This document shows positions 1 to 64,000 of a stretch of 64,000 bases of DNA, piece after piece. The position numbers and the translations under genes were made by a program. Below the pieces are notes generated by a model. The model was given only the letters and a program-made list of their open reading frames with translations, ran no database searches and was not told the DNA's origin. Source of the stretch: Rhypophila decipiens (lineage: Eukaryota; Ascomycota; Sordariomycetes; Sordariales; Naviculisporaceae); the NCBI GenBank assembly GCA_033297075.1, contig MU858185.1:1-64000 (forward strand), in the 5' to 3' direction. How positions within the stretch are numbered: the first letter of the stretch is position 1; each line of letters opens with the position of its first letter.

Positions 1-646
1 TATGTAGCCGGGGTGGGGGTGGGTTTAGCATTGTTAAAAAGACGCCACGGAGGTGGCCAAAATCGGAGGACAATTTGCAAAGAAACGATATTACAAATAC
101 ATGGTTCTGGCCACTGCCAGAACCTTCGCTTACAGCGTTTGATCCAACAATAGCTTTGACTGGACTAGATAAGAGGCCTTGACTGGCTGGAATAAATGAT
201 GCCTTGAGAAAGTGAAATTGTACTGGTGCCTGTATACGAGCGTAATGGTGCCTGAATATTAGGCGCCCTTCAGTTTTGTTGCCAGTGGAGTGTCATAAAT
301 CGATAGAGATCACAGAAAGTTCTTGTCATCAGTCCACATGTTTGCCAAAAGAGCAAGCCTCCAGACACTAAAACCTGCTTGTGACAAGCAAACAAAGAGG
401 AATCATATGAACAACCATCAATAAAGCTAAAGTATAAAGCAAAAGCGCACCACCGACAACACCAGTCCCCATGGGTATCTAATCCTATTGCGCCATTCCT
501 GCCCTGATACATGTTGTAAACGCCTTGTCCTACTTATTCTAATAATACACATGCCTCATGATAGACCCGACATCCTTCATGTCCTGTCAAGCGCACCAAC
601 CCAGAAAGAAATCACCGAGCCAGCCTCAAAGTGAATGCTTGCTTCC
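1..646. other. Intergenic, no gene recognised
   Basis: No open frame here has recognisable protein features or a plausible spliced structure. It lies downstream of the 3' end of the minus-strand gene that ends at 647, so part of it is probably that gene's 3' untranslated region. Confidence 0.6.
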
Positions 647-3600
647 TCATGTCTGGATGACATTACCACTCAACTGGTACCGATTACTCTTCCACTCCAC
701 GAGCTCATTTCGATACCACTCCTTGAGACATCCAAGCAAGCCCCGGTGGCCCAATGCCAGACATGCAATCAGGTCGCCCACTTTCTTGGGCCGGGGGCAA
801 CCACATGGCGTTCCACTAAAATGGAAGCGGTCGGCCTTGGTCTGGTGACAGATGCTGACCCTAATAACATTGCACCAGGCCTTATTCGACCTTCGCTGTC
901 TGGATGACCGCTCGCCACGACGGGTCTCGGCAAGAGGCAAAAGGTCCCACTGGGATCGACCATCATATGTGGACGCCACAGTGCCTCCGCTGCCAAGCCT
1001 CAAGAGGTTGAGAGGCTTTCCGCCCCCGGAGCGCTCAATGGCGGATATACGGCATTCCGAACCGTCGGGAGCGATGCCGGTCAGACAATGGCAGACAGCA
1101 TAATTGGCGATAATGGTATCGTCGACGGCTACCGAGACAATTCCTGGCAGTCCCGTTTTCAGATTCTTGGTAAAAAGAACCAGCAGTGGGTCGGTCGGCA
1201 TGCAGTGTAGAGCCCCAGTGCTCTTCAGGTTCATGCTTCCCGCGATGGGAACATCTTGCACACTGAAGACCGACTTGGTGACGAACGAGTGCAATGTTTC
1301 GGCGCCGGTTCGTGTGCCTGCCCGCTGGATGTTGCCTCGCAGCTGGCCGTACTCCTCCATCGCAAATGGTCGTGAGCCTCTCCCGATGTCCTGCCAGCCT
1401 CGGAGTGTTGCAATTCTATTGCTTGCCGCCGGGTAGTCTGGAGGAATTCGGAGTTGCGGACGAGGAGCAGGCTTGCTGAAATCAAATGCTGACGAGGCCT
1501 TGGCCGCTTCTGCACGGTACTCGTCCTTGGTGTACGCCAGTGGGTAGTCGACCAAAGCGCCAACGCGGCGCCGTTCAGTGAGTTGTTTGAAGCCAAAGCC
1601 TTCAGCCTGGTCATCATCCTCATCCTCATCGTCTGGAGCCACGTGACCTCCTACTGGATAGTGGCCGTGCATGTGGTGGTACGAGGGGTCAGTTCTTGGT
1701 CCAGCTCGGGGTTTGAGACCTGTGTTGGCTGGGCGGTCACCAATTTGCACCCGGCCGAAATCATTCTGCATGCCCAGAAAGACAGGACCCGGCGCAGGTT
1801 CGTATCCTTTAGGATAGGTGCTCTGTGATTGTCTTTGGCCTTCTCGGCCATTGGTTGGCTGAGCATGTTGGGCATGTTGTCCGCCGCGGCTGGAGGCTCG
1901 TGGGGCATCAGGATCGACCGGACTTTGCACACTTGCATCCGCATGACTCAGCTGAGGAGATGTGCCTGCCGTCACAGGAAATTGATTTGGCATGCGAGAA
2001 GTGGGGTACTGATCGGAAATTTGGGTGCGAGACAAGCTACCTGTCGGGCGAGCTGAGACGCCGGCCCAGTCAGGACCCCTTTCCGGCATGGAACCATTTG
2101 GATATACGTCATTGCTATTGGGTCGCTGATCTTGGCGGTGGTCCCTCAACGTTCGACGAACGTCCTGCGAGTCCGGCGAATTAGATGAAACCGAGTTTTC
2201 GTCCAGAGTCCCATTGCCGTCTTGCCCGCTGTTGGAACTGTCGCCAAGCGTCTGATGGTAGTTCCTGACCCATCGCGGCTTGTCGGCCAATGCATCATTG
2301 TCGATGTTCTTCTTGGAATGCCGTCTTTGGCCTTTCGGTGCCTCTTGCTCCTTCGCAGTGTCTGGGAACGTGTATGCTTCGGGAAAGTTGGTGGTAACGA
2401 CGGGAATGTAATCTTTGACGATGGGAGTATCCCGTTCGAACTCATTTGGACGGCCAGTCGAACCCTTGCGCAACAACTCCTGACCGTAGTCGTTGCATGG
2501 CGACCATGGGTTGAAAGGTGGCTCGAGCTCTTCTACAGCAGCGATGGCTCGCGGATCTTGATTCTGATAGCGTGAGTTGCGACTGCGAGGCTGTCTCGTT
2601 CGTCGCGCGGACCCGGTGCTGGAACGCGACGATGAGCTGGTTGTGGAAACCGGGACTGAAACTCCGCTAGCCCTTCTTCTGACATCGTCGTTGAACGGCT
2701 CCTGGGCATCGGGGTCAGCCATGACCACTTCACCCTCGACCCTGCATGGACGCCACAGCTGCATTGTGGCAGCCTCCATTTCCTTGGCATTGGATGACGA
2801 CACGAAGATAGCTCGGAGGTTATACCTGTTCATAGTCAGTTGCTGTCCTGGTCAGAGCTTTCTTGATAGTGACACGGTAAGGGAAAAGAGACTGACTCCA
2901 TGTGTTCATCCACAACCTCATATCCGGTGAGGGCTTGTTGGAACTTATACAACTCGGCCCTTCTGCCGAACTTGAGGCTATGCATCTCGTTTTTTGCCTT
3001 GAGGATCAGCTCCAATGGGCCAGAGGTGTAGTCCGTGGAGGCGTAGAGAGGGACAAGCGATGACTTGGCAATATCAAAGTCGATTGTACGTGCTGCAGCG
3101 GTTAGAAACAGCAAGGCCACGGTTGAAGCAATCTGTGGACGCTCTTACATTCATTCTGTGGCTCCTTGAAGTTGCCGCCAGTGAGAACAAGACGAAACTT
3201 GCGATCCGTACCATCGCAGTACCTCAAGAGCTTCATCTTTCTCCAGCTTTCGGGGTTGGCGCCCAGCAAAGCACTGTGTTTAACAGCAGAGGTTAGAGGC
3301 AGTTCCAGAAAGTCGGGGAGAGCATCCGAAGGGGAGGGGTCTTACACCTCAAGCAAGTACTCCATCCTGACCGGGATCCTGACAGAGTTGACGGTCTCGT
3401 TGGGGGTATCGTATGAAGGCCAGATCTCCGGGACGTGAGCGAGGTCTGTGATGACCGGTGCGTTGAGACTGGACTGAAACCGACAACATTCGTCGAGCAG
3501 CTCCTATGAGAAGGTTAGTAAATCGAACGAACCAGTGGACACGGAGTCAAATCATATCGAGACTTACCCTTCTTAAGTAGTTGATGTAGCTGTGCCAATG

Positions 3601-5041
3601 AGACTCGGCTGACGCTTCCTTGAACTCTGCGGAATCCAGAATGATATCCATGAGGAACTGACTGGCCATAAGGGCGAGGTATTGTGCTTGTGTGGGTTCG
3701 TTACCATAAACTCCTGGCTGGAAATTGCGGGTCGACGTGTTGAAGACTCTAACAAAAGCGTCGGCGATTTCAGATAAAGAGGGACGAGAGTATTGGGTCG
3801 CACTGGGATTCGATTCATAGAGTTGTACCAACTTATTGTGGACTAATGCGGGAATTTTGAGAGTGTAGTTGGCTCGACCGGGCTGCTCTGTGTTTTCCGT
3901 GACCAAGTTCGGATCAATAGACTCTCGGAAAGCCTGCAGTTCAAGACGGAGGGCCTTAACCTCGTCCCATACGCGAACTAGGTCCCCATGGATGTGTTCC
4001 AGGCGGTTAGTCAAGTCCTTGTGGATGCGCATCCGTATATCACTTCATCACCATCATTAGCGCGTGTTTTCAGCCAATTATGGTGCAGTGTACTCACTAT
4101 TCAAATGGCTTGAGGACCAGGGCAAGCTTCTCGTTGTGGTCTTTCAGTTGCTTTTGCAGGCGATTGACGTTGGGCTGGACGAAGACGTTCCAGGTGATGT
4201 TGCTGGCCGGCCCAGTGGTCGAGCTGTATGACCTGTTGTTTTCCAACAGGCGGATGCACTCGGTAAGGGTTTCTTCAAAGTCCCCCACAATTTCCATGAA
4301 GCTGGCGCGGTGCCAGGCGAAGGATAGGTCGTTTGGGGGGTTCAATCCCCGGGCCGCGAGAGACGATGCGGTGTTGTCAAACACCTGGATGAACGCTCTG
4401 ACCCCCGCGTGGAGTTGTCTGACTTCCTTTCCAAATTCACGGTACTGTCGGCCTGTACAGTCATTAGCATCGTCGCTCTCTCCCGAAGAAAATGAAAGGC
4501 GTGAAGAAATGCCGTCGACAAAGCAGGACGACGGGATCTTCCAATAGCACACGTTCGATGATTTGCTGCAATTTAGGCCAGCGGTCGGTACAGGTAACCA
4601 TCGATGAAACAAAGATGGATCTTGCAGTAGCGTTGTGTTGAGTGTGGATATGAAGTCTTGATGGTGCCAAGAGCCTCCTTTGGAGTGATGATTGATAGCA
4701 CTCGAGACTATAATGATGCAGGAAAACGAGGAATTGTAAGGATATTGTGAATTCATCGAAAGATGACAGCTCCTGGTAAGCGTCACAGAGGATGGCGGTA
4801 GTATCCGTGGGTAGTGTGATGACAAAGAGAATGCTCTGAACCCGGGAATATGAATACAGACAAACAAAACGGTTTCCAATATGAAATGCCAACAGTCGAT
4901 GTCTCTTCAGGAATGCATGTGTCATGGACTGAGAAGCATCCACTTACTCGCATTTTTGGCCGCCGACCAGCCAAGGTCCAGGACCAGGAGACCCAGCTCG
5001 GCGAGCCGGATGAGGTCGCCGATTTGTGGCAGGCCCGCCAT
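647..5041 (-). CDS. Conserved-looking fungal hypothetical protein, seven exons
   Basis: I do not recognise the family. Exons on the minus strand are 5041-4948, 4452-4098, 4042-3568, 3503-3346, 3273-3149, 3092-2897 and 2825-647. All phases agree and give 1193 residues. The start is the ATG at 5041, which opens a hydrophobic helix-like N-terminus (MAGLPQIGDLIRL). The first intron is long (about 495 nt), so a small extra exon there is possible. Intron 6 uses a GTCAGT donor. The N-terminal third is helical and charged, with a coiled-coil-like stretch around residues 130-180. The middle (about residues 480-800) is Ser/Pro/Gln/Arg-rich and probably disordered. The C-terminal 200 residues look globular again but match nothing I know. 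The helical start resembles N-terminal regions of fungal STAND-like proteins, but no NACHT or other effector domain follows. It is probably a resident gene outside the cluster. Confidence 0.6.
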
Positions 5042-5989
5042 CTTCGCTGCCGTTGTTGTCGCTGTTGTTGTTGCTGGTGATGTTGTTGATGTTGTACGTG
5101 CTGCTGGTCTGTCAGCATGAAGAACAGACGAAGAAGAGGAGAACAGGATGGGACCAGAGCTTTGGTGTTAAATGACTGGACAGCTCCAGGGCTTGGCCAA
5201 GAGTGGGTCCAGGAACGGCACAGCCAGCTTCTACAAAAGAGGGGGAAGGACCTTCACAGCCCGCAGTTTAAATATGGTATTTATTGTCCGGCGCCATCTC
5301 CCGTGTGATGTATCTAAGACATGACCTCAATGCTCCCAGCCAGACGGAACACACGATCGGAGTCCTCCACCACTTGTCTCACACCGGGTTGGCGTGCCTA
5401 GACTCGACTCTCGAAACGTTGAATCAGGCTTCGAACAGCAAAGCCAAAAGGATAAATACCTTGGCTGTCTGGTCATCGATGCAGTGTCACACACCGACGC
5501 ACGAATTGGACCCCGGTCAACACCTTTTGGGGGCGAGTTGGGAGACGAGGCTACCAATCACAGTGCTACAAACCGCGTTGCGTGCATCAAGATAAGGCAG
5601 ACTCCGCCCCCGCCAAGCGTCGCTAGTGACGCACGCAGCCCCCATCATGCAAGACAGTGAGCACTAGGCAGACTTCTCGACTTGACCGTTTTGATATCTC
5701 GGTGTGGTAATTCATCACGGGATAATGATTAACGATGAGCAACTTGGCGCAGATAAATGAGGTTGGAGTCCGGCTCGGAGTCTTGAATATGATTTTCTGG
5801 AAATGGAACTAGTATCTGGTCTCAGTGGTCTGCAAGATAAGTCGAGTGGCCAGGAACTTTTCATGGTCTCATTGCTCGGTTAAAGTTGGTGTTCCTGTGC
5901 TGATCTGCCTTCATGTCCTTTCCCAATCTGCGCTCCTCCAGTTCTTTCCCTCTTCATATCGTTTCCTTCCCGGAACCAAATTTCACATC
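5042..5989. promoter_or_regulatory. Shared divergent 5' region of the hypothetical gene and the permease
   Basis: This 948-bp spacer separates two divergent genes, so it should hold both promoters. The first 60 bases carry a TTG/GTT-rich trinucleotide stretch (about 5050-5098), which would be in the 5' leader of the minus-strand gene. Nothing else was recognised. Confidence 0.4.
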
Positions 5990-8927
5990 ATGGCAAGCTT
6001 CAGGGGCCCAACCCGCCCACTAGGCCCCACGGCACCTGCTGCGTCGTCCTACGGTCGACCAGTACAGCAGCAGTCCGAATCTGGCCCACCGGTCTTCAGA
6101 TCAGACCTGCTGGACGAGCTGCAGCGGACAGTAAACCACAACGCAATCGTCAACGATGCACCAGCACCACAATTTCGCCTCGGCTATTTCGATGTCGCTT
6201 TTCTCGTCATCAATCGTATGATAGGTAAGTTGTTTCTTGTCTACCTGTCAACATTGCATGTGCTCATACCTGTACTATACTGACAACAAACGACCAGGCA
6301 CGGGAATCTTCAACAGCCCAACAACTGTCATCAAGGGCACCCAGAGTGCAGGAGCCGCTCTCCTCCTCTGGTTCTTTGGCATTTTCTATGCTCTAGCTGG
6401 GGTACATGTCTACATCGAGTACGGCCTCAGTGTCCCACGTTTTGTCATCGAAGGCGTCGAGCAAGCAGTTCCTCGTAGCGGCGGCGACCTGCACTACCTT
6501 CAGTTCGTTTACCGATGGCTTTACTACAAGAAAGACACCGTCCTCTACAGTGGCTGTCTCTACGGCATCAGCTTCATCGTCATCGGTAACATGGCCAGCA
6601 ACTGCATCAACTTTGGGTCACGGGTCCTTCAAGCTGCCAACCCAGGAGCCACACCGGACAACGGCGGTGTCAGAGGTGTGGCCATAGCGGCTGCTGCATT
6701 CGCCTGCGTGATCCACGCTGTCTCGAGGAGGGGCGGCATTTTGCTCAACAACTTCCTGGCCCTTGTCAAGGTCGGAATCCTGCTCATCATCATCATAACA
6801 ACGCTCGCAGTTGTTGGTGGGGCAGTCAAGGACTCAAACGGAGACAAAGTCCCAAATGTCTTTGGTCAGAACCTGGACCCCAAAGTTGCCTTTAATCCAC
6901 CTGTAGACCCAGCCCTTGGGGTCCCCGGTGTCGACCAAGGCTCAGCAAACGGATATGCAGCCGCCTTTCTCTCTATAATCTTTGCATACAGCGGCTTCGA
7001 CCAAAACAACTACGTTTTGGGCGAAATTGCCCGGCCCCGGCGGATTTTCCCCCGCGCGACCTCCTTTGGAGTGCTCCTAGTCGCAGTCCTCTACATGATC
7101 GTCAACGTTTGCTACATGGCGGTTGTTCCGGCACATGAACAATCCTCCGACGTCATCGCGCTTCTATTTTTCCGCAAGGCTTTCGATTTCGCCGGTCCAG
7201 GAGTCGCCGACCGCATCTTCAATGCCTTTCTCGCGCTCTCCTCCTTTGGAAACATCATTGTGATGACCTACACCGCCTCTCGCATGAAACAAGAAATTGC
7301 CAAACAGGGCTTCCTACCTTTTCGCAAATTCCTTGGCCAAAACATAGATCTCTCCGTTGGGAGGTTCATGCTCTTTTTGCGCAAGAGGGGGTGGAATCTT
7401 CCTCGTTGGTTGAAGCCGGAGCAGCACCAAGAGCCAACCCCGGTCGGTGCCCTTACCCTTCACCTGGCCAGCTGTATCGTCCTCATCTTTGCGACCTATG
7501 GCGTTTCCCCAGCCAACGCTTATGATCTCCTGAACGGACTCTACTCATATGTGTCCAATGCATTCTTCGGCTCGTTTCTGGCGTTGGGGATCCTGATCCT
7601 CCGCACTCGGGGTCCCCCCGCTACCGAATCGGCGAAGACGAAAGGGTACCGCGAGTCCTTTAATCCCGAGTCCCCGACCTATGATGCTCGTTACGGTTTT
7701 GGCGGACATGGCGACGCAGGCTCTCCGACCTTTGAAACGTCGCCACCAAGACAATCATGGAGGTCCATGACCGGGAAGTCGGTCATCGCCTGGTTGTCTG
7801 TACTCTGCGCCTGCATCTATCTAGTTGGCAACGCCTTCCCCATGTTGGCCCTCTGGATCCCAAACACTGCCAAGTTTACAGCCGGAGGGGTCCAATGGTG
7901 GATTGTTCCCGGACTCTCGTTCATCATCCTGGGCTTCTCATCAGCATGGTGGGTTGGGTTCTTGTGCATTGCCAGATATCGCGAGAAACACCAACAGAAG
8001 AACCTCATCTATGAGGTCCGGCCCGAGTTTGCATGGGCTGATCCCATTGGGGATGGAGATGAGAGCGGCAGCGACGCAGATCATGGACACGATCACCATC
8101 ACGGTCGAGGCTTTAGTGACAGTCTGACTCGAGCAGAGAGACGACAGAGAGATGGCGGCAAAGTGCTCGTCAAGGAGACAGTATTGTTCTCCTGGGAAGG
8201 CGGCGAGATGCACATGTTTCACTCGGCACCTCACCTGCCTGTGGATTATGCTGAGCAGCTCATGCAACAGCCTGATCGTGTTGCTTTTTCCCGACCACAA
8301 CATGGCGATACGACTCACGGAGCAAGACTCCAAAGGAGGAACCACCATCCGCAGCCAGCATCAAAAGACTGGCGGCATGAGCAAGCAGCGGCGCCACCGC
8401 CACGAGTCAACGAGTTTGCTGGCACAGACTTTGAAGGCTTTGGGCCTCCCAGTCCTTTGAGCCCTACGCAACGTGGAGATCCTCAGCCGGGCGAGCAATA
8501 TCCACAACGCCAATATCATCAAGCCAGAGCGATATCGCTATCTCCATCACAGAGCGTCAGTGACTTTGGCGAAACCGACTACGACGATATAGGTCCAACT
8601 GCACCACCTCCAGTAAGACGAAGTGGTCAAATGGCCCAAACAAGTGGGCAGGCGAGAAAGGTACTAAATACACAAGCGAAAGAGTTTGCTGGGACAGATT
8701 TTGAAGATATGGCACCACCGCCAGCCCAGCAGACAAGGTTCGGGGCAGGGAGCCAAGTCTCAACTGAACAGGCAAGATATGGCGCCGTATCGTCACCAAC
8801 TACTGTTACCCGTCCTCAAGTGAGCGAGTTTGTCGGGACAGACTTTGAGGATTTCGCACCACCTACTGCTAGAAGAGAGGCTGGTGCGAGGGGAACGCAG
8901 CAAGAGAGGTATGATGATTGGGCTTGA
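5990..8927 (+). CDS. APC-superfamily amino acid permease with long repeat-bearing cytosolic tail
   Basis: A plasma-membrane amino acid transporter of the APC superfamily is likely. Exons are 5990-6224 and 6298-8927, giving 954 residues. The intron interrupts the diagnostic first membrane helix, and splicing restores MIGTGIFNSP, the glycine-rich substrate-binding break of APC transporters. About twelve hydrophobic helices follow to around residue 650. The tail of roughly 300 residues is unusual. It has a histidine-rich patch (DHGHDHHHG, near 8086-8112) and four spaced copies of a motif like EFAGTDFEDMAPP at about 8409, 8560, 8683 and 8825. Fungal APC permeases usually have much shorter tails. 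Substrate is unknown. Its place outside the cluster and its uptake-type fold argue against a role as metabolite exporter. Confidence 0.82.
8409..8868 (+). repeat. Four spaced copies of an EFxGTDFEDxxPP peptide motif in the permease tail
   Basis: The motif reads EFAGTDFEGFGPP, DFGETDYDDIGPT, EFAGTDFEDMAPP and EFVGTDFEDFAPP, each separated by 25-40 unrelated Pro/Gln/Arg-rich residues. The DNA between copies is not repeated, so the motif appears to be kept at the protein level. Acidic-aromatic short motifs like this often act as docking sites, but no partner can be named. Confidence 0.75.
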
Positions 8928-10055
8928 TATTTCTGTGCTCAAATAAGGATAGCAAGCAAGGATTTCGAGGATTTGGGTGAGAATGATACCACCATGTATT
9001 GATATTTGGGGCAGCTTACGTGATGTATTGACACTTGTAAAGATTTCTTGGACGAGATACCAGCTTGATTGCCAGGTGTCAACCTCCTGGTCAAAACAGA
9101 AGTGACGAACTTGAGAGGAGGAGCAATGTCTTTTCTTTCTCGTCGGTCGTGCTTGTGATTTGCATGTTTCATGGTCTTTGAGCTCCCAACAGAACAATCA
9201 GTAAGTACTTGATTCCATAGGATTAGTGTCCCGTGTGCGGCGTGCCCAATACGGTCTTGTCGTCGTTTTAAATTGCACATAGATGTGCTCTGTCTCAGAA
9301 CATCATAAACGTACAGATAACGACGCCGTTGATACTACAGACATCAGGCTCGATAATATCTGGGGGTCCCAAAATATGGAAATAGTTACATGGCCCATGT
9401 TGGTAAGTTGACAGGCTGGCTTGCTTTATGACTAGTTACACACATGTGGTTACACATGACCGAAAAGCATAAGAGGTTGGAAAGAGAGAACGATTTCAAG
9501 AATCTTTTGTGATAATTATACTCAAGCCTGTCTACACTGTTGTATTCGTACAGACCAAGCACAGTGTCTATCCTTTTCGTTCATCATGGGTAATTAACTC
9601 CAGGCATGAAATTTTCCACATGACCAAAGGAAACATGTTATATCTCATCATGGGACAAGATGGGCGTGCTATGGTCACTCAAGGCACGGTTTGTACTTAG
9701 CATGAACAACGTACAATTACAGAGAGATCATAGGATAGAAATGAACAAGCTTTGTATTTCGGAAATTGGTCCAAGACAAGCCCCGCAGCCCCCTCGCCAG
9801 CGGCCTTCAGACGCTGCAGCCACTGAATCTCATCTCCACACCCCAGCCATCAGTCTAGCTATCCGGATGCTCTGCCATGTGATCCGCAAAATGTTATTGT
9901 CGACGAATGCCCCGATTACTCATACTTCTCTCCTAAATACAGCTACAGAATATGTATTAATGCTCATCCGTCTTCTTGGATTTTTTGACGTAGTTTTTTA
10001 TCTTGTCGTCATTCCGTTTTATTTGTTTGTCCTAAGACCCAAAATGCCACTCATG

Positions 10056-10106
10056 GTATGGAGTTATGTACCGATGACTGGCTATCACCAGTACATAACT
10101 CCATAC
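10056..10106. repeat. Perfect 16-bp inverted repeat
   Basis: GTATGGAGTTATGTAC (10056-10071) is exactly complementary to GTACATAACTCCATAC (10091-10106), with a 19-nt loop. It can form a cruciform or hairpin and may mark the end of a small transposon remnant. Confidence 0.8.
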
Positions 10107-10145
10107 AAAAAGAAAAAGAGAAATACAGAAAAGATATCAATCTTC

Positions 10146-10230
10146 TCCGCACAAACAAGTCCAAGAACCGAGAAACAAGATTCCAGCTGAACACGACGCC
10201 ATTCGAGGTTATTGGACTTGTTTGTGCGGA
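10146..10230. repeat. Perfect 17-bp inverted repeat
   Basis: TCCGCACAAACAAGTCC (10146-10162) is the exact reverse complement of 10214-10230. The arms are 51 nt apart and about 40 nt from the 10056-10106 inverted repeat. Two perfect palindromes so close together are not expected by chance and suggest a degenerate mobile element. Confidence 0.8.
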
Positions 10231-10308
10231 AAGTGGCCCTACTCGCACATCCCCCTTTTACTGCTCTCACATCCTCCCCAGAGACGCCCCGATCGTCGTA
10301 CAACACTC

Positions 10309-10433
10309 TGTAAGAAAAAGAAAGAAATACAGGAAAGGAAATATAGGAAGGAAACACAAGAAAGAAATACAAGAAACAAAAAAATACAAAAAGAGAAACA
10401 AAAGAATACAAAAAGAGAAACAAAAAAGACAGA
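10309..10433 (+). repeat. A-rich low-complexity tract
   Basis: About 125 nt are almost entirely A and G with regular AAAGAAATACA and AAAAAGAGAAACA units. Related shorter tracts occur at about 10107-10137 and 10605-10655. On the minus strand they read as long polypyrimidine tracts. Confidence 0.7.
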
Positions 10434-11403
10434 ATTCCTACTCTCTTCCATGAGGGCACGCTCCTCCTTGTATACCTCTTCCGCTCGTTCTCGGTTTGCC
10501 TCCATATATTTGCGCTCAGCCTCCTGGCGTTGGTGTTTAACGCCATTGTTTTTTAACTTTTCTTTTCCAACCAGATCTTCGTACAGGGCTCCTGAAGAAT
10601 GGGAAAAGAATACAAGAAAGAAATAAACAAAGAAAATACAAAAAGAAGAATATTTGTAACAGTAATGAAAGCAAAGAAACTGAAGTTGTGGATCAGGAAG
10701 ACCGTTCTCAGCTTGAACGGCTCGCGGTTGCGCATCAACTCTCGCCGCCTCCTGTGCGGCAGGTGACTCCTCAGCTGCTGCTGATACGGCTTCGGGCGCC
10801 ATTAGGAACTGTCAATGGCAGGATCACGCGTCTAAGTGCTCCGTACGAGATGATGCTGACTTCGAGCCAGTCAGCCGATTCGGTCGGGACTCAGTCTGAG
10901 CCCACAAACGTCGGGCGCTCTGGTCTGCGGCAGGCTGCTCACAAGACGGGTGAGTAACTGAGAAGTGCTCGAGACCCGAGGGACCGCTTGCAAGGTGGCT
11001 GGAATTGCTGGTTATAGAATGTAGAATGACGAGAGAATCCTGTTTATCACCAAGCCGGTCAAGCAGTCGGGGCTATTGAGCGCTTGTAGACAATGAAGGA
11101 CCGAATCATTCTTTGGGATAGGTGAAGGTGAAAGGTCTTGCGAGGCTCTTTCCTCTGACCTGAGAGCTTGGTTCGACATGTGGTATTGGCGCAACCTGAG
11201 AGGCTCGGGGTTGAAGTGCTGTCACCTGACACGTGCTGTGGCGGACGGCCGAGTCTCGTGGCGCGTCATCCCATCTTGAGAGAGAGGGCGTTCCCAGGTT
11301 TGGGTTAAGTAATGGGCGGAGGGCGCTGTGGCACTGCTGCGGCTTCGGCTGACCTTGCAGGACTGAAAGGACCAGTTGTGGGGATCGGGATCAGTCAATG
11401 CGA

Positions 11404-12172
11404 TTAACATGGTGGAAGCAATGACGGCTGGCTGGATCCCATAGCCGTGTACCATACACAGTTGAGAGCCTGTAGCGACGGAAATTGTGAACGGTGCCCA
11501 GTCAGCGACGGAATATATGGACAAAGGTGGCGAAGCGAGGTAAGGGCCAGGAACAAGTTGGATGCCCCATCGAAAGTGTTTGAGGCGGAGATGAGAATCC
11601 AGAAGAACAAATCGTTCATTGCGTCTCTCCAACGGCCTGACTTGTATGTGCCGGTGACACCGTGGGGGACGTGGCTCCCCAAGGGCCAAGGGCCGCGCTT
11701 TGTTTTTGGATGTAGAAGGTCAAGAACAGCCTGTCGAAATCCCTTCACTGGTCGGCTTTCCTTACTCGATAGAGTTTGGCCGTACTCAGCAGCCTTGTGG
11801 ACGAGTCTGAAGACCCACCACTGGTCATAGTCCGACCGTCTCTGAGACGTGTAGGGAAATCGAGGCAACGACAGAGGTTGTTCGTGAATGACTCCGGCCT
11901 CGCTGGCTCTAGGAATTGCGGAAGACGATGAGTTTCGAGCTCCTATCGTTGTCGACTGTGGATTATGGAGGCGTGTAACTGCGTCCCGCGTGTTGGTACA
12001 GCCGATTGGAGCTGAAGCCTACTAGGAAAACTGGGTTAGCAAACTGAAGTTGAAAGGGGAGAAAATGAGAACACAACTTACCTTCAGCCATGGCTGGGTC
12101 ACTTGGGGATGAAGAGCAATCACTGCTGATGCTGAGTGATGCTACCACCGTTGCCAAATAATCGTTTGGCAT
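11404..12172 (-). CDS. Possible small hypothetical protein, two exons
   Basis: Proposed exons are 12172-12082 and 12011-11404, joined across a 70-nt intron with a GTAAGT donor and a CAG acceptor. They give one frame of 232 residues. In its favour are the typical intron and the open frame on both sides. Against it are no recognisable domain and a low-complexity Ser-rich N-terminus. The middle has a Trp/Tyr/Arg-rich stretch (around SDYDQWWVFRLVHKAAEYG) that looks like genuine coding sequence. The 3' end may contain another intron, because a second frame stays open to 11222. Confidence 0.35.
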
Positions 12173-13211
12173 GGAAAGATCCTTTGTCGTTCTTTAAGGA
12201 CGATGATTGTCTGGCTCCTGCGGAGGAAAATCAAACCGATTGAAATCTTGACTGGTTCTCCAGGCTCTGGCGACTGAGGGTGAAGTGCATGGTAGCAGAC
12301 TTTCTTCGGCAAACAGGGATTTGGTCCAAAGGGAGACAGAAATGATGATGGTCGTGTTGTTTGGCCATGGTCCGTGGATGCGGGGGCTCGACTGGGAGGT
12401 AAAAATGATTTGGATGAAAGAAAAACTTTTGTTGGGAGTGAGAGGGATCGGCTTGGGTTGTCGAGCGGAGAAATAAGTACGCATTCCACAACAAGAGACC
12501 GAAAGGCAAAGTACCTTTCCCCCAAAGCGGGTAAGAACAGTTTGTCCGGTGTGCCAGCAGTCCCCTCGTTCAATGTCGGTGAGTTGACCCTGGACTCCCT
12601 TGGCAAGAGGCGAGAGGGTGAAGGAGCTTTGGGGTCTTCCGCAGTCTTTTCTGGGCAATATCTGCCCCACAATCCAGGTTCCAGGGGCGACCACGCTGTC
12701 ACCAGGCGGCACAACTGTCAGGAGCCCCTGTCTTATACCCCCATATCGATCCACGGTCGGCAAGACAGTCGAGTTTGAGCAGCCTCGAGCGCAGGCGCAC
12801 TTGGCCGAGGGTACCTCCTGTCTATCAAGGTTTAACCGTCACCTCTTTACAGGAAGCCACTTTGAAGAAGACGCGCGTCAGGTCATAACTCCAACTGCTA
12901 GCAGGCTACCGACAGGGACCAGGGGCATACGATCGAGCCCAGTCATTCGCAACATCCTTGGCACCAACAGTGCTGCCCAAATTAGGTGCCCTACAGACGT
13001 CACCAGCGAAGGTCACAGGCATCGGGGATACCACCTGCCATCAGATTCTTGGAAATCACAACCTTACATCCTTCCGACAGGAAGTCTGACACCAGCACTA
13101 ACTTGTGTACATTCCTCAGTTCTAGTACTCTACCGTACACACTCCCATCGACAGGCAATAACGACAGACCCGCCCGAAATACCCGAAACCGCGCCCGACC
13201 GCAGGTGCCGT
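12173..13211. other. Spacer without a recognised gene
   Basis: Several overlapping open frames occur on both strands but none has a plausible domain, signal peptide or splice structure. The open frames probably reflect the GC-rich composition. Confidence 0.5.
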
Positions 13212-13940
13212 CTACTCGAGGTCGACACGATCCCACCACATCTTAACCTCAATATGGCCCGACGCACCATACAACTCGTGGCCACCGTAGTAGAAGACCC
13301 AGAGGTCCATCGGGGCAAAAGTCTCTTCCTGTCCCGCAGGGGGGGCGCGCATGTCAAAGACCCGGTAGAGGTTACCGGTACCGAGATAAGTCGTTGGGGA
13401 TCCGGTCTACAAGTGCCGTAATGTCAGCCCAGGGAAACATTGCTTATTGCCCTAAGACATTCGTTCATACCACGGAACTAACAGGTCGAGACTCACAATA
13501 TTCCAGTACTGTTCGTTCTCCAGAAAACCACGCCAAGCCTCGTCCTTCACGTCCGTTAACCCGCAGAACCAAGCGTACGACTCCTTGCCGTAGTAACTAT
13601 CCGTGTTGGCGGGCGATAGCTTGTTGCCAAAGGTGCAGTTGCCCTCGGAGGAGACAATCTTGCCGTAGCCGGAGCCGGGGCCTTGCTTCTCGAACACGGC
13701 GCATTCGGAGGAGACAGGGATGACCTTGCCCACCTTGTTGATGCAACCGATGGTGTTCTCTTGTGGATTTGGGTCCCAGAGGTCGGTGCCATTGACCACC
13801 AGGATTCGAGCACGACCACTGAAGGCTGGATCGTCGGCGCGGATGTTAGGTGTCGGGGCGATCTCGCCGGAGCCGACGGTGTTGGCTAGCGCTGGGGCTA
13901 CAGTAGCCATGGCTGCGAAGAGGATAGTACGGGGATGCAT
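13212..13940 (-). CDS. Small secreted protein, copy A of a tandem pair
   Basis: Exons are 13940-13497 and 13406-13212, giving 212 residues. The intron is phase 0 with a GTGAGT donor. The start at 13940 opens a hydrophobic signal peptide (MHPRTILFAAMATVAPALA), so secretion is likely. The mature protein carries blocks shared with its neighbour at 14874-15576: a GRARILVVNGT block, GCINKVGKV, a PVSS..CAVFEK block, KIVSSEGNCTF, DSYYGKESYAW, and a C-terminal LWVFYYGGHE...GHIEV block. Its intron is at the matching position. Cysteines are few but conserved between the copies. The family is unknown to me. A secreted effector-like or cell-surface role is possible, but nothing here shows it. Confidence 0.8.
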
Positions 13941-14873
13941 ATCGTTTGTCGAAAGCAGTCGATCGTATAACTTTATGAACTGTATAGGTTGTAGGAAGAG
14001 AGGGAATAAGGACAATCAGCTCCTGGGTAGAGGGGACAGCCTTTATACGTTTAGCCAATGATGTGAATCATGTGATACGATGCTGCGGCTTTTCCACGCC
14101 GTCCCATCGCATCGCAACAAAGTATAGCAGTTCAGGACGTTAATACCCAAGACAGAGGGATGTTCTCCATCAAGGGGCACTTTAAAAGGAGCATGTTAAG
14201 GGCCGAATAGCGCTTTATGATCTTGCACTGCCCAGTTGTTCAACAAGCGCCCTCCAAGTACTACATTTTGACATATTGACCTCGTACAGGAGCCCTAATC
14301 CGGTTACTGACTGCCAGCAGTGCTGAACAAGTCCACAATGGGTAGGTAACATTCGTCGGCCGCTTGATGTGGATTCCCGATTTGAGCCGTCTCGTCTCGA
14401 GTTGGATCTTACATGCACCGTGAAGAAACATCCGACCCTTTCTTGCTGCACTATCACCTCACGGCTGGGAAGTTGCAATGAGAAAGCTTGGAACTAAGCA
14501 CAACTCCACTGCCTATAACATCATATACTGCAACGCCACATCTAAAGCAGTTCAGACATCGGACTAGCCATGGTGGCGTAAGAGTCATGTATGGCCTTGA
14601 ACAACCCTAATGCCTGCCATGCTGGCCTGGCCCGAACCTAGTATCAAAGACCTTATGTACGCAAAAACAAACAATATATGGTTTGTTATCATTCAATCCC
14701 AGCCAAGTAACGACCGCAATGCAGAGTAAACCAGCAAGGCAAGACAGCATTAGGTTTGAAAGAAACAGGAGAAAATGGAAGACCTGATCGGGTCCCTGTT
14801 AGCTCATCTGGCTGAACCTGTAGATGAATACTCCATCTGCGACATCATTACTCGTATATCAACCCAGAATCCC
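13941..14873. other. Spacer between the two secreted-protein paralogues
   Basis: It contains the 3' end of copy B and the promoter of copy A. No gene was recognised. The unrelated spacer suggests the duplication is not recent. Confidence 0.5.
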
Positions 14874-15576
14874 CTAGTTCTTGAGGAGGTCCCACAACAA
14901 CAGAACCTCGACATGTCCCTTCACAACGTGATACTCCTCGCCACCCCAGTAATACATCCACAGAGGCAGCGGCGAAAAGTCCTTGGCCGGCCGACCATCG
15001 GGCCCAGCAGGTGGCGCCGGCATGTCCCTGCTGCACCCAATATTACCGCTGCAAATATACGGGTGATCGAATCCATTCTGCACACACATTGTCATTAGCC
15101 AACTTCTCAACTCTTCTTTTCAAATCTGCAAGGACAAAACTCACAATAGTATAATAGGTCTCTGAATCGAACCACCCCGGCCCCTTGGATTCTTTCTCCC
15201 CCGTCACACCGCAATACCACGCATACGAATCTTTGCCGTAGTAACTATCCTGATTAACAGGTTGCGCGACGTTGAAGTGCGTGCAGTTGTTTCCCTCGGG
15301 AGAGACGATCTTGGTGGGATAATCCCCCTTCTTTTCAAAGATGGCGCAGTTTTTGGACGAAACAGGCGCGACCTTGCCGACGTTGTTGATGCACCCGATT
15401 ACTTTGTTGTAGGCGTCTGGCACGTCGTAGATGTACCCTGTTGAGTTGACCACCAGGATCCTGGCCCGGCCGGTGAAATCTTGGACCTGTCGCGGGTTTA
15501 TGTTGCGGAGAGAAGGTATGGAGAGGGATAGCGCGGGGGTGGCCGTTATGGCGAGGAGGATGTTGAGGAGATGCAT
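14874..15576 (-). CDS. Small secreted protein, copy B of a tandem pair
   Basis: Exons are 15576-15145 and 15077-14874, giving 211 residues. The 67-nt phase-0 intron sits at the same aligned position as in copy A and uses the same GTGAGT donor. A signal peptide is evident (MHLLNILLAITATPALSLS). It shares with copy A the FTGRARILVVN block, GCINNVGKV, PVSS, CAIFEKKG, KIVSPEGN, DSYYGKDSYAWYCG and an LWMYYWGGEE...GHVEV C-terminus, but the segment just after the intron diverges strongly. The orientation and gene order suggest an old tandem duplication. Function is unknown. Confidence 0.82.
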
Positions 15577-17623
15577 TTTGAGGATACTGCCGTTTGTTTG
15601 AGACTGGTTAGCTGCCTGAACTTTGTTTTGCGGAATGATGAAGAGAGGCAGGGAAAGGCCTTACAGTGAAAGCAATTGCGATGTGATGCGATGTTATGGA
15701 TCAGGCCGGGGGCTCTTGCAGAGGGTCCTTGCTTGGATGACAAGCTTCAAGTGAAGTCATCGTGTCTCGAAAAGGGAGGGATACACTTCGGTATTTGGGC
15801 AGCAAAAGAGGGCAGTGGTGCATTGCAAATCAGATTCGTCTTGCGGTGCATGTGATGAAAGAGGTCCTGTGCTGGCGGGTGTTGAAGGTGGTACTTTCTG
15901 GGGCGGTTAATTTGCCCCAGAGGGGGAACTTTGACAGGAAAGGACGTCCCCCTCCATCCTCCACACTTGGCTAATCTATCGGATTGCACATTAAAAATGC
16001 TAGATTGACGAACCCTGATTTGGTTTCCAGCATGACTGTCCGTCGCTGTACCAACAAATTGGTTGGTACAAATTATCCGCGGAAGAAGCGAATGGTGAAA
16101 GCACCCTGGTCTCTGAGCAGTGACAGCTTACAAACAGCTCACAAACGAGCAGGTCCTGTGAGGTCAGTAGGTCGCTGCGCTCTTGATTAGGATCGTTAGA
16201 TTGATAACATGCCCCCTGTACGGACATGTCATGCCGACACAAGTAATCTCCGAAGAACCGTTAAGGGCAGGTGGCATCCATCGGACTGCCGCGTGAGTGT
16301 GTTACCCCGGATTTCGTCAAGATAGAGTTGGGATGCCAAGCCTGAGTGGCAGCTTACTTTCGTCCTCTTCAGGACATCTATCTTACGTACCCTCTGACAC
16401 GAGTGGTGCCGGATGAATTCCCCGGTAAAAGTCCAGTCCCCTCACAGAACCACGTTTTCTCTGCCGTTTTCACTGCAGCCAACCCCCTGCCGAGAAGATG
16501 GATGTGTGGCTCCTTCTGGCCAGGACCTCCATGAGGGATCACACTGTTCGGCTTCCAGTTGGCCCAGGACTCGGAATTCAGAACGGAAAGCGGGGCGGTA
16601 CTATCCGTTGTGCGGCACGTATCCAAGCGGTCACGAGAATGGTCGTAACAAATCCTCAAGGATCCTTAAACGGGTCTCGTTCTCTTGGCTACAAATTAAT
16701 TCCTTTGAGCATTCACGTATTGTCATGACTTTGTCAGCTGCACATAGGACCCAGCTACCAACAAACTAACTTGGGGCGCATTTGTCCGTATCATACGGTG
16801 TGCAGCGTGCGCTTGATATGGGAGGTGTTTACGAGACCCCTTGTCATATAAGTCAATGACCTATAAGGCTTGACAGGTTTGACCAAGCTTTTCACTAGGC
16901 CTGCTTTATAGATTAGAACCACAGGCGGCTGCAACTCTCCGATATCAACGTCGCGCTCAAAGTTCCCAACCAATGGCCAGCAGCTTTGAGGTCAACATAA
17001 TACTGGTACCGCTTCGATCAACATCTCATTACGACGTCAGGACTTTGGTACGGAGGTTGGTCATGCTGAGGTCAGGGAATCAATGACATCTAGATCGCGA
17101 TCAATCACATGCAGAACCAACATACGAGTCAAAATTCTTTCACTCGCCTACACCACTATGCCATCGACAATTCAAGAAACTCAAAGTCCCATCATGTCGC
17201 CAACAGGGCAATGCTGCAATGAAAAGTCCTGTTCCTGCCAGACCATATCAATATGGAGATCTGTTCAAAACTGGTGTTTTTATCCTCGTCCATAAAAGTG
17301 TTGGAAGAAAGCCTGGTGGGGCTTACCTTTCACAGCAAATAGGTACAAAATTTCCCTCTTCCAGGTTAGGTCCAGACACAAGAACTGAAAAGAGATGGAA
17401 TTTCAAAACTCAATCAAACCAACAAAAGATTTGCATCTGATGTTGCTCGAATGTTATGCACGTATGGATTTGGTAACCTAGGAACTGAATGTGAAAAGGA
17501 CGATGGAATCGAAACATCCAAGTTAAAAAGGCAAGGCCACTACACGGGCGCCCCATGGTTTTCCCGCGGGCGAACTGAATATAAATCATAACCTCGTTGC
17601 ACACCTGTGTAGAATAGATAACA
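15577..17623. other. Spacer between the secreted-protein pair and the PKS
   Basis: About 2 kb without a supported gene. The right part includes the 3' flank of the PKS. The left part holds the promoter of secreted-protein copy B. This spacer is a natural left border for the biosynthetic cluster. Confidence 0.5.
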
Positions 17624-20600
17624 TCAGGCAGGTCCGCTGGTCGCCTTGTTACGTTTTCCAACAGTACCAGCCAAATCCCTCAGTGACTTGGCGCCCAGCA
17701 AGTCAAAGATTGACATGTCGCAACGGGTAGTGAATACCAGCCAGTTGCGGAATTCGACAGCAACCAACGAGTCCACGCCGTACTTGGACAGCGGCTGTGT
17801 CGCGTCAATATCTTCAACAGGCCTCGCGAACATGTCGGAAAGCTTGGCAATGACCGCCTTCTCAACCAGCTCGGCCGCCTCCTCGGCGTCCTGTGCACCA
17901 GCAAGAGCCTGTGCAAGGTTGACGGTTGCAGAAGCACCATCTTGTTCCTGCTTGCTCGAGCCGTTCTGGTTTCGGTCATCATCGGCCGCCAGAGCCGCGA
18001 ACCGGAGCTCCCGTGTCCAAGGAATCCTCTGCTTTCGGACGGCACTGCCAGCGAGCCCGGTAACAACTTGACTCGTGCGGATGGGTCGGAGAGGCTCGCG
18101 GACACCGTAGTCCACCAGCCGGTGGAGATCAGTCTCCCGGATAACGCGGAACTGCTCCGTCGTCTCAAGCTGCTTCGACAGCTGATCTTTGCCGGCGTCG
18201 GCCAAGTACCCAAGGTCAGTGACTAGTCCCAGGTCGATGGTGACACAGGGGAGGCCTTGCGCCGCTCGATTCCGGGCCACGGCATCTTGGAAGGCGCCTC
18301 CAGCCGTGTAATTGGCCTGACTTGGGTTTCCTGCCATGCCGACGCACGAAGATAAGATGATGAAGAAGTCGAGAGAGCCAGCAGCCGAGAAGATGGTGTG
18401 TAGATTCCATGTGCCATCTACCTTGGGCCCCAAGGCAGTTTGCCACTGCACGTCAAGCATTCTCTCCAAGATGGAGTCGCTGAATACAGCGGCACCGTGG
18501 ACGATTCCTCGCACTGGAGGCAAACCCTTGCGAGCGCATTCTTCCAGCACTCGTCTCAAATCGGCCAGGTTGGCGACATCACAGTTTGCGAGTTCTAGAC
18601 GGACACCGTCACCGAGATGGTCTCGTAGCGGCTGGGCATGAGGGCTCGATGTGGCATTTCGCGAGAGCAGAACGAGGTTCTTGGCGCCATGGTCAACGAA
18701 CCACCTCGCAAGGGAGCGACCCAAACCACCCAAACCTCCGGTTATGAGATATGTGGCATCCTCGCTGAGTCTGGCTGGCCTCCGTTGCTGCACTACCTTG
18801 ACCAAGTCTCCTGTCGACTCGGGGACAATGATGTGTTTTTCTCCGGCATTTGCAGTTTGCATCGCCTGTAGCGCCACGGCAATCTGGCTCATCGAGTGAG
18901 AGGTAACAGGTCCAGCGTAGTGGACTGCATTTCTCGCCAACAGCCCAAGGACTTTCTCCAAGACTCGCCGCAACACAAGGCCACGGTGGTCAGCGAGTTG
19001 AGTCAAATCAACGGATGTGAAACTGGCACCCTTGGAAAACATGTCCATCTGCAGCGACATGCCGCGGTTGATATCGCTCTTGCCCATCTCGACAAACCGG
19101 CCATATGGAGCCACAAGACAGCAGCTCTTTTGCAAAAGCGGGCCAGTCAACGAGTTGATAACAGCATCGACTCCCCGTTGGCTCGTAGCCGCCAACACGG
19201 TAGGCACAAACGAGGCATCGCGGGACGAGAATATGGCCTCATCTGGAATGCCGTAATTCTCCCCGAGGAAAGAGCGCTGCTCGGACGTGCCGACCGTGGT
19301 CAGGATCTTGACCCCGCTCCACTGAGCAAGACTGATGCAGGCCTGTCCGACGCTCTCGGCCGCCTCGTGGATGAGCACGGTCTCTCCACGCTCCAGCCGT
19401 CCAACCTCGAACAGAGAGTAAAACGCCGTTGCGAATGCGAGAGCCGCGCTTGCAGCATCGGAGAAGGACAGTCCCTGCGGGATGGGGACGACACTGGTCC
19501 ATGGCACTCGCACACGCGAAGCAATGCGGCCACCGTCAGCATGCAGACTGAGTGCGACGACACGGTCACCTTCCTTGACCTTGTCCACGCCAGTTCCCAC
19601 GCAAGTGACAGTCCCGGCGGGTTCGAGACCGGCATGTCCGGCCTCGCCGTCATCATCACGGACAGTGAGACCAAAAGCGCGTGCTTCCACCTCGACCCAG
19701 CCCTCGAACAGCGGCTTTCCCATCTCCTCATCATCTCGGAACACTATACTGTCAAGACGGCCAGGTACGGCTACGTCCATCCTCAGCTGCCGATTCTCTT
19801 GTGCAGGTTGAATAAAAGGCTGTAGCTCGGGCTCGGGGTCATGGTTGGCAAATGTTGCCGTCTCGGCTTCGTCGCGGCGTACCCGGGGGAGAAGAATGGT
19901 ACCACCGCGCTCCGCAAATTCAACGTCGCCGATGAGATCACTCTTTGACGTGTCAAAGGCAGTCGAGAAGATGCGGGTTATCACGTCTTGCGATGTCTCG
20001 TCCCAGTTTCGACGCGCCGGATCCAGGTCGAGCGAGACAAACCGGTGGACGGTGTCTTCGGCACGATACGTCCGGAGCATACCAAGCGCCTGGGCGTGTT
20101 CCGGCGACGGACATTCGATGGTAGCCCCGGAGGTGATCCACATAACTCCCTTACTCTGTGTCAGTAGAGGCTTAACGGCGGCAAAGTTGAGCGTCGTCCC
20201 TGGAGACACGCCGCTATCACGCCTACTCAGGCTCGAGACGATGACGACTACTTTGTTGCTGCAGTCAACCTCGCCGAGCTTTCCAACTGTCGGTGCGGCC
20301 CCCGTAATAGCGGCAATCTTGGCTGCAAGACTCTCCAGCCATTCAATGGGAGGAACGTCAGTGGCATCATGACCAGCACAGTCGTAAACCAGTGCCACCT
20401 TGTCACTGTAAACAGACGCATGCTGCTGGACGGCGGTAGACACCATGAGACTCAGGCCCTGGTGCTGCTCCTCGTCGGAATCCCAAACGTTCACATCAAT
20501 CCCGCTGAATCCGGTAGCTTGAAGCACGCGCTGCCACGACGCCAATGGCATATTGGGGCTCAAGGCACGCTCAGGCTCTTCACTCAGCCACCAGCCAGGG

Positions 20601-23600
20601 GTTATGCCAAAGATCAACTGGAGAGATGCCCAGTCCTGCGTCGTCTCGATCAATACCAGGCGCCCGCCATCTTTCAACAGTTTTCGCACGTTAGTCATCG
20701 TCTTTTCCATATTCTTGGTCGCATGCAACACCTGGACGGCGATGATCAGATCATAGCTGTTCTCGCTAAATCCCTGTGCCACCACGTCATCTTCGATATT
20801 CAGCGCCGTGTAACTGATCTTGTCTCCCCACGCAGAGAATCGTTCGCGGGCCCGCTGGAAGAAGCCAGATGAGATATCAGTAAAGTCGTAATGACTGAAA
20901 CCGCTTGGCCCAAGGGCCTGCAGGACAGGCTCAGTACCGCCACCGGTGCCACCGCCAATCTCTAGAATTCGAGCACGAGGTCTCTCCCGAGCAAATGCAG
21001 CGACCACCTCGGCCAGCTGCTCAGTGCATCTCCTAAAATACCGTGTCTCGCTGTAGACACGGAATAGCAGGTCTCCCTCGAGCATGACCTCAAGAGGCGC
21101 CACCTCGTTTCTCAAGATTTCCACCAGACGCCGGCCAACACGCACCAACATGGCTCCCTCGGGGCCAGAGTCGGCCACGCGATCCAGGAACATGGTTTTG
21201 ACTCCCGAAGAAGCCTTGGCCCACCGCGAACTCCGGGGCGCCATCTCATCGGCCGCTGCCCTTTGCAGCTGAAGCCTCATCCACTTGAAGAGGAGCTTGT
21301 GATGCCACTCGAGGTCTGCAATGTCTGATTCCGAGAGCTGGCTTACCGCGTCAGCCATCAGATGGTAGGTAGCCCGGTCCAGATCCCGACTCGTGGCTTT
21401 TTCGTCATCGTCGGCGGAGCGCTTGAGGCGGTTGACGAGAATAGATGGATCGTTCAGAGAGAAGCTGGTCTCGTAGTCAAGAAATGCGCAGATATCCCAT
21501 GTTGTGTCTCCTGCTTCGTCTTGGCTGCTTGTGTTGTTGATGGACTGGTAGCGCATCCCGTCTACCTGAATCACCGGCGTGCTTGGCTGGCCTTCACTTC
21601 TCGATGCTGAAAAGACGGTCGAACCGACGTGGAATCCCTGACGATTGTACTGTAGCAGCTGGGAGAGCGCCGACATGGAAGACCCTGGATCTGTGGCTGT
21701 CTTGGCCGAGATGTAGAGAGCCTTGATGGAACGAGGCACAGCTGCGCCGACCTTGCGGCGGGCTTCAGTCGAGAGAGTGGTATAGGCGGCTTGGAAGACT
21801 TGGTCCAAGGTGATGGGATGTATCACATGCGACTGTTGGAAGTTGTAGGGCATCAGGTCTGTCGTGTTTGCCACCCGGAATGTCGCCGAGGAGCAATCCT
21901 GGCCGGTGTGAATCTCGTCCAACTTCTGGAAGACAGGACCATGGGAGACGCCAATCTCATTGAGCGAGGTATACACGTCCTCGGGGTCCATGTGGTGGGG
22001 ATATTTGCTCGGCTGCACAGAAAAGAGTGATGATGGCTCGCCATCTGTCTCGACGGCAACAAATCCCCTGACAGCCTCGTCCCAGCCTTGGCCGGTCCTG
22101 GAAGGACTGTAGACGCGGAAGCGGCGCTTGCCATGCTCCAAGCTCCTCTCGCTGACTGGCTCGAGGAAAAGCTGCACCTCGACACCTTCGGTGTTCTCGG
22201 GGACGACGACTGCCTTGAGAATGTCCATGTCGCTCAATCGGTAGCCTGAGATGGGGCGATCTTCTGGGCTATGCATTTGTCGCATCGCTTCAATCGCCAT
22301 GGCGATGAAGCCTGCAGCTGGGTACAAGATATCGCCCTGAACCACATGGTCTCGGACCCAAGGAATCTCGCCTGTGCGGATCATGTGTCGCCAGATTGGT
22401 GCTTTGTCGCTGGTGCCCGGAGACCGTACGCCCAGTAAGTCGTGGGGTGGATTCTCGCGACCCGTGTGCTCGAGGCTCATCTTGGCCTCGTGCCAGAACA
22501 CTTGCTTGTGGTTCCACGCATATGAAGGCAGGCCAGTAGCCACTCGAAGCCCTTGGGCTGCGCGTGGGAAGTTGACTCGGCATGTGTCTACGGGATGGCA
22601 TTTTCCGATCAGCAAACCAGCCAAGGTCTGCATGGTTTGGACGGCGTCCTTGCCCCTCTCCAGACAGGACCCGTATCCAACGTCGAGACTCTTTAGCGCG
22701 GACACCGACTTGAGACATTGGCGGATGGGACCGGCCAAGGCGCTGTGCGGGCCAATCTCAATAATGGCGTCAATTTGTTGCTGCTTTGCTTTATCGACGA
22801 CGGCTCTGTGGAGCGCCTGGGAGAAAAGCACGGGCTGGATCATGTTCTGGACCCAGTGCTGGGGACCAAGCTGGCTTGCGTCCTCCACTGGCTCGCCAGT
22901 CACGGGAGATACGAAAAGGACTTGTTCCCAGAGCGCTTTTCTGGCATCGGTTGTGCGCGTGGTATCCACGTGTTTCTGAAGGGCGGCAAGATACTGGTCT
23001 TGGAGAGGGAGCATGTGATGGGAGTGGAAAGCAGCCTGTACCCTGAGAGCGCGGGCAAAAATGCGCTCATTCTTGAAGCGGGTTTCTAGCTCCTGGATGC
23101 CGGCCATGTCGCCCGCTAGTGTTACGCTGGACGGACTGTTGACGCAAGCGATGACGACTTTGCCGGACCGGGTATCCTCGAGATACGACGTCAACTCAGT
23201 TGGACCCAGACCAACAGCCATCATGCCTCCCTCCACTGTATCAGAATTGCCCGAGGCCGCGGCAATATGCACGGCGTTGATAAGGCCGCGGAAGTAGGTG
23301 CAGGCCATGGCCTCTCCAAGACTCAAGGCCCCTGCGGCAAAGGCAGCAGCTACCTCACCGCTGGAATGACCAGTCACAGCGGCTGGCTGAACACCAAAGT
23401 CTTTTAGCAGCTCCACCAGGGCTAGCTGTACAGCACACGTCAGGGGCATGCTGAACTGCACATCGTTGACCCGTGATGAAGCCTCGTCGCGGCCAAGTTC
23501 GTCCAAGATAGACCACTTGGCACCGAACGAGGCAATGACACGGTCACACTCTTGGAGAGTCTGGTTGTATACCGGATACGCACTCATCAGCTCCCGGCCC

Positions 23601-25567
23601 ATGCCATACCATTGGGCACCCTGCCCATTGAAGATGAAACCAAGTCTGGGAGGCGTGCCTGCATTTTGGACGGGCTTTGTCAAGCTGTCGCCCAACCAGG
23701 TGGCGAGCTCTGAGGCATCAGCGGCTGAGACGGCTACCGTCCACGGAAACCGGGTTCGCCTCTCGCTGAGCGTGTATGCCAGATCATCAAAGGCGCTTGC
23801 GTCGGTGTACCGCCGGGCATTATCCTGTAGGTGCTCTTTAAAGTCAAGAGTCATCTGCGCAGCAGCGACCTTATCCCTGGCGCTCAAGACAAAGAGCTTG
23901 CGACTGGGGTTCACGGTTTGTCGAACGGCCTTGTTGCTGTTGTTCCCGTATAATGTGCTGAGTGGTCCTGCCTCTTCCAGAATCACATGGGTATTGGTGC
24001 CGCCAAAGCCGAAATTGTTGACAGACGCACGTCGAGCGGCTGACTCGGAGGATGGCCAAGCCAGGGGACGTGTTGGGATCTGCCTAGTGTTAGCATATAT
24101 CCCTCAGGAGGCAATGCCTCGTTGTCAAACTCACCTCAAGACCCAGACCTTTCAGGTCAATATCAGGATTGACTCTTTCAAAATTCATACTCGGGGCAAT
24201 CCGATTGTTCTCCATCGACATGACCACCTTGATGATAGAAGCCAAGCCCGACGCAGCTTCAGTATGTCCGATGTTCGTCTTGACTGATGCCATGTACAGC
24301 GGCTTCCCAGCGGGCCGACCCTGGCCGAGAGTGGTGCCGATGGCATTGGCTTCCCGGGGATCGCCTACCAAGGTACCCGTGCCGTGTGCTTCAACCAGGG
24401 CTGTATCGAGAGGGTCCAGACCGGCGTTGCAGTAACACTGTTCGATCAGTCTTTTTTGGGCTTCTGTGTCTGGCGAGGTGATGGATACTGTTTTTCCATT
24501 CTGATTGGCACCCGTTTCGCGTATTACCGCCCGGATGGGATCCCCGTCTCGAATAGCATCTGAGAGTCGCTTGATGACCAAGGCCCCGATACCCTCTCCT
24601 CGACCATAGCCCTGAGCTCGGTGGTCGAAGGCGTAGCATTTTCCGTCTGGCCCGCAAAGACTGGAAGACGTCAGCACACACAATGGTCGCTCTCGTTGTT
24701 TTGAACGGAAAGAATCAATGCTTCTGGCATTTTCGTTTCTCACTTACCCAGTTGTAGAAATCCCAGAGAACAGCTCAGGACTTAGACAGAGACCAGAACC
24801 GCCGACGATAGCCGCATCCGAGTCGCCGGACCGCAGACTCTGACAGGCCAGGTGAACGCCCATCAGCGAAGTCGAACATGCCGTATCAATCGAGGTGCTG
24901 TGGCCTCTGAGATCAAAAAAATGCGACACGCGGTTGGCCATCATGGAATAGTCGTTTCCCATGACAAACAGACGGGGCACCTGAAGGTGGTCGCGTCCTG
25001 CGATGTCCTTGTAGTCCTGCCCGAGCGAGCCGGTGAAGAAGGACGTGTTGGAGCCTGCGATTTTGGACAGGGGAATACCGGCGCTCTCGAGTGCCTCAAA
25101 CGTTACTTCGAGCTGCAATCTCAGCTGCGGGTCCATGGCTGCGGCTGCGTCGGCCGACATGTTGAAGAAGGAGACGTCAAAGGCGCCGACGTCCTCGGAG
25201 ATGAAGTAGCCTCCATTGGCGTGGATCTGTTTTGGGGGGGTTAGTGGCTTGTAGGTTTCAAACGTCAATAGAGAAAAGCACTGACAGCAGACACTTTAGT
25301 CGGGTCAGGATGGTAAAAGTTCTTTGCCTTGAACCTGCTTTCGGGAATCTCGGACCAGACGTCCTTTCCAGCTAATACCAGATCCCAGAGCCTGGAGGGA
25401 GAGGTCACGCCTCCGCCGAAGCGACAGCCCATCCCGACAATTGCCAGGGGCATTGATTTGGGTTCTGCTGCTCTTGTTGTACGTCCATCATTGCTGCTTG
25501 TGCGACGAGCTGTAGTAGAGGTGTATTCCAGTCCATTGCCCGCGGAGTCGGTATTGTCGGCCGTCAT
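17624..25567 (-). CDS. Highly reducing type I polyketide synthase (KS-AT-DH-MT-ER-KR-ACP)
   Basis: An iterative PKS making a reduced, alpha-methylated acyl chain. Exons are 25567-25286, 25226-24748, 24660-24135 and 24079-17624, giving 2580 residues with consistent phases (intron 1 has a GTCAGT donor). KS spans about 38-465, with Cys211 in DTACSTS and the EAHGTGT and NIGH histidine motifs. AT has Ser668 in GHSSG. DH has His1007 in HVVQGDILYP. A C-methyltransferase motif (EIGGGTGGGTE) lies at about 1470. ER is at about 1880-2190, KR has TGGLGGLG at about 2210 and a Tyr in ANYTAGG, and the ACP has Ser2533 in GVDSL. There is no thioesterase, reductase or carnitine-acyltransferase domain, so release needs a partner, most likely the acyltransferase at 38689-40176. 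The ER nucleotide loop reads ESVGQ where GGVGQ is usual. The gene is divergent from the P450 at 26523. Confidence 0.96.
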
Positions 25568-26522
25568 TTTTGGGTTTTGTCATGTGATGGTGATGAGTTG
25601 AAGTAAAAAGGGGTTCGATAAGGTGGCACAGAATGTCCGAGTAGATTATTGTGGACTGCCAAACATAGGTGCAAATTCCTTTCTTGATGGGCATTTTCGT
25701 GTTATGTGCTCGATGTCTTATGTCAGGAGCAGACACCTGTAATGAGACCGCCTTGCAGAGCAAACTGGACTGTGATTGTAGGGCCAAGTCGAAGCGCCCT
25801 GTCGCGTACCGGCGAGTTACGTCGGTCATGGCCAAGGTGCGTGAGCCAATGAGATGTGTTTGCTTAAGCTGAGATGTTCACTTCGAGCATAGCGTCTGGG
25901 AACGATACCTGACAAGGTGATTACAGTTACCGGTAATGCCTTGTTTGGGTTCAAACGACCTGGTTAGGTAGTGCGACAATACCTACCGGATTAAAGAGCT
26001 GCAATGTCAGCCTGGGAAAACAACGGCAGTGGGAAGTCGGCAAACTACACAATTGGCTAACGCCGGTGTATGTACAAGGTGCATGCGTTACCCCTATTTT
26101 CAACTGCAGTGGTAAAGTCACCGCATTAATTAGCCCCTTAAAATTCCTGCGGAGGTGTACTTGGTCCCCTGATTCACTGACGCCTGAACCGGCTTTTACT
26201 CCAAGTGGCAACATGGACGAGCTACTGTAAGCGATTGAGCACATCCTTTGTACTAGTAGATACGGACCTTTTATCGTTTGGATGGAGCCTCGCCTGGAGC
26301 CGCTTCCTATTTCTCCGTCTCATTCGGGCCATATATTGAAGTTTGCCAGTAGAGAAAAAGTCGGGAATTTTGATTTCTGATCGAAAGGTGATGCAGATAT
26401 TTCTTTTCTTTTCTACTCTGCTTGCCAAAGTCACATTCAACCGTACCTCTGGGTCTTTGCAGACTTGACCACTACCTACTTGCATCTGCCCCATATTACC
26501 AATTGAAACGTGTGCTCCAACC
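25568..26522. promoter_or_regulatory. Divergent promoter region of the PKS and the first P450
   Basis: A 955-bp spacer between head-to-head biosynthetic genes, so a likely site of co-regulation by the cluster Zn2Cys6 protein. It contains several CGG-type elements (TACCGGCG near 25807, TTACCGGTAA near 25928, TACCGGAT near 25983). It also has the motif TGGTTAGGTAGT..GAC at 25962-25977, which recurs at 32451-32466. No site can be assigned from sequence alone. Confidence 0.5.
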
Positions 26523-28447
26523 ATGATATCCACATTATACGACGATGGGCCATCCCATTTGTGGGCAGGACTCTCCATTCTGGTTGCGTCTACGGTTAGT
26601 TAGCAACGGTTTGTTTTGCTGAGACCGCGCTGAAACAAGCGATAATGGCAGTTCATCATCGCGCAAACTGCGAGGGGGTTTTACAATGTATTCTTCCACC
26701 CTTTAGCAAGGATTCCCGGACCATGGACGGCGGCATGGAGCAATGTAATTCACACCGCCGCCAACCAACTCCCCTACTTTGTGCAACAGTTCTGATGGTT
26801 CTTACTCCTGCTCCCGTCAAACAGATCCCGTACGTCATTTGGAACAACGGCGGCCGGATGCCATACAAGATTCTGGCGCTACACGAGAAATACGGTAATC
26901 AAATCAACTCGAAAGTGATTCACACAGGAAAGCTGGAAATTGAAATTAACACGTCCTCACCAGGCCCAATCGTGAGAATAGCGCCCAATGAAGTCTCATT
27001 CAGCTCGTCTCAATCATGGTCCGACATCTACGGCTTCCGACCCGGCCACAAGACTTTTATAAAAAGCGACTTCTACGAAGGCGGGTCCTTCTCCGCCCGC
27101 GGGGTGCACTCGATGGGTGTCGAGCGCAATGTCGAGGCCCATGCTCAAATGCGCCGCCATCTCTCGCACGCATTTTCGTCCGCCTCGCTCGCCGAGCAGG
27201 AAGTTCTCGTCGTGGAAAGCATCGACAAGTTCATCCGTGTCATAGGCGAGCGGGGATCCGAGACCGATTTCAATCTGACCAAGGGCTTTGGGATGCTCGC
27301 GTTTGATATCATCGGCGACCTCGCTTTTGGGGAGACGTTTGGTGGGTTGGAGAGTGGCGAGGCTCATCCGTGGATCTCGATTTCCTTGGGGGCGCTGAAA
27401 AAGTTTCCCTTGATTGATGCGTTTCGACGGTTTCCCGCCCTGGGTAGCATGTTCATGACCTTGATACCGGGCATGATTAACAAGCTGATTGAGCAGACGC
27501 ACCAGAATGAGGAGTTTTCGATTTCGTTGGTTAAGAAGTATGTCATCCCTGATTTGACGGTTTAGTAGGGGAACTGACATGACATGACACACAGACGAAT
27601 CGCTCGACACGATGCATCGCGGAAGGACTTCATGACGCGGATTCTGGACAAACGCGATGTTGAGAAAGTGTCGGATCTGCAGTTGGCTGCCTACGCGTCT
27701 GACTTTGTGCTGGGGGGAAGCGAGACCACGGCCACGACGCTATCGTGTATTGTCTACTACCTGCTCAAGAAGCCTGACATCATGGCTGAGCTGAAAAGGG
27801 AAATTCGCACGCGATATCAGTCCTATGGCGCCATGGACTCGGCCTCGGTGATACAGCTACCGTATCTGAAGGCCGTCATCTTGGAGGGCATGCGCATCTT
27901 CCCGCCTGTGCCGTTTGCGCTGCCCAGGATCGTGCCCGAGGGGGGAGATGAGATTGATGGGTGTCTTTTGCCTGCTGGGGTACGTTGGCTTGTCTCCTTC
28001 CTTTACAAGTTCTAACTTGGTACAAATCAGACTATAGTTGGAACCAACCCAGTAGCGGCGGCGATGAGCACCAGAAACTTTAGCGAACCTTTTGAGTTCA
28101 GCCCGGAACGCTGGCTGAAAAGTTCAACCAAGGAGACCAAGGAAGGGCTTGACATTCTGGGGGCCAGTCAGCCGTTCAGTCTCGGAGCCAGAGGATGTAT
28201 TGGAATCAAGTGGGTTTATTCCCACCGCTTTCTAAACTGTATAGTTTCCCTCACAATGACTGACTTGTGATGAAATCCTCACAGCCTCGCTTGGCTCGAG
28301 ATGCGGACAACCTTGGCCAAGTTGCTGTGGAAATATGACTTCAGTCTCGTGAATCAGGACCTGGACTGGCAGCGTGACTCGACAATGTGCACGTTCTGGA
28401 ACATTCCCGAGCTCTGGGTGCGTGTCAAGGAAGCCTCACGGGAGTAA
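26523..28447 (+). CDS. Cytochrome P450 monooxygenase (cluster P450 A)
   Basis: Seven exons: 26523-26594, 26652-26744, 26825-26894, 26964-27537, 27595-27979, 28031-28209 and 28285-28447, giving 511 residues. The first three short exons restore a typical membrane anchor followed by FHPLARIPGPW. A longer unspliced frame starting at 26645 would lack both, which supports this model. Further motifs are GGSETTAT in the I-helix, EGMR (ExxR), PERW, and FSLGARGCIG with heme-ligand Cys454. It resembles the fungal class that includes isotrichodermin C-15 hydroxylase. It should sit in the ER membrane and oxidise the terpene scaffold or the polyketide chain. It is a paralogue of the P450 at 40539-42330: both have the heme Cys at residue 454 and share intron sites in the EKYG-P codon and just after CIG. 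Confidence 0.92.
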
Positions 28448-28960
28448 GGTGTTGGAAGATGATGGGACTAGCAAATAAACTCGGGGCTAAAAAAACACGG
28501 TCATCCCTAAATATTTCACTTTACTGCAATTTATCAGCGTATTTAATAACAGACTTCAGAACCCTTTTCAATTAAAGAATATAGCTTGAAGAAAACCAGA
28601 CAAATTTAAAAAGTATATATATTTTACTATTTGCTAGTCCTAAGCTCTTTGCTATATCTCATATTCCATAATACAATAAATTACGTTATTTCGATAACGA
28701 GCTTTAGTGTGAAATTGAGAGAGAGACTATATTGTTTGGCTATAAGCTTATGACCGGATGAGGAAATTCGCCGGTGTCGATCGTAGGAATCGTAGTACAA
28801 AGACGGAATCCTAGCTGGTGGTTACAAGAGTTATGAGACTAAAGTATTTAGAGTGATGCTGAATACATTTCGGATTTCTTCCCCTGAAAAAAACCCGTCA
28901 ACAGCTGCATATCTCCTCAGTATCAGAGCTCAATTGCTGCAACTTTGTGTCAAAGAAACC
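28448..28960. other. AT-rich spacer
   Basis: No gene. The stretch from about 28470 to 28740 is strikingly A+T-rich (TATATATATTTTACTATTTG and similar), unlike the GC-rich coding sequence on both sides. It may be a patch of mutated repeat or simply a low-GC 3' and promoter region. Confidence 0.55.
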
Positions 28961-30002
28961 ATGGCCTCACTCAACATCACAGAGACCGATATCCCGTTGC
29001 AAACCGGCAAGATTGCCGTAATCACAGGTCAGAACTGAAGATGCACCTCCTTGTCCAGTTTGATGACTCGGGCAACTCAAATATTAGACTTGAGCTGACT
29101 CGGATTATAGGGGGATCCTCGGGCATTGGATATGCAGCTGCCAAGATCCTGGCCGAGAAGGGCGCAACGGTGCACATCTTCGACCTCAACCTGCCTGAAC
29201 AAGCAATTCCCTGTGTGCGGTTCCACCAGTGCAGTGTCACCAACTGGGCCGAGCTGCGCGCCGCCTTTGACCAGATCGGCCACCTCGACTACGTCTTTGC
29301 CAACGCCGGCACGTCGGAAGAGACAGACTACTTTGCAGACTCTCTTGACAGCGATGGACTATTGGCCGAACCGACGTATCGCGTCATAGACGTCAACGTT
29401 CGCGGCGTATACAACGTCGTGAAGCTCGCCTGGAGCCGCATGCGGGCTGATAAGACCCAAGGGAGCATTGTAATCACGACCAGCGCAACTGCATATGCAC
29501 CCGAACAATCGCTGCCTGTGTACTCGAGTGGGAAACTCGCCGTACGTGAAACATTTTCCCGGTGACAAGACAAGGGTTAACATTCCGCTCTATCTAGCTC
29601 GTCGGACTGATCCGAGCACTGAGATCGACCATGATCCGCGACGGCATCACCATCAATGGTGTTGCGCCGGCCGCTACCATTACGAGCCTCTTGCCGGCCA
29701 ATCTAGCGGCTCCAATCATGGCTATGGGGCTGCCCGTCAGCGATGCCCACTTCGTCGGACTCGCGCTTGTGTACTCGGCAGTAGCCGAGCAGGGCAGACG
29801 GGTGCAGGGGTACGGCAAGGACTCAAAGTTGAACTTGTGGAAGCAGGAGAGGTGGAACGGTCGCGTCATCCTGACGCTGGGAGACTCCTACACCGAGTTG
29901 GAGGAAACGATCGCAGATCTCTCCCCCTTCTGGATGGGTCGCGAGAACCTCCGGTTGACTCAGATGCAGCAGTCAGCGACGGATTTCCGCCCGCTGGAAT
30001 AA
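28961..30002 (+). CDS. Short-chain dehydrogenase/reductase
   Basis: Exons 28961-29027, 29111-29541 and 29598-30002 give 300 residues. Splicing restores the Rossmann motif ITGGSSGIG. Other SDR landmarks are FANAGT, a serine-rich VITTSATAY strand, and the catalytic YSSGK (Tyr-x3-Lys), whose intron falls three residues after the Lys. An Asp at the end of the second beta strand (HIFDLN) points to NAD(H) rather than NADP(H). It probably oxidises an alcohol introduced by one of the P450s, or reduces a ketone, on the sesquiterpene. It lies between the first P450 and the terpene cyclase in the same orientation, as expected of a pathway gene. Confidence 0.9.
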
Positions 30003-30534
30003 GGCAGCATAAGTAGTGGAACCTGCAGGGTCCATGTGGGGGTTCCCTCGCTGTTTTTCTTCTTTGGTCCCGGCAGCCGCAGATTTCCTCCTTGGTCACG
30101 GCCCGTAGGGTATGGCTAAATGTGTTGTTGATTTAGCGTGTGGAAATACTACCCTATATGGCCAAGTGTAAATTCCTATCCAGGTACATACGATGCACGA
30201 CCCTGACGTATTTCTTACTGTATTCCTTGTTGCAATCTGGATGTGGTCCGTGTCTGGAGAGTGCCTTATGGGGGTTGTATTTATACCTGCCGCCTGGTAC
30301 CCAGTCAAGAACAAGTCACGACGGATAAAGGTTGAAGAACAAACATATAATGAAATATCGACAAATCTCCTGTGGTCAATTAGGATCGATATTTCTGCTC
30401 GACAAACAATCAACATCACAAATACCATTGAGCATATTCTCATCGCCTGCTTACCTAGTTGCCCAATTTAATCCGCAACACCCCTAACCCTAACCCAGGC
30501 CAAACAACACTGATTTTCACCCGAGTCTGCAGCC
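30003..30534. promoter_or_regulatory. Promoter region of the sesquiterpene cyclase with telomere-like motif
   Basis: A 532-bp spacer. The notable element is CCCTAACCCTAACCC at 30482-30496, two and a half units of the fungal telomere repeat, ending 39 bp before the start codon of the cyclase. It lies in the expected 5' leader or core promoter. Confidence 0.5.
30482..30496 (-). repeat. Interstitial telomere-like repeat
   Basis: CCCTAACCCTAACCC, the complement of (TTAGGG)n. Related copies lie at 35666-35679, 38069-38087 and 38378-38396. Confidence 0.85.
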
Positions 30535-31728
30535 ATGTCTGTCCAGGTGGAAACCCGAACGCCTCTCCCGCTTTTCAACAGTCCGCGGCCCGGTAGGCTC
30601 GCAGGGGATACACCCCACCAGTTCAAGGGAACATGGAAAGTACCAGCGTCTGATTGGTCCCACGAAATCCACCCCCGAGCCGAGGAGGTTGCCCGGGAAG
30701 TGGATAATTACTTCTTGCAAAATTGGAACTTTGCAGACGGGCGCGCCAGGAAGACCTTCCTCAAGGCTGGCTTTTCACATGTGACATGCCTCTACTTCCC
30801 CCTGGCAAAGGACGACCGCATTCACTTTGCCTGCCGTCTTTTGACAGTGCTGTTCTTGATCGATGGTAATTTTGCCCGTTATCCGTCGTGACCCACACCA
30901 TTCCCGATCCAGCCCAAGCTGACCCAGCACCCTCATTACAGACATTCTCGAGGACATGTCGTTCGCTGATGGTGAGGCGCTCAACAACAGACTGATGGAG
31001 CTCTCCAAGGGGCCCCAGTTCGCAACCCCCGATCGCGAGATCCCAGCCGAGTACATCATCTACGACCTCTGGGAGAGCATGCGCCACCATGACCTGGATC
31101 TCGCCAACGAGGTACTCGAGCCGACCTTCGTCTTCATGCGATCCCAGACCGACAGGGCTCGGCTGAGCATCAAGGAGCTAGGCGAGTACTTGCAGTACCG
31201 CGAGAAGGATGTGGGCAAGGCGTACGTGGCTCGTGACTTCTTGGCTCCCCCTCGTAACTCGTTTCCGTTTTGGATGAAAGTTGACCTAAAGATATGAGTA
31301 GACTTCTTTCGGCACTAATGCGCTACTCAATGGAACTTCGGCCCACAGCCGCCGAGCTAGCAGCGCTCAAGCCGCTCGAGGAGAACTGCTCCAAGCACAT
31401 CTCCATCGTGAACGACATCTATAGCTACGAGAAGGAGGTGATTGCGGCACAGACGGGCCACAAAGAGGGCTCCTTCCTGTGCTCGGCCGTCAAGGTGTTG
31501 TCTTCGGAGACAGCCCTGGGAATCCCCGCGACCAAGCGCGTGCTGTGGTCTATGGTGCGCGAGTGGGAGCTGATCCACGATGCCATGGTCGAGGGTTTGG
31601 CTGCTGAAGATGTCAACAGTCAGAATGTGAAGGAGTACGTACGTGGCCTGCAGTATCAGATGAGTGGCAACGAGCAGTGGAGCAGGACCACGCCTCGCTA
31701 TCTCATGGCGATTGAGCAAGCCGCGTGA
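30535..31728 (+). CDS. Aristolochene-synthase-like sesquiterpene cyclase
   Basis: A class I terpene synthase expected to convert farnesyl diphosphate to a bicyclic eremophilane-type hydrocarbon. Exons 30535-30865, 30942-31221 and 31302-31728 give 345 residues, close to the roughly 320-340 of fungal aristolochene synthases. The first intron splits the metal-binding motif, and splicing restores LIDDILED (Asp110, Asp111, Glu114), matching the aristolochene-synthase type DDxxE. The NSE motif NDIYSYEKE (Asn241, Ser245, Glu249) is intact, and the C-terminal TPRY gives the diphosphate-sensing Arg-Tyr pair. Together these make an active enzyme likely. The exact product cannot be read from sequence; other bicyclic sesquiterpenes are possible. 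It is the scaffold-forming gene of the cluster next to the SDR. Confidence 0.93.
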
Positions 31729-32619
31729 CAATAGATGTTCGCAATCTCTTTGGATGTGAAGAGCACAAATTAACAGCCACCACCCACGTTTCAAGGTGGA
31801 CTGTAGCCAATCAAACCTCATAGATCAGGAAATTTACGTTCACTATGTCACCCAAAACTGAAATTCGAATTCAAATTCAGAAATATCAGTTAGGGTGGCT
31901 CCAGAATTTACACACGGCTGACATTAGTTACCACTACCGGCGTAATATCACCTGTTTGTTTAGGGGTGGCTCTTACACAGTACACTAATTATGCTCCTCG
32001 AGCCCAAAGAGACATATAATGCGCTAGGGCGGGAGTAAGGGTTTATTTTTCGTTTCTATCAGATCATGGATGGAACGGATTATTTATGATGATGCATTAA
32101 TGAGAAATCAAACGCGCACACCAAAAAAGCTTTGCCGGCACAGTCCCAGCCCATGCACACCACCAAGCTGCTTTGCAAGCAGGCGGCATACATACCTGGG
32201 AAAGAGACTGTCAAAGCGGGCAAATTTGGTCCTGCCCGGTGTATGATGTGCGCATGTAATCCCTTGACGATCATGTCGACGCATGCAAGGTACTTTTCCG
32301 GTGCGCTGAGGTAATGACCGAAGTACCGTAGAAAGCAGATTGGGTTCGCACAAAGTCCAATAATTACGGATATTATGCACGGGTCATGTACGTACCCACC
32401 CGGCTCGGGGAGTGTACGGCAGGACATCCGTGAAACATGGCCAGAACGGATGGTTAGGTAGTTTGACGGCAGATGGCGACAACAAGGCACACCATCCCCA
32501 CGTATGGTCGTACCTACTCAGATTAAAGGAACTTACCCCAAGGACGCTCTTGGCTTACACAAGACCCTTCCTTGCCAAGTCGGGTCCTTCCGCCTCGTGG
32601 TCATTGGTATGGTGCTACA

Positions 32620-32879
32620 GGGCATGGGGCCAAAATCGATTACCCACCCCAGATAAAGCACGGTACAATAAACAGTAAGTTTAGGTAATACATACAGTAT
32701 TATCTTGTTCCTCAGGCAATAAGCTTATAGGGTAATGGTAGACTAGCCTATTGCTTTAGTCTCTAGTCACTGACGTACAGGTGGCTTAGTACTAAATGCC
32801 CTGTTACTATCTAGCTCCTGGCACTGTGCTGACTGGTCGGCTTTATCTGGGGTGTATAATTTATTTTGGACCCAGGCCC
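32620..32879. repeat. Imperfect 40-nt inverted repeat, possible transposon relic
   Basis: Positions 32620-32659 match the reverse complement of 32840-32879 at 34 of 40 positions, including a shared ACACCCCAGATAAAGC-like inner end. The arms enclose about 180 nt of unrelated sequence. Confidence 0.7.
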
Positions 32880-33664
32880 GTAGGCCGAGAACAATTCTAG
32901 TATAATTTCCTTTAGACTGAGCAGATACGGTAACCAAGTTGCTTAAGACGGCCTGGGGCGGCTCGGTTCGTGGTACCCAAGCACGGAAGATGGACCAGTA
33001 GCCCAATGGATTTCGTACTCTGTACCGAGTGGACATTGTCAGCCGCTGCTCTGGCGGTCTAGTGTAAGGCATTCCGTCCCATAACGAGCGGACATTGTCG
33101 ACGGCTGCTGTGTCGATGGTTTCACGATTCAACCCACACCACTCTGTTCGTTCTGGCTTCACCGCCTGGGTCGCTTGAGCGTTGCATTGCAGACCTCCTA
33201 GCTCAAATACAAGACGGGACAAGCAATCAGAGAGCAGAACTTTATCCTTTGCGGAACCAACAGAGTTACAATATAAGCATTGATTCCACCGAGTCACCAA
33301 CTTGCATATCTCCCACTTCAGATTCTGTTTTTACGAGCACCAACAAGACCGCCCGTGCCACATCGAAGCCTTGGTGAAAGATGGGGTTTCGGTCCTCCCT
33401 TTGAGCTTTCCGGTAGTATAAGGACGACCTTTGGTTTTATCGTGATTAAATACCCAGTATATTGTATGTGTTGGTAAGCCGTTACCAGTATACTGGTGCA
33501 AATGGGACCCAAGTTCTATTCATTTGTGATAAAACTAGTCCTTACCTTCTCTCTCGCTCTCTGGCTCTGCCAGAGAGCTCCCCTTATAACTATCGCAGGA
33601 AGCTTCTCACGGATCCGGGCATCTCGACTTGAGACATGAAGGGGGCGTGGCTTACTTGGGGGTC

Positions 33665-33688
33665 CAGGGTCGTGGTTTCACGACCCTG
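33665..33688. repeat. Perfect 10-bp hairpin
   Basis: CAGGGTCGTG, a GTTT loop and CACGACCCTG form an uninterrupted stem, about 100 bp upstream of the regulator's start codon. It may be a cis-regulatory palindrome or the end of a decayed transposon. Confidence 0.7.
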
Positions 33689-33791
33689 TTCCTGGATGTG
33701 ATAACCCCCCATGTTCATGCGTTGTCCATGGATCAACAGTATGTGCAATAAGTCGTCCTACTCTATCTGTCCTTGCCTGCTCCCCTGCACA

Positions 33792-35324
33792 ATGTTCGGA
33801 AGCTGGAGTGTAAACTCGAGTGGGAGTGAGCCAACATTTTTGAGACACAGTCCTAAGCTCCATAAAGCTTGCGCCAATTGTCGAAAAAAAAAGGCAAGTT
33901 GTCGTGTTCCCAGAGCTCGTGCTAGATGCAGCAGTCTGGTGTACCACACGGGTCTCTTCCCTTACATACCTGGCATCTATGTATGGCTAACCTAAGCTGC
34001 GTGTCTCCAGGTCCGATGCACGGGCGAGCTCTCAGGCTGCGAGAGATGTGAAGCCCTCGATTTGCAATGCACCTATTCCAGCGAGAAAGCAAAGCGACAA
34101 CGGAATCCGCACTCATCGGACGAAGGGCGTGTGTTTGAATCAAGACGGCAGCGGCAATCGTGCCCATGGCTCAGGCTGCCTGAGGCAACGGAGAAGCCGG
34201 CGGCGGCAGCGCCCGTCGCCGCCAACGTCACGCCACTTTCGGACCATGCCAATCATGATTTCTTCCACACACCAACAACAGCCGACGGCGACGGCGCCTT
34301 CGCCGCTGATATCGAACCGTGCTCCACCACTAGCATTTTTCCCGGGCTGACACCACCGCCAGACGGCGTCATTGCCTTGGACCACTATCAGCCTGGATCT
34401 GGGTCCGAGTCGGCGACGAGTACTGGGTCTACATACGTCACCGTGTCGTCGACCCAACCGCCCAGCCACAGCGGCATGATGACGGATACCGACGTCGTCT
34501 TTTGGGGCGACAACAGACTTTCAGCTGCAGATCATCTCGCAGCAGTATCCATTCTGTCAACAGGCTCGTCCGAGACCCATCTCAACACGGTCTGCCAAGG
34601 CCAGCATTCCAGCGAAGATGGCTCTCCAGGCAAGTTCCAGCAATCCCAGGCACAATCCGCCGCCAACAGGCAAGTTCAACCTGATCAAATGCGAGAGCCT
34701 GGAGAGTTTCCAACCCGAGCACCAGACCAGATGGGCTGCAAATGTATAAAGAGCGTCGTATACCTCATCAATGAATTAGAGACGACCTTGAGAAATGACA
34801 GCAGCCACGAATCACCAGGCATGGACAACAACAGCTTTTTACAGCTACAACAAAACAGTCACGGCTTTGACTCGGCTCTGGGACTGCACAAAGACGCCAT
34901 ACGATACGGCGAGTCCATGCGCCAGTGCCGACATTGCGTCAGCCGGACCGAGAACAGAATGTTGTTGCTGTTGCTTGCCAACAGGCTGATCGCTTTATGT
35001 TCGCACATGGCCTCAGTCTATCGAAATCTCGTCGGTCAGCCTGCCATCCCCGGCAGCAGCGTTGGTGTCAGCGTCGGCATCGAACAGTACTTTGCCGACT
35101 TGGTCATTGTGGTTGGGGAATACGAAGTTGATTCAATGACTGAGATGGGCGCGGTTCTGCGAGAACTGCTTGCGTTCCAACTGCGCTCCTTGTATCATTT
35201 TGTGACCCCCCTGTCAAACACTACACAGCTCCAGGGGGTCGAATTCCATGCTGTTAAGAATAGAGCTGCTAGCCTGTGGCGGGCTCTGCAGCAACAAAGT
35301 AATAGTGGGCTGTCACCGATCTAA
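33792..35324 (+). CDS. AflR-like Zn2Cys6 transcription factor, probable cluster regulator
   Basis: Exons 33792-33893 and 34011-35324 give 471 residues. Splicing places Cys27, Cys30, Cys37, Cys44, Cys47 and Cys54 in the C-x2-C-x6-C-x6-C-x2-C-x6-C pattern of a fungal binuclear zinc cluster. The intron lies between KKK and VRC, and its donor is GC (AAG|GCAAGT) rather than GT. A GT donor a few bases on would break the frame. The middle is Ser/Thr/Gln-rich. The C-terminal half (from about residue 240) has a CKCI block, an HKDAIRYGESMRQC block and an LLLLLANRLIAL helix, as in AflR-type regulators. It probably activates the neighbouring biosynthetic genes. The start at 33792 is the nearest in-frame ATG; an upstream one at 33711 is possible. 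Confidence 0.88.
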
Positions 35325-36355
35325 AAGATGGATTTCAGGACGATTTCTTCTTGGGTGTCATTGTTGTGCGACATACAAGCTGGGGGCCTTTTGTGGTTTT
35401 CAATTTCATTTCATTTTCGGTGCATGTTTATAAGATCGTAGAATTTGAAACAGAATAAGGGATGATGTGCCATGTCCACTGCAGGGCTCCTAACAAAGTA
35501 GGGTCTAACAAAGCAAAGGCAAAGTAAGCCAGCGCAAGGTGAGTCAATATGGCCGAAAAATGGCCCGAAGTACATCCCTCCTTGCCTTGGAAACCTTGGT
35601 CCCATGATTTCCACATGTATAACCCTAATAATAACTCTGGATTGCGGGGAAAGTTAGTCAGCAGATAGGGTTAGGGTTATGTTCGACGATCAAGGTCCAG
35701 AGGCCAAAGGGAATCCAAGGCCCTCACCAAAAGCCCTGATTAAAGTAAGGTAGGCCGGGAGATCTTCAAAGTATCCGTAAAGGAAAGTTAACCCCCTACC
35801 TCTGCCTTATTTTACTTTTGTTAGGAGCCTTGCCCATGTTCAAGTTGAAGCATGCTCTCCGTAACCTTGTCATCGTTGTTTCATGACGGTTAGCTTCGGT
35901 GCATTCACGCGCAAGGGTGGAGGTACGTACCTGTGGCCGTCCCGAACACGAATGCGAACACGCCACAAGATTATCTCGTAACTGGGACCGAATACGAGAT
36001 TATGGACCACCCGGCAAGCCTGCCTGGCAAACTGGTACATGTAATTGGGGGCCATTTTTGCTCTGGAGGCAATTGCGGGATACAGAGAATTTCTTTTTTA
36101 TTTGTCGTGGTTTGTTAGGTACCTTTGCGGGTGGCCATGCACGCCATGTTACAAACTTTGTTTTTGACTTTCAGGCGTGCCGAGATCCCGGTGGTTGCTA
36201 CTTCCATTACCTTACTCGTCAATACCAACAACTGGAAAAGGGATTGAACAAGTGAACAACCACCTCTCCCCCCACCTCCAGTTTCCCTCCCCAATGCGCT
36301 CGCAACGCCCCTTTGCCCAATTTTCCAGGGCAACCATCACCACACCTCCTTCGCA
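35325..36355. other. Spacer between the regulator and CYP51
   Basis: No gene recognised. It holds the regulator's 3' flank, a telomere-like TAGGGTTAGGGTTA at 35666-35679, and the CYP51 promoter. Confidence 0.5.
35666..35679 (+). repeat. Interstitial telomere-like repeat
   Basis: TAGGGTTAGGGTTA in the spacer downstream of the regulator, in opposite orientation to the copy at 30482-30496. Confidence 0.8.
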
Positions 36356-37927
36356 ATGGCAAACCTCATAGCACTACCGCAGTTCTCGGGCGGCGCGCTT
36401 GAGCTTGCCCTCTACAGTTCCATCGGGCTGGTCGCCGCGATTCTCATCGGCGCCCTCCGTCAACTCACCTTCCGCCCCAAGACGGAGCCGCCCGCCGTCT
36501 TCCACTGGATCCCCTACATCGGGAATGCCGTGTCGTACGGTATGGACCCGGTCGCCTTCTTCATCAAGTACCGGGCAAAGTACGGCGACGTCTTCACCTT
36601 CACGCTCTTCGGCCGCAAGATAACGTGCTACCTCGGCCTCGATGGCAACGACTTCATCCTCAACGGGAAGCTGCAGGACGTCAACGCCGAGGAGATCTAC
36701 AGCCCGCTGACGACGCCCGTATTCGGCAAGGACGTCATCTACGACTGCCCAAACTCGAAGCTCATGGAGCAAAAGAAGTTTGTCAAGTTCGGCCTGACGC
36801 AGAGGGCGCTCGAGTCGCACGTTCCGCTGATCGAGAAAGAGGTGCTCGATTACCTCAAGGTGACCCCCGCGTGGAAGGGCGCGTCAGGGCTCGTCGACAT
36901 ATCGCTCGCCATGTCTGAAATCACCCTGTTCACAGCTGCGCGGTCACTGCAGGGTGAAGAGGTCCGACAGAAGCTCACGGCAGAGTTTGCGGGGCTGTAC
37001 CACGATCTCGACAACGGCTTCCGTCCCGTAAACTTCATCTTCCCATGGCTGCCCCTCCCCCAAAACCGCCGCCGCGACAACGCCCACAACAAGATGCGCG
37101 CCGTCTACGAAGAAATCATCTCGGCCCGTCGCGCCCAAGGCGATGTTGCCGGCGACGCCGAAACCGACATGATCTGCAACCTGATGAACTCGACATACAA
37201 GGACGGCACCCCTGTCCCGGACTCCGAAGTCGCCTGCATGATGATCACCCTGCTCATGGGGGGCCAGCACTCCTCGTCGTCCGCCAGCGCATGGATCATG
37301 CTTCGCCTCGCCGCACACCCCAACATCGCCGAGGAGCTCTACCAGGAACAAGTCCAGAACCTCGCCGGCGGCAAAGCCCGAAACCTTCAGCCTCTATCAT
37401 ATTCCGATCTCGACAAACTCCCCCTCTTGCACAACGTAGTCAAAGAAACCTTGCGCCTGCACGGCTCGATCCATTCTATTCTGCGCAAAGTTATGAACCC
37501 GCTTGCTATCCCCGGCACTCGGTACGTCATCAACACCGACAAGGTCCTGCTGTCGTCGCCGATGGTCACGGCCTTGAGCGACGAATATTTTCCGGACGCC
37601 AAGTCATGGAATCCGCATCGCTGGGACCAGCGAGAGGACGAGAACGCGCAAGACAAGGAGACTATTGATTACGGGTACGGCGCCGTGGCTAAATCGTCGA
37701 CTAGGAGTCCCTATATTCCTTTTGGGGCAGGACGACATCGTTGCATCGGGGAGAAATTTGCGTATTTGAACTTGGGGGTTATTGTCGCGACTATTCTGCG
37801 CGACTACAAGCTGTCCAATGTGGATGGAAGGGTTGGTGTGGTGCCGGCGACGGACCACACGTCCATGTTTGCGCGACCGGTGCAGCCTGCGGTGATTAGG
37901 TGGACTAGAAGGGAGGAGACTAACTAG
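36356..37927 (+). CDS. CYP51: CYP51, sterol 14-alpha-demethylase, intronless; candidate self-resistance copy
   Basis: One uninterrupted frame of 523 residues with family-specific CYP51 sequence: PPAVFHWIPYIGNAVSYGMDP, an AEEIYSPLTTPVFGKD block, IYDCPN with the conserved Tyr129, LMEQKKF, MGGQHSSSS in the I-helix, KETLRLH, DYGYG, and FGAGRHRCIGE with heme ligand Cys463. An N-terminal hydrophobic anchor is present. The known reaction is oxidative removal of the sterol 14-alpha-methyl group in ergosterol synthesis. No intron is present, although fungal CYP51 genes usually have one to three. The C-terminal channel motif reads TDHTSMF (499-505) where TDYSSLF is usual. It lies between the cluster regulator and the acyltransferase. 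Known restricticin/lanomycin-type clusters carry CYP51 copies as resistance genes, so a target-duplication role is plausible. It could instead be the sole housekeeping gene or act on the product. Confidence 0.95.
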   Translation: MANLIALPQFSGGALELALYSSIGLVAAILIGALRQLTFRPKTEPPAVFHWIPYIGNAVSYGMDPVAFFIKYRAKYGDVFTFTLFGRKITCYLGLDGNDFILNGKLQDVNAEEIYSPLTTPVFGKDVIYDCPNSKLMEQKKFVKFGLTQRALESHVPLIEKEVLDYLKVTPAWKGASGLVDISLAMSEITLFTAARSLQGEEVRQKLTAEFAGLYHDLDNGFRPVNFIFPWLPLPQNRRRDNAHNKMRAVYEEIISARRAQGDVAGDAETDMICNLMNSTYKDGTPVPDSEVACMMITLLMGGQHSSSSASAWIMLRLAAHPNIAEELYQEQVQNLAGGKARNLQPLSYSDLDKLPLLHNVVKETLRLHGSIHSILRKVMNPLAIPGTRYVINTDKVLLSSPMVTALSDEYFPDAKSWNPHRWDQREDENAQDKETIDYGYGAVAKSSTRSPYIPFGAGRHRCIGEKFAYLNLGVIVATILRDYKLSNVDGRVGVVPATDHTSMFARPVQPAVIRWTRREETN

Positions 37928-38050
37928 GTATGGTTGAAGGATGTGATAATTAATATTCGTTTCCCCTGGAAGATAAAAGGGGCGGGCGGACACGATGTAA
38001 ATAATAACAATTAGATTTGGGTTAGTTTTGGAGGACCCCGTAATGATTCG

Positions 38051-38410
38051 TTCACCCATCACTTTGGCCAGGGTTAGGGTCATGGCAACTTCCCAGGGCC
38101 ACATGGAATAACCTCGTTTCATGGGAGGAGGCAATGCACTCGTTTAACCACCGAATTGACCAAGAGAAGCGTGGTCAATTGAGCAAAGTGCAGTCAATTG
38201 AGCAAAGTGCAGTCAATTGAGCAAAGTGCAGTCAATTGAACAAGTGCAGTGAAACACCTTGAAAATATCGCGAAATTTCATGTTATTATGCCGAGTTCGT
38301 GGGCTTCGCTGGGCTGATACATGTCTGGTACGCGATGGAGCAGTTCCAGGTTGTATTGGATGACAACTGCCATCATGTGCCATGACCCTAACCCTGACAA
38401 AGTGGGTGAA
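38051..38410. mobile_element. MITE-like element with telomere-motif terminal inverted repeats
   Basis: The arms 38051-38087 and 38378-38410 are inverted copies. They contain a perfect 19-bp core, CAGGGTTAGGGTCATGGCA (38069-38087 and, inverted, 38378-38396), flanked by a less perfect extension (TTCACCCA..CTTTG) after a 3-nt gap. The interior has no coding capacity but carries a 19-bp tandem repeat. Size (about 360 bp) and structure fit a non-autonomous element. No target-site duplication could be identified. Confidence 0.55.
38174..38248 (+). repeat. 19-bp tandem repeat, four copies
   Basis: The unit GTCAATTGAGCAAAGTGCA occurs exactly three times (38174, 38193, 38212), followed by a fourth diverged copy from 38231. 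Each unit contains the palindrome CAATTG. It lies about 440 bp upstream of the acyltransferase start. Confidence 0.9.
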
Positions 38411-38688
38411 TGTTGATCCGCCCCCTGGAGAGATCCAACCAATGCTGGGATCAAATGACAAGTCCGGCAGTTCCCCAACGTGGAAAGAGCCACACGGGGG
38501 AGTCAATAACGACCATGTGACAATGCAGATATACCAACCTCAAACTGTTGGAGATTGGATGCATATAACGGCACTTTGTTGGACACAGTCTCGTCCTCTA
38601 GTCAAAAGACTCGGTGAGTATACCACAGGACCAAGACACAAACAAGGTCATCATCGCACTTCGCTTCCGCCTCGCTATCGCCCCAACA

Positions 38689-40176
38689 ATGGCCACTGCC
38701 AGCCCCAGCTACGAGCTCAGCGCCATGGACAATGTCCTCCCGCGCTACTTCCACGGCGGCATCTGGGCGCTTCGGCTCAGAGACGGCGTAACCCAAGACC
38801 AAGTCATCTCGATGCTGCGCTCCAGTCTCGCGAGCGCCAGCCTCGCTCTCCCCTTCCTCACAAGACGAGCCTTCTCTATCCCCCCTACCCCCGAGAATTT
38901 AGTGACTGGCCGTCTTGAGGCACGCGAGCACGTCGACTGGAAGCCCGTGGTGGACTACAACGACCTCTCCAACAACCCCGAATGGCCCGACTACGACGAG
39001 CTGATGGAAGATGGTCTTCCGCAGGATCTCCTCGACGGCGCTGTGCTCCTCCCGTCTAGCCGTTTTGGGTTTGATCTGGAAACTGGCGGCACCCCGTTGC
39101 TCGTAGCCCAAGCTAATTTCATCAGAGGGGGCCTGTTGCTGGGGGTGTCTTTGTACCATGGCTTGATGGATGGAATGAGCATGGCGCTCATCTTTCGCAC
39201 GTGGGCCCAACATATGCGGCTGCAGCAGGGTGAGGAGACTGGGTCGGCTGAGATGACTACCACGCCGCTGGGCCAGGAGTGTTTTGATTATAACACGCTC
39301 ATTGACCTGTGGAAGAAGGCTGGCTCGCCTGTGGCTGAAGCAACGCCGGATGAGTGGCGCATGCTGGGTCTACTCCCACCACAAGAACCAGGGGGAGGGG
39401 AATTGCGACTGCCCGGCTCTGGGTCGGGTGACGGTGATGATGCTCCGGCACCGCCACCGGCCATGAGCACGGGAATATTCTATGTCTCTGCATCCGCCAT
39501 CGCGCGATTGTCTGCCATAGCGGCCAACGAGCCAGGCGCAACAGCAAACGATGCGCTCATGGCTTTACTATGGCGGTGCACGATCCGGGCTCGTCGCGCT
39601 GCCGCCCCTAAAAAGCCATGCTATGGCCCCGGAGCTATCACGGAGATGGACACGACGATCAACGGGAGGGCTATGCTCGGTGATCTGCTTCCGTGGCAAT
39701 ACTTGGGCACGCTGGTCTTCTTCACTACTACAAAGTTGACGGTAGGTGAACTCGTGGGGCCAGCAACGCCGCTGGTGTCCATCATCCGAGCTGTACGGTC
39801 CGCCGTCGCAAGTGTCACGAGAGAGCGCATTCTGGCCGGATATGGTCTGGCTGCAACGAGGCTGCCTGATTTCGGGGCGGAGACCCTGCGGCGTCCTATG
39901 CCTACGTTCGAAGGGGCCGAGTTTGGCGTGACGAGTCTACTGTCGCTGCCAATTTTGGACTGGAGCTTTGGCAGTGCCTTGTTTGCCAATGGTGGAATAC
40001 CGGATTATATGAGGCAGGAGAGGAGACTGTTTGATATGGTTTGTCGGTATTGTAGCGTTGGGCCGTTGAGGAGGGAGGGAGGCACCGAAGTCTTGGTTTC
40101 GCTTACAGTGGAGGAGATGGAGTTTCTGGAGGCGGATGACGAGTTTGCGCAGTTTGCAGAGTTGTTGTGTCACTGA
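38689..40176 (+). CDS. HxxxD acyltransferase, trichothecene 3-O-acetyltransferase-like
   Basis: A single-exon frame of 495 residues from the ATG at 38689. An in-frame start at 38614 would add 25 residues of no family character. HGLMD (His157, Asp161) gives the HxxxD catalytic motif, and DWSFG at 424-428 sits where the structural DFGWG motif of this superfamily lies. The N-terminal YELSAMDNVLPR block resembles Tri101-type O-acyltransferases. No signal or membrane segment is seen, so it is probably cytosolic. Because the PKS lacks a release domain, the likely role is to move the polyketide acyl group from the PKS carrier protein, or from CoA, onto a hydroxyl of the oxidised sesquiterpene. Acetylation by acetyl-CoA is the main alternative. 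Confidence 0.88.
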   Translation: MATASPSYELSAMDNVLPRYFHGGIWALRLRDGVTQDQVISMLRSSLASASLALPFLTRRAFSIPPTPENLVTGRLEAREHVDWKPVVDYNDLSNNPEWPDYDELMEDGLPQDLLDGAVLLPSSRFGFDLETGGTPLLVAQANFIRGGLLLGVSLYHGLMDGMSMALIFRTWAQHMRLQQGEETGSAEMTTTPLGQECFDYNTLIDLWKKAGSPVAEATPDEWRMLGLLPPQEPGGGELRLPGSGSGDGDDAPAPPPAMSTGIFYVSASAIARLSAIAANEPGATANDALMALLWRCTIRARRAAAPKKPCYGPGAITEMDTTINGRAMLGDLLPWQYLGTLVFFTTTKLTVGELVGPATPLVSIIRAVRSAVASVTRERILAGYGLAATRLPDFGAETLRRPMPTFEGAEFGVTSLLSLPILDWSFGSALFANGGIPDYMRQERRLFDMVCRYCSVGPLRREGGTEVLVSLTVEEMEFLEADDEFAQFAELLCH

Positions 40177-40538
40177 GGCCGTTGTTTACCTACCTTGGCT
40201 ACATGTAAATTTAGGACCCATCCAACTCGTCGGATGTCATTGTAACTAATGGCTAGTCTAATGCCAGCACTGATCCATTTTTCTGTCATGGTGCATAATA
40301 TTCCCGGCGAATTACCAGACCAAGTAACCCACCAAAGGCAGATCTTCCCTTTACGGTAACTGCCCTCCACCGTAATTGGCATACGCCTCAAGACAACCAG
40401 CTGGCTAGCGTAGCAAGTGCCAGTGTATGATACTCTCCTTTGGCTCTGCCTTCTTTTGCGATGTCCTTTTTCTTTTTTTCTTCTTTTCTTTTTTTTTTTT
40501 GTATCTGAATTCCCGCCAACCTAGCACAGCGGTTTGAG
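40177..40538. promoter_or_regulatory. Promoter region of the second cluster P450 with pyrimidine tract
   Basis: A 362-bp spacer. A C/T-rich tract at about 40452-40500, almost all T, ends about 40 bp before the P450 start codon. Such tracts are common in fungal promoters. Confidence 0.5.
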
Positions 40539-42330
40539 ATGAGTCACAACTGGCAACTTGGTAGTGGTCCACATGCAGCCCTTGAGAGACTCGGCCACAT
40601 AATTGGACTGGTAGGATGGCGTGAGCTGCTTGTTTTGGTGGTGACAGTTGCCTGCGTGAAAATCATATACAATGTGTTCTTGCACCCATTGGCCAAGTTT
40701 CCCGGTCCCTTTTCGGCCCGCGCGTCACTTGTCAGTTGCTTCGTGTCTCTCTTTCCCCGAGTCCAAGTCTAACCGTCGGCAGCTTTGGCGATTTTGGCAC
40801 ACCATGAGAGGGCGGTCGCACCGTGTCATCCAAGCCTCGCACGAGAAATACGGTTTGTTTCTTGAGGGGCCAATCCTTTTCTTTCCAGTGTTCTGCTCTG
40901 TGCTGATAATATCCCAGGCCCGGTCTTCCGCATCTCCCCCAACGAGCTCTCGTTCGCATCGACAGCGTCATGGAAGGCCATCTACGGCTACCCACCCGCG
41001 GGCCAAGACCAACTGATCAAAGGCGAGTTCTACGACATATTTGGCGCCGCCTATAAGACCGGCTGCATCGGATCTGAGCGGGACCCAGCCGTCCACAGCC
41101 GCAAAAAGAAGAAACTGACAGCCGCGTTTTCGTCCAAGGCGCTAGCCGACCAGGAACCCATCGTCCAGGCTTGTCTGGACCGTTTTGTTGACAAGCTCGG
41201 CCCAATGAGTCAAAAGAGCGATGGGAAGGGCATCAATGTTGTCCTGTGGCTCGAGATGATCACGTTTGACATCTTGGGCGAAATGGCTTTCGGGGAGGGC
41301 TTTGACTGCGTCCAGAACGAAAAGCACCATGCCTGGATGGACCTGATTCTCAAGCACTTGTTTGAGGTGACCTTGGTGGATAACTTGAGACGGATAAAGC
41401 TCCTACATTTCCTTGGGACTTGGCTGTTGCCTTCGCTCACCGAGGGCGTGAGGGAGCAACATGCCGGCTATAGTCGACAAAAGGTGCAGAAGCGTCTCGA
41501 TGCTGAGACGCCCCGCCAGGACTTTTTCACCCATATCACGAAGAAAGTCCGGGCTGGTGAGGTGGAACAGGAGGAGATGACGGCTCATGCATCTACCCTG
41601 ATGTAAGTCATCATCATCATCATCACCTGAGAGCAATTTTACCAGTGAACTAACTTTCAAAAGTCTCGCGGGTGGTGAGACGACAGCTACCTGCCTGGCA
41701 GCGGCTGTTTACTACCTCCTCAAGACCCCCGCAACAATGGAGAAGCTGAAAAGCGAGATACGCACCAGGTATAAATCCTACGACGAGATCGATGCGACAT
41801 CGGCTATGCAGCTGCCGTATCTCCAGGCCGTCATCAATGAGGCACTGCGGATTCACCCTCCTGGCTCTCAGGGATTTCCCCGCGTATCACCTGGTTGCGA
41901 GATTGACGGGCATTGGGTTCCGAAAGGGACAGAGGTTTATACCAGCGCTTGGGCCGTCACCCACGACCCCCGCAACTTTCACGAACCCATGACCTTCATC
42001 CCCGAGCGCTGGCTCGATCCCGAGTGCAAGGATGTCAAGGAGGCTAGCCAGCCTTTTTCGCTCGGATATCGAGCTTGTATAGGCCGCAAGTAAGTTTCCC
42101 TTCCCTTTTCTTCCTAATTTGCGCTTTGTCCTATTACAAAAGCTGACTGCATGACATACTGTAGCTTCGCATACCTCGAGCTAGCTTCTTGTCTGACCAA
42201 GATTTTGTTCAGGTATGACCTGACGCTGGTAAATGCCGATCTTGATTGGGAGGCTGCTTCGAGATGTTATGTCATGTGGTGGAAGGCGCCAGTGTGGGTT
42301 ACGTTTGAGGAACGGACGGTGTCCAAGTAA
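40539..42330 (+). CDS. Cytochrome P450 monooxygenase (cluster P450 B)
   Basis: Exons 40539-40730, 40783-40852, 40918-41602, 41664-42089 and 42165-42330 give 512 residues. Features are an N-terminal anchor ending in FLHPLAKFPGP, LAGGETTAT in the I-helix, NEALR (ExxR), PERW, and FSLGYRACIGRN with heme ligand Cys454. The first intron has a GTCAGT donor. Shared intron positions, the same heme Cys number and high similarity after the I-helix (EIRTRYKSYDEID; LPYLQAVI) make it a paralogue of the P450 at 26523-28447. It probably performs a different oxidation on the same sesquiterpene. It is the last gene of the main cluster before the tRNA and HET gene. Confidence 0.92.
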
Positions 42331-43043
42331 ACGTAAATATGGCTAGAGACGCAATCAGTTGAACCGGTAGACAAGAAGTTTGAGCTTGGTAAGACAATTG
42401 AGAAACCAAGAAAATGCTTGTATATGGGTGGTAAGGCTCGGGATGCTACGTATGTATGGATTAATAAACCCAAAGACTGATCTTAAAAAGGATGATGAAT
42501 GGATGGGCTTGAAACATCTAATTACAAAAGAAATATGGAAAAAGTGAAAAAGGAAACGACCCACGCGCGACTTGAACACGCAATCTTCAGAGGAGTTCAA
42601 GAACCGAAATCTGACGCCTTACCATTAGGCCAGCGGGCCGGAGAACTAATTATTTGATGTTAGAGGCTTTGAACATCGAACCTAAAACAGCAATGTCATT
42701 TAAAGTCGTAAACCCTCTACGAGGCTCATACACATTGATAAGCGGTTGCTAAAATGAGCGTGAATCATGGAATGCAAAGGGGAAAGACCTAGTGAAAATA
42801 AAAAGGGCACTAGGCAGAGAAAACTACAAAAGGTTTTATAACAAAGACGTTAAACATGAAATGGAGACTAACTGAGAAGCTGCTCTCCTTTCTAGCCCAC
42901 GTCGATTTTGGGCGACCAAAGATATATCATGAACAAAAAGGATAACCAAAGGCAACTAAGTATGCAAAGATGGATCCATTGATGCCTGTCCAGTTTAAAG
43001 TTTACACTCATGTCGCCATGGACTTGCACCATGCGTTGCCATG
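42331..43043. other. Spacer at the right edge of the main cluster
   Basis: Apart from the tRNA-Arg gene at 42557-42639, nothing was recognised. Confidence 0.5.
42557..42639 (-). tRNA. tRNA-Arg (anticodon TCG) with an 11-nt intron
   Basis: On the minus strand the acceptor arms GGCCCGC and GTGGGTC pair over 7 bp with two wobbles. The D-arm is GCCT...AGGC, the anticodon stem TCAGA/TCTGA, and the T-arm GCGTG-TTCAAGT-CGCGC. The anticodon loop TTTCGG...C contains TCG after U33. The 11 extra bases after position 37 are at the canonical nuclear tRNA intron site. A TTTTT run (Pol III terminator) follows. The mature length would be 72 nt before CCA. Confidence 0.88.
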
Positions 43044-45555
43044 TCAAACAAGCGTAACCATCTTTCTGACCGGCCCAGTACTCTCGAACTCGCCACCTCT
43101 AAAAAGCGTGAGGGTAATCATGGTTTTCCTTTCCCTAACCACCATTTCATCATCCAGCTGAGCACCGCCGCCATGGTTCCAGCCGTCAGTATCCGGGGGC
43201 CGGTCCAAAACAAGCATAAGTACTTTGACCGTTTCTCTTCCCGACATTCCCTGCCTTACATTAGCCACTCTTACTCGCTCCACCACAAGACACTCGTAAA
43301 CCCCAGTCGGAATGGTGGTATTATGCAACAAGTTCCTCTCCTTGACACTCCCAATCACATTCTCTTCCACTTGATCACTGTCCCGAGCCTCAACAATAAC
43401 TTCCGAAAACGGCTCGGTCCGTACCCTCAAATTGACGACCCACCCTCTTACTCTCAGCCTTTTCCCCTCTGGCCCATCGTCTACTCCCAGAATTTCAACC
43501 CCCAAATCACCAACCCGCTTTATCTTCTCGGAAGAGTAAACACCCTCCGGCAAGCTCGGATCAATATCCACGGCCCCTTGTTCCCAACCCACCCAAGACC
43601 AGCTGGGAAAGTCATCACAGACACAATGTCTTGTTTTGATTTGCTTCTGTTCGCGAGGTAAAGCACCGACGAATAAACAATTCTGACATCGACGACGTGA
43701 TGGTCTGGACCCGACAGATCTATCATGCATCCAGCCTAGGAACTGCGGGGCGATGGTCAATGGCAGGCCCCAGAGGAATCTATGCCCTGGAGGCAACATA
43801 TTCCTCTCCCAGGCGGATAGGATTCCCCGTAGAGCATTCAGTGCGTCGCGGGGGTCCGTCATTTTTCGGGAGGTGTAGGTTTGGATGAGGCCTAGGTAGC
43901 CGTGGAGGTACCAGTCCACTCGCGCTCCTGGTTCTGGCTGGGAGGCAGGGGCAACGTTCTGCGAAGAAAAAAACAGGAACATGTCAGTGTCTGTGCCTCT
44001 AATGACAAGTTTGAGTGAGAAAGGAAAGTACAAGGGAGCCTACCGCCACACCCGTCCCACCTCTCAGCTTGCTGAGCATATCATTCGCCCCTCCCAGATG
44101 GAGCGCCCTCTTCACCGCTTCATTCATATCATCTTCACTAATCCCACTTCCATCTTCGCACTCGGTGGTTGCCAGACACTGACACTGAAAGTATATTTGC
44201 GACTGCGTAAAGTACAGCTTCCTCCGCGACAACAAACCCTCCTGCAACGTCCAAGCTCTCGCTTCCCACCCAGACGCCTCTTTCTCTGCGTTCGTGACCG
44301 GCGGCACCGTAAAGAACTCTAACCCGTCAATAGTCTCTTTCCACTGTCTCGATCGCGGATTACGTTCTGAAACACCCGCCAGTCCTGCATTCGAGTCTGA
44401 CCCTGACATGGCCACCAGCGTCAAGGCCGCACAGCCATATATCATATCCATGATGCTCAGCTGCTGCATCTTGCGCGCCAGCTGCGCAGGGGTATGACTC
44501 AACGACTGGTCTATACACAGCGCGTCGACCCACAAATACCTCCGCCCGAGCTCTCTCGTCACGGTAATGGCGTCTTCAATGGTTTGCGGGAGGGTTCTGT
44601 TTGCAAGTCCGTCAGGATGGGGCATCACGCCGCCCCAGACATAACTCAGGGCGAAGTATTCACATCCCTTATCCCCATCCTCTCCTTCTCCAAAAGGAAA
44701 AGGAACCGTCACGCGCTTCTCGACATCGATCATAGTCGTCGCCCTCAACTCAAGAGGTTGTTGATCCAGCGGAACCTGACACACACCCGTAGGACAAGCT
44801 CTCAAGCAAGAATCCAACGCACCCCTAGGCAAATCAAAATTCACCATCGGCCTAACAAATCGAAAATTGCCTTGATCCCGTCCGGGGAAGACGTCCCGGG
44901 GTGATAAACAGATCGCCTCGCCGAGCATGCTCTCGGAGCCACCATATTCTTGCTCCTCGGCGTCCTTTGCAGAAGAAGGCAACATCCAGGGCGTCATGAA
45001 ATCGGGATAAGCCACGCCCAACAGAATCGCATTCTGGTTCCTGATTTCGCTCGGCATCCGCTCCCACATTGCCATGCGCAGATGCGATCTGAACGGAACA
45101 AGCTGGAGCATGTTATCCCGCGGATCGAGATTCTTTCGCGGTAGGATGCGGTAGATGAGTCGGCATAGCGGGCAGGACGCGTCTAGCACCAAAGAGGAGA
45201 GAGGTTGGCGCGAGGGAGGGATTGAATATTTTGAGATGTAGCGCTGGTAGGCTTCGCGCCGGGCATTGGAGGTGCCGAATTCTTGGGCTTGTTGGTTCAG
45301 ATCTAGCGGGGAGGCGTCGCGGAAGACGCGCACGATGTCGTAGTCTTTGCATCGTGGGCAGAGGATGCCGGGGTGGGAGGTTTGGAGTTCCTCGAGGAGG
45401 ACGTCGTCGCTTGGGGGAGGCGGGGTAACTGGGTCTGGCTGGAGGAGGGTTAGGTGGTTGCTGGGATCCAAACCTTGGAGGGTCGGGCACTCGGATGAAC
45501 CATCTTCGAGGCGGCGGCAAAAGATGCAGAGCCTGCTGGGTGGTAGGTGTTCCAT
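43044..45555 (-). CDS. HET-domain (heterokaryon incompatibility-type) protein
   Basis: Exons 45555-44044 and 43958-43044 give 808 residues across an 85-nt phase-0 intron (GTAGGC donor). The HET domain is shown by YFALSYVWGG, RYLWVDALCIDQ, a YGCAALTLVAMSG block and WTLQEGLLSRRKLYF, at about residues 300-470. The N-terminus carries two Cys pairs (CIFCRR; CPRC) and a CPLC that could bind metal. A longer upstream frame begins at 45768, but MEHLPPSRLCIFC at 45555 is the more natural start. The family acts in non-self recognition and programmed cell death in fungi. Such genes are often found in variable chromosome regions. No link with the biosynthetic pathway is indicated. Confidence 0.9.
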
Positions 45556-46668
45556 TTCAATATCGAGTGGTATGGTTATTACCAGCGACAGGTTGATTGA
45601 GGTCTCGATCGTGCATACGTTGGCGACGACATGGAAGTTGGAGGCAGCCATGTGCGGCCCCACTGGCGCCTCATGCAAGATGTTGATGCCTGTTGGTCTC
45701 GGCGGATCCGGGTTTTCAGGTTGACCCCAGAGCATACCCAGAGAGCTCAAGCACAACCAAGAAACCACTATCCTGGTTTGTAGAAAAAATAATAAACACG
45801 GGCTCCTATACTGATGGAATTATTACTGGTTACTTGTAATACCAATACATTCTCTGATCGTACCTCCTGAGGTTCTCCGGACTATGGTACTACGTGTGAA
45901 TGGGGATTGATATTGAGGATGGTTCGTAGACCTTACTTTTACAAAAAAAAAAAAAAAAAAACACAAACTATATTATGAATTCTCTGATTGTACCTTCACC
46001 TACGTCACTACGCCTATCCTATTCTGGCCTATGTCCCCTTAAACGTAGTGTACAAAGCCCCGCTCCGCCTCCTCTGCTCGCCGGTCTGCTTCCTCCGCCT
46101 CTGTGCTGGGACCCACTCTAGACGGCGTGGATTTCCCTTTCTCCTTTTCATCTTTTCCTGTCACCAGGCGTTCTATCGTTTCCGTCCCATATACAGTGCT
46201 GAAATCTCATAGTATGCAAGGGCCGAGACCACAATGCACGACGAATAAATTCCTTTCAAACATGGTTTTGAATGATATGGGTATCAACCCGGGGAGTTTA
46301 ACGGTTTGTGTATTCCAAAATATATGGCCTCGGTGAGCATGCTGGATTCGTGTCCTTTTTCTTGACAAGAACATATTCCATTCGCCGCATTCCTGCTGAT
46401 TGGATTTTAAGTTCACTATGAGCCAGCTCAGCCACGAACACAACCAAGTGTCATGTGGTTGAACGCGGCAAGCGAATAAGGTTTCCGAAAAACCCGATAT
46501 CCTCGGAACAAACTTTCCGCATTCGGCTGTTCTGAACCATTAACGTTAGCGACAGAATTGTTTTTTGACCCTGGGCAGATCTTAGCACCCGGTCTGCACC
46601 CTTTCCCGTTTCAACACAGACTCATAAACATCCGCAAAACCAAGCGAGCGGCTCAAAACGGCGACAGG
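45556..46668. other. Spacer without a recognised gene
   Basis: It holds the HET gene promoter. An uninterrupted run of 19 A residues lies at 45943-45961. Nothing else is supported. Confidence 0.5.
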
Positions 46669-47280
46669 ATGACCTCCTTCAACGAACTTCCGCCCGAGAT
46701 CCGACTGCAAATCTACAGGAACCTGCTGGCAGCGGCGGACGCCTCAAGACCGAATAGTGTACCCTTTGGCTCATTTCGCCCATCATATCGGCAAAGTCAG
46801 CGCAAGCCTGGTACGCAACCTTTACGTCTCTATACACCCCCACAATACACGATAGATCGACGGCGGTGAGGACCTCAGGCTGCGAACCGAGGGCATGATT
46901 GCTGCAACATATACAAGCCTTCGAGACCCGGCACCCTTGGTGCCCAAAGCACTATTGGATTTTGTCCCTAAAGCTCGTCTTCATTTCACCGGCTTGAGAA
47001 CATTACGTCTCTACCTTGGCCGTCTAAGATCGAAAGATGGGACTTATGCAATCCAGTAGGAGTATAATTGTCTTGTCAAATCTGAGATGCTGGCAGGGTG
47101 GCTCCGAGGCTTGTGGGAACAGGATGAGCTTCACCTTTCTGGACTGGCATAGCGCCTGGATTCAACGTGACAGGGGACTCACCCAAGGTTGGCATGTTGA
47201 ATTCCCCGACGGGGGAGACATCAGCATTACTTCTTACCGATTCACCAAGCCTGTTCAAGGGTCAGTGGTGTTATGAGGGG
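46669..47280 (+). pseudogene. Remnant of an F-box-like gene
   Basis: The ATG at 46669 starts FNELPPEIRLQIYRNLL, a clear F-box-like (2EXR-type) N-terminus. The frame stops at 46869. Downstream, in other frames, come plausible continuation segments such as KARLHFTGLRTLRLYLGRL (about 46970-47030) and EMLAGWLRGLWEQDELHLSG (about 47080-47145), separated by stops that no good splice site removes. It is most likely a decayed gene. An unusual intron arrangement cannot be excluded. Confidence 0.45.
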
Positions 47281-48979
47281 GGTCATGTATCAACTCAATG
47301 TTTCCCATATCTCTAATCAAGTGAACTCGGGCTTCACTAGATAGATGTATTCAGATATTACGCGAGTCTCTAGGAAACAGAACATGTTTTTCCCTTTATC
47401 ATTAGCAGTGACCACTCTGTTCTAATTATCTCCCTCTTAGTCGTAAATGTGACAAAACGGTCCGTCAATACTCGAGATGGTATCCTCCAGACGCTTTGGC
47501 GGCCCAATGGTGGTGAAGTTGGGGGTGCTATCCAACGTGGCATTCTCGCTGGGCGGGGCTATCAATCATGGCCAACTGCATCCATAATTACACATATGCC
47601 TTGCAGAGATTACCAACTGCACCAAAGGCTTGACCTGGTGAATGTAAGAACCCTTTCTTCTTGTGTTAAACCGGTTGGCTCTTGTTCTTGATCTCCGGTG
47701 CAGATTGTGGGGGTAGGCCGTTGCAGATGGAGCCGTCGTGTACCTAGCCACACCTCCGACCAGGGGACCGAAAATGGCTGATTCTGGCCTTGACGTCCCC
47801 GCTCGGCCGGCAGACACCGGGGCAGGAACGTCAGACTGCGACGAACTGGATGTCGAGATATGTCCAGGGCAAAAGCAGAGTGGCCATTAGTAGAAGGTCT
47901 TGATCAAAGTCTCACGGATATGATGAGCATGATGCTCCTCAATGGATCAGTCTACTTGGCTGCGAAACTTTAAAAGCATCTAGTTGCCACCTTATAGCAC
48001 GGAGTCTTCCGTGCCGGCCGCGGAAGTTGAAATGGCGTGGCCAGACCGCCCCATGGGCCATGGCTGAATCACCGAGGTATGTTGGCGGTTCTGTGTGACC
48101 TTGTGTAGCCGTCTTTCGTGACCAGAACACCCGAAGAGGAGTTCGATATTTCACATCATGGGGTAGGGGGCGTTGACAAGCTTGCCGACCAATAGTTGTT
48201 ATTGTCCAGATCGTGGAAGATGGCTTTAATAGTAATAAGCTCATATGGGTCTTGACTCTTTAAAATTAACATCGGCAGTAATTTTAGGAGGTATGGTGGT
48301 TTTATAAGGCTGCTCCTATCTGATCCAGAAATATAAAACTAATAAAGAGAAAAGAATAAAAGTAAAAGTAAATGAAAAAGAATAAAGAAAAAAAAAGAAG
48401 ATGAAAAGAAAAACCAAGAGAAAGCAAAGAACTCAAGGCATCCTTACTCGTTATCGACCACTCATTCGGTGAATGATATATCGCCCCGACAACTTTACTC
48501 GTCCAAGCCTTGAGAAAAGCCTCTTAAGGCTTTTTTTGGTGTACTGCCCGGAATTGAACCGACACCCTCCCGGTAGGGAGGATGCTGCAGACCAGAGGGG
48601 CACAGAGGAATTACTTGAGTCGCCGCAGCTGACCGTTGGACTATGCCAACTCATCTCTGCTGTCGTCATCCCCTCTCGGTGAAAGCAATGCACAGAAACC
48701 CCCATTATATACCAAGGAATGTCACCAATTCTAGGGCGGCCCATTCGTTGAATCTATGTTAGGAGGGTACCTAGCCAGCCATGCACTGGCACATGCTTCG
48801 ACAAGATGAATGAAGTTTAATCTTGAGCGGTGGGTGTGCGCTTATAAGCATTGACTCAAACTCCATATATCCAAGTACGCAATAAAATTAGATGTGACCG
48901 GTCCCCCCTCAACAGACCTGAGCCACCATCATGGAACCCAATCCATACCAAGCTCCCCGGGCCATCCCCAACCCATCAA
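47281..48979. other. Spacer with low-complexity sequence and a tRNA-like element
   Basis: No supported gene. An A/G-rich tract occupies about 48340-48425. It lies beside the tRNA-like element at 48541-48660. Confidence 0.45.
48541..48660 (-). ncRNA. tRNA-like element (pseudo-tRNA or tRNA-derived SINE head)
   Basis: On the minus strand a Pol III A-box-like TGGCATAGTCCAACGG (48633-48648) is followed by a B-box-like GGTTCAATTCC (48550-48560). Between them CTCAA resembles a Leu(CAA) anticodon region, and a strong CTCCC/GGGAG hairpin resembles a class II variable arm. The acceptor arms do not pair, so it is not a normal tRNA. A pyrimidine-rich tail lies about 120 nt further on in the same direction. 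Confidence 0.4.
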
Positions 48980-50582
48980 CTACACCTGAATCTTGCCCTC
49001 GGTAAACTTGACAGGCAAATCACTAATACACAGAGTGCTATAATACTTCATAGTCCAGGGTCGATGGGGCCTCGCAATCTGGATATCGAAATTCCGCAGA
49101 ATCTCCACAAAGATCTTGTTCAGCCCAAGCCAAGCAAGGTTCTTCCCAGGGCACATGAACCGCCCATGACCAAAGAGGAAATCAACATGTTTCTCCATAC
49201 AAAGCCTCTCTTCAGGAGCCTTGTTCAGCCACCTCTCTGGTCTGAAAATCTCCACGTCCTCCCCAAAAACCGCCTTATTTCGGACCAGCGCCACATTGTT
49301 GGGATAGATGTCAGTTCCAGCGGGGACTTTATAGCCGCAGATGACATCGCCCCCTGGATTGACTCGCTTGGCAAATCCAGTGCTGGTCCCGGGGAGTATC
49401 CGAAAGGTTTCGTAGAGGACAGCTTGGAGGTAGGGGAGAGCTCTTGCTTCCTGGAGAGTGATGGGACTTGATATCTTGCCCGCTTTGATGCCTTCGGCAA
49501 TCTCGGCCTTGAGTTTGTTATACACGTAGGGAGTCGACCCGAGATAGAGGATAGCCGCCCGGGTGGGAATGGCAGACGTGTCTGCGCCGGCTATGGTTGC
49601 CATTGACACTTCTTGGTCGCAGTCGGCTTGGGCGAGACCTTGCTTCATCCACTCGCCGAGCATATCCTCGACCTTGTCGTCGGGGTGAGCGAAGCGTCGT
49701 GCTACCTCGGACTTTGTGACTCTATGGGATAAGACGGATCAGTACAGGTACCACAGGCATGGAACTAAACAAACAATAGCAAAAAGTTGAAAATACTCAC
49801 TCCATAAACTTCCCAATCCCCGCCTTGTCCGTAGTCTTGGGTCCCAGCAATCTCAAGAACAATCCATTTCCTGTAATCTTTCTTGCCGCCGCCCAGGTGG
49901 TAAGGGTATGCATAAAGGGAACCACCTCATCAGCGACCTGAAAGAAGCCATGCAAATCACTTCTGCTGTCCATGGATCCCCAAGCCTTCCCCATTGTCGC
50001 CAGCGTCGCAAGATCAACACTAAACCACCGAGCCATGGCCGCCCAGTCTACCACTTTATCCAAGCAGTCCTCTTGAATCAAGCTAATCAACTTCTCAAGT
50101 TGTGAATCCATCAGCTTCTCCAAGTTGACCTCCCCGCGACCCTCGTACGCTCGCAAGAGCATCGCTTTGCGCGCATCGTGCTCCGCCGTGTCGAGCATAC
50201 TAGCCATGCCCTCGCCCGCAGAGTCAAAGCGCATGTTGCGGAACCAGTCCGACCGGCCCATACCGTCCCGGAAACTGTTGGTGCGTAGGAGCTCGTCAAG
50301 GTCGCCGAGCAGAAGATCGTTGGGACCGATCCGCAGGAGCGGGCCGTATTCCTCTTGGAGTTTGGGCAGCATCTCGTGGATATTGCCCGAGGCCATCTTT
50401 CGCATGAACCACATGTAGGTGTGTCGGGCGAGAAAAGGGCCTGGGATATGGCGCAGGCGGAGGTATGAACGTATGGAGGAGACGGCCAAGAGGATGCCCA
50501 AGAGAGCGAGAATCGAGGTGAGGGGATTCCCGGCCATGTAGCTCACGGCGGGATGGTCCCGCAGGGTATTGAGGAGGCCCAT
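48980..50582 (-). CDS. Cytochrome P450 monooxygenase, pisatin-demethylase-like
   Basis: Exons 50582-49801 and 49721-48980 give 507 residues, with a 79-nt intron. The start at 50582 (MGLLNTL) puts a membrane anchor before RHIPGPF; an upstream in-frame start at 50630 is less likely. Motifs are IAGADTSA in the I-helix, YETFR (ExxR), RPERW, and FGHGRFMCPGK with heme ligand Cys451. The overall look is of the pisatin demethylase/benzoate-hydroxylase-like group of fungal P450s, not of the two main-cluster P450s. It lies beyond the tRNA and HET gene, so it may belong with the oxidative genes to its right, or stand alone. Confidence 0.88.
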
Positions 50583-53489
50583 GTTGGTGATGGACGTTTG
50601 AAGACGGAGAGTACAGCGCGCGCTTGCCAAATGTCAGTTTGCTGTTTGGTTTCTCCTGGAGTCCCTGGTATATGTGGCAGATGGAGAGGAGGGGCTGGGT
50701 CTAGCAGGTTTCTGGGTCTAGGCCATTTCATATCTCGTCTCAGGAATAGATGCAGGAATCTAGCCAGGGACGGGTGACCGATGTGCTTCCGCGCATACGT
50801 GAAGCGATAAGACAGGCTGTTATCCTACCCAATCTATCTATATTCGTCGAAGGAAGCGGGGTTGCGCTAATAGCAGGGTCGCTCCCACTCTAGTATATCG
50901 TTAACGAGCTGCACGACGTGTGTATTAGTTCTAGCGCTTGAAGCGGCCAATCCAGGCCCTTCTTGGCGGTTCAATATGTCTTTCGCGGTACGCCATAGCC
51001 TTGGCAGTACCAAATAGAAGATACGACACCGGGGGAAGCATGGGGATATGGTTCGCGATAATGGAGAATAGGTTTGCTGGAGGTCTTGGAGTGTTGCTGG
51101 CAGAAGGGGAAGGAATTTAGGTTAAGTGGGAGTCAAGATTTAACGGGCCCGGGATACGCACCTCCTGGAAGGGATTCCGCCCCTGATGGAGGGGAAATTG
51201 GGTGAGTTTGACCTATCTGGTACCTAGGTATGCTTATTGATTTGTCTGATGTACTTTATCCCTCGTCCAATATAATCCATCTCGATGGTAAAAGGAAATG
51301 GAAACCGAAAAGCAAAAAGGAAAAAAAAGGTGAACGAGCCAAAGCAAAGCCCGCTCAACGACAAGTTGGCAACCGAATATCCAAACCAATGGAACACTAC
51401 ATGTAATCACACTCCTCTGATTCCAATTCCATTCAGCCTCATTGAGCCAACTTGAAAGCCGCGAACAACTTCCGTGATTACACTATCTCGTTCGAAATTG
51501 GTGCTATCTTGTTTTCCAGCAGCGAATTTCAATCACACGGCTGGCTGCCGACTTTATCATTTGCATGTCTTGCTTCAGTATCTCCAAGCGAGATTCAAGG
51601 CGAGGGTATATCGTAGAATTTTTACATGTTGATATGCTAGTTGTGTGCAAGTTTTTGAGGCTGGATATCTCTAAGACTTGCCTCTCTTGAGAATATACAC
51701 CTAGCAGCCTCAACTGGAACAAAGATGAATAGATGTCATTAGATGATCTACAGACCGCAATGCGCCATCTTCCTGTGTACAGCATGGGTCACGACATTAT
51801 CGGTCCCAAGTGAACCTCTCAACGGTAAAGTCAACATCGAGCTGGATCGAAGCCGCAAGTTTATGACTATTCCATATAAATAAGGCAAAAAAAAGCAAGC
51901 TCGTGGCATTCTGCACATATTTGATCAGGAACTGATACCGGGAATGACGTCTTGTGTCTCGCATGAAGCAAAATGGCCAAGCTAACCCGTAGAGTAGAGG
52001 GCAACATCGTAAGCAATGGCCCCAAACTCAAAGCACTGCCGGCATCCGAATGAGACTAATTGTCGCCGTGTTATTCGTCCTTCTTTAATGTCGTTGGTTC
52101 CGTCTTTGAACGCCACAAATACCACGGAGATTTTGTCCGTGTGGCACAAGACCACCCTTTCCAAACTGTCGGGTCAGGTACAACAATCCGCTGCCAAATC
52201 GCAACAGCACACTGGAGCCGCATGATACATAGTCCAATCCGTGGCTAGTGGCTATACTTGTCAGACCGGATGCAAAAACAGAGTCACCATCGACAACAGC
52301 CTTGCCTAGATGTATTCTCGCTGTAGTTTGTTCGGCCGGGCGGTTCGTCCGTCATTCGTCCGTCTCGGCATCCGGGCGGACAAAAAGCCCGAGGGACACT
52401 TATTGACAAGGATACGGGCTAAGTGATATCATGTCTTGGCGGTCCAGCTTCAGGGCCAAGATTTCGCAACAATTCCCAAACCGAAGGCAATAAAACAAAA
52501 ACAGGATCTTGATCACTCTGCACTATTCACAGGGGCTATTACCGGACCTGCAGTGTGGACAAATGGCCTGGCTTTGGTGCGATGACAACCAAGCACAAGT
52601 TTATATGGGGCTGATACGGATAACTGGTAATGATTGTACGGACACTGTACGGATACCCATGGATACTCCCGAGTCAACAACGAGTTTCCATTTTAACGGC
52701 GGATCGAACCGAAAAGATTTCCCGTCTTGTTCAAACTCGACATCATGATTGTGTCTTCCCAGCCAGACTTTTGGATCCCAACTGCAATTCGACCTGCATC
52801 GGCTCGGCATTTGGCTTTTTACTCCGTTTGGCTAGAGTACTGCGGAAATGTCACAGTCGCAACCATCATGAGATAATTCCTGGCTGTGATTGGTCGACAG
52901 CCGAACGGTCAAGCGACAGAATGCCATCGCACCCCTCCCTTTTGCATGCGGCAAGATCGAGACGGGGATAGCGGGATGCAAGTCCTCCCCCGCGGGCTAG
53001 CTGCACCGAATTTCCAAAACTGCCTCACATGTTTCCCACAGAGACAATTCCTCTTGATTGATCCCCGAAGGATCTAGCGCCTCTGGTTCAATTGAATCTT
53101 GTTTGGTTCGGCTAGGGCATGGACCACTCGTACCGGAGCCCCGGTCCCCGCCCACCATCTTGAAACAGAATCTCGCAGAAATATTGAGAGATAGGGGCAG
53201 CGCCGAGACCATGGACCTGGGCCCCGGGAGGAGAGTCGCGGCGTTGCTTCTGTCCCAAGCTCGGAGCTGGCCACGGGGTGGTTGGGTCACTTGGGTAACA
53301 CCATCCGCCACAATACAATCCACCATCCCATATCTTTGTCCAGTCGGCGCTCGCTCCGTCTCCTCTGGATATCCCTCATTCTCCTCAGTAACGCTTTGCG
53401 CCATTCACTCACCGACTCGAGTGCAGAAACAACATACAGAGACATCCTCACCTCGTCGCCATTGCTTTGTCTGTTGATCCATAGCGAAA
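50583..53489. other. Long spacer without a recognised gene
   Basis: About 2.9 kb. Many short frames, none with domains or good splice structure. The last part (about 53290-53489) is C/T-rich with a consensus-like context before the monooxygenase start and is probably its 5' leader. Confidence 0.5.
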
Positions 53490-55039
53490 ATGTCGACCAA
53501 GCTCCACGTCTTGATCATTGGAGGCGGCATTGGTGGTCTCACCCTTGCTCAGTCTCTCCGCAAACAGGGTGTCACCTTTGAGGTGTTTGAGCAAGACACT
53601 AGCACGACGTCAAGAGGCTACGGCTTTGCACTTGGTCTTTACGAGTAAGCATCACCTGTCACCTGTACTAGTAGCCTACCTTACCCATGACTGACACAAT
53701 GCAGCCCAGACACACTCTTCGGAGATGCCCTTCCAGACGATCTGCCCAAGCTCAGGGATGCGGCCGGCCACCTCACACCTCTACCTCTGGCTTCTCAGGC
53801 AGTCTTTTACATGGGGCCCAAGAAGTTCATGCTCGAGGACTCTACTGAGACTCCGTGCCTCCGAGTGAACCGTCTGAAGCTCAGGGAGCTACTCGCCACT
53901 GGAATTGACGTGCAGTGGGGTAAAGAAGCAGATCGGATTGAGGAGGACGACGACAAGGTCACCGCCTTCTTCAAGGACGGGACCTCGGCCACAGGCGATG
54001 TTCTTATCGGCACGGATGGCGTTCATAGCAGCGGTACGTTTAAGCACGTCTTTTCCACTTATTCTCAAGACTGTCCACTAATTCTGGTGATAACCAGTTC
54101 GCCCGCATGTCCTGAAAAAGCCAAATTCGGAAGTCCTCGAGCTCTCCCCCAACGTCATTGTGGTAGGCGAGACCAAGCTGCGTGGCAAGGAATTCGAGCA
54201 GCAGCTACAGATGGGACACTCCTGCTACATGACCTTCGGGCCTGGATTTAGCTTATTCGTCGGCTTGAATCGTGTCAGCGAGGACAGCAAGGAAGGTGAC
54301 TACTACTGGCTGATGGCGGGCAACGACGACACTGTTGGCCAGGACGATCACTGGGCCAAGACGGCCACGGCAGAGGAGAGGCTCAAGTGGGCCCTGGCCA
54401 AAGTCCAAGTCTTCCCGCCGCCATTCAGGAAGACGTTGGAGAAGACCAAGGCTGAGGATGTCAAGGGAAATATTGTAAGTTGCTAACTAAGCGGACCAGA
54501 CCGCCTAGCCAAGCGGACGAGCTAATTGTGTTCAACTGTTATAGGTCTGGCATGACGCCCTCATCCCCTCGACACCGGCCGTAAGCCGCGTGGCCATCCT
54601 CGGCGACGCGGCGCATCCCATGCCTCCGGCCCGCGGCGAAGGCGCGATCCATGCGATTCAGGATGCTATCAAGCTGAGCAAGATCATCTCGGCCGCCGAC
54701 AAGACGGACTTTGCCTCCTTCAAGGAGAAGCTGAATGAGTGGCAACAAGAGGTTGTCGCAACCGGGCATGAGTCTATCCTTGCTGGTCGCCGTGTGCTGG
54801 AATTCGCAAAGAAGGCGGCCGCGGCCGCAGCTGCTGCTGCCGCTGGCGGAGGTCCTCCAGGCGGCGCCGGCGGCCCTCCTGGCGGTGTTCCTGGCAGTGC
54901 TGGTGCCGGAGGTCCCCCCGGTGGTGCTGGCGGTCCTCCCGGCGGCGGATTCAGGCCTCCTCCGCCAAAATGCTGGGGCCACTCGACCAAGATGGTGGAT
55001 GAACTACCGCCATTGGGCATCACGATTGCCGAGGATTAG
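53490..55039 (+). CDS. FAD-dependent monooxygenase with Ala/Gly/Pro-rich C-terminal insert
   Basis: Exons 53490-53644, 53705-54033, 54098-54474 and 54545-55039 give 451 residues. The N-terminus has the FAD-binding GGGIGGLTLAQSLRKQG and an acidic strand end (FEQD). IGTDGVHSSVR and GDAAHPMPPARGEG are the conserved DG and GD motifs of flavoprotein monooxygenases of the salicylate-hydroxylase/PaxM type, which use NAD(P)H and O2. Near the C-terminus, after EFAKK, is an alanine run and a stretch of PPGG/AGG units of about 45 residues (nt 54811-54950), which is unusual for the family and probably a flexible linker. Substrate is unknown. It is followed in the same orientation by a GMC oxidoreductase. 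Confidence 0.88.
54811..54950 (+). repeat. Low-complexity Ala and Gly/Pro coding repeat
   Basis: GCN codons, then imperfect GGTCCTCCNGGCGG-like units, encode a poly-Ala run and GGPPGGAGG-type repeats inside the FAD monooxygenase frame. Confidence 0.8.
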
Positions 55040-55742
55040 TTCTTTCAAAGCGGAGTGCAAGGGATGCATCCATTGGTAATCGATCTTGCATGGTTGCATG
55101 TGTTGGAAATACCCTGTCGCAGGTTCTTGAGTTGGTTATTTGTTTTCTTTTACAATTTCTTGAGCTGCTTTTGCGCTTCAGGTTATGCGCACCAATGAGG
55201 AACCAGAGTTCATCACAACCATTGATTGTCTTGTGGGCTTGCGTTTTCCGTAGGCAACTTAATCCCACTTTACTAGTATCCTTCCATTCATACTTTCTCA
55301 AGAGTACTCAATGCTCGCAGTTCTCGCAGCATTTCCTTGAGCACTCGGGCCCGGGACAGCGAGCCGTGACTCGGTCTAGAATGCAATTACTGTTCGGCGT
55401 CTGTCAAGCAGAGTTAGCCGCTGCCCGGCACAAATCCGAGATGATGCTGCTGTGTAACTGATAATCTCGGAATGCCGATCGATATACTTCAGGCTGAACT
55501 ATAGCAGAGCAATAACGCAGACGTGAGGGTCTACCCACTCAGGCTTAATAAGTCACGACATGGCCCGGAATACGGTATCACCTTCCCCTCGCTGCAGGAT
55601 ATCAGCCGTCATCTGCGGAGAAGGAGATGGCAGACGCGCAACATGTGTGATATAAAGCGGCAGAGCCAAGCAAATTGCAAAATTTCATCAAGAGGCGAGC
55701 CCTTCAAGATTGTTCCTCAGACGGATCACCAGAACCAGAAAT
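55040..55742. other. Spacer between the FAD monooxygenase and the GMC oxidoreductase
   Basis: A 703-bp intergenic stretch. It should contain the monooxygenase 3' end and the GMC promoter. Nothing specific was recognised. Confidence 0.5.
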
Positions 55743-57921
55743 ATGAAGTCCTCTCCGGGATTCGGTTCGCCGCTGAACTTTGTCACCTCTCTTCTTTTCC
55801 TGTCCAATGTAGAGGCCCTCGGGATCCATCGTGACCTCAGTTCCCTCAAGTCTTCCTATGACTACATCATTGCTGGCGGGGGGCTCTCGGGCCTGGTCGT
55901 CGCCAATCGGCTGTCTGAAGATGCCAAGGGTACGTACATGGTTCAAGTAGTTCTCCTTATCACCCAAGACAAAAGGCGTTAGACTGACTCTTCACTCTGT
56001 ACTAGTCTCTGTCCTGGTTGTCGAGTTTGGCGACTTTGACGACTCTTGGAATACTGCCATGCCGTACTACGCCAACCAGCGGCAGTCGCCATCGCTCATG
56101 TTTGTGGCAGAATCGCTCTCCCAGCCCAATCTCAACGATAGGACGTTCGATGTCGTGTCTGGGGCCACCGTCGGTGGCGGGTCCACGGTAAATGGCATGG
56201 CGGTTGTCAGGGGCGAGGCGGCGGATTACGATCTCTGGAAGGATCTCGGCAATGATGGATGGGGCTGGGATGGGTTACTGCCGTACTTTAAGAAGGTGAG
56301 TTCTTGGGTGCTTCAGAATAGCTATTGTCTGATCAAACGCTGATTGTACATGGCGACCCAGTCAAGCACGCTCAACTCTCCGAGTGACGCCAAGGTGAAA
56401 CAATACGGCTACTCGATGAGTCCGGATGGCTTCGGCAACGGACCGTTCCAGGCATCATGGCCAGCTTTCCAGTGGCCCGACACAGCCAAAATCACGGCCG
56501 CTTGGCTCAACGACCAGGGCATCAAACTCCGGTCTGAAGGCGGACTAAGCGGCAAGAACACGGGCGTCGTCTGGAAGCCGCTGGGTGCGGACGGCAAGAA
56601 CTTTACGCGCCTGTCCTCTCGAAAGGCATATTACGATCCAGCCAGCAAGCGGGAGAACCTAGACATCCTGGTCAAGACGTTTGTTTCCAAGATCAACTTT
56701 AACGACCAAAAGGTGGCCACTGGTGTGCAGGTCATGGGAACTGATGACTCCTCGCTGGCTGGAAATCTGACCGCAAGCAAGGAGGTCATTCTTGCTGCCG
56801 GTGCCATCCACACTCCTCAGATCCTGCAGCTCAGCGGAGTCGGTCCTGGAGTGCTGCTCACAGATCTCAATATACCTCTTGTCTACGACCTTCCGGGTGT
56901 TGGCTCCAACCTGCAAGACAGATCAACAATCCGAAAGTGGAAGTTTCAGTGTAAGTGTTCTCACGCCCCATTTACTTCCTTATCACCCAACTAACCACAA
57001 AAAGTCAACAACTCCAACCCCCTAAACCCAACATCCCTCCAGTTATCCGACACCTCCTCGCCCACATTCAGCACCTATCTATCCGAATACCTCTCCAACC
57101 GAACCGGCCCCCTGACAATCGCCCACGGGAATAACGTCGCCACTCTCGCCCTACGCGACCTCACCCTCTCGGCAGACGAAACAGACGCCTTCATACGAGA
57201 CATCTACACCGTAAACGCACCCGACTTTGCACCCCCCTTTTACTTCACCACAAACGACTATGACTCTGCACCACCAGGACGAACCGCCCTCCCTCTAATC
57301 GACGGCATACGAACCCAGACTTTCCTCATCTCGCGTCTTATTTCAACCTCTGCATCAACCCTGACCTCGCCTACAAACCCGGGACCAGGTCTATTCGAAA
57401 TATCCTACGGCAGCGGGGAAGCTCGGATGGGCTTGACAAACCTCAAATCTTTATCTCGCGGAATAGTCCAGATAAATACTACCTCTCCGCATCCGAGGAC
57501 AAATCATCCCCTTGTAGATTACAACGCCTTCACCCACCCAATGGACATTGAACTTGCACTTTTAGGATTTAAACTTGCCCGCCGGTTTTTACTCAATCCA
57601 AATGGCACGCTTGCAAAGACGATCCAGCCTGTTGAAACATTCCCAGGTGGTGGACTGGATGTTTCAGATGAAGAGTTAAGACGTTTGTTGAAAGAGGAGA
57701 TGCTTGATCCTACGAGTGGGAATACATGTGGGACTGCGGCCATGATGACCGAGGCACTTGGGGGGGTTGTTGATTCGCAATTGAGGGTCTATGGAGTCAA
57801 GGGGGTGAGGGTTGTCGATGCGAGTGTGTTTCCTGTTGGGCCGGCGGGGCATTTGCAGAGCACGGTTTATGCTGTTGCCGAGAAGGCTGCCGATTTGATC
57901 AAGGGGGTGAAGACTGCTTAG
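55743..57921 (+). CDS. GMC-family FAD oxidoreductase, probably secreted or lumenal
   Basis: Exons 55743-55929, 56006-56295, 56362-56950 and 57005-57921 give 660 residues. The N-terminus looks like a signal peptide (hydrophobic [15 protein letters not shown]). [17 protein letters not shown] is the FAD dinucleotide fold, [13 protein letters not shown] is the first GMC signature and [16 protein letters not shown] the second. The C-terminal [12 protein letters not shown] carries the catalytic His. Before it the sequence reads NTCGTAAMM, with no His at the start of the usual HxxGT segment. The family oxidises alcohols (aryl-alcohol, glucose, choline) with O2. Some members act late in pathways, such as patulin synthase. 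It could act on a pathway alcohol or be an unrelated secreted oxidase. Confidence 0.88.
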
Positions 57922-59115
57922 TTGAGCTTGCACGGGCTCCAGAGTAGACCGGATGGGAGGTGAAGATGCGGTGCTGGTTTGTTGGTCCCTAGCTGAGATA
58001 CATAGGAAGAAAGGCGACCAGAAAGGCGGGAGCAAAGGAGCTTCCTCTAAGAGAAACAGAGAGTCTAAACAAGGAGGGTATTGTGAGTCTGAGACTCTCA
58101 GTCTTTGAACTGCCCGTGACGCTGCAGACATGTAGTTATGCATGGGTCAACACAGGCCATGCCCATCGTTGGCCTCTCCCATGACCCCTCCAACAGACCC
58201 TCTGTCCCCCAGCACACTCCAATCCAATCTCACCTGGTCATTACCTCTCCAGTACCGTCACCATACCCTTCCATACCCGTATACGCAGAACAAAAAATGC
58301 ACCACCCCGCGCCAAGGTACATGTACCGCTGGTTCAATCAAACCAGCACAACAATCAAAAGAAATCGATGGATGGCCGTGTGGTGTGAATCTGAACACGC
58401 TCGCCCAGTTGGCACGTACCGGCAGGACACTGGTTGAGATCATGCGTTCGACCCCAGACCTAGCCTCTGCCACCAGCAGAGAGTCCTTTGGCTCTGGACA
58501 AGTCGGCGTATGATTGACGAGATCAGGCCATAGTGGATAGAGAGATGCAAGGGGGCCTGCCCTTGTCACGAAAATCCTATATTCGACGTATTGAGATTGG
58601 ATGCTAGCAAATCTTTTCTTTTTCCTCTCTTTTATTCTCTTCTTTCTTTTTCAAATTTCTCGGTCTAAAGAGATACTGTGCAGCATGCTTTCTTTAATCA
58701 AACGTCTCTCATAGAAATTACTGTGGGTGAAACATGGCCGGCAAAACATGGCGAATACATCGCTCGATTCATTCGCATGCCCCTACCCTTGTGGAGGAGA
58801 GGCCCAAGTGTATAACTTCGTACGCCTGCTGCGACAACATTATATCCGTTAACGCGAGCCAGCTGATGCAGCAACTAATATAGATACAAGCAAAATTATG
58901 GACAGTAAACCATGCATGCTCCAAACACTTTTGATGCCCCTGGTATAGTAATGACACGCCTGCTCCACTCCCAATAAATGCATTTTCAAGCTCCCATTGA
59001 CGCCCTTGTAAAACCCGTTTGACCTCCTGTCAAAGTTCCGGTTGATCCCCTTGCAAAATACAGTCGACGCCCTCCCAAGCCCAAAATGAGGCCCTTGCAC
59101 CTTCCAGACAACCCC
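57922..59115. other. Spacer between convergent genes, nothing recognised
   Basis: About 1.2 kb between the 3' ends of the GMC gene and the minus-strand transcription factor. A T/C-rich tract lies at about 58613-58650. No gene is supported. Confidence 0.5.
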
Positions 59116-61617
59116 CTAGACCTGGTTGAGAAAGCCCCCATTCTGAAAAAAGCGCACCTGGTGATCGTGCAGGTCGGCCCACGCGCGCAGCTCCTCCTCC
59201 TCCTGGGTGTTCATCGTACTGTCCGTGACAGTAATCTCGCCAGTCCCAGACTTCTCCAACCGCAGCATGATGTCGAGGAACCGGTTGAGGGTTTCCTCGG
59301 CCTTGACGGCGAGGGGCCCCTTCCTCTCCGGGGACGAGTTGACCAGGGTGGACGCGACCTGGCGGATCTTGTTGACGAGCGAATGCCCATTGGGTTCCAT
59401 GTTTCGCTGCGAGATGGAGGCCAGGACGGTGAGGAGGTTCTGGACGATGAGCTCCCGCTCCGCCAGCATGGTGGCGTCGACGGGGTCCGCCTGCTCGCCC
59501 ACGGCCGAGAGGGCAGCAACGGCCGCGTTCTTGATCGGGTCGCTGAGCCCGTTGCCGTCGACGTCGCTGGCCTGGCCCAGCGCCACCGCCTGCCGGTGGT
59601 TGTCCCGCAGATTGAGGTAGCGCTCGACGTAGTAGGACCGGGTCGCGAGCTGGGACGTGTAGATGTTTGCCTTTTGGATCTCGTACTGCAGGCGGCGCTG
59701 CTCCATGTCGTTCTTGAAGGCGTTGGAGGGCTGATGATGCGCATACGCAGCGGTATAGTACTGGAATCCATCGTCCATGAAGCCATCTGTCTTGGCCACG
59801 CCCGAACCCAAGTCGCCAAGGTCAAATGTTGGCTCACTAGCATTAGGGAACGAGGTCAAGTTGAGCGTGAGTTCTTGCGGCAAGCCATGCATGATGTCCT
59901 TGGCAGCCTGCAGACATCCGCTCAACATGGCCCTTTGGTCATGAAACGGCAGAGTCGTGATACCGTAGGAGAGTTCGATACTGACGACGGGATTCATCGT
60001 CATGTAGATCTTGATGGCTTGGTTGAAGCCGGTAAGCTTCGAGACGACGCCCTGAGGCTGTCCGAGAATCTGCTGCGGCAGGATGAACTGGTCATCCACC
60101 TCGACGGGGAATTCAGGGTATGGCTCCGACGGGGTAGGTGGAGGTAGCACCATCTCGGCCTGGGGAGAGCCGAGCTGAAGCATGGAACTAATCAAGCAAC
60201 TGTCAGTAGGCGTGGAAGGAAATCGGAAAAGGACATGACAAACCGGATGCCCAGAAACATGGTCCAAAAGATGCGTTTACCGAGCTGATCCTGGACGAGA
60301 TCAAAGGAAGGACCTCGATAGGTGACAGTGTGCATGTTGCCGAGGTCACGGGGCTTGTGGTAACCCATCTCGCGGATGAAGGCCATCGTCTCGGCCATGT
60401 AGCGCTTGCAAATCTTCCACTGCATTGTGTACGCAGCTGCCAGTCCTAGGAAGTAGCTGGTGGCCGCGTCGTAGACAGTCACCTCTTCCTTGGTGTAGAA
60501 CTGAGAGCCGCGAGCTTCCAAGGCGACGGCTCGGCACTTCTCCACAAGATCAATAGCCCTGGGATACAACATGCCGTGGCCCTGCGTCTTGAGGTGAACT
60601 CGTGCTGTTCGGGGGAAAGAGGCAACCAAACTTCCGATCATGCTGGCGAGTAGAGCCAAGAACTCGCGATTTGTGCGATCTTCACGGTTAAGGAACGAGC
60701 GTCGGAAGCTGGGCTCGTGCGGAAATGGGGTGAGAGGATGGATATAGGTGAAGAAGTCGTCGACCAACAGTTCGAGGATGGAGATTGGCGCAATGGCCTC
60801 GGCGTCCAGCACTGTGTGATGTCCCTGGATGGCGGCATGACCGGGAGTGCCAGCAATCGAGATCAAGGTCTCGGCAGCATGGTGCGGTCCCGGGCTGATG
60901 TTGGGCTGGAGGCGCTGTCTCTTTGCGGCTTTGGCGGCCTCGGCATGCTTATTGGGAGGACCGCGGCGTTTCGTCTCGCGATTGAAGGTGCACTCGACAT
61001 TGAGGTCGCGACAAGGACGACATGGGTGCTTTTCGTCGCACTGTTGTTGGGAGAGAAGTTAGCAAGAGACAAGACAAAGGGCACAAAAGGCGAGCAGCAG
61101 CATCGGACTACAAGCTGACCTTGACTTTGCGCTGGCTGCACATATCGCAAGCCCTGCGCAGGCGAGTGGCCTTGGTGGCGGGCTGCGAGATGGGAACAGC
61201 GCCATTGGGAACGCCATTGAGACTGATGTCGTAGAGAGCATCTTGTTGGGCGGTAAACTGCTGGTGCACCGGATTGGGAGCTGCAACGGCGGCCTGGAGA
61301 GCTGCTAGCCCATGATGCGCTGCAGTCACGGCATCGACATGCGTCGGCGTCTCGGGAAGATCATGGGCGTCGAGGCCGGGGTCGAATAGCTGCGACTGCT
61401 GCTGTTGTTGGTGTGCATCATGATGTTCTTGGTGATGCTGGAAATGGTGTTCTAGCTGCTGATGCTGATGCGTCTGCTCCGTGTTTGCTTGCTGCTCATT
61501 GTTGTTGTTCGGGACATGAGCAGTGGGAGAGGCAGGTTTAATGGCAGTGTTGTTATTGTTGTTTGTATTCCCCTGGCCAGGAGATGGCTGAGGAGGGGGT
61601 GGGTAGGGCGATGACAT
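59116..61617 (-). CDS. Zn2Cys6 transcription factor with Gln/His/Asn-rich N-terminus
   Basis: Exons 61617-61120, 61040-60244 and 60187-59116 give 788 residues. The start is the ATG at 61617 (MSSPYPPPP). Residues 15-100 are rich in Gln, His and Asn. Cys157, Cys160, Cys167, Cys173, Cys176 and Cys183 form the zinc cluster, with an intron directly before Cys167 (GTCAGC donor). A basic RRGPPNKHAEAAKAAKR linker follows. Residues 230-500 look like the fungal-specific transcription factor middle homology region (FFTYIHPLTPFPHEPSF; LGKRIFWTMF). The RRGPPN linker and HPLTPFPHEPSF block recall broadly conserved C6 regulators of carbon metabolism rather than small pathway regulators, so it may be a resident gene bordering the cluster region. 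Target genes are unknown. Confidence 0.88.
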
Positions 61618-64000
61618 GGCTTCGACCAAGACAGTGGACTTTTCGCTTCAACTTCGGAAGTCCAAATCGCGTCGGGTCGGCGCGCAGGTCGCGGGTGGCG
61701 GCCAACCGTCAAGGGACGGGTATGTGCCTCCAGGGGAGTGGGAATATCCCTGTCGGGCTAGTATATAAGGGGCGCCCGGACTGGCTTGCGCCTGTATGAT
61801 TTGTCCGACCGATTTGCTGCCTTTCAGTTGGCTTTCACGGCTTCACTCCGGATGATTCGGTTGAATCGCGGTTATCTTTATTCTTCAGAGAAAGTCACGA
61901 AAGACAAAGTAACGAAGAATCTGGCTTGATGCGCGAGGGTGGGGTGTGTGCTTCGAGCCACCGTTTCTCTTGGTGGAAGCTTGTCCGGGTGGTGGGAGAC
62001 TTGGTGTGTGAACAAGGATGAGCTAGTTCTGAAAGAGGAATGGTGGCTTGTGCGGATAGAAGTCGGCTTGATTTCTGGTGTTGAAGAAGGAGCAATTTTC
62101 GGGTAGTGTTATGGAGACTTCCGGGGTCTGGGCCCATGAAGCCAGCGGCCCGGCCCCCCGCTCCCTTGCTCAAGGGAGATGCAGGCCCTTCTAGTCTTCT
62201 TTCGGTTAGCGTAACTCTTGACGTGGTCAGAACCATCCAATCATATCGCTTCCTTCCGGTGTCAATGAGCTGTGATACCAAGGGGGAAGTACCTGTGTAC
62301 CGAGTCTCTCTGTTCTGGAAATCCTCTTGCGACCCAGCCTGTGATTAGCTTGAATTTAATCTTGCCCAAAGAGCATGAGCTGATGTACGGGGATGCCCGG
62401 CGGTTACGCAGACATGCCTCTGGAACTCCTCTGCGCCTCTTCGCCGTCCGGCCGGTCTCTCTTCGATCACGAACTTGCTTGTGAGTTCTGCTGGGCTTCT
62501 CCGAAAATTGCTGATGTTGTATCACTGCCATTTGGTATGACAGTACTTTACCAGTGGACGTCGCCGCGGCCAAACTGTTCCTTGAAAAACCACCCCTTCC
62601 GTCTTCCCCGTATGTTATTGTACCTACCCCTTGAGACAGGAAGATCTTCTGACATCGACGATAGATCAGGATACCTGAATATGCGCCTCCGACAACTATG
62701 AATGACCTTATGGCGCCGGCCGCTCTACGATCGGCCCATCAACTTACCGCCTCGTCGCCAAATCTTTGAGCGAAGACCACAGGAGTCGTTCACGAGAAAA
62801 TGCCCGTGTGGGAAGCCGAGGCTAAACCTATGGCTGTTGGCGATTACAAGGCCCATCCACACACAAAGGTTCCGCGATTTCATACTACAATCCCCTGAAA
62901 TCTCTTCGAGAGGGGACTCTTGGCGAAGCCGGCAGCGCGGGTGGAAACCACTGTATCAAAATCTTAGGAATCACAACACGCTCATAAAAGCATGTGGACC
63001 AATTTTTGTGGGAGCTAGAGTTGTCCGATATGCAGTATAGGTCTCGATAAAACTTGGGTGACTATATCCGAGACCTGTCTAGGTAGCTACTGGGAAAAAA
63101 GGCTTAGAGTGATGTACAGCCCGGAACTGTCACGGCACCGGTTTTGGCAGCCAAACCGGGGTTATCGCTAATATTGATCAAAATTGGCTCCTCGTCGTCG
63201 AGCAAGGCGCTCCAAACTCCCTCAGGCATGTCCGAGCAAAGAGCCTAGAGACAGGTGGAAAAGAGCAGCGAAAGCAAAAGCAAAAGCTGCCTTGATAAGA
63301 CGTATGTTGAGCGGTAGACATCCCACCCAGCCTGACTCCTGGCCCCCAAAATAACAGTGCGGGCGCCTAAGCAGTCACTGTTATCTTATGACACATTCTA
63401 CTAGGATCCTACATGAGAAAAATACGTGTTTAACAATAGATGTATCCCTGATGTGCAGCCTTGCAAGGTGTTGCGACTTTGACTTTGTAAGTCTGGTCAG
63501 AGTTTGGAAGTGACTGGGCTCAACGGAGGGTGAACCATGCTCCGCGTAGCAACACGCGCCCCTGCCTGACGGTTGTGAGCCCGGGGGCTTTCGGACGGCA
63601 GAGGAAGCCCGGTGTCGGGTCGGGTGTTGAGAAAGGCAAGACCCCACTTGTCCCAAGCCCTAGCCAACTTCTGTGTCTCGGTCAAATTTCTGGCACAGCC
63701 TGACCCTGATTTGAAAATTCTCTCCGTCTCGCACCATTAGCAAATATCAAAATAACACCAAGCCGCGAGAATATCCTGGCGCTACATTCTACAACAGTGA
63801 GGCAAATCAAACCTGGAGCCAGCACCATTGGTTTTGAATCACCCAGCTTAGTCGAGGACCTCCGTGGCTTCGCCCTCGCAACACGAATCTGCGAGTGAGG
63901 TACGTGCTCCCCTTTGATGCTTCTTTCTGTGCCGACAAGGTGTCTCACCACTGAAATAGAACGAAACACCACCCGACATCATCGAACCGGTCCGGGCACA
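61618..64000. other. Right end of the window, no supported gene
   Basis: The first part is the promoter of the minus-strand transcription factor. Beyond that, short frames on both strands lack domains and splice logic. A minus-strand frame at 63682-63972 could belong to a gene that continues outside the window, but nothing identifies it. Confidence 0.45.

Follow-up and report, generated by a model that had tools for sequence, protein, structure and literature searches.

CYP51, the enzyme blocked by azole antifungals, is encoded inside a biosynthetic gene cluster of the dung saprobe Rhypophila decipiens, and the question that this locus raises is what such a gene does there. The initial annotation of the 64,000-nt stretch of DNA analysed here (the window) proposed that it protects the fungus from the product of its own cluster. 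It placed a complete CYP51 between a regulator and an acyltransferase, and both coordinates and identification proved right, judged by the reading frame, the motifs and the solved relatives. The gene order runs from a highly reducing polyketide synthase (PKS) on the minus strand through a P450, a short-chain dehydrogenase/reductase (SDR), a terpene synthase, a Zn2Cys6 regulator, CYP51, an acyltransferase and another P450, all on the plus strand; CYP51 thus sits among core biosynthetic genes. The features of the cluster are as follows.

17624..25450, minus strand: highly reducing PKS with methyltransferase and ER; 5' end approximate
26645..28267, plus strand: cytochrome P450, tailoring candidate; in exons, limits approximate
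28888..29999, plus strand: SDR; in exons, limits approximate
30535..31728, plus strand: aristolochene synthase, 345 aa; introns modelled at 30866-30941 and 31222-31301
33800..35324, plus strand: Zn2Cys6 transcription regulator; start approximate, finger motif read by eye
35481..35833, unstranded: MITE-like element with a 17-nt terminal inverted repeat; partly similar stretches on four other contigs
36356..37927, plus strand: CYP51 (sterol 14-alpha-demethylase family), CYP51A side lineage; intronless, 523 aa
38064..38401, unstranded: MITE-like element with a 24-nt terminal inverted repeat, a 19-nt core and a 19-bp tandem array
38689..40176, plus strand: acyltransferase (Transferase / TRI-like_N); ATG at 38689, mechanical ORF from 38614
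40866..42327, plus strand: cytochrome P450, tailoring candidate; in exons, limits approximate

The cluster had been read as one for an eremophilane-polyketide product, which the aristolochene synthase match and the PKS domain set support. Once spliced, the terpene synthase matches aristolochene synthase 1dgp over residues 37-334 (E 8.6e-137). The PKS is R. decipiens QBC37DRAFT_350610 (100% identity over the searched region), and its ORF carries AT, DH, MT, zinc-ADH (ER), KR and ACP domains, with the KS upstream. Another PKS match comes from Rhypophila strain V8F06, on a contig of 43184 bases. The acyltransferase (Pfam Transferase, E 8.2e-24) is the probable ester-forming enzyme. Neither the SDR piece at 29598-29999 nor the long exon of the regulator had a Pfam match; the finger of the latter has the spacing C-x2-C-x6-C-x6-C-x2-C-x6-C, provided an intron is spliced out. 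To our knowledge, aristolochene-type esters carry no haem-ligating nitrogen, which speaks against self-protection. Aristolochene synthase, PKS and acyltransferase occur here together, as expected of the eremoxylarin type. For the eremoxylarin cluster of Xylaria hypoxylon (xhR3-xhPKS), PMC10686045 gives a terpene cyclase, a PKS and, as a label in Fig. 1, an acyltransferase; these, a P450 and an SDR are shared with R. decipiens. There, the PKS is the presumed source of the polyketide that is esterified onto the aristolochene core. The X. hypoxylon PKS is 49% identical to that of R. decipiens.

Other genes lie on either side. An amino-acid permease gene occupies 6225-8927 on the plus strand (permease domain, residues 25-464 of a frame of ~900 aa), and the second cluster P450 is followed directly on its right by a HET-domain (heterokaryon incompatibility) gene (43999-45768, minus strand). 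Further right, 48983-50633, 53691-55036, 55951-57918 and 60195-61058 hold a P450, FAD-binding monooxygenase-like exons, a GMC oxidoreductase and a second Zn2Cys6 regulator. Beyond the window, the three of six frames searched over the adjoining 10 kb had no Pfam match.

The gene at 36356-37927 is a single, complete ATG-to-TAG frame of 523 codons without introns. Of the solved structures, CYP51B chains such as 6cr2, presumably from A. fumigatus, match it best (E 2e-187, residues 42-520 aligned); chains named lanosterol 14-alpha demethylase follow. The P450 motifs are intact: KETLR at 363, PHRW at 420 and FGAGRHRCIG at 456. Similarity at the level of CYP51, the ExxR motif, the haem-cysteine loop and conserved residues of the sterol pocket (positions from CYP51 structural work) place it among the fungal CYP51 proteins, and on its sequence the protein is predicted to be active as a sterol demethylase.

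Is it simply the housekeeping copy, caught in a cluster, as the initial annotation allowed? A genome-wide protein search found two CYP51 loci above 100 bits, the cluster locus at 1200 bits and one other, and the next match, unrelated, scored 46 bits. The other is the second, intron-containing copy that the annotation had named as support for its idea.

C14:138098-139740, minus strand: CYP51B-like second locus; three exons with 54%, 74% and 46% identity

Its splice sites were read by eye, and its longest exon (385 residues) is 54% identical to the cluster CYP51. In the tree the cluster CYP51 stands apart from the two CYP51B rows included. The separate CYP51B-like locus and the tree placement both speak against a housekeeping copy, and we rejected that reading. 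The cluster CYP51 is an extra copy, not the sole CYP51 of the genome; because the assembly is in 408 contigs, a further copy may have been lost from it.

Where, then, did the extra copy come from? The CYP51 sample comprised the best 120 of 2899 matches passing the E-value, down to ~61% identity. Trees were built from 72 of these 120 rows (quick), from 32 of the 120 (careful), and from all 120 plus two CYP51B rows (FastTree). In the last, 23 rows including the query form exactly one group with support 100; this side lineage has SH-aLRT 100 in the quick tree, and the careful one supports its 14 sampled rows at 100/100. Members come from Colletotrichum, Apiospora, Microdochium, Lomentospora, Cytospora, Xylariales PMI_506 and Rhypophila. 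We found no description of the lineage in the literature searched by keyword, at the level of titles and abstract openings. The quick tree puts the query beside copies from the Colletotrichum destructivum/acutatum complex (95%); the careful tree leaves its place within the lineage open, and we therefore claim no donor.

Vertical inheritance, by which a CYP51A would have kept its original place while the cluster assembled around it, could explain why no further gene of CYP51A type turned up in the genome search. However, grouping the query with the CYP51A of two Sordariales, Podospora fimiseda and Corynascus, was rejected by the AU test (p 3.3e-7, two rows), under which vertical descent looks strained; we consider it highly improbable. 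A single clade for 7 of the 9 Colletotrichum lineage members was rejected likewise (AU p 8e-5). These p values are optimistic, because the groupings tested were chosen once the first tree was known; in addition, one CYP51B row sat on a long branch. The Apiospora arundinis records, possibly from different strains, include one copy inside the lineage and one outside (P0012, P0118). This pattern fits horizontal spread or an old duplication with many losses, which the data do not separate; we infer horizontal acquisition of the cluster CYP51, with an ancient duplication followed by many losses as a possible origin.

Some other CYP51A placements in the quick tree seem hard to square with vertical descent. 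Emydomyces groups with Hirsutella and Metarhizium (96%); Melanomma and Pleomassaria fall within a mostly Sordariomycete group; and Colletotrichum truncatum pairs with Apiospora arundinis copy 2 (100%). The rows concerned are P0048, P0053, P0092, P0074, P0087, P0098 and P0118.

The patchiness of the side lineage gives weight to the main rival of self-protection, namely that the gene is an acquired passenger: a CYP51A-type paralogue that spread among fungi for general tolerance to sterol inhibitors or stress, came to lie amid cluster genes and neighbouring transposable elements, and is unconnected with the product. The dispersed Colletotrichum members (7 of 9 tested) and the Apiospora arundinis copies on both sides of the lineage boundary would both be expected of such a gene, and so would the MITE-like elements that flank CYP51 on both sides. 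The two elements differ from each other. The 38064..38401 element contains a 19-bp tandem array (38174-38250, 4.1 copies), and its 19-nt core has 13 matches in the genome at <=1 mismatch, 2 of them its own. The pair hints at a mobile past of the locus, but MITE-like elements often sit near genes and hence are no proof of one. Against a passenger, CYP51 lies inside the cluster and not at its edge, and its protein cluster at 90% identity comprises 5 sequences vs 4 for the three PKS clusters (91-100% identity). These sizes are in keeping with retention of CYP51 among close relatives, and together with the inside position they indicate that it is probably not a transient insertion. A further point against a passenger is that CGGN12CCG, presumably the AtrR-type (azole-responsive) motif, is absent from 1 kb upstream of the cluster CYP51, while one match, about the chance expectation, lies upstream of CYP51B. 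All told, a passenger is a real possibility, if one that we doubt.

The two classes of promoter motif searched, AflR-type and Zn2Cys6, offered no sign of common control. AflR-type TCGN5CGR sites number 58 in the window vs 63 expected, and none lies between 32888 and 36824, which leaves the CYP51 promoter without one. Among 39 Zn2Cys6 dyad patterns tried, none occurred in more than 3 of 8 promoters, and no shared motif rose above chance.

What sets the side lineage apart from canonical CYP51A? The canonical CYP51A proteins of filamentous ascomycetes are ~61-68% identical to the cluster CYP51 and share its motifs; unlike them, it belongs to the separate lineage (support 100) and carries 307G/371G/500H/503M/505A (GGHMA; CYP51B numbering). 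These residues lie in three segments, of which the second and third presumably correspond to substrate-recognition segments 5 and 6.

37256..37282, plus strand: I-helix MGGQHSSSS; G at AfCYP51B position 307, where 94 of the 97 other listed matches have A
37460..37477, plus strand: HGSIHS; G at AfCYP51B position 371
37853..37879, plus strand: DHTSMFARP; H, M and A at AfCYP51B positions 500, 503 and 505

Among the best 120 of 2899 CYP51 matches, all of which entered the signature and diagnostic-site counts, GGHMA is complete in 19 of 23 lineage members and in 0 of 97 others. The four incomplete members have N for H (two), T for A (one) or a gap at 371 (one). Of the 97 non-lineage matches listed, 62 fit the signature nowhere, 33 at one site and 2 at two, the maximum; H at 500 is absent from all of them. 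AfCYP51B has 307A/371A/500Y/503L/505S, and the CYP51B of R. decipiens itself is identical there. Over all 120 listed matches, 11 sites are diagnostic of the lineage, including 307, 371, 500 and 505. They show no significant enrichment in substrate-recognition segments (4 of 11, P 0.13, taking the usual segment limits). In the query, Y122, T126, F130, Y136, H310 and the haem cysteine C463 are unchanged; the contact positions are those given in structural work on CYP51. The signature is common to the whole side lineage and thus did not arise in response to the cluster product.

Resistance changes specific to the query were considered and set aside: the four query-only columns are two insertions and two substitutions, the latter at residues 32 and 481, outside the contact positions considered.

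Substitutions fixed in the active site across a lineage could also mean a new substrate, with CYP51 neofunctionalised into a tailoring oxidase acting on the aristolochene-polyketide product. There is precedent in the fungal P450 HrL1, which PMC10686045 describes as demethylating aristolochene oxidatively. According to excerpts of PMC9605597, C. siamense had no less ergosterol after deletion of CsCyp51G1, a gene that may or may not belong to the side lineage. However, the query retains the haem cysteine and the sterol-contact residues Y122, F130, Y136 and H310, and the lineage occurs in fungi that are absent from the named acyltransferase matches, with the exception of Apiospora kogelbergensis, where the contigs of the two genes differ. 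We regard a tailoring role as improbable.

If the gene served the pathway, it might be expected to travel with it. As a proxy for linkage across fungi, we took matches of two genes on contigs of identical size. By this proxy, 12 of 42 acyltransferase matches share a contig with a listed PKS match, against 0 or 1 once the sizes are offset by 1-11 bases. PKS and acyltransferase are thus a recurrent pair in other fungi, and both sides of CYP51 belong to the pathway. None of the 12 PKS-acyltransferase contigs is among the CYP51 matches listed with a contig (114 of the 120, best 120 of 2899), and none of the listed CYP51 contigs coincides with an acyltransferase contig elsewhere by the same proxy. 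Each 90% cluster shows one contig, which makes a non-match weak where a cluster has several members, and an intron-split CYP51 could escape the comparison. The listed CYP51-PKS coincidences were the window's own contig and one contig of Aspergillus aurantiobrunneus (764537), set aside as unrelated (40% PKS, CYP51A outside the lineage). CYP51 is therefore likely to be missing from related clusters, as it would be were it a passenger. The locus tags of PKS and acyltransferase are six apart in Cercophora LCS_1 and in Xylaria arbuscula; the spacing in R. decipiens is also six, CYP51 counted, so a diverged CYP51 is possible in both.

There is a precedent for self-resistance: CYP51-guided mining led to the restricticin/lanomycin clusters, which carry an extra CYP51 beside core biosynthetic genes, as R. 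decipiens does (excerpts of PMC9231227). The R. decipiens core of aristolochene synthase, highly reducing PKS and acyltransferase is unlike theirs, target and resistance are putative here, and no CYP51 lies on the matched contigs of related clusters among the listed matches. The main text of PMC10686045 on the eremoxylarin cluster mentions no CYP51. Keyword searches of titles and excerpts found no link between eremophilanes and CYP51 gene clusters; the same holds for such a CYP51-cluster link in publications on Xylaria VDL4 (where text matches to CYP51 were CYP5150 names) and on Naviculisporaceae genomes or Podospora anserina metabolites.

The proposal of self-resistance thus stands in part. 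What holds is that the gene is not the sole CYP51, that it lies between core genes with its catalytic motifs intact, and that it is separate from the two CYP51B rows and from the two Sordariales CYP51A; the lineage signature may be added. What gained no support is the idea that the product inhibits sterol 14-demethylation. The strongest results against self-protection are that the 12 PKS-acyltransferase contigs are absent among the listed CYP51 matches and that the signature is lineage-wide and hence older; the promoter searches, too, turned up no common motif. We nevertheless favour, tentatively and at somewhat short of an even chance, the reading in which an acquired active-site variant of CYP51A was taken into this eremoxylarin-type cluster for self-protection. 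The extra CYP51A-type sterol 14-demethylase would have been acquired and recruited; during synthesis of the aristolochene-polyketide ester the product would partly inhibit the housekeeping CYP51B, and the cluster CYP51 would meanwhile keep demethylating eburicol/lanosterol. The insensitivity of the cluster enzyme and CYP51 as the target of the product are both putative. A bolder version, which we think unlikely, is that the GGHMA lineage is a mobile, inhibitor-insensitive CYP51 among Sordariomycetes that has been drawn into clusters for CYP51 inhibitors, and that in Rhypophila it guards a nitrogen-free eremophilane-polyketide ester, a new chemotype of sterol demethylase inhibitor.

Should self-protection prove true, one would expect a new natural scaffold directed at the main antifungal drug target, along with a variant enzyme to match it. 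Should it prove wrong, the patchy lineage with its near-fixed active-site signature would still serve for studying how CYP51 paralogues spread and function.
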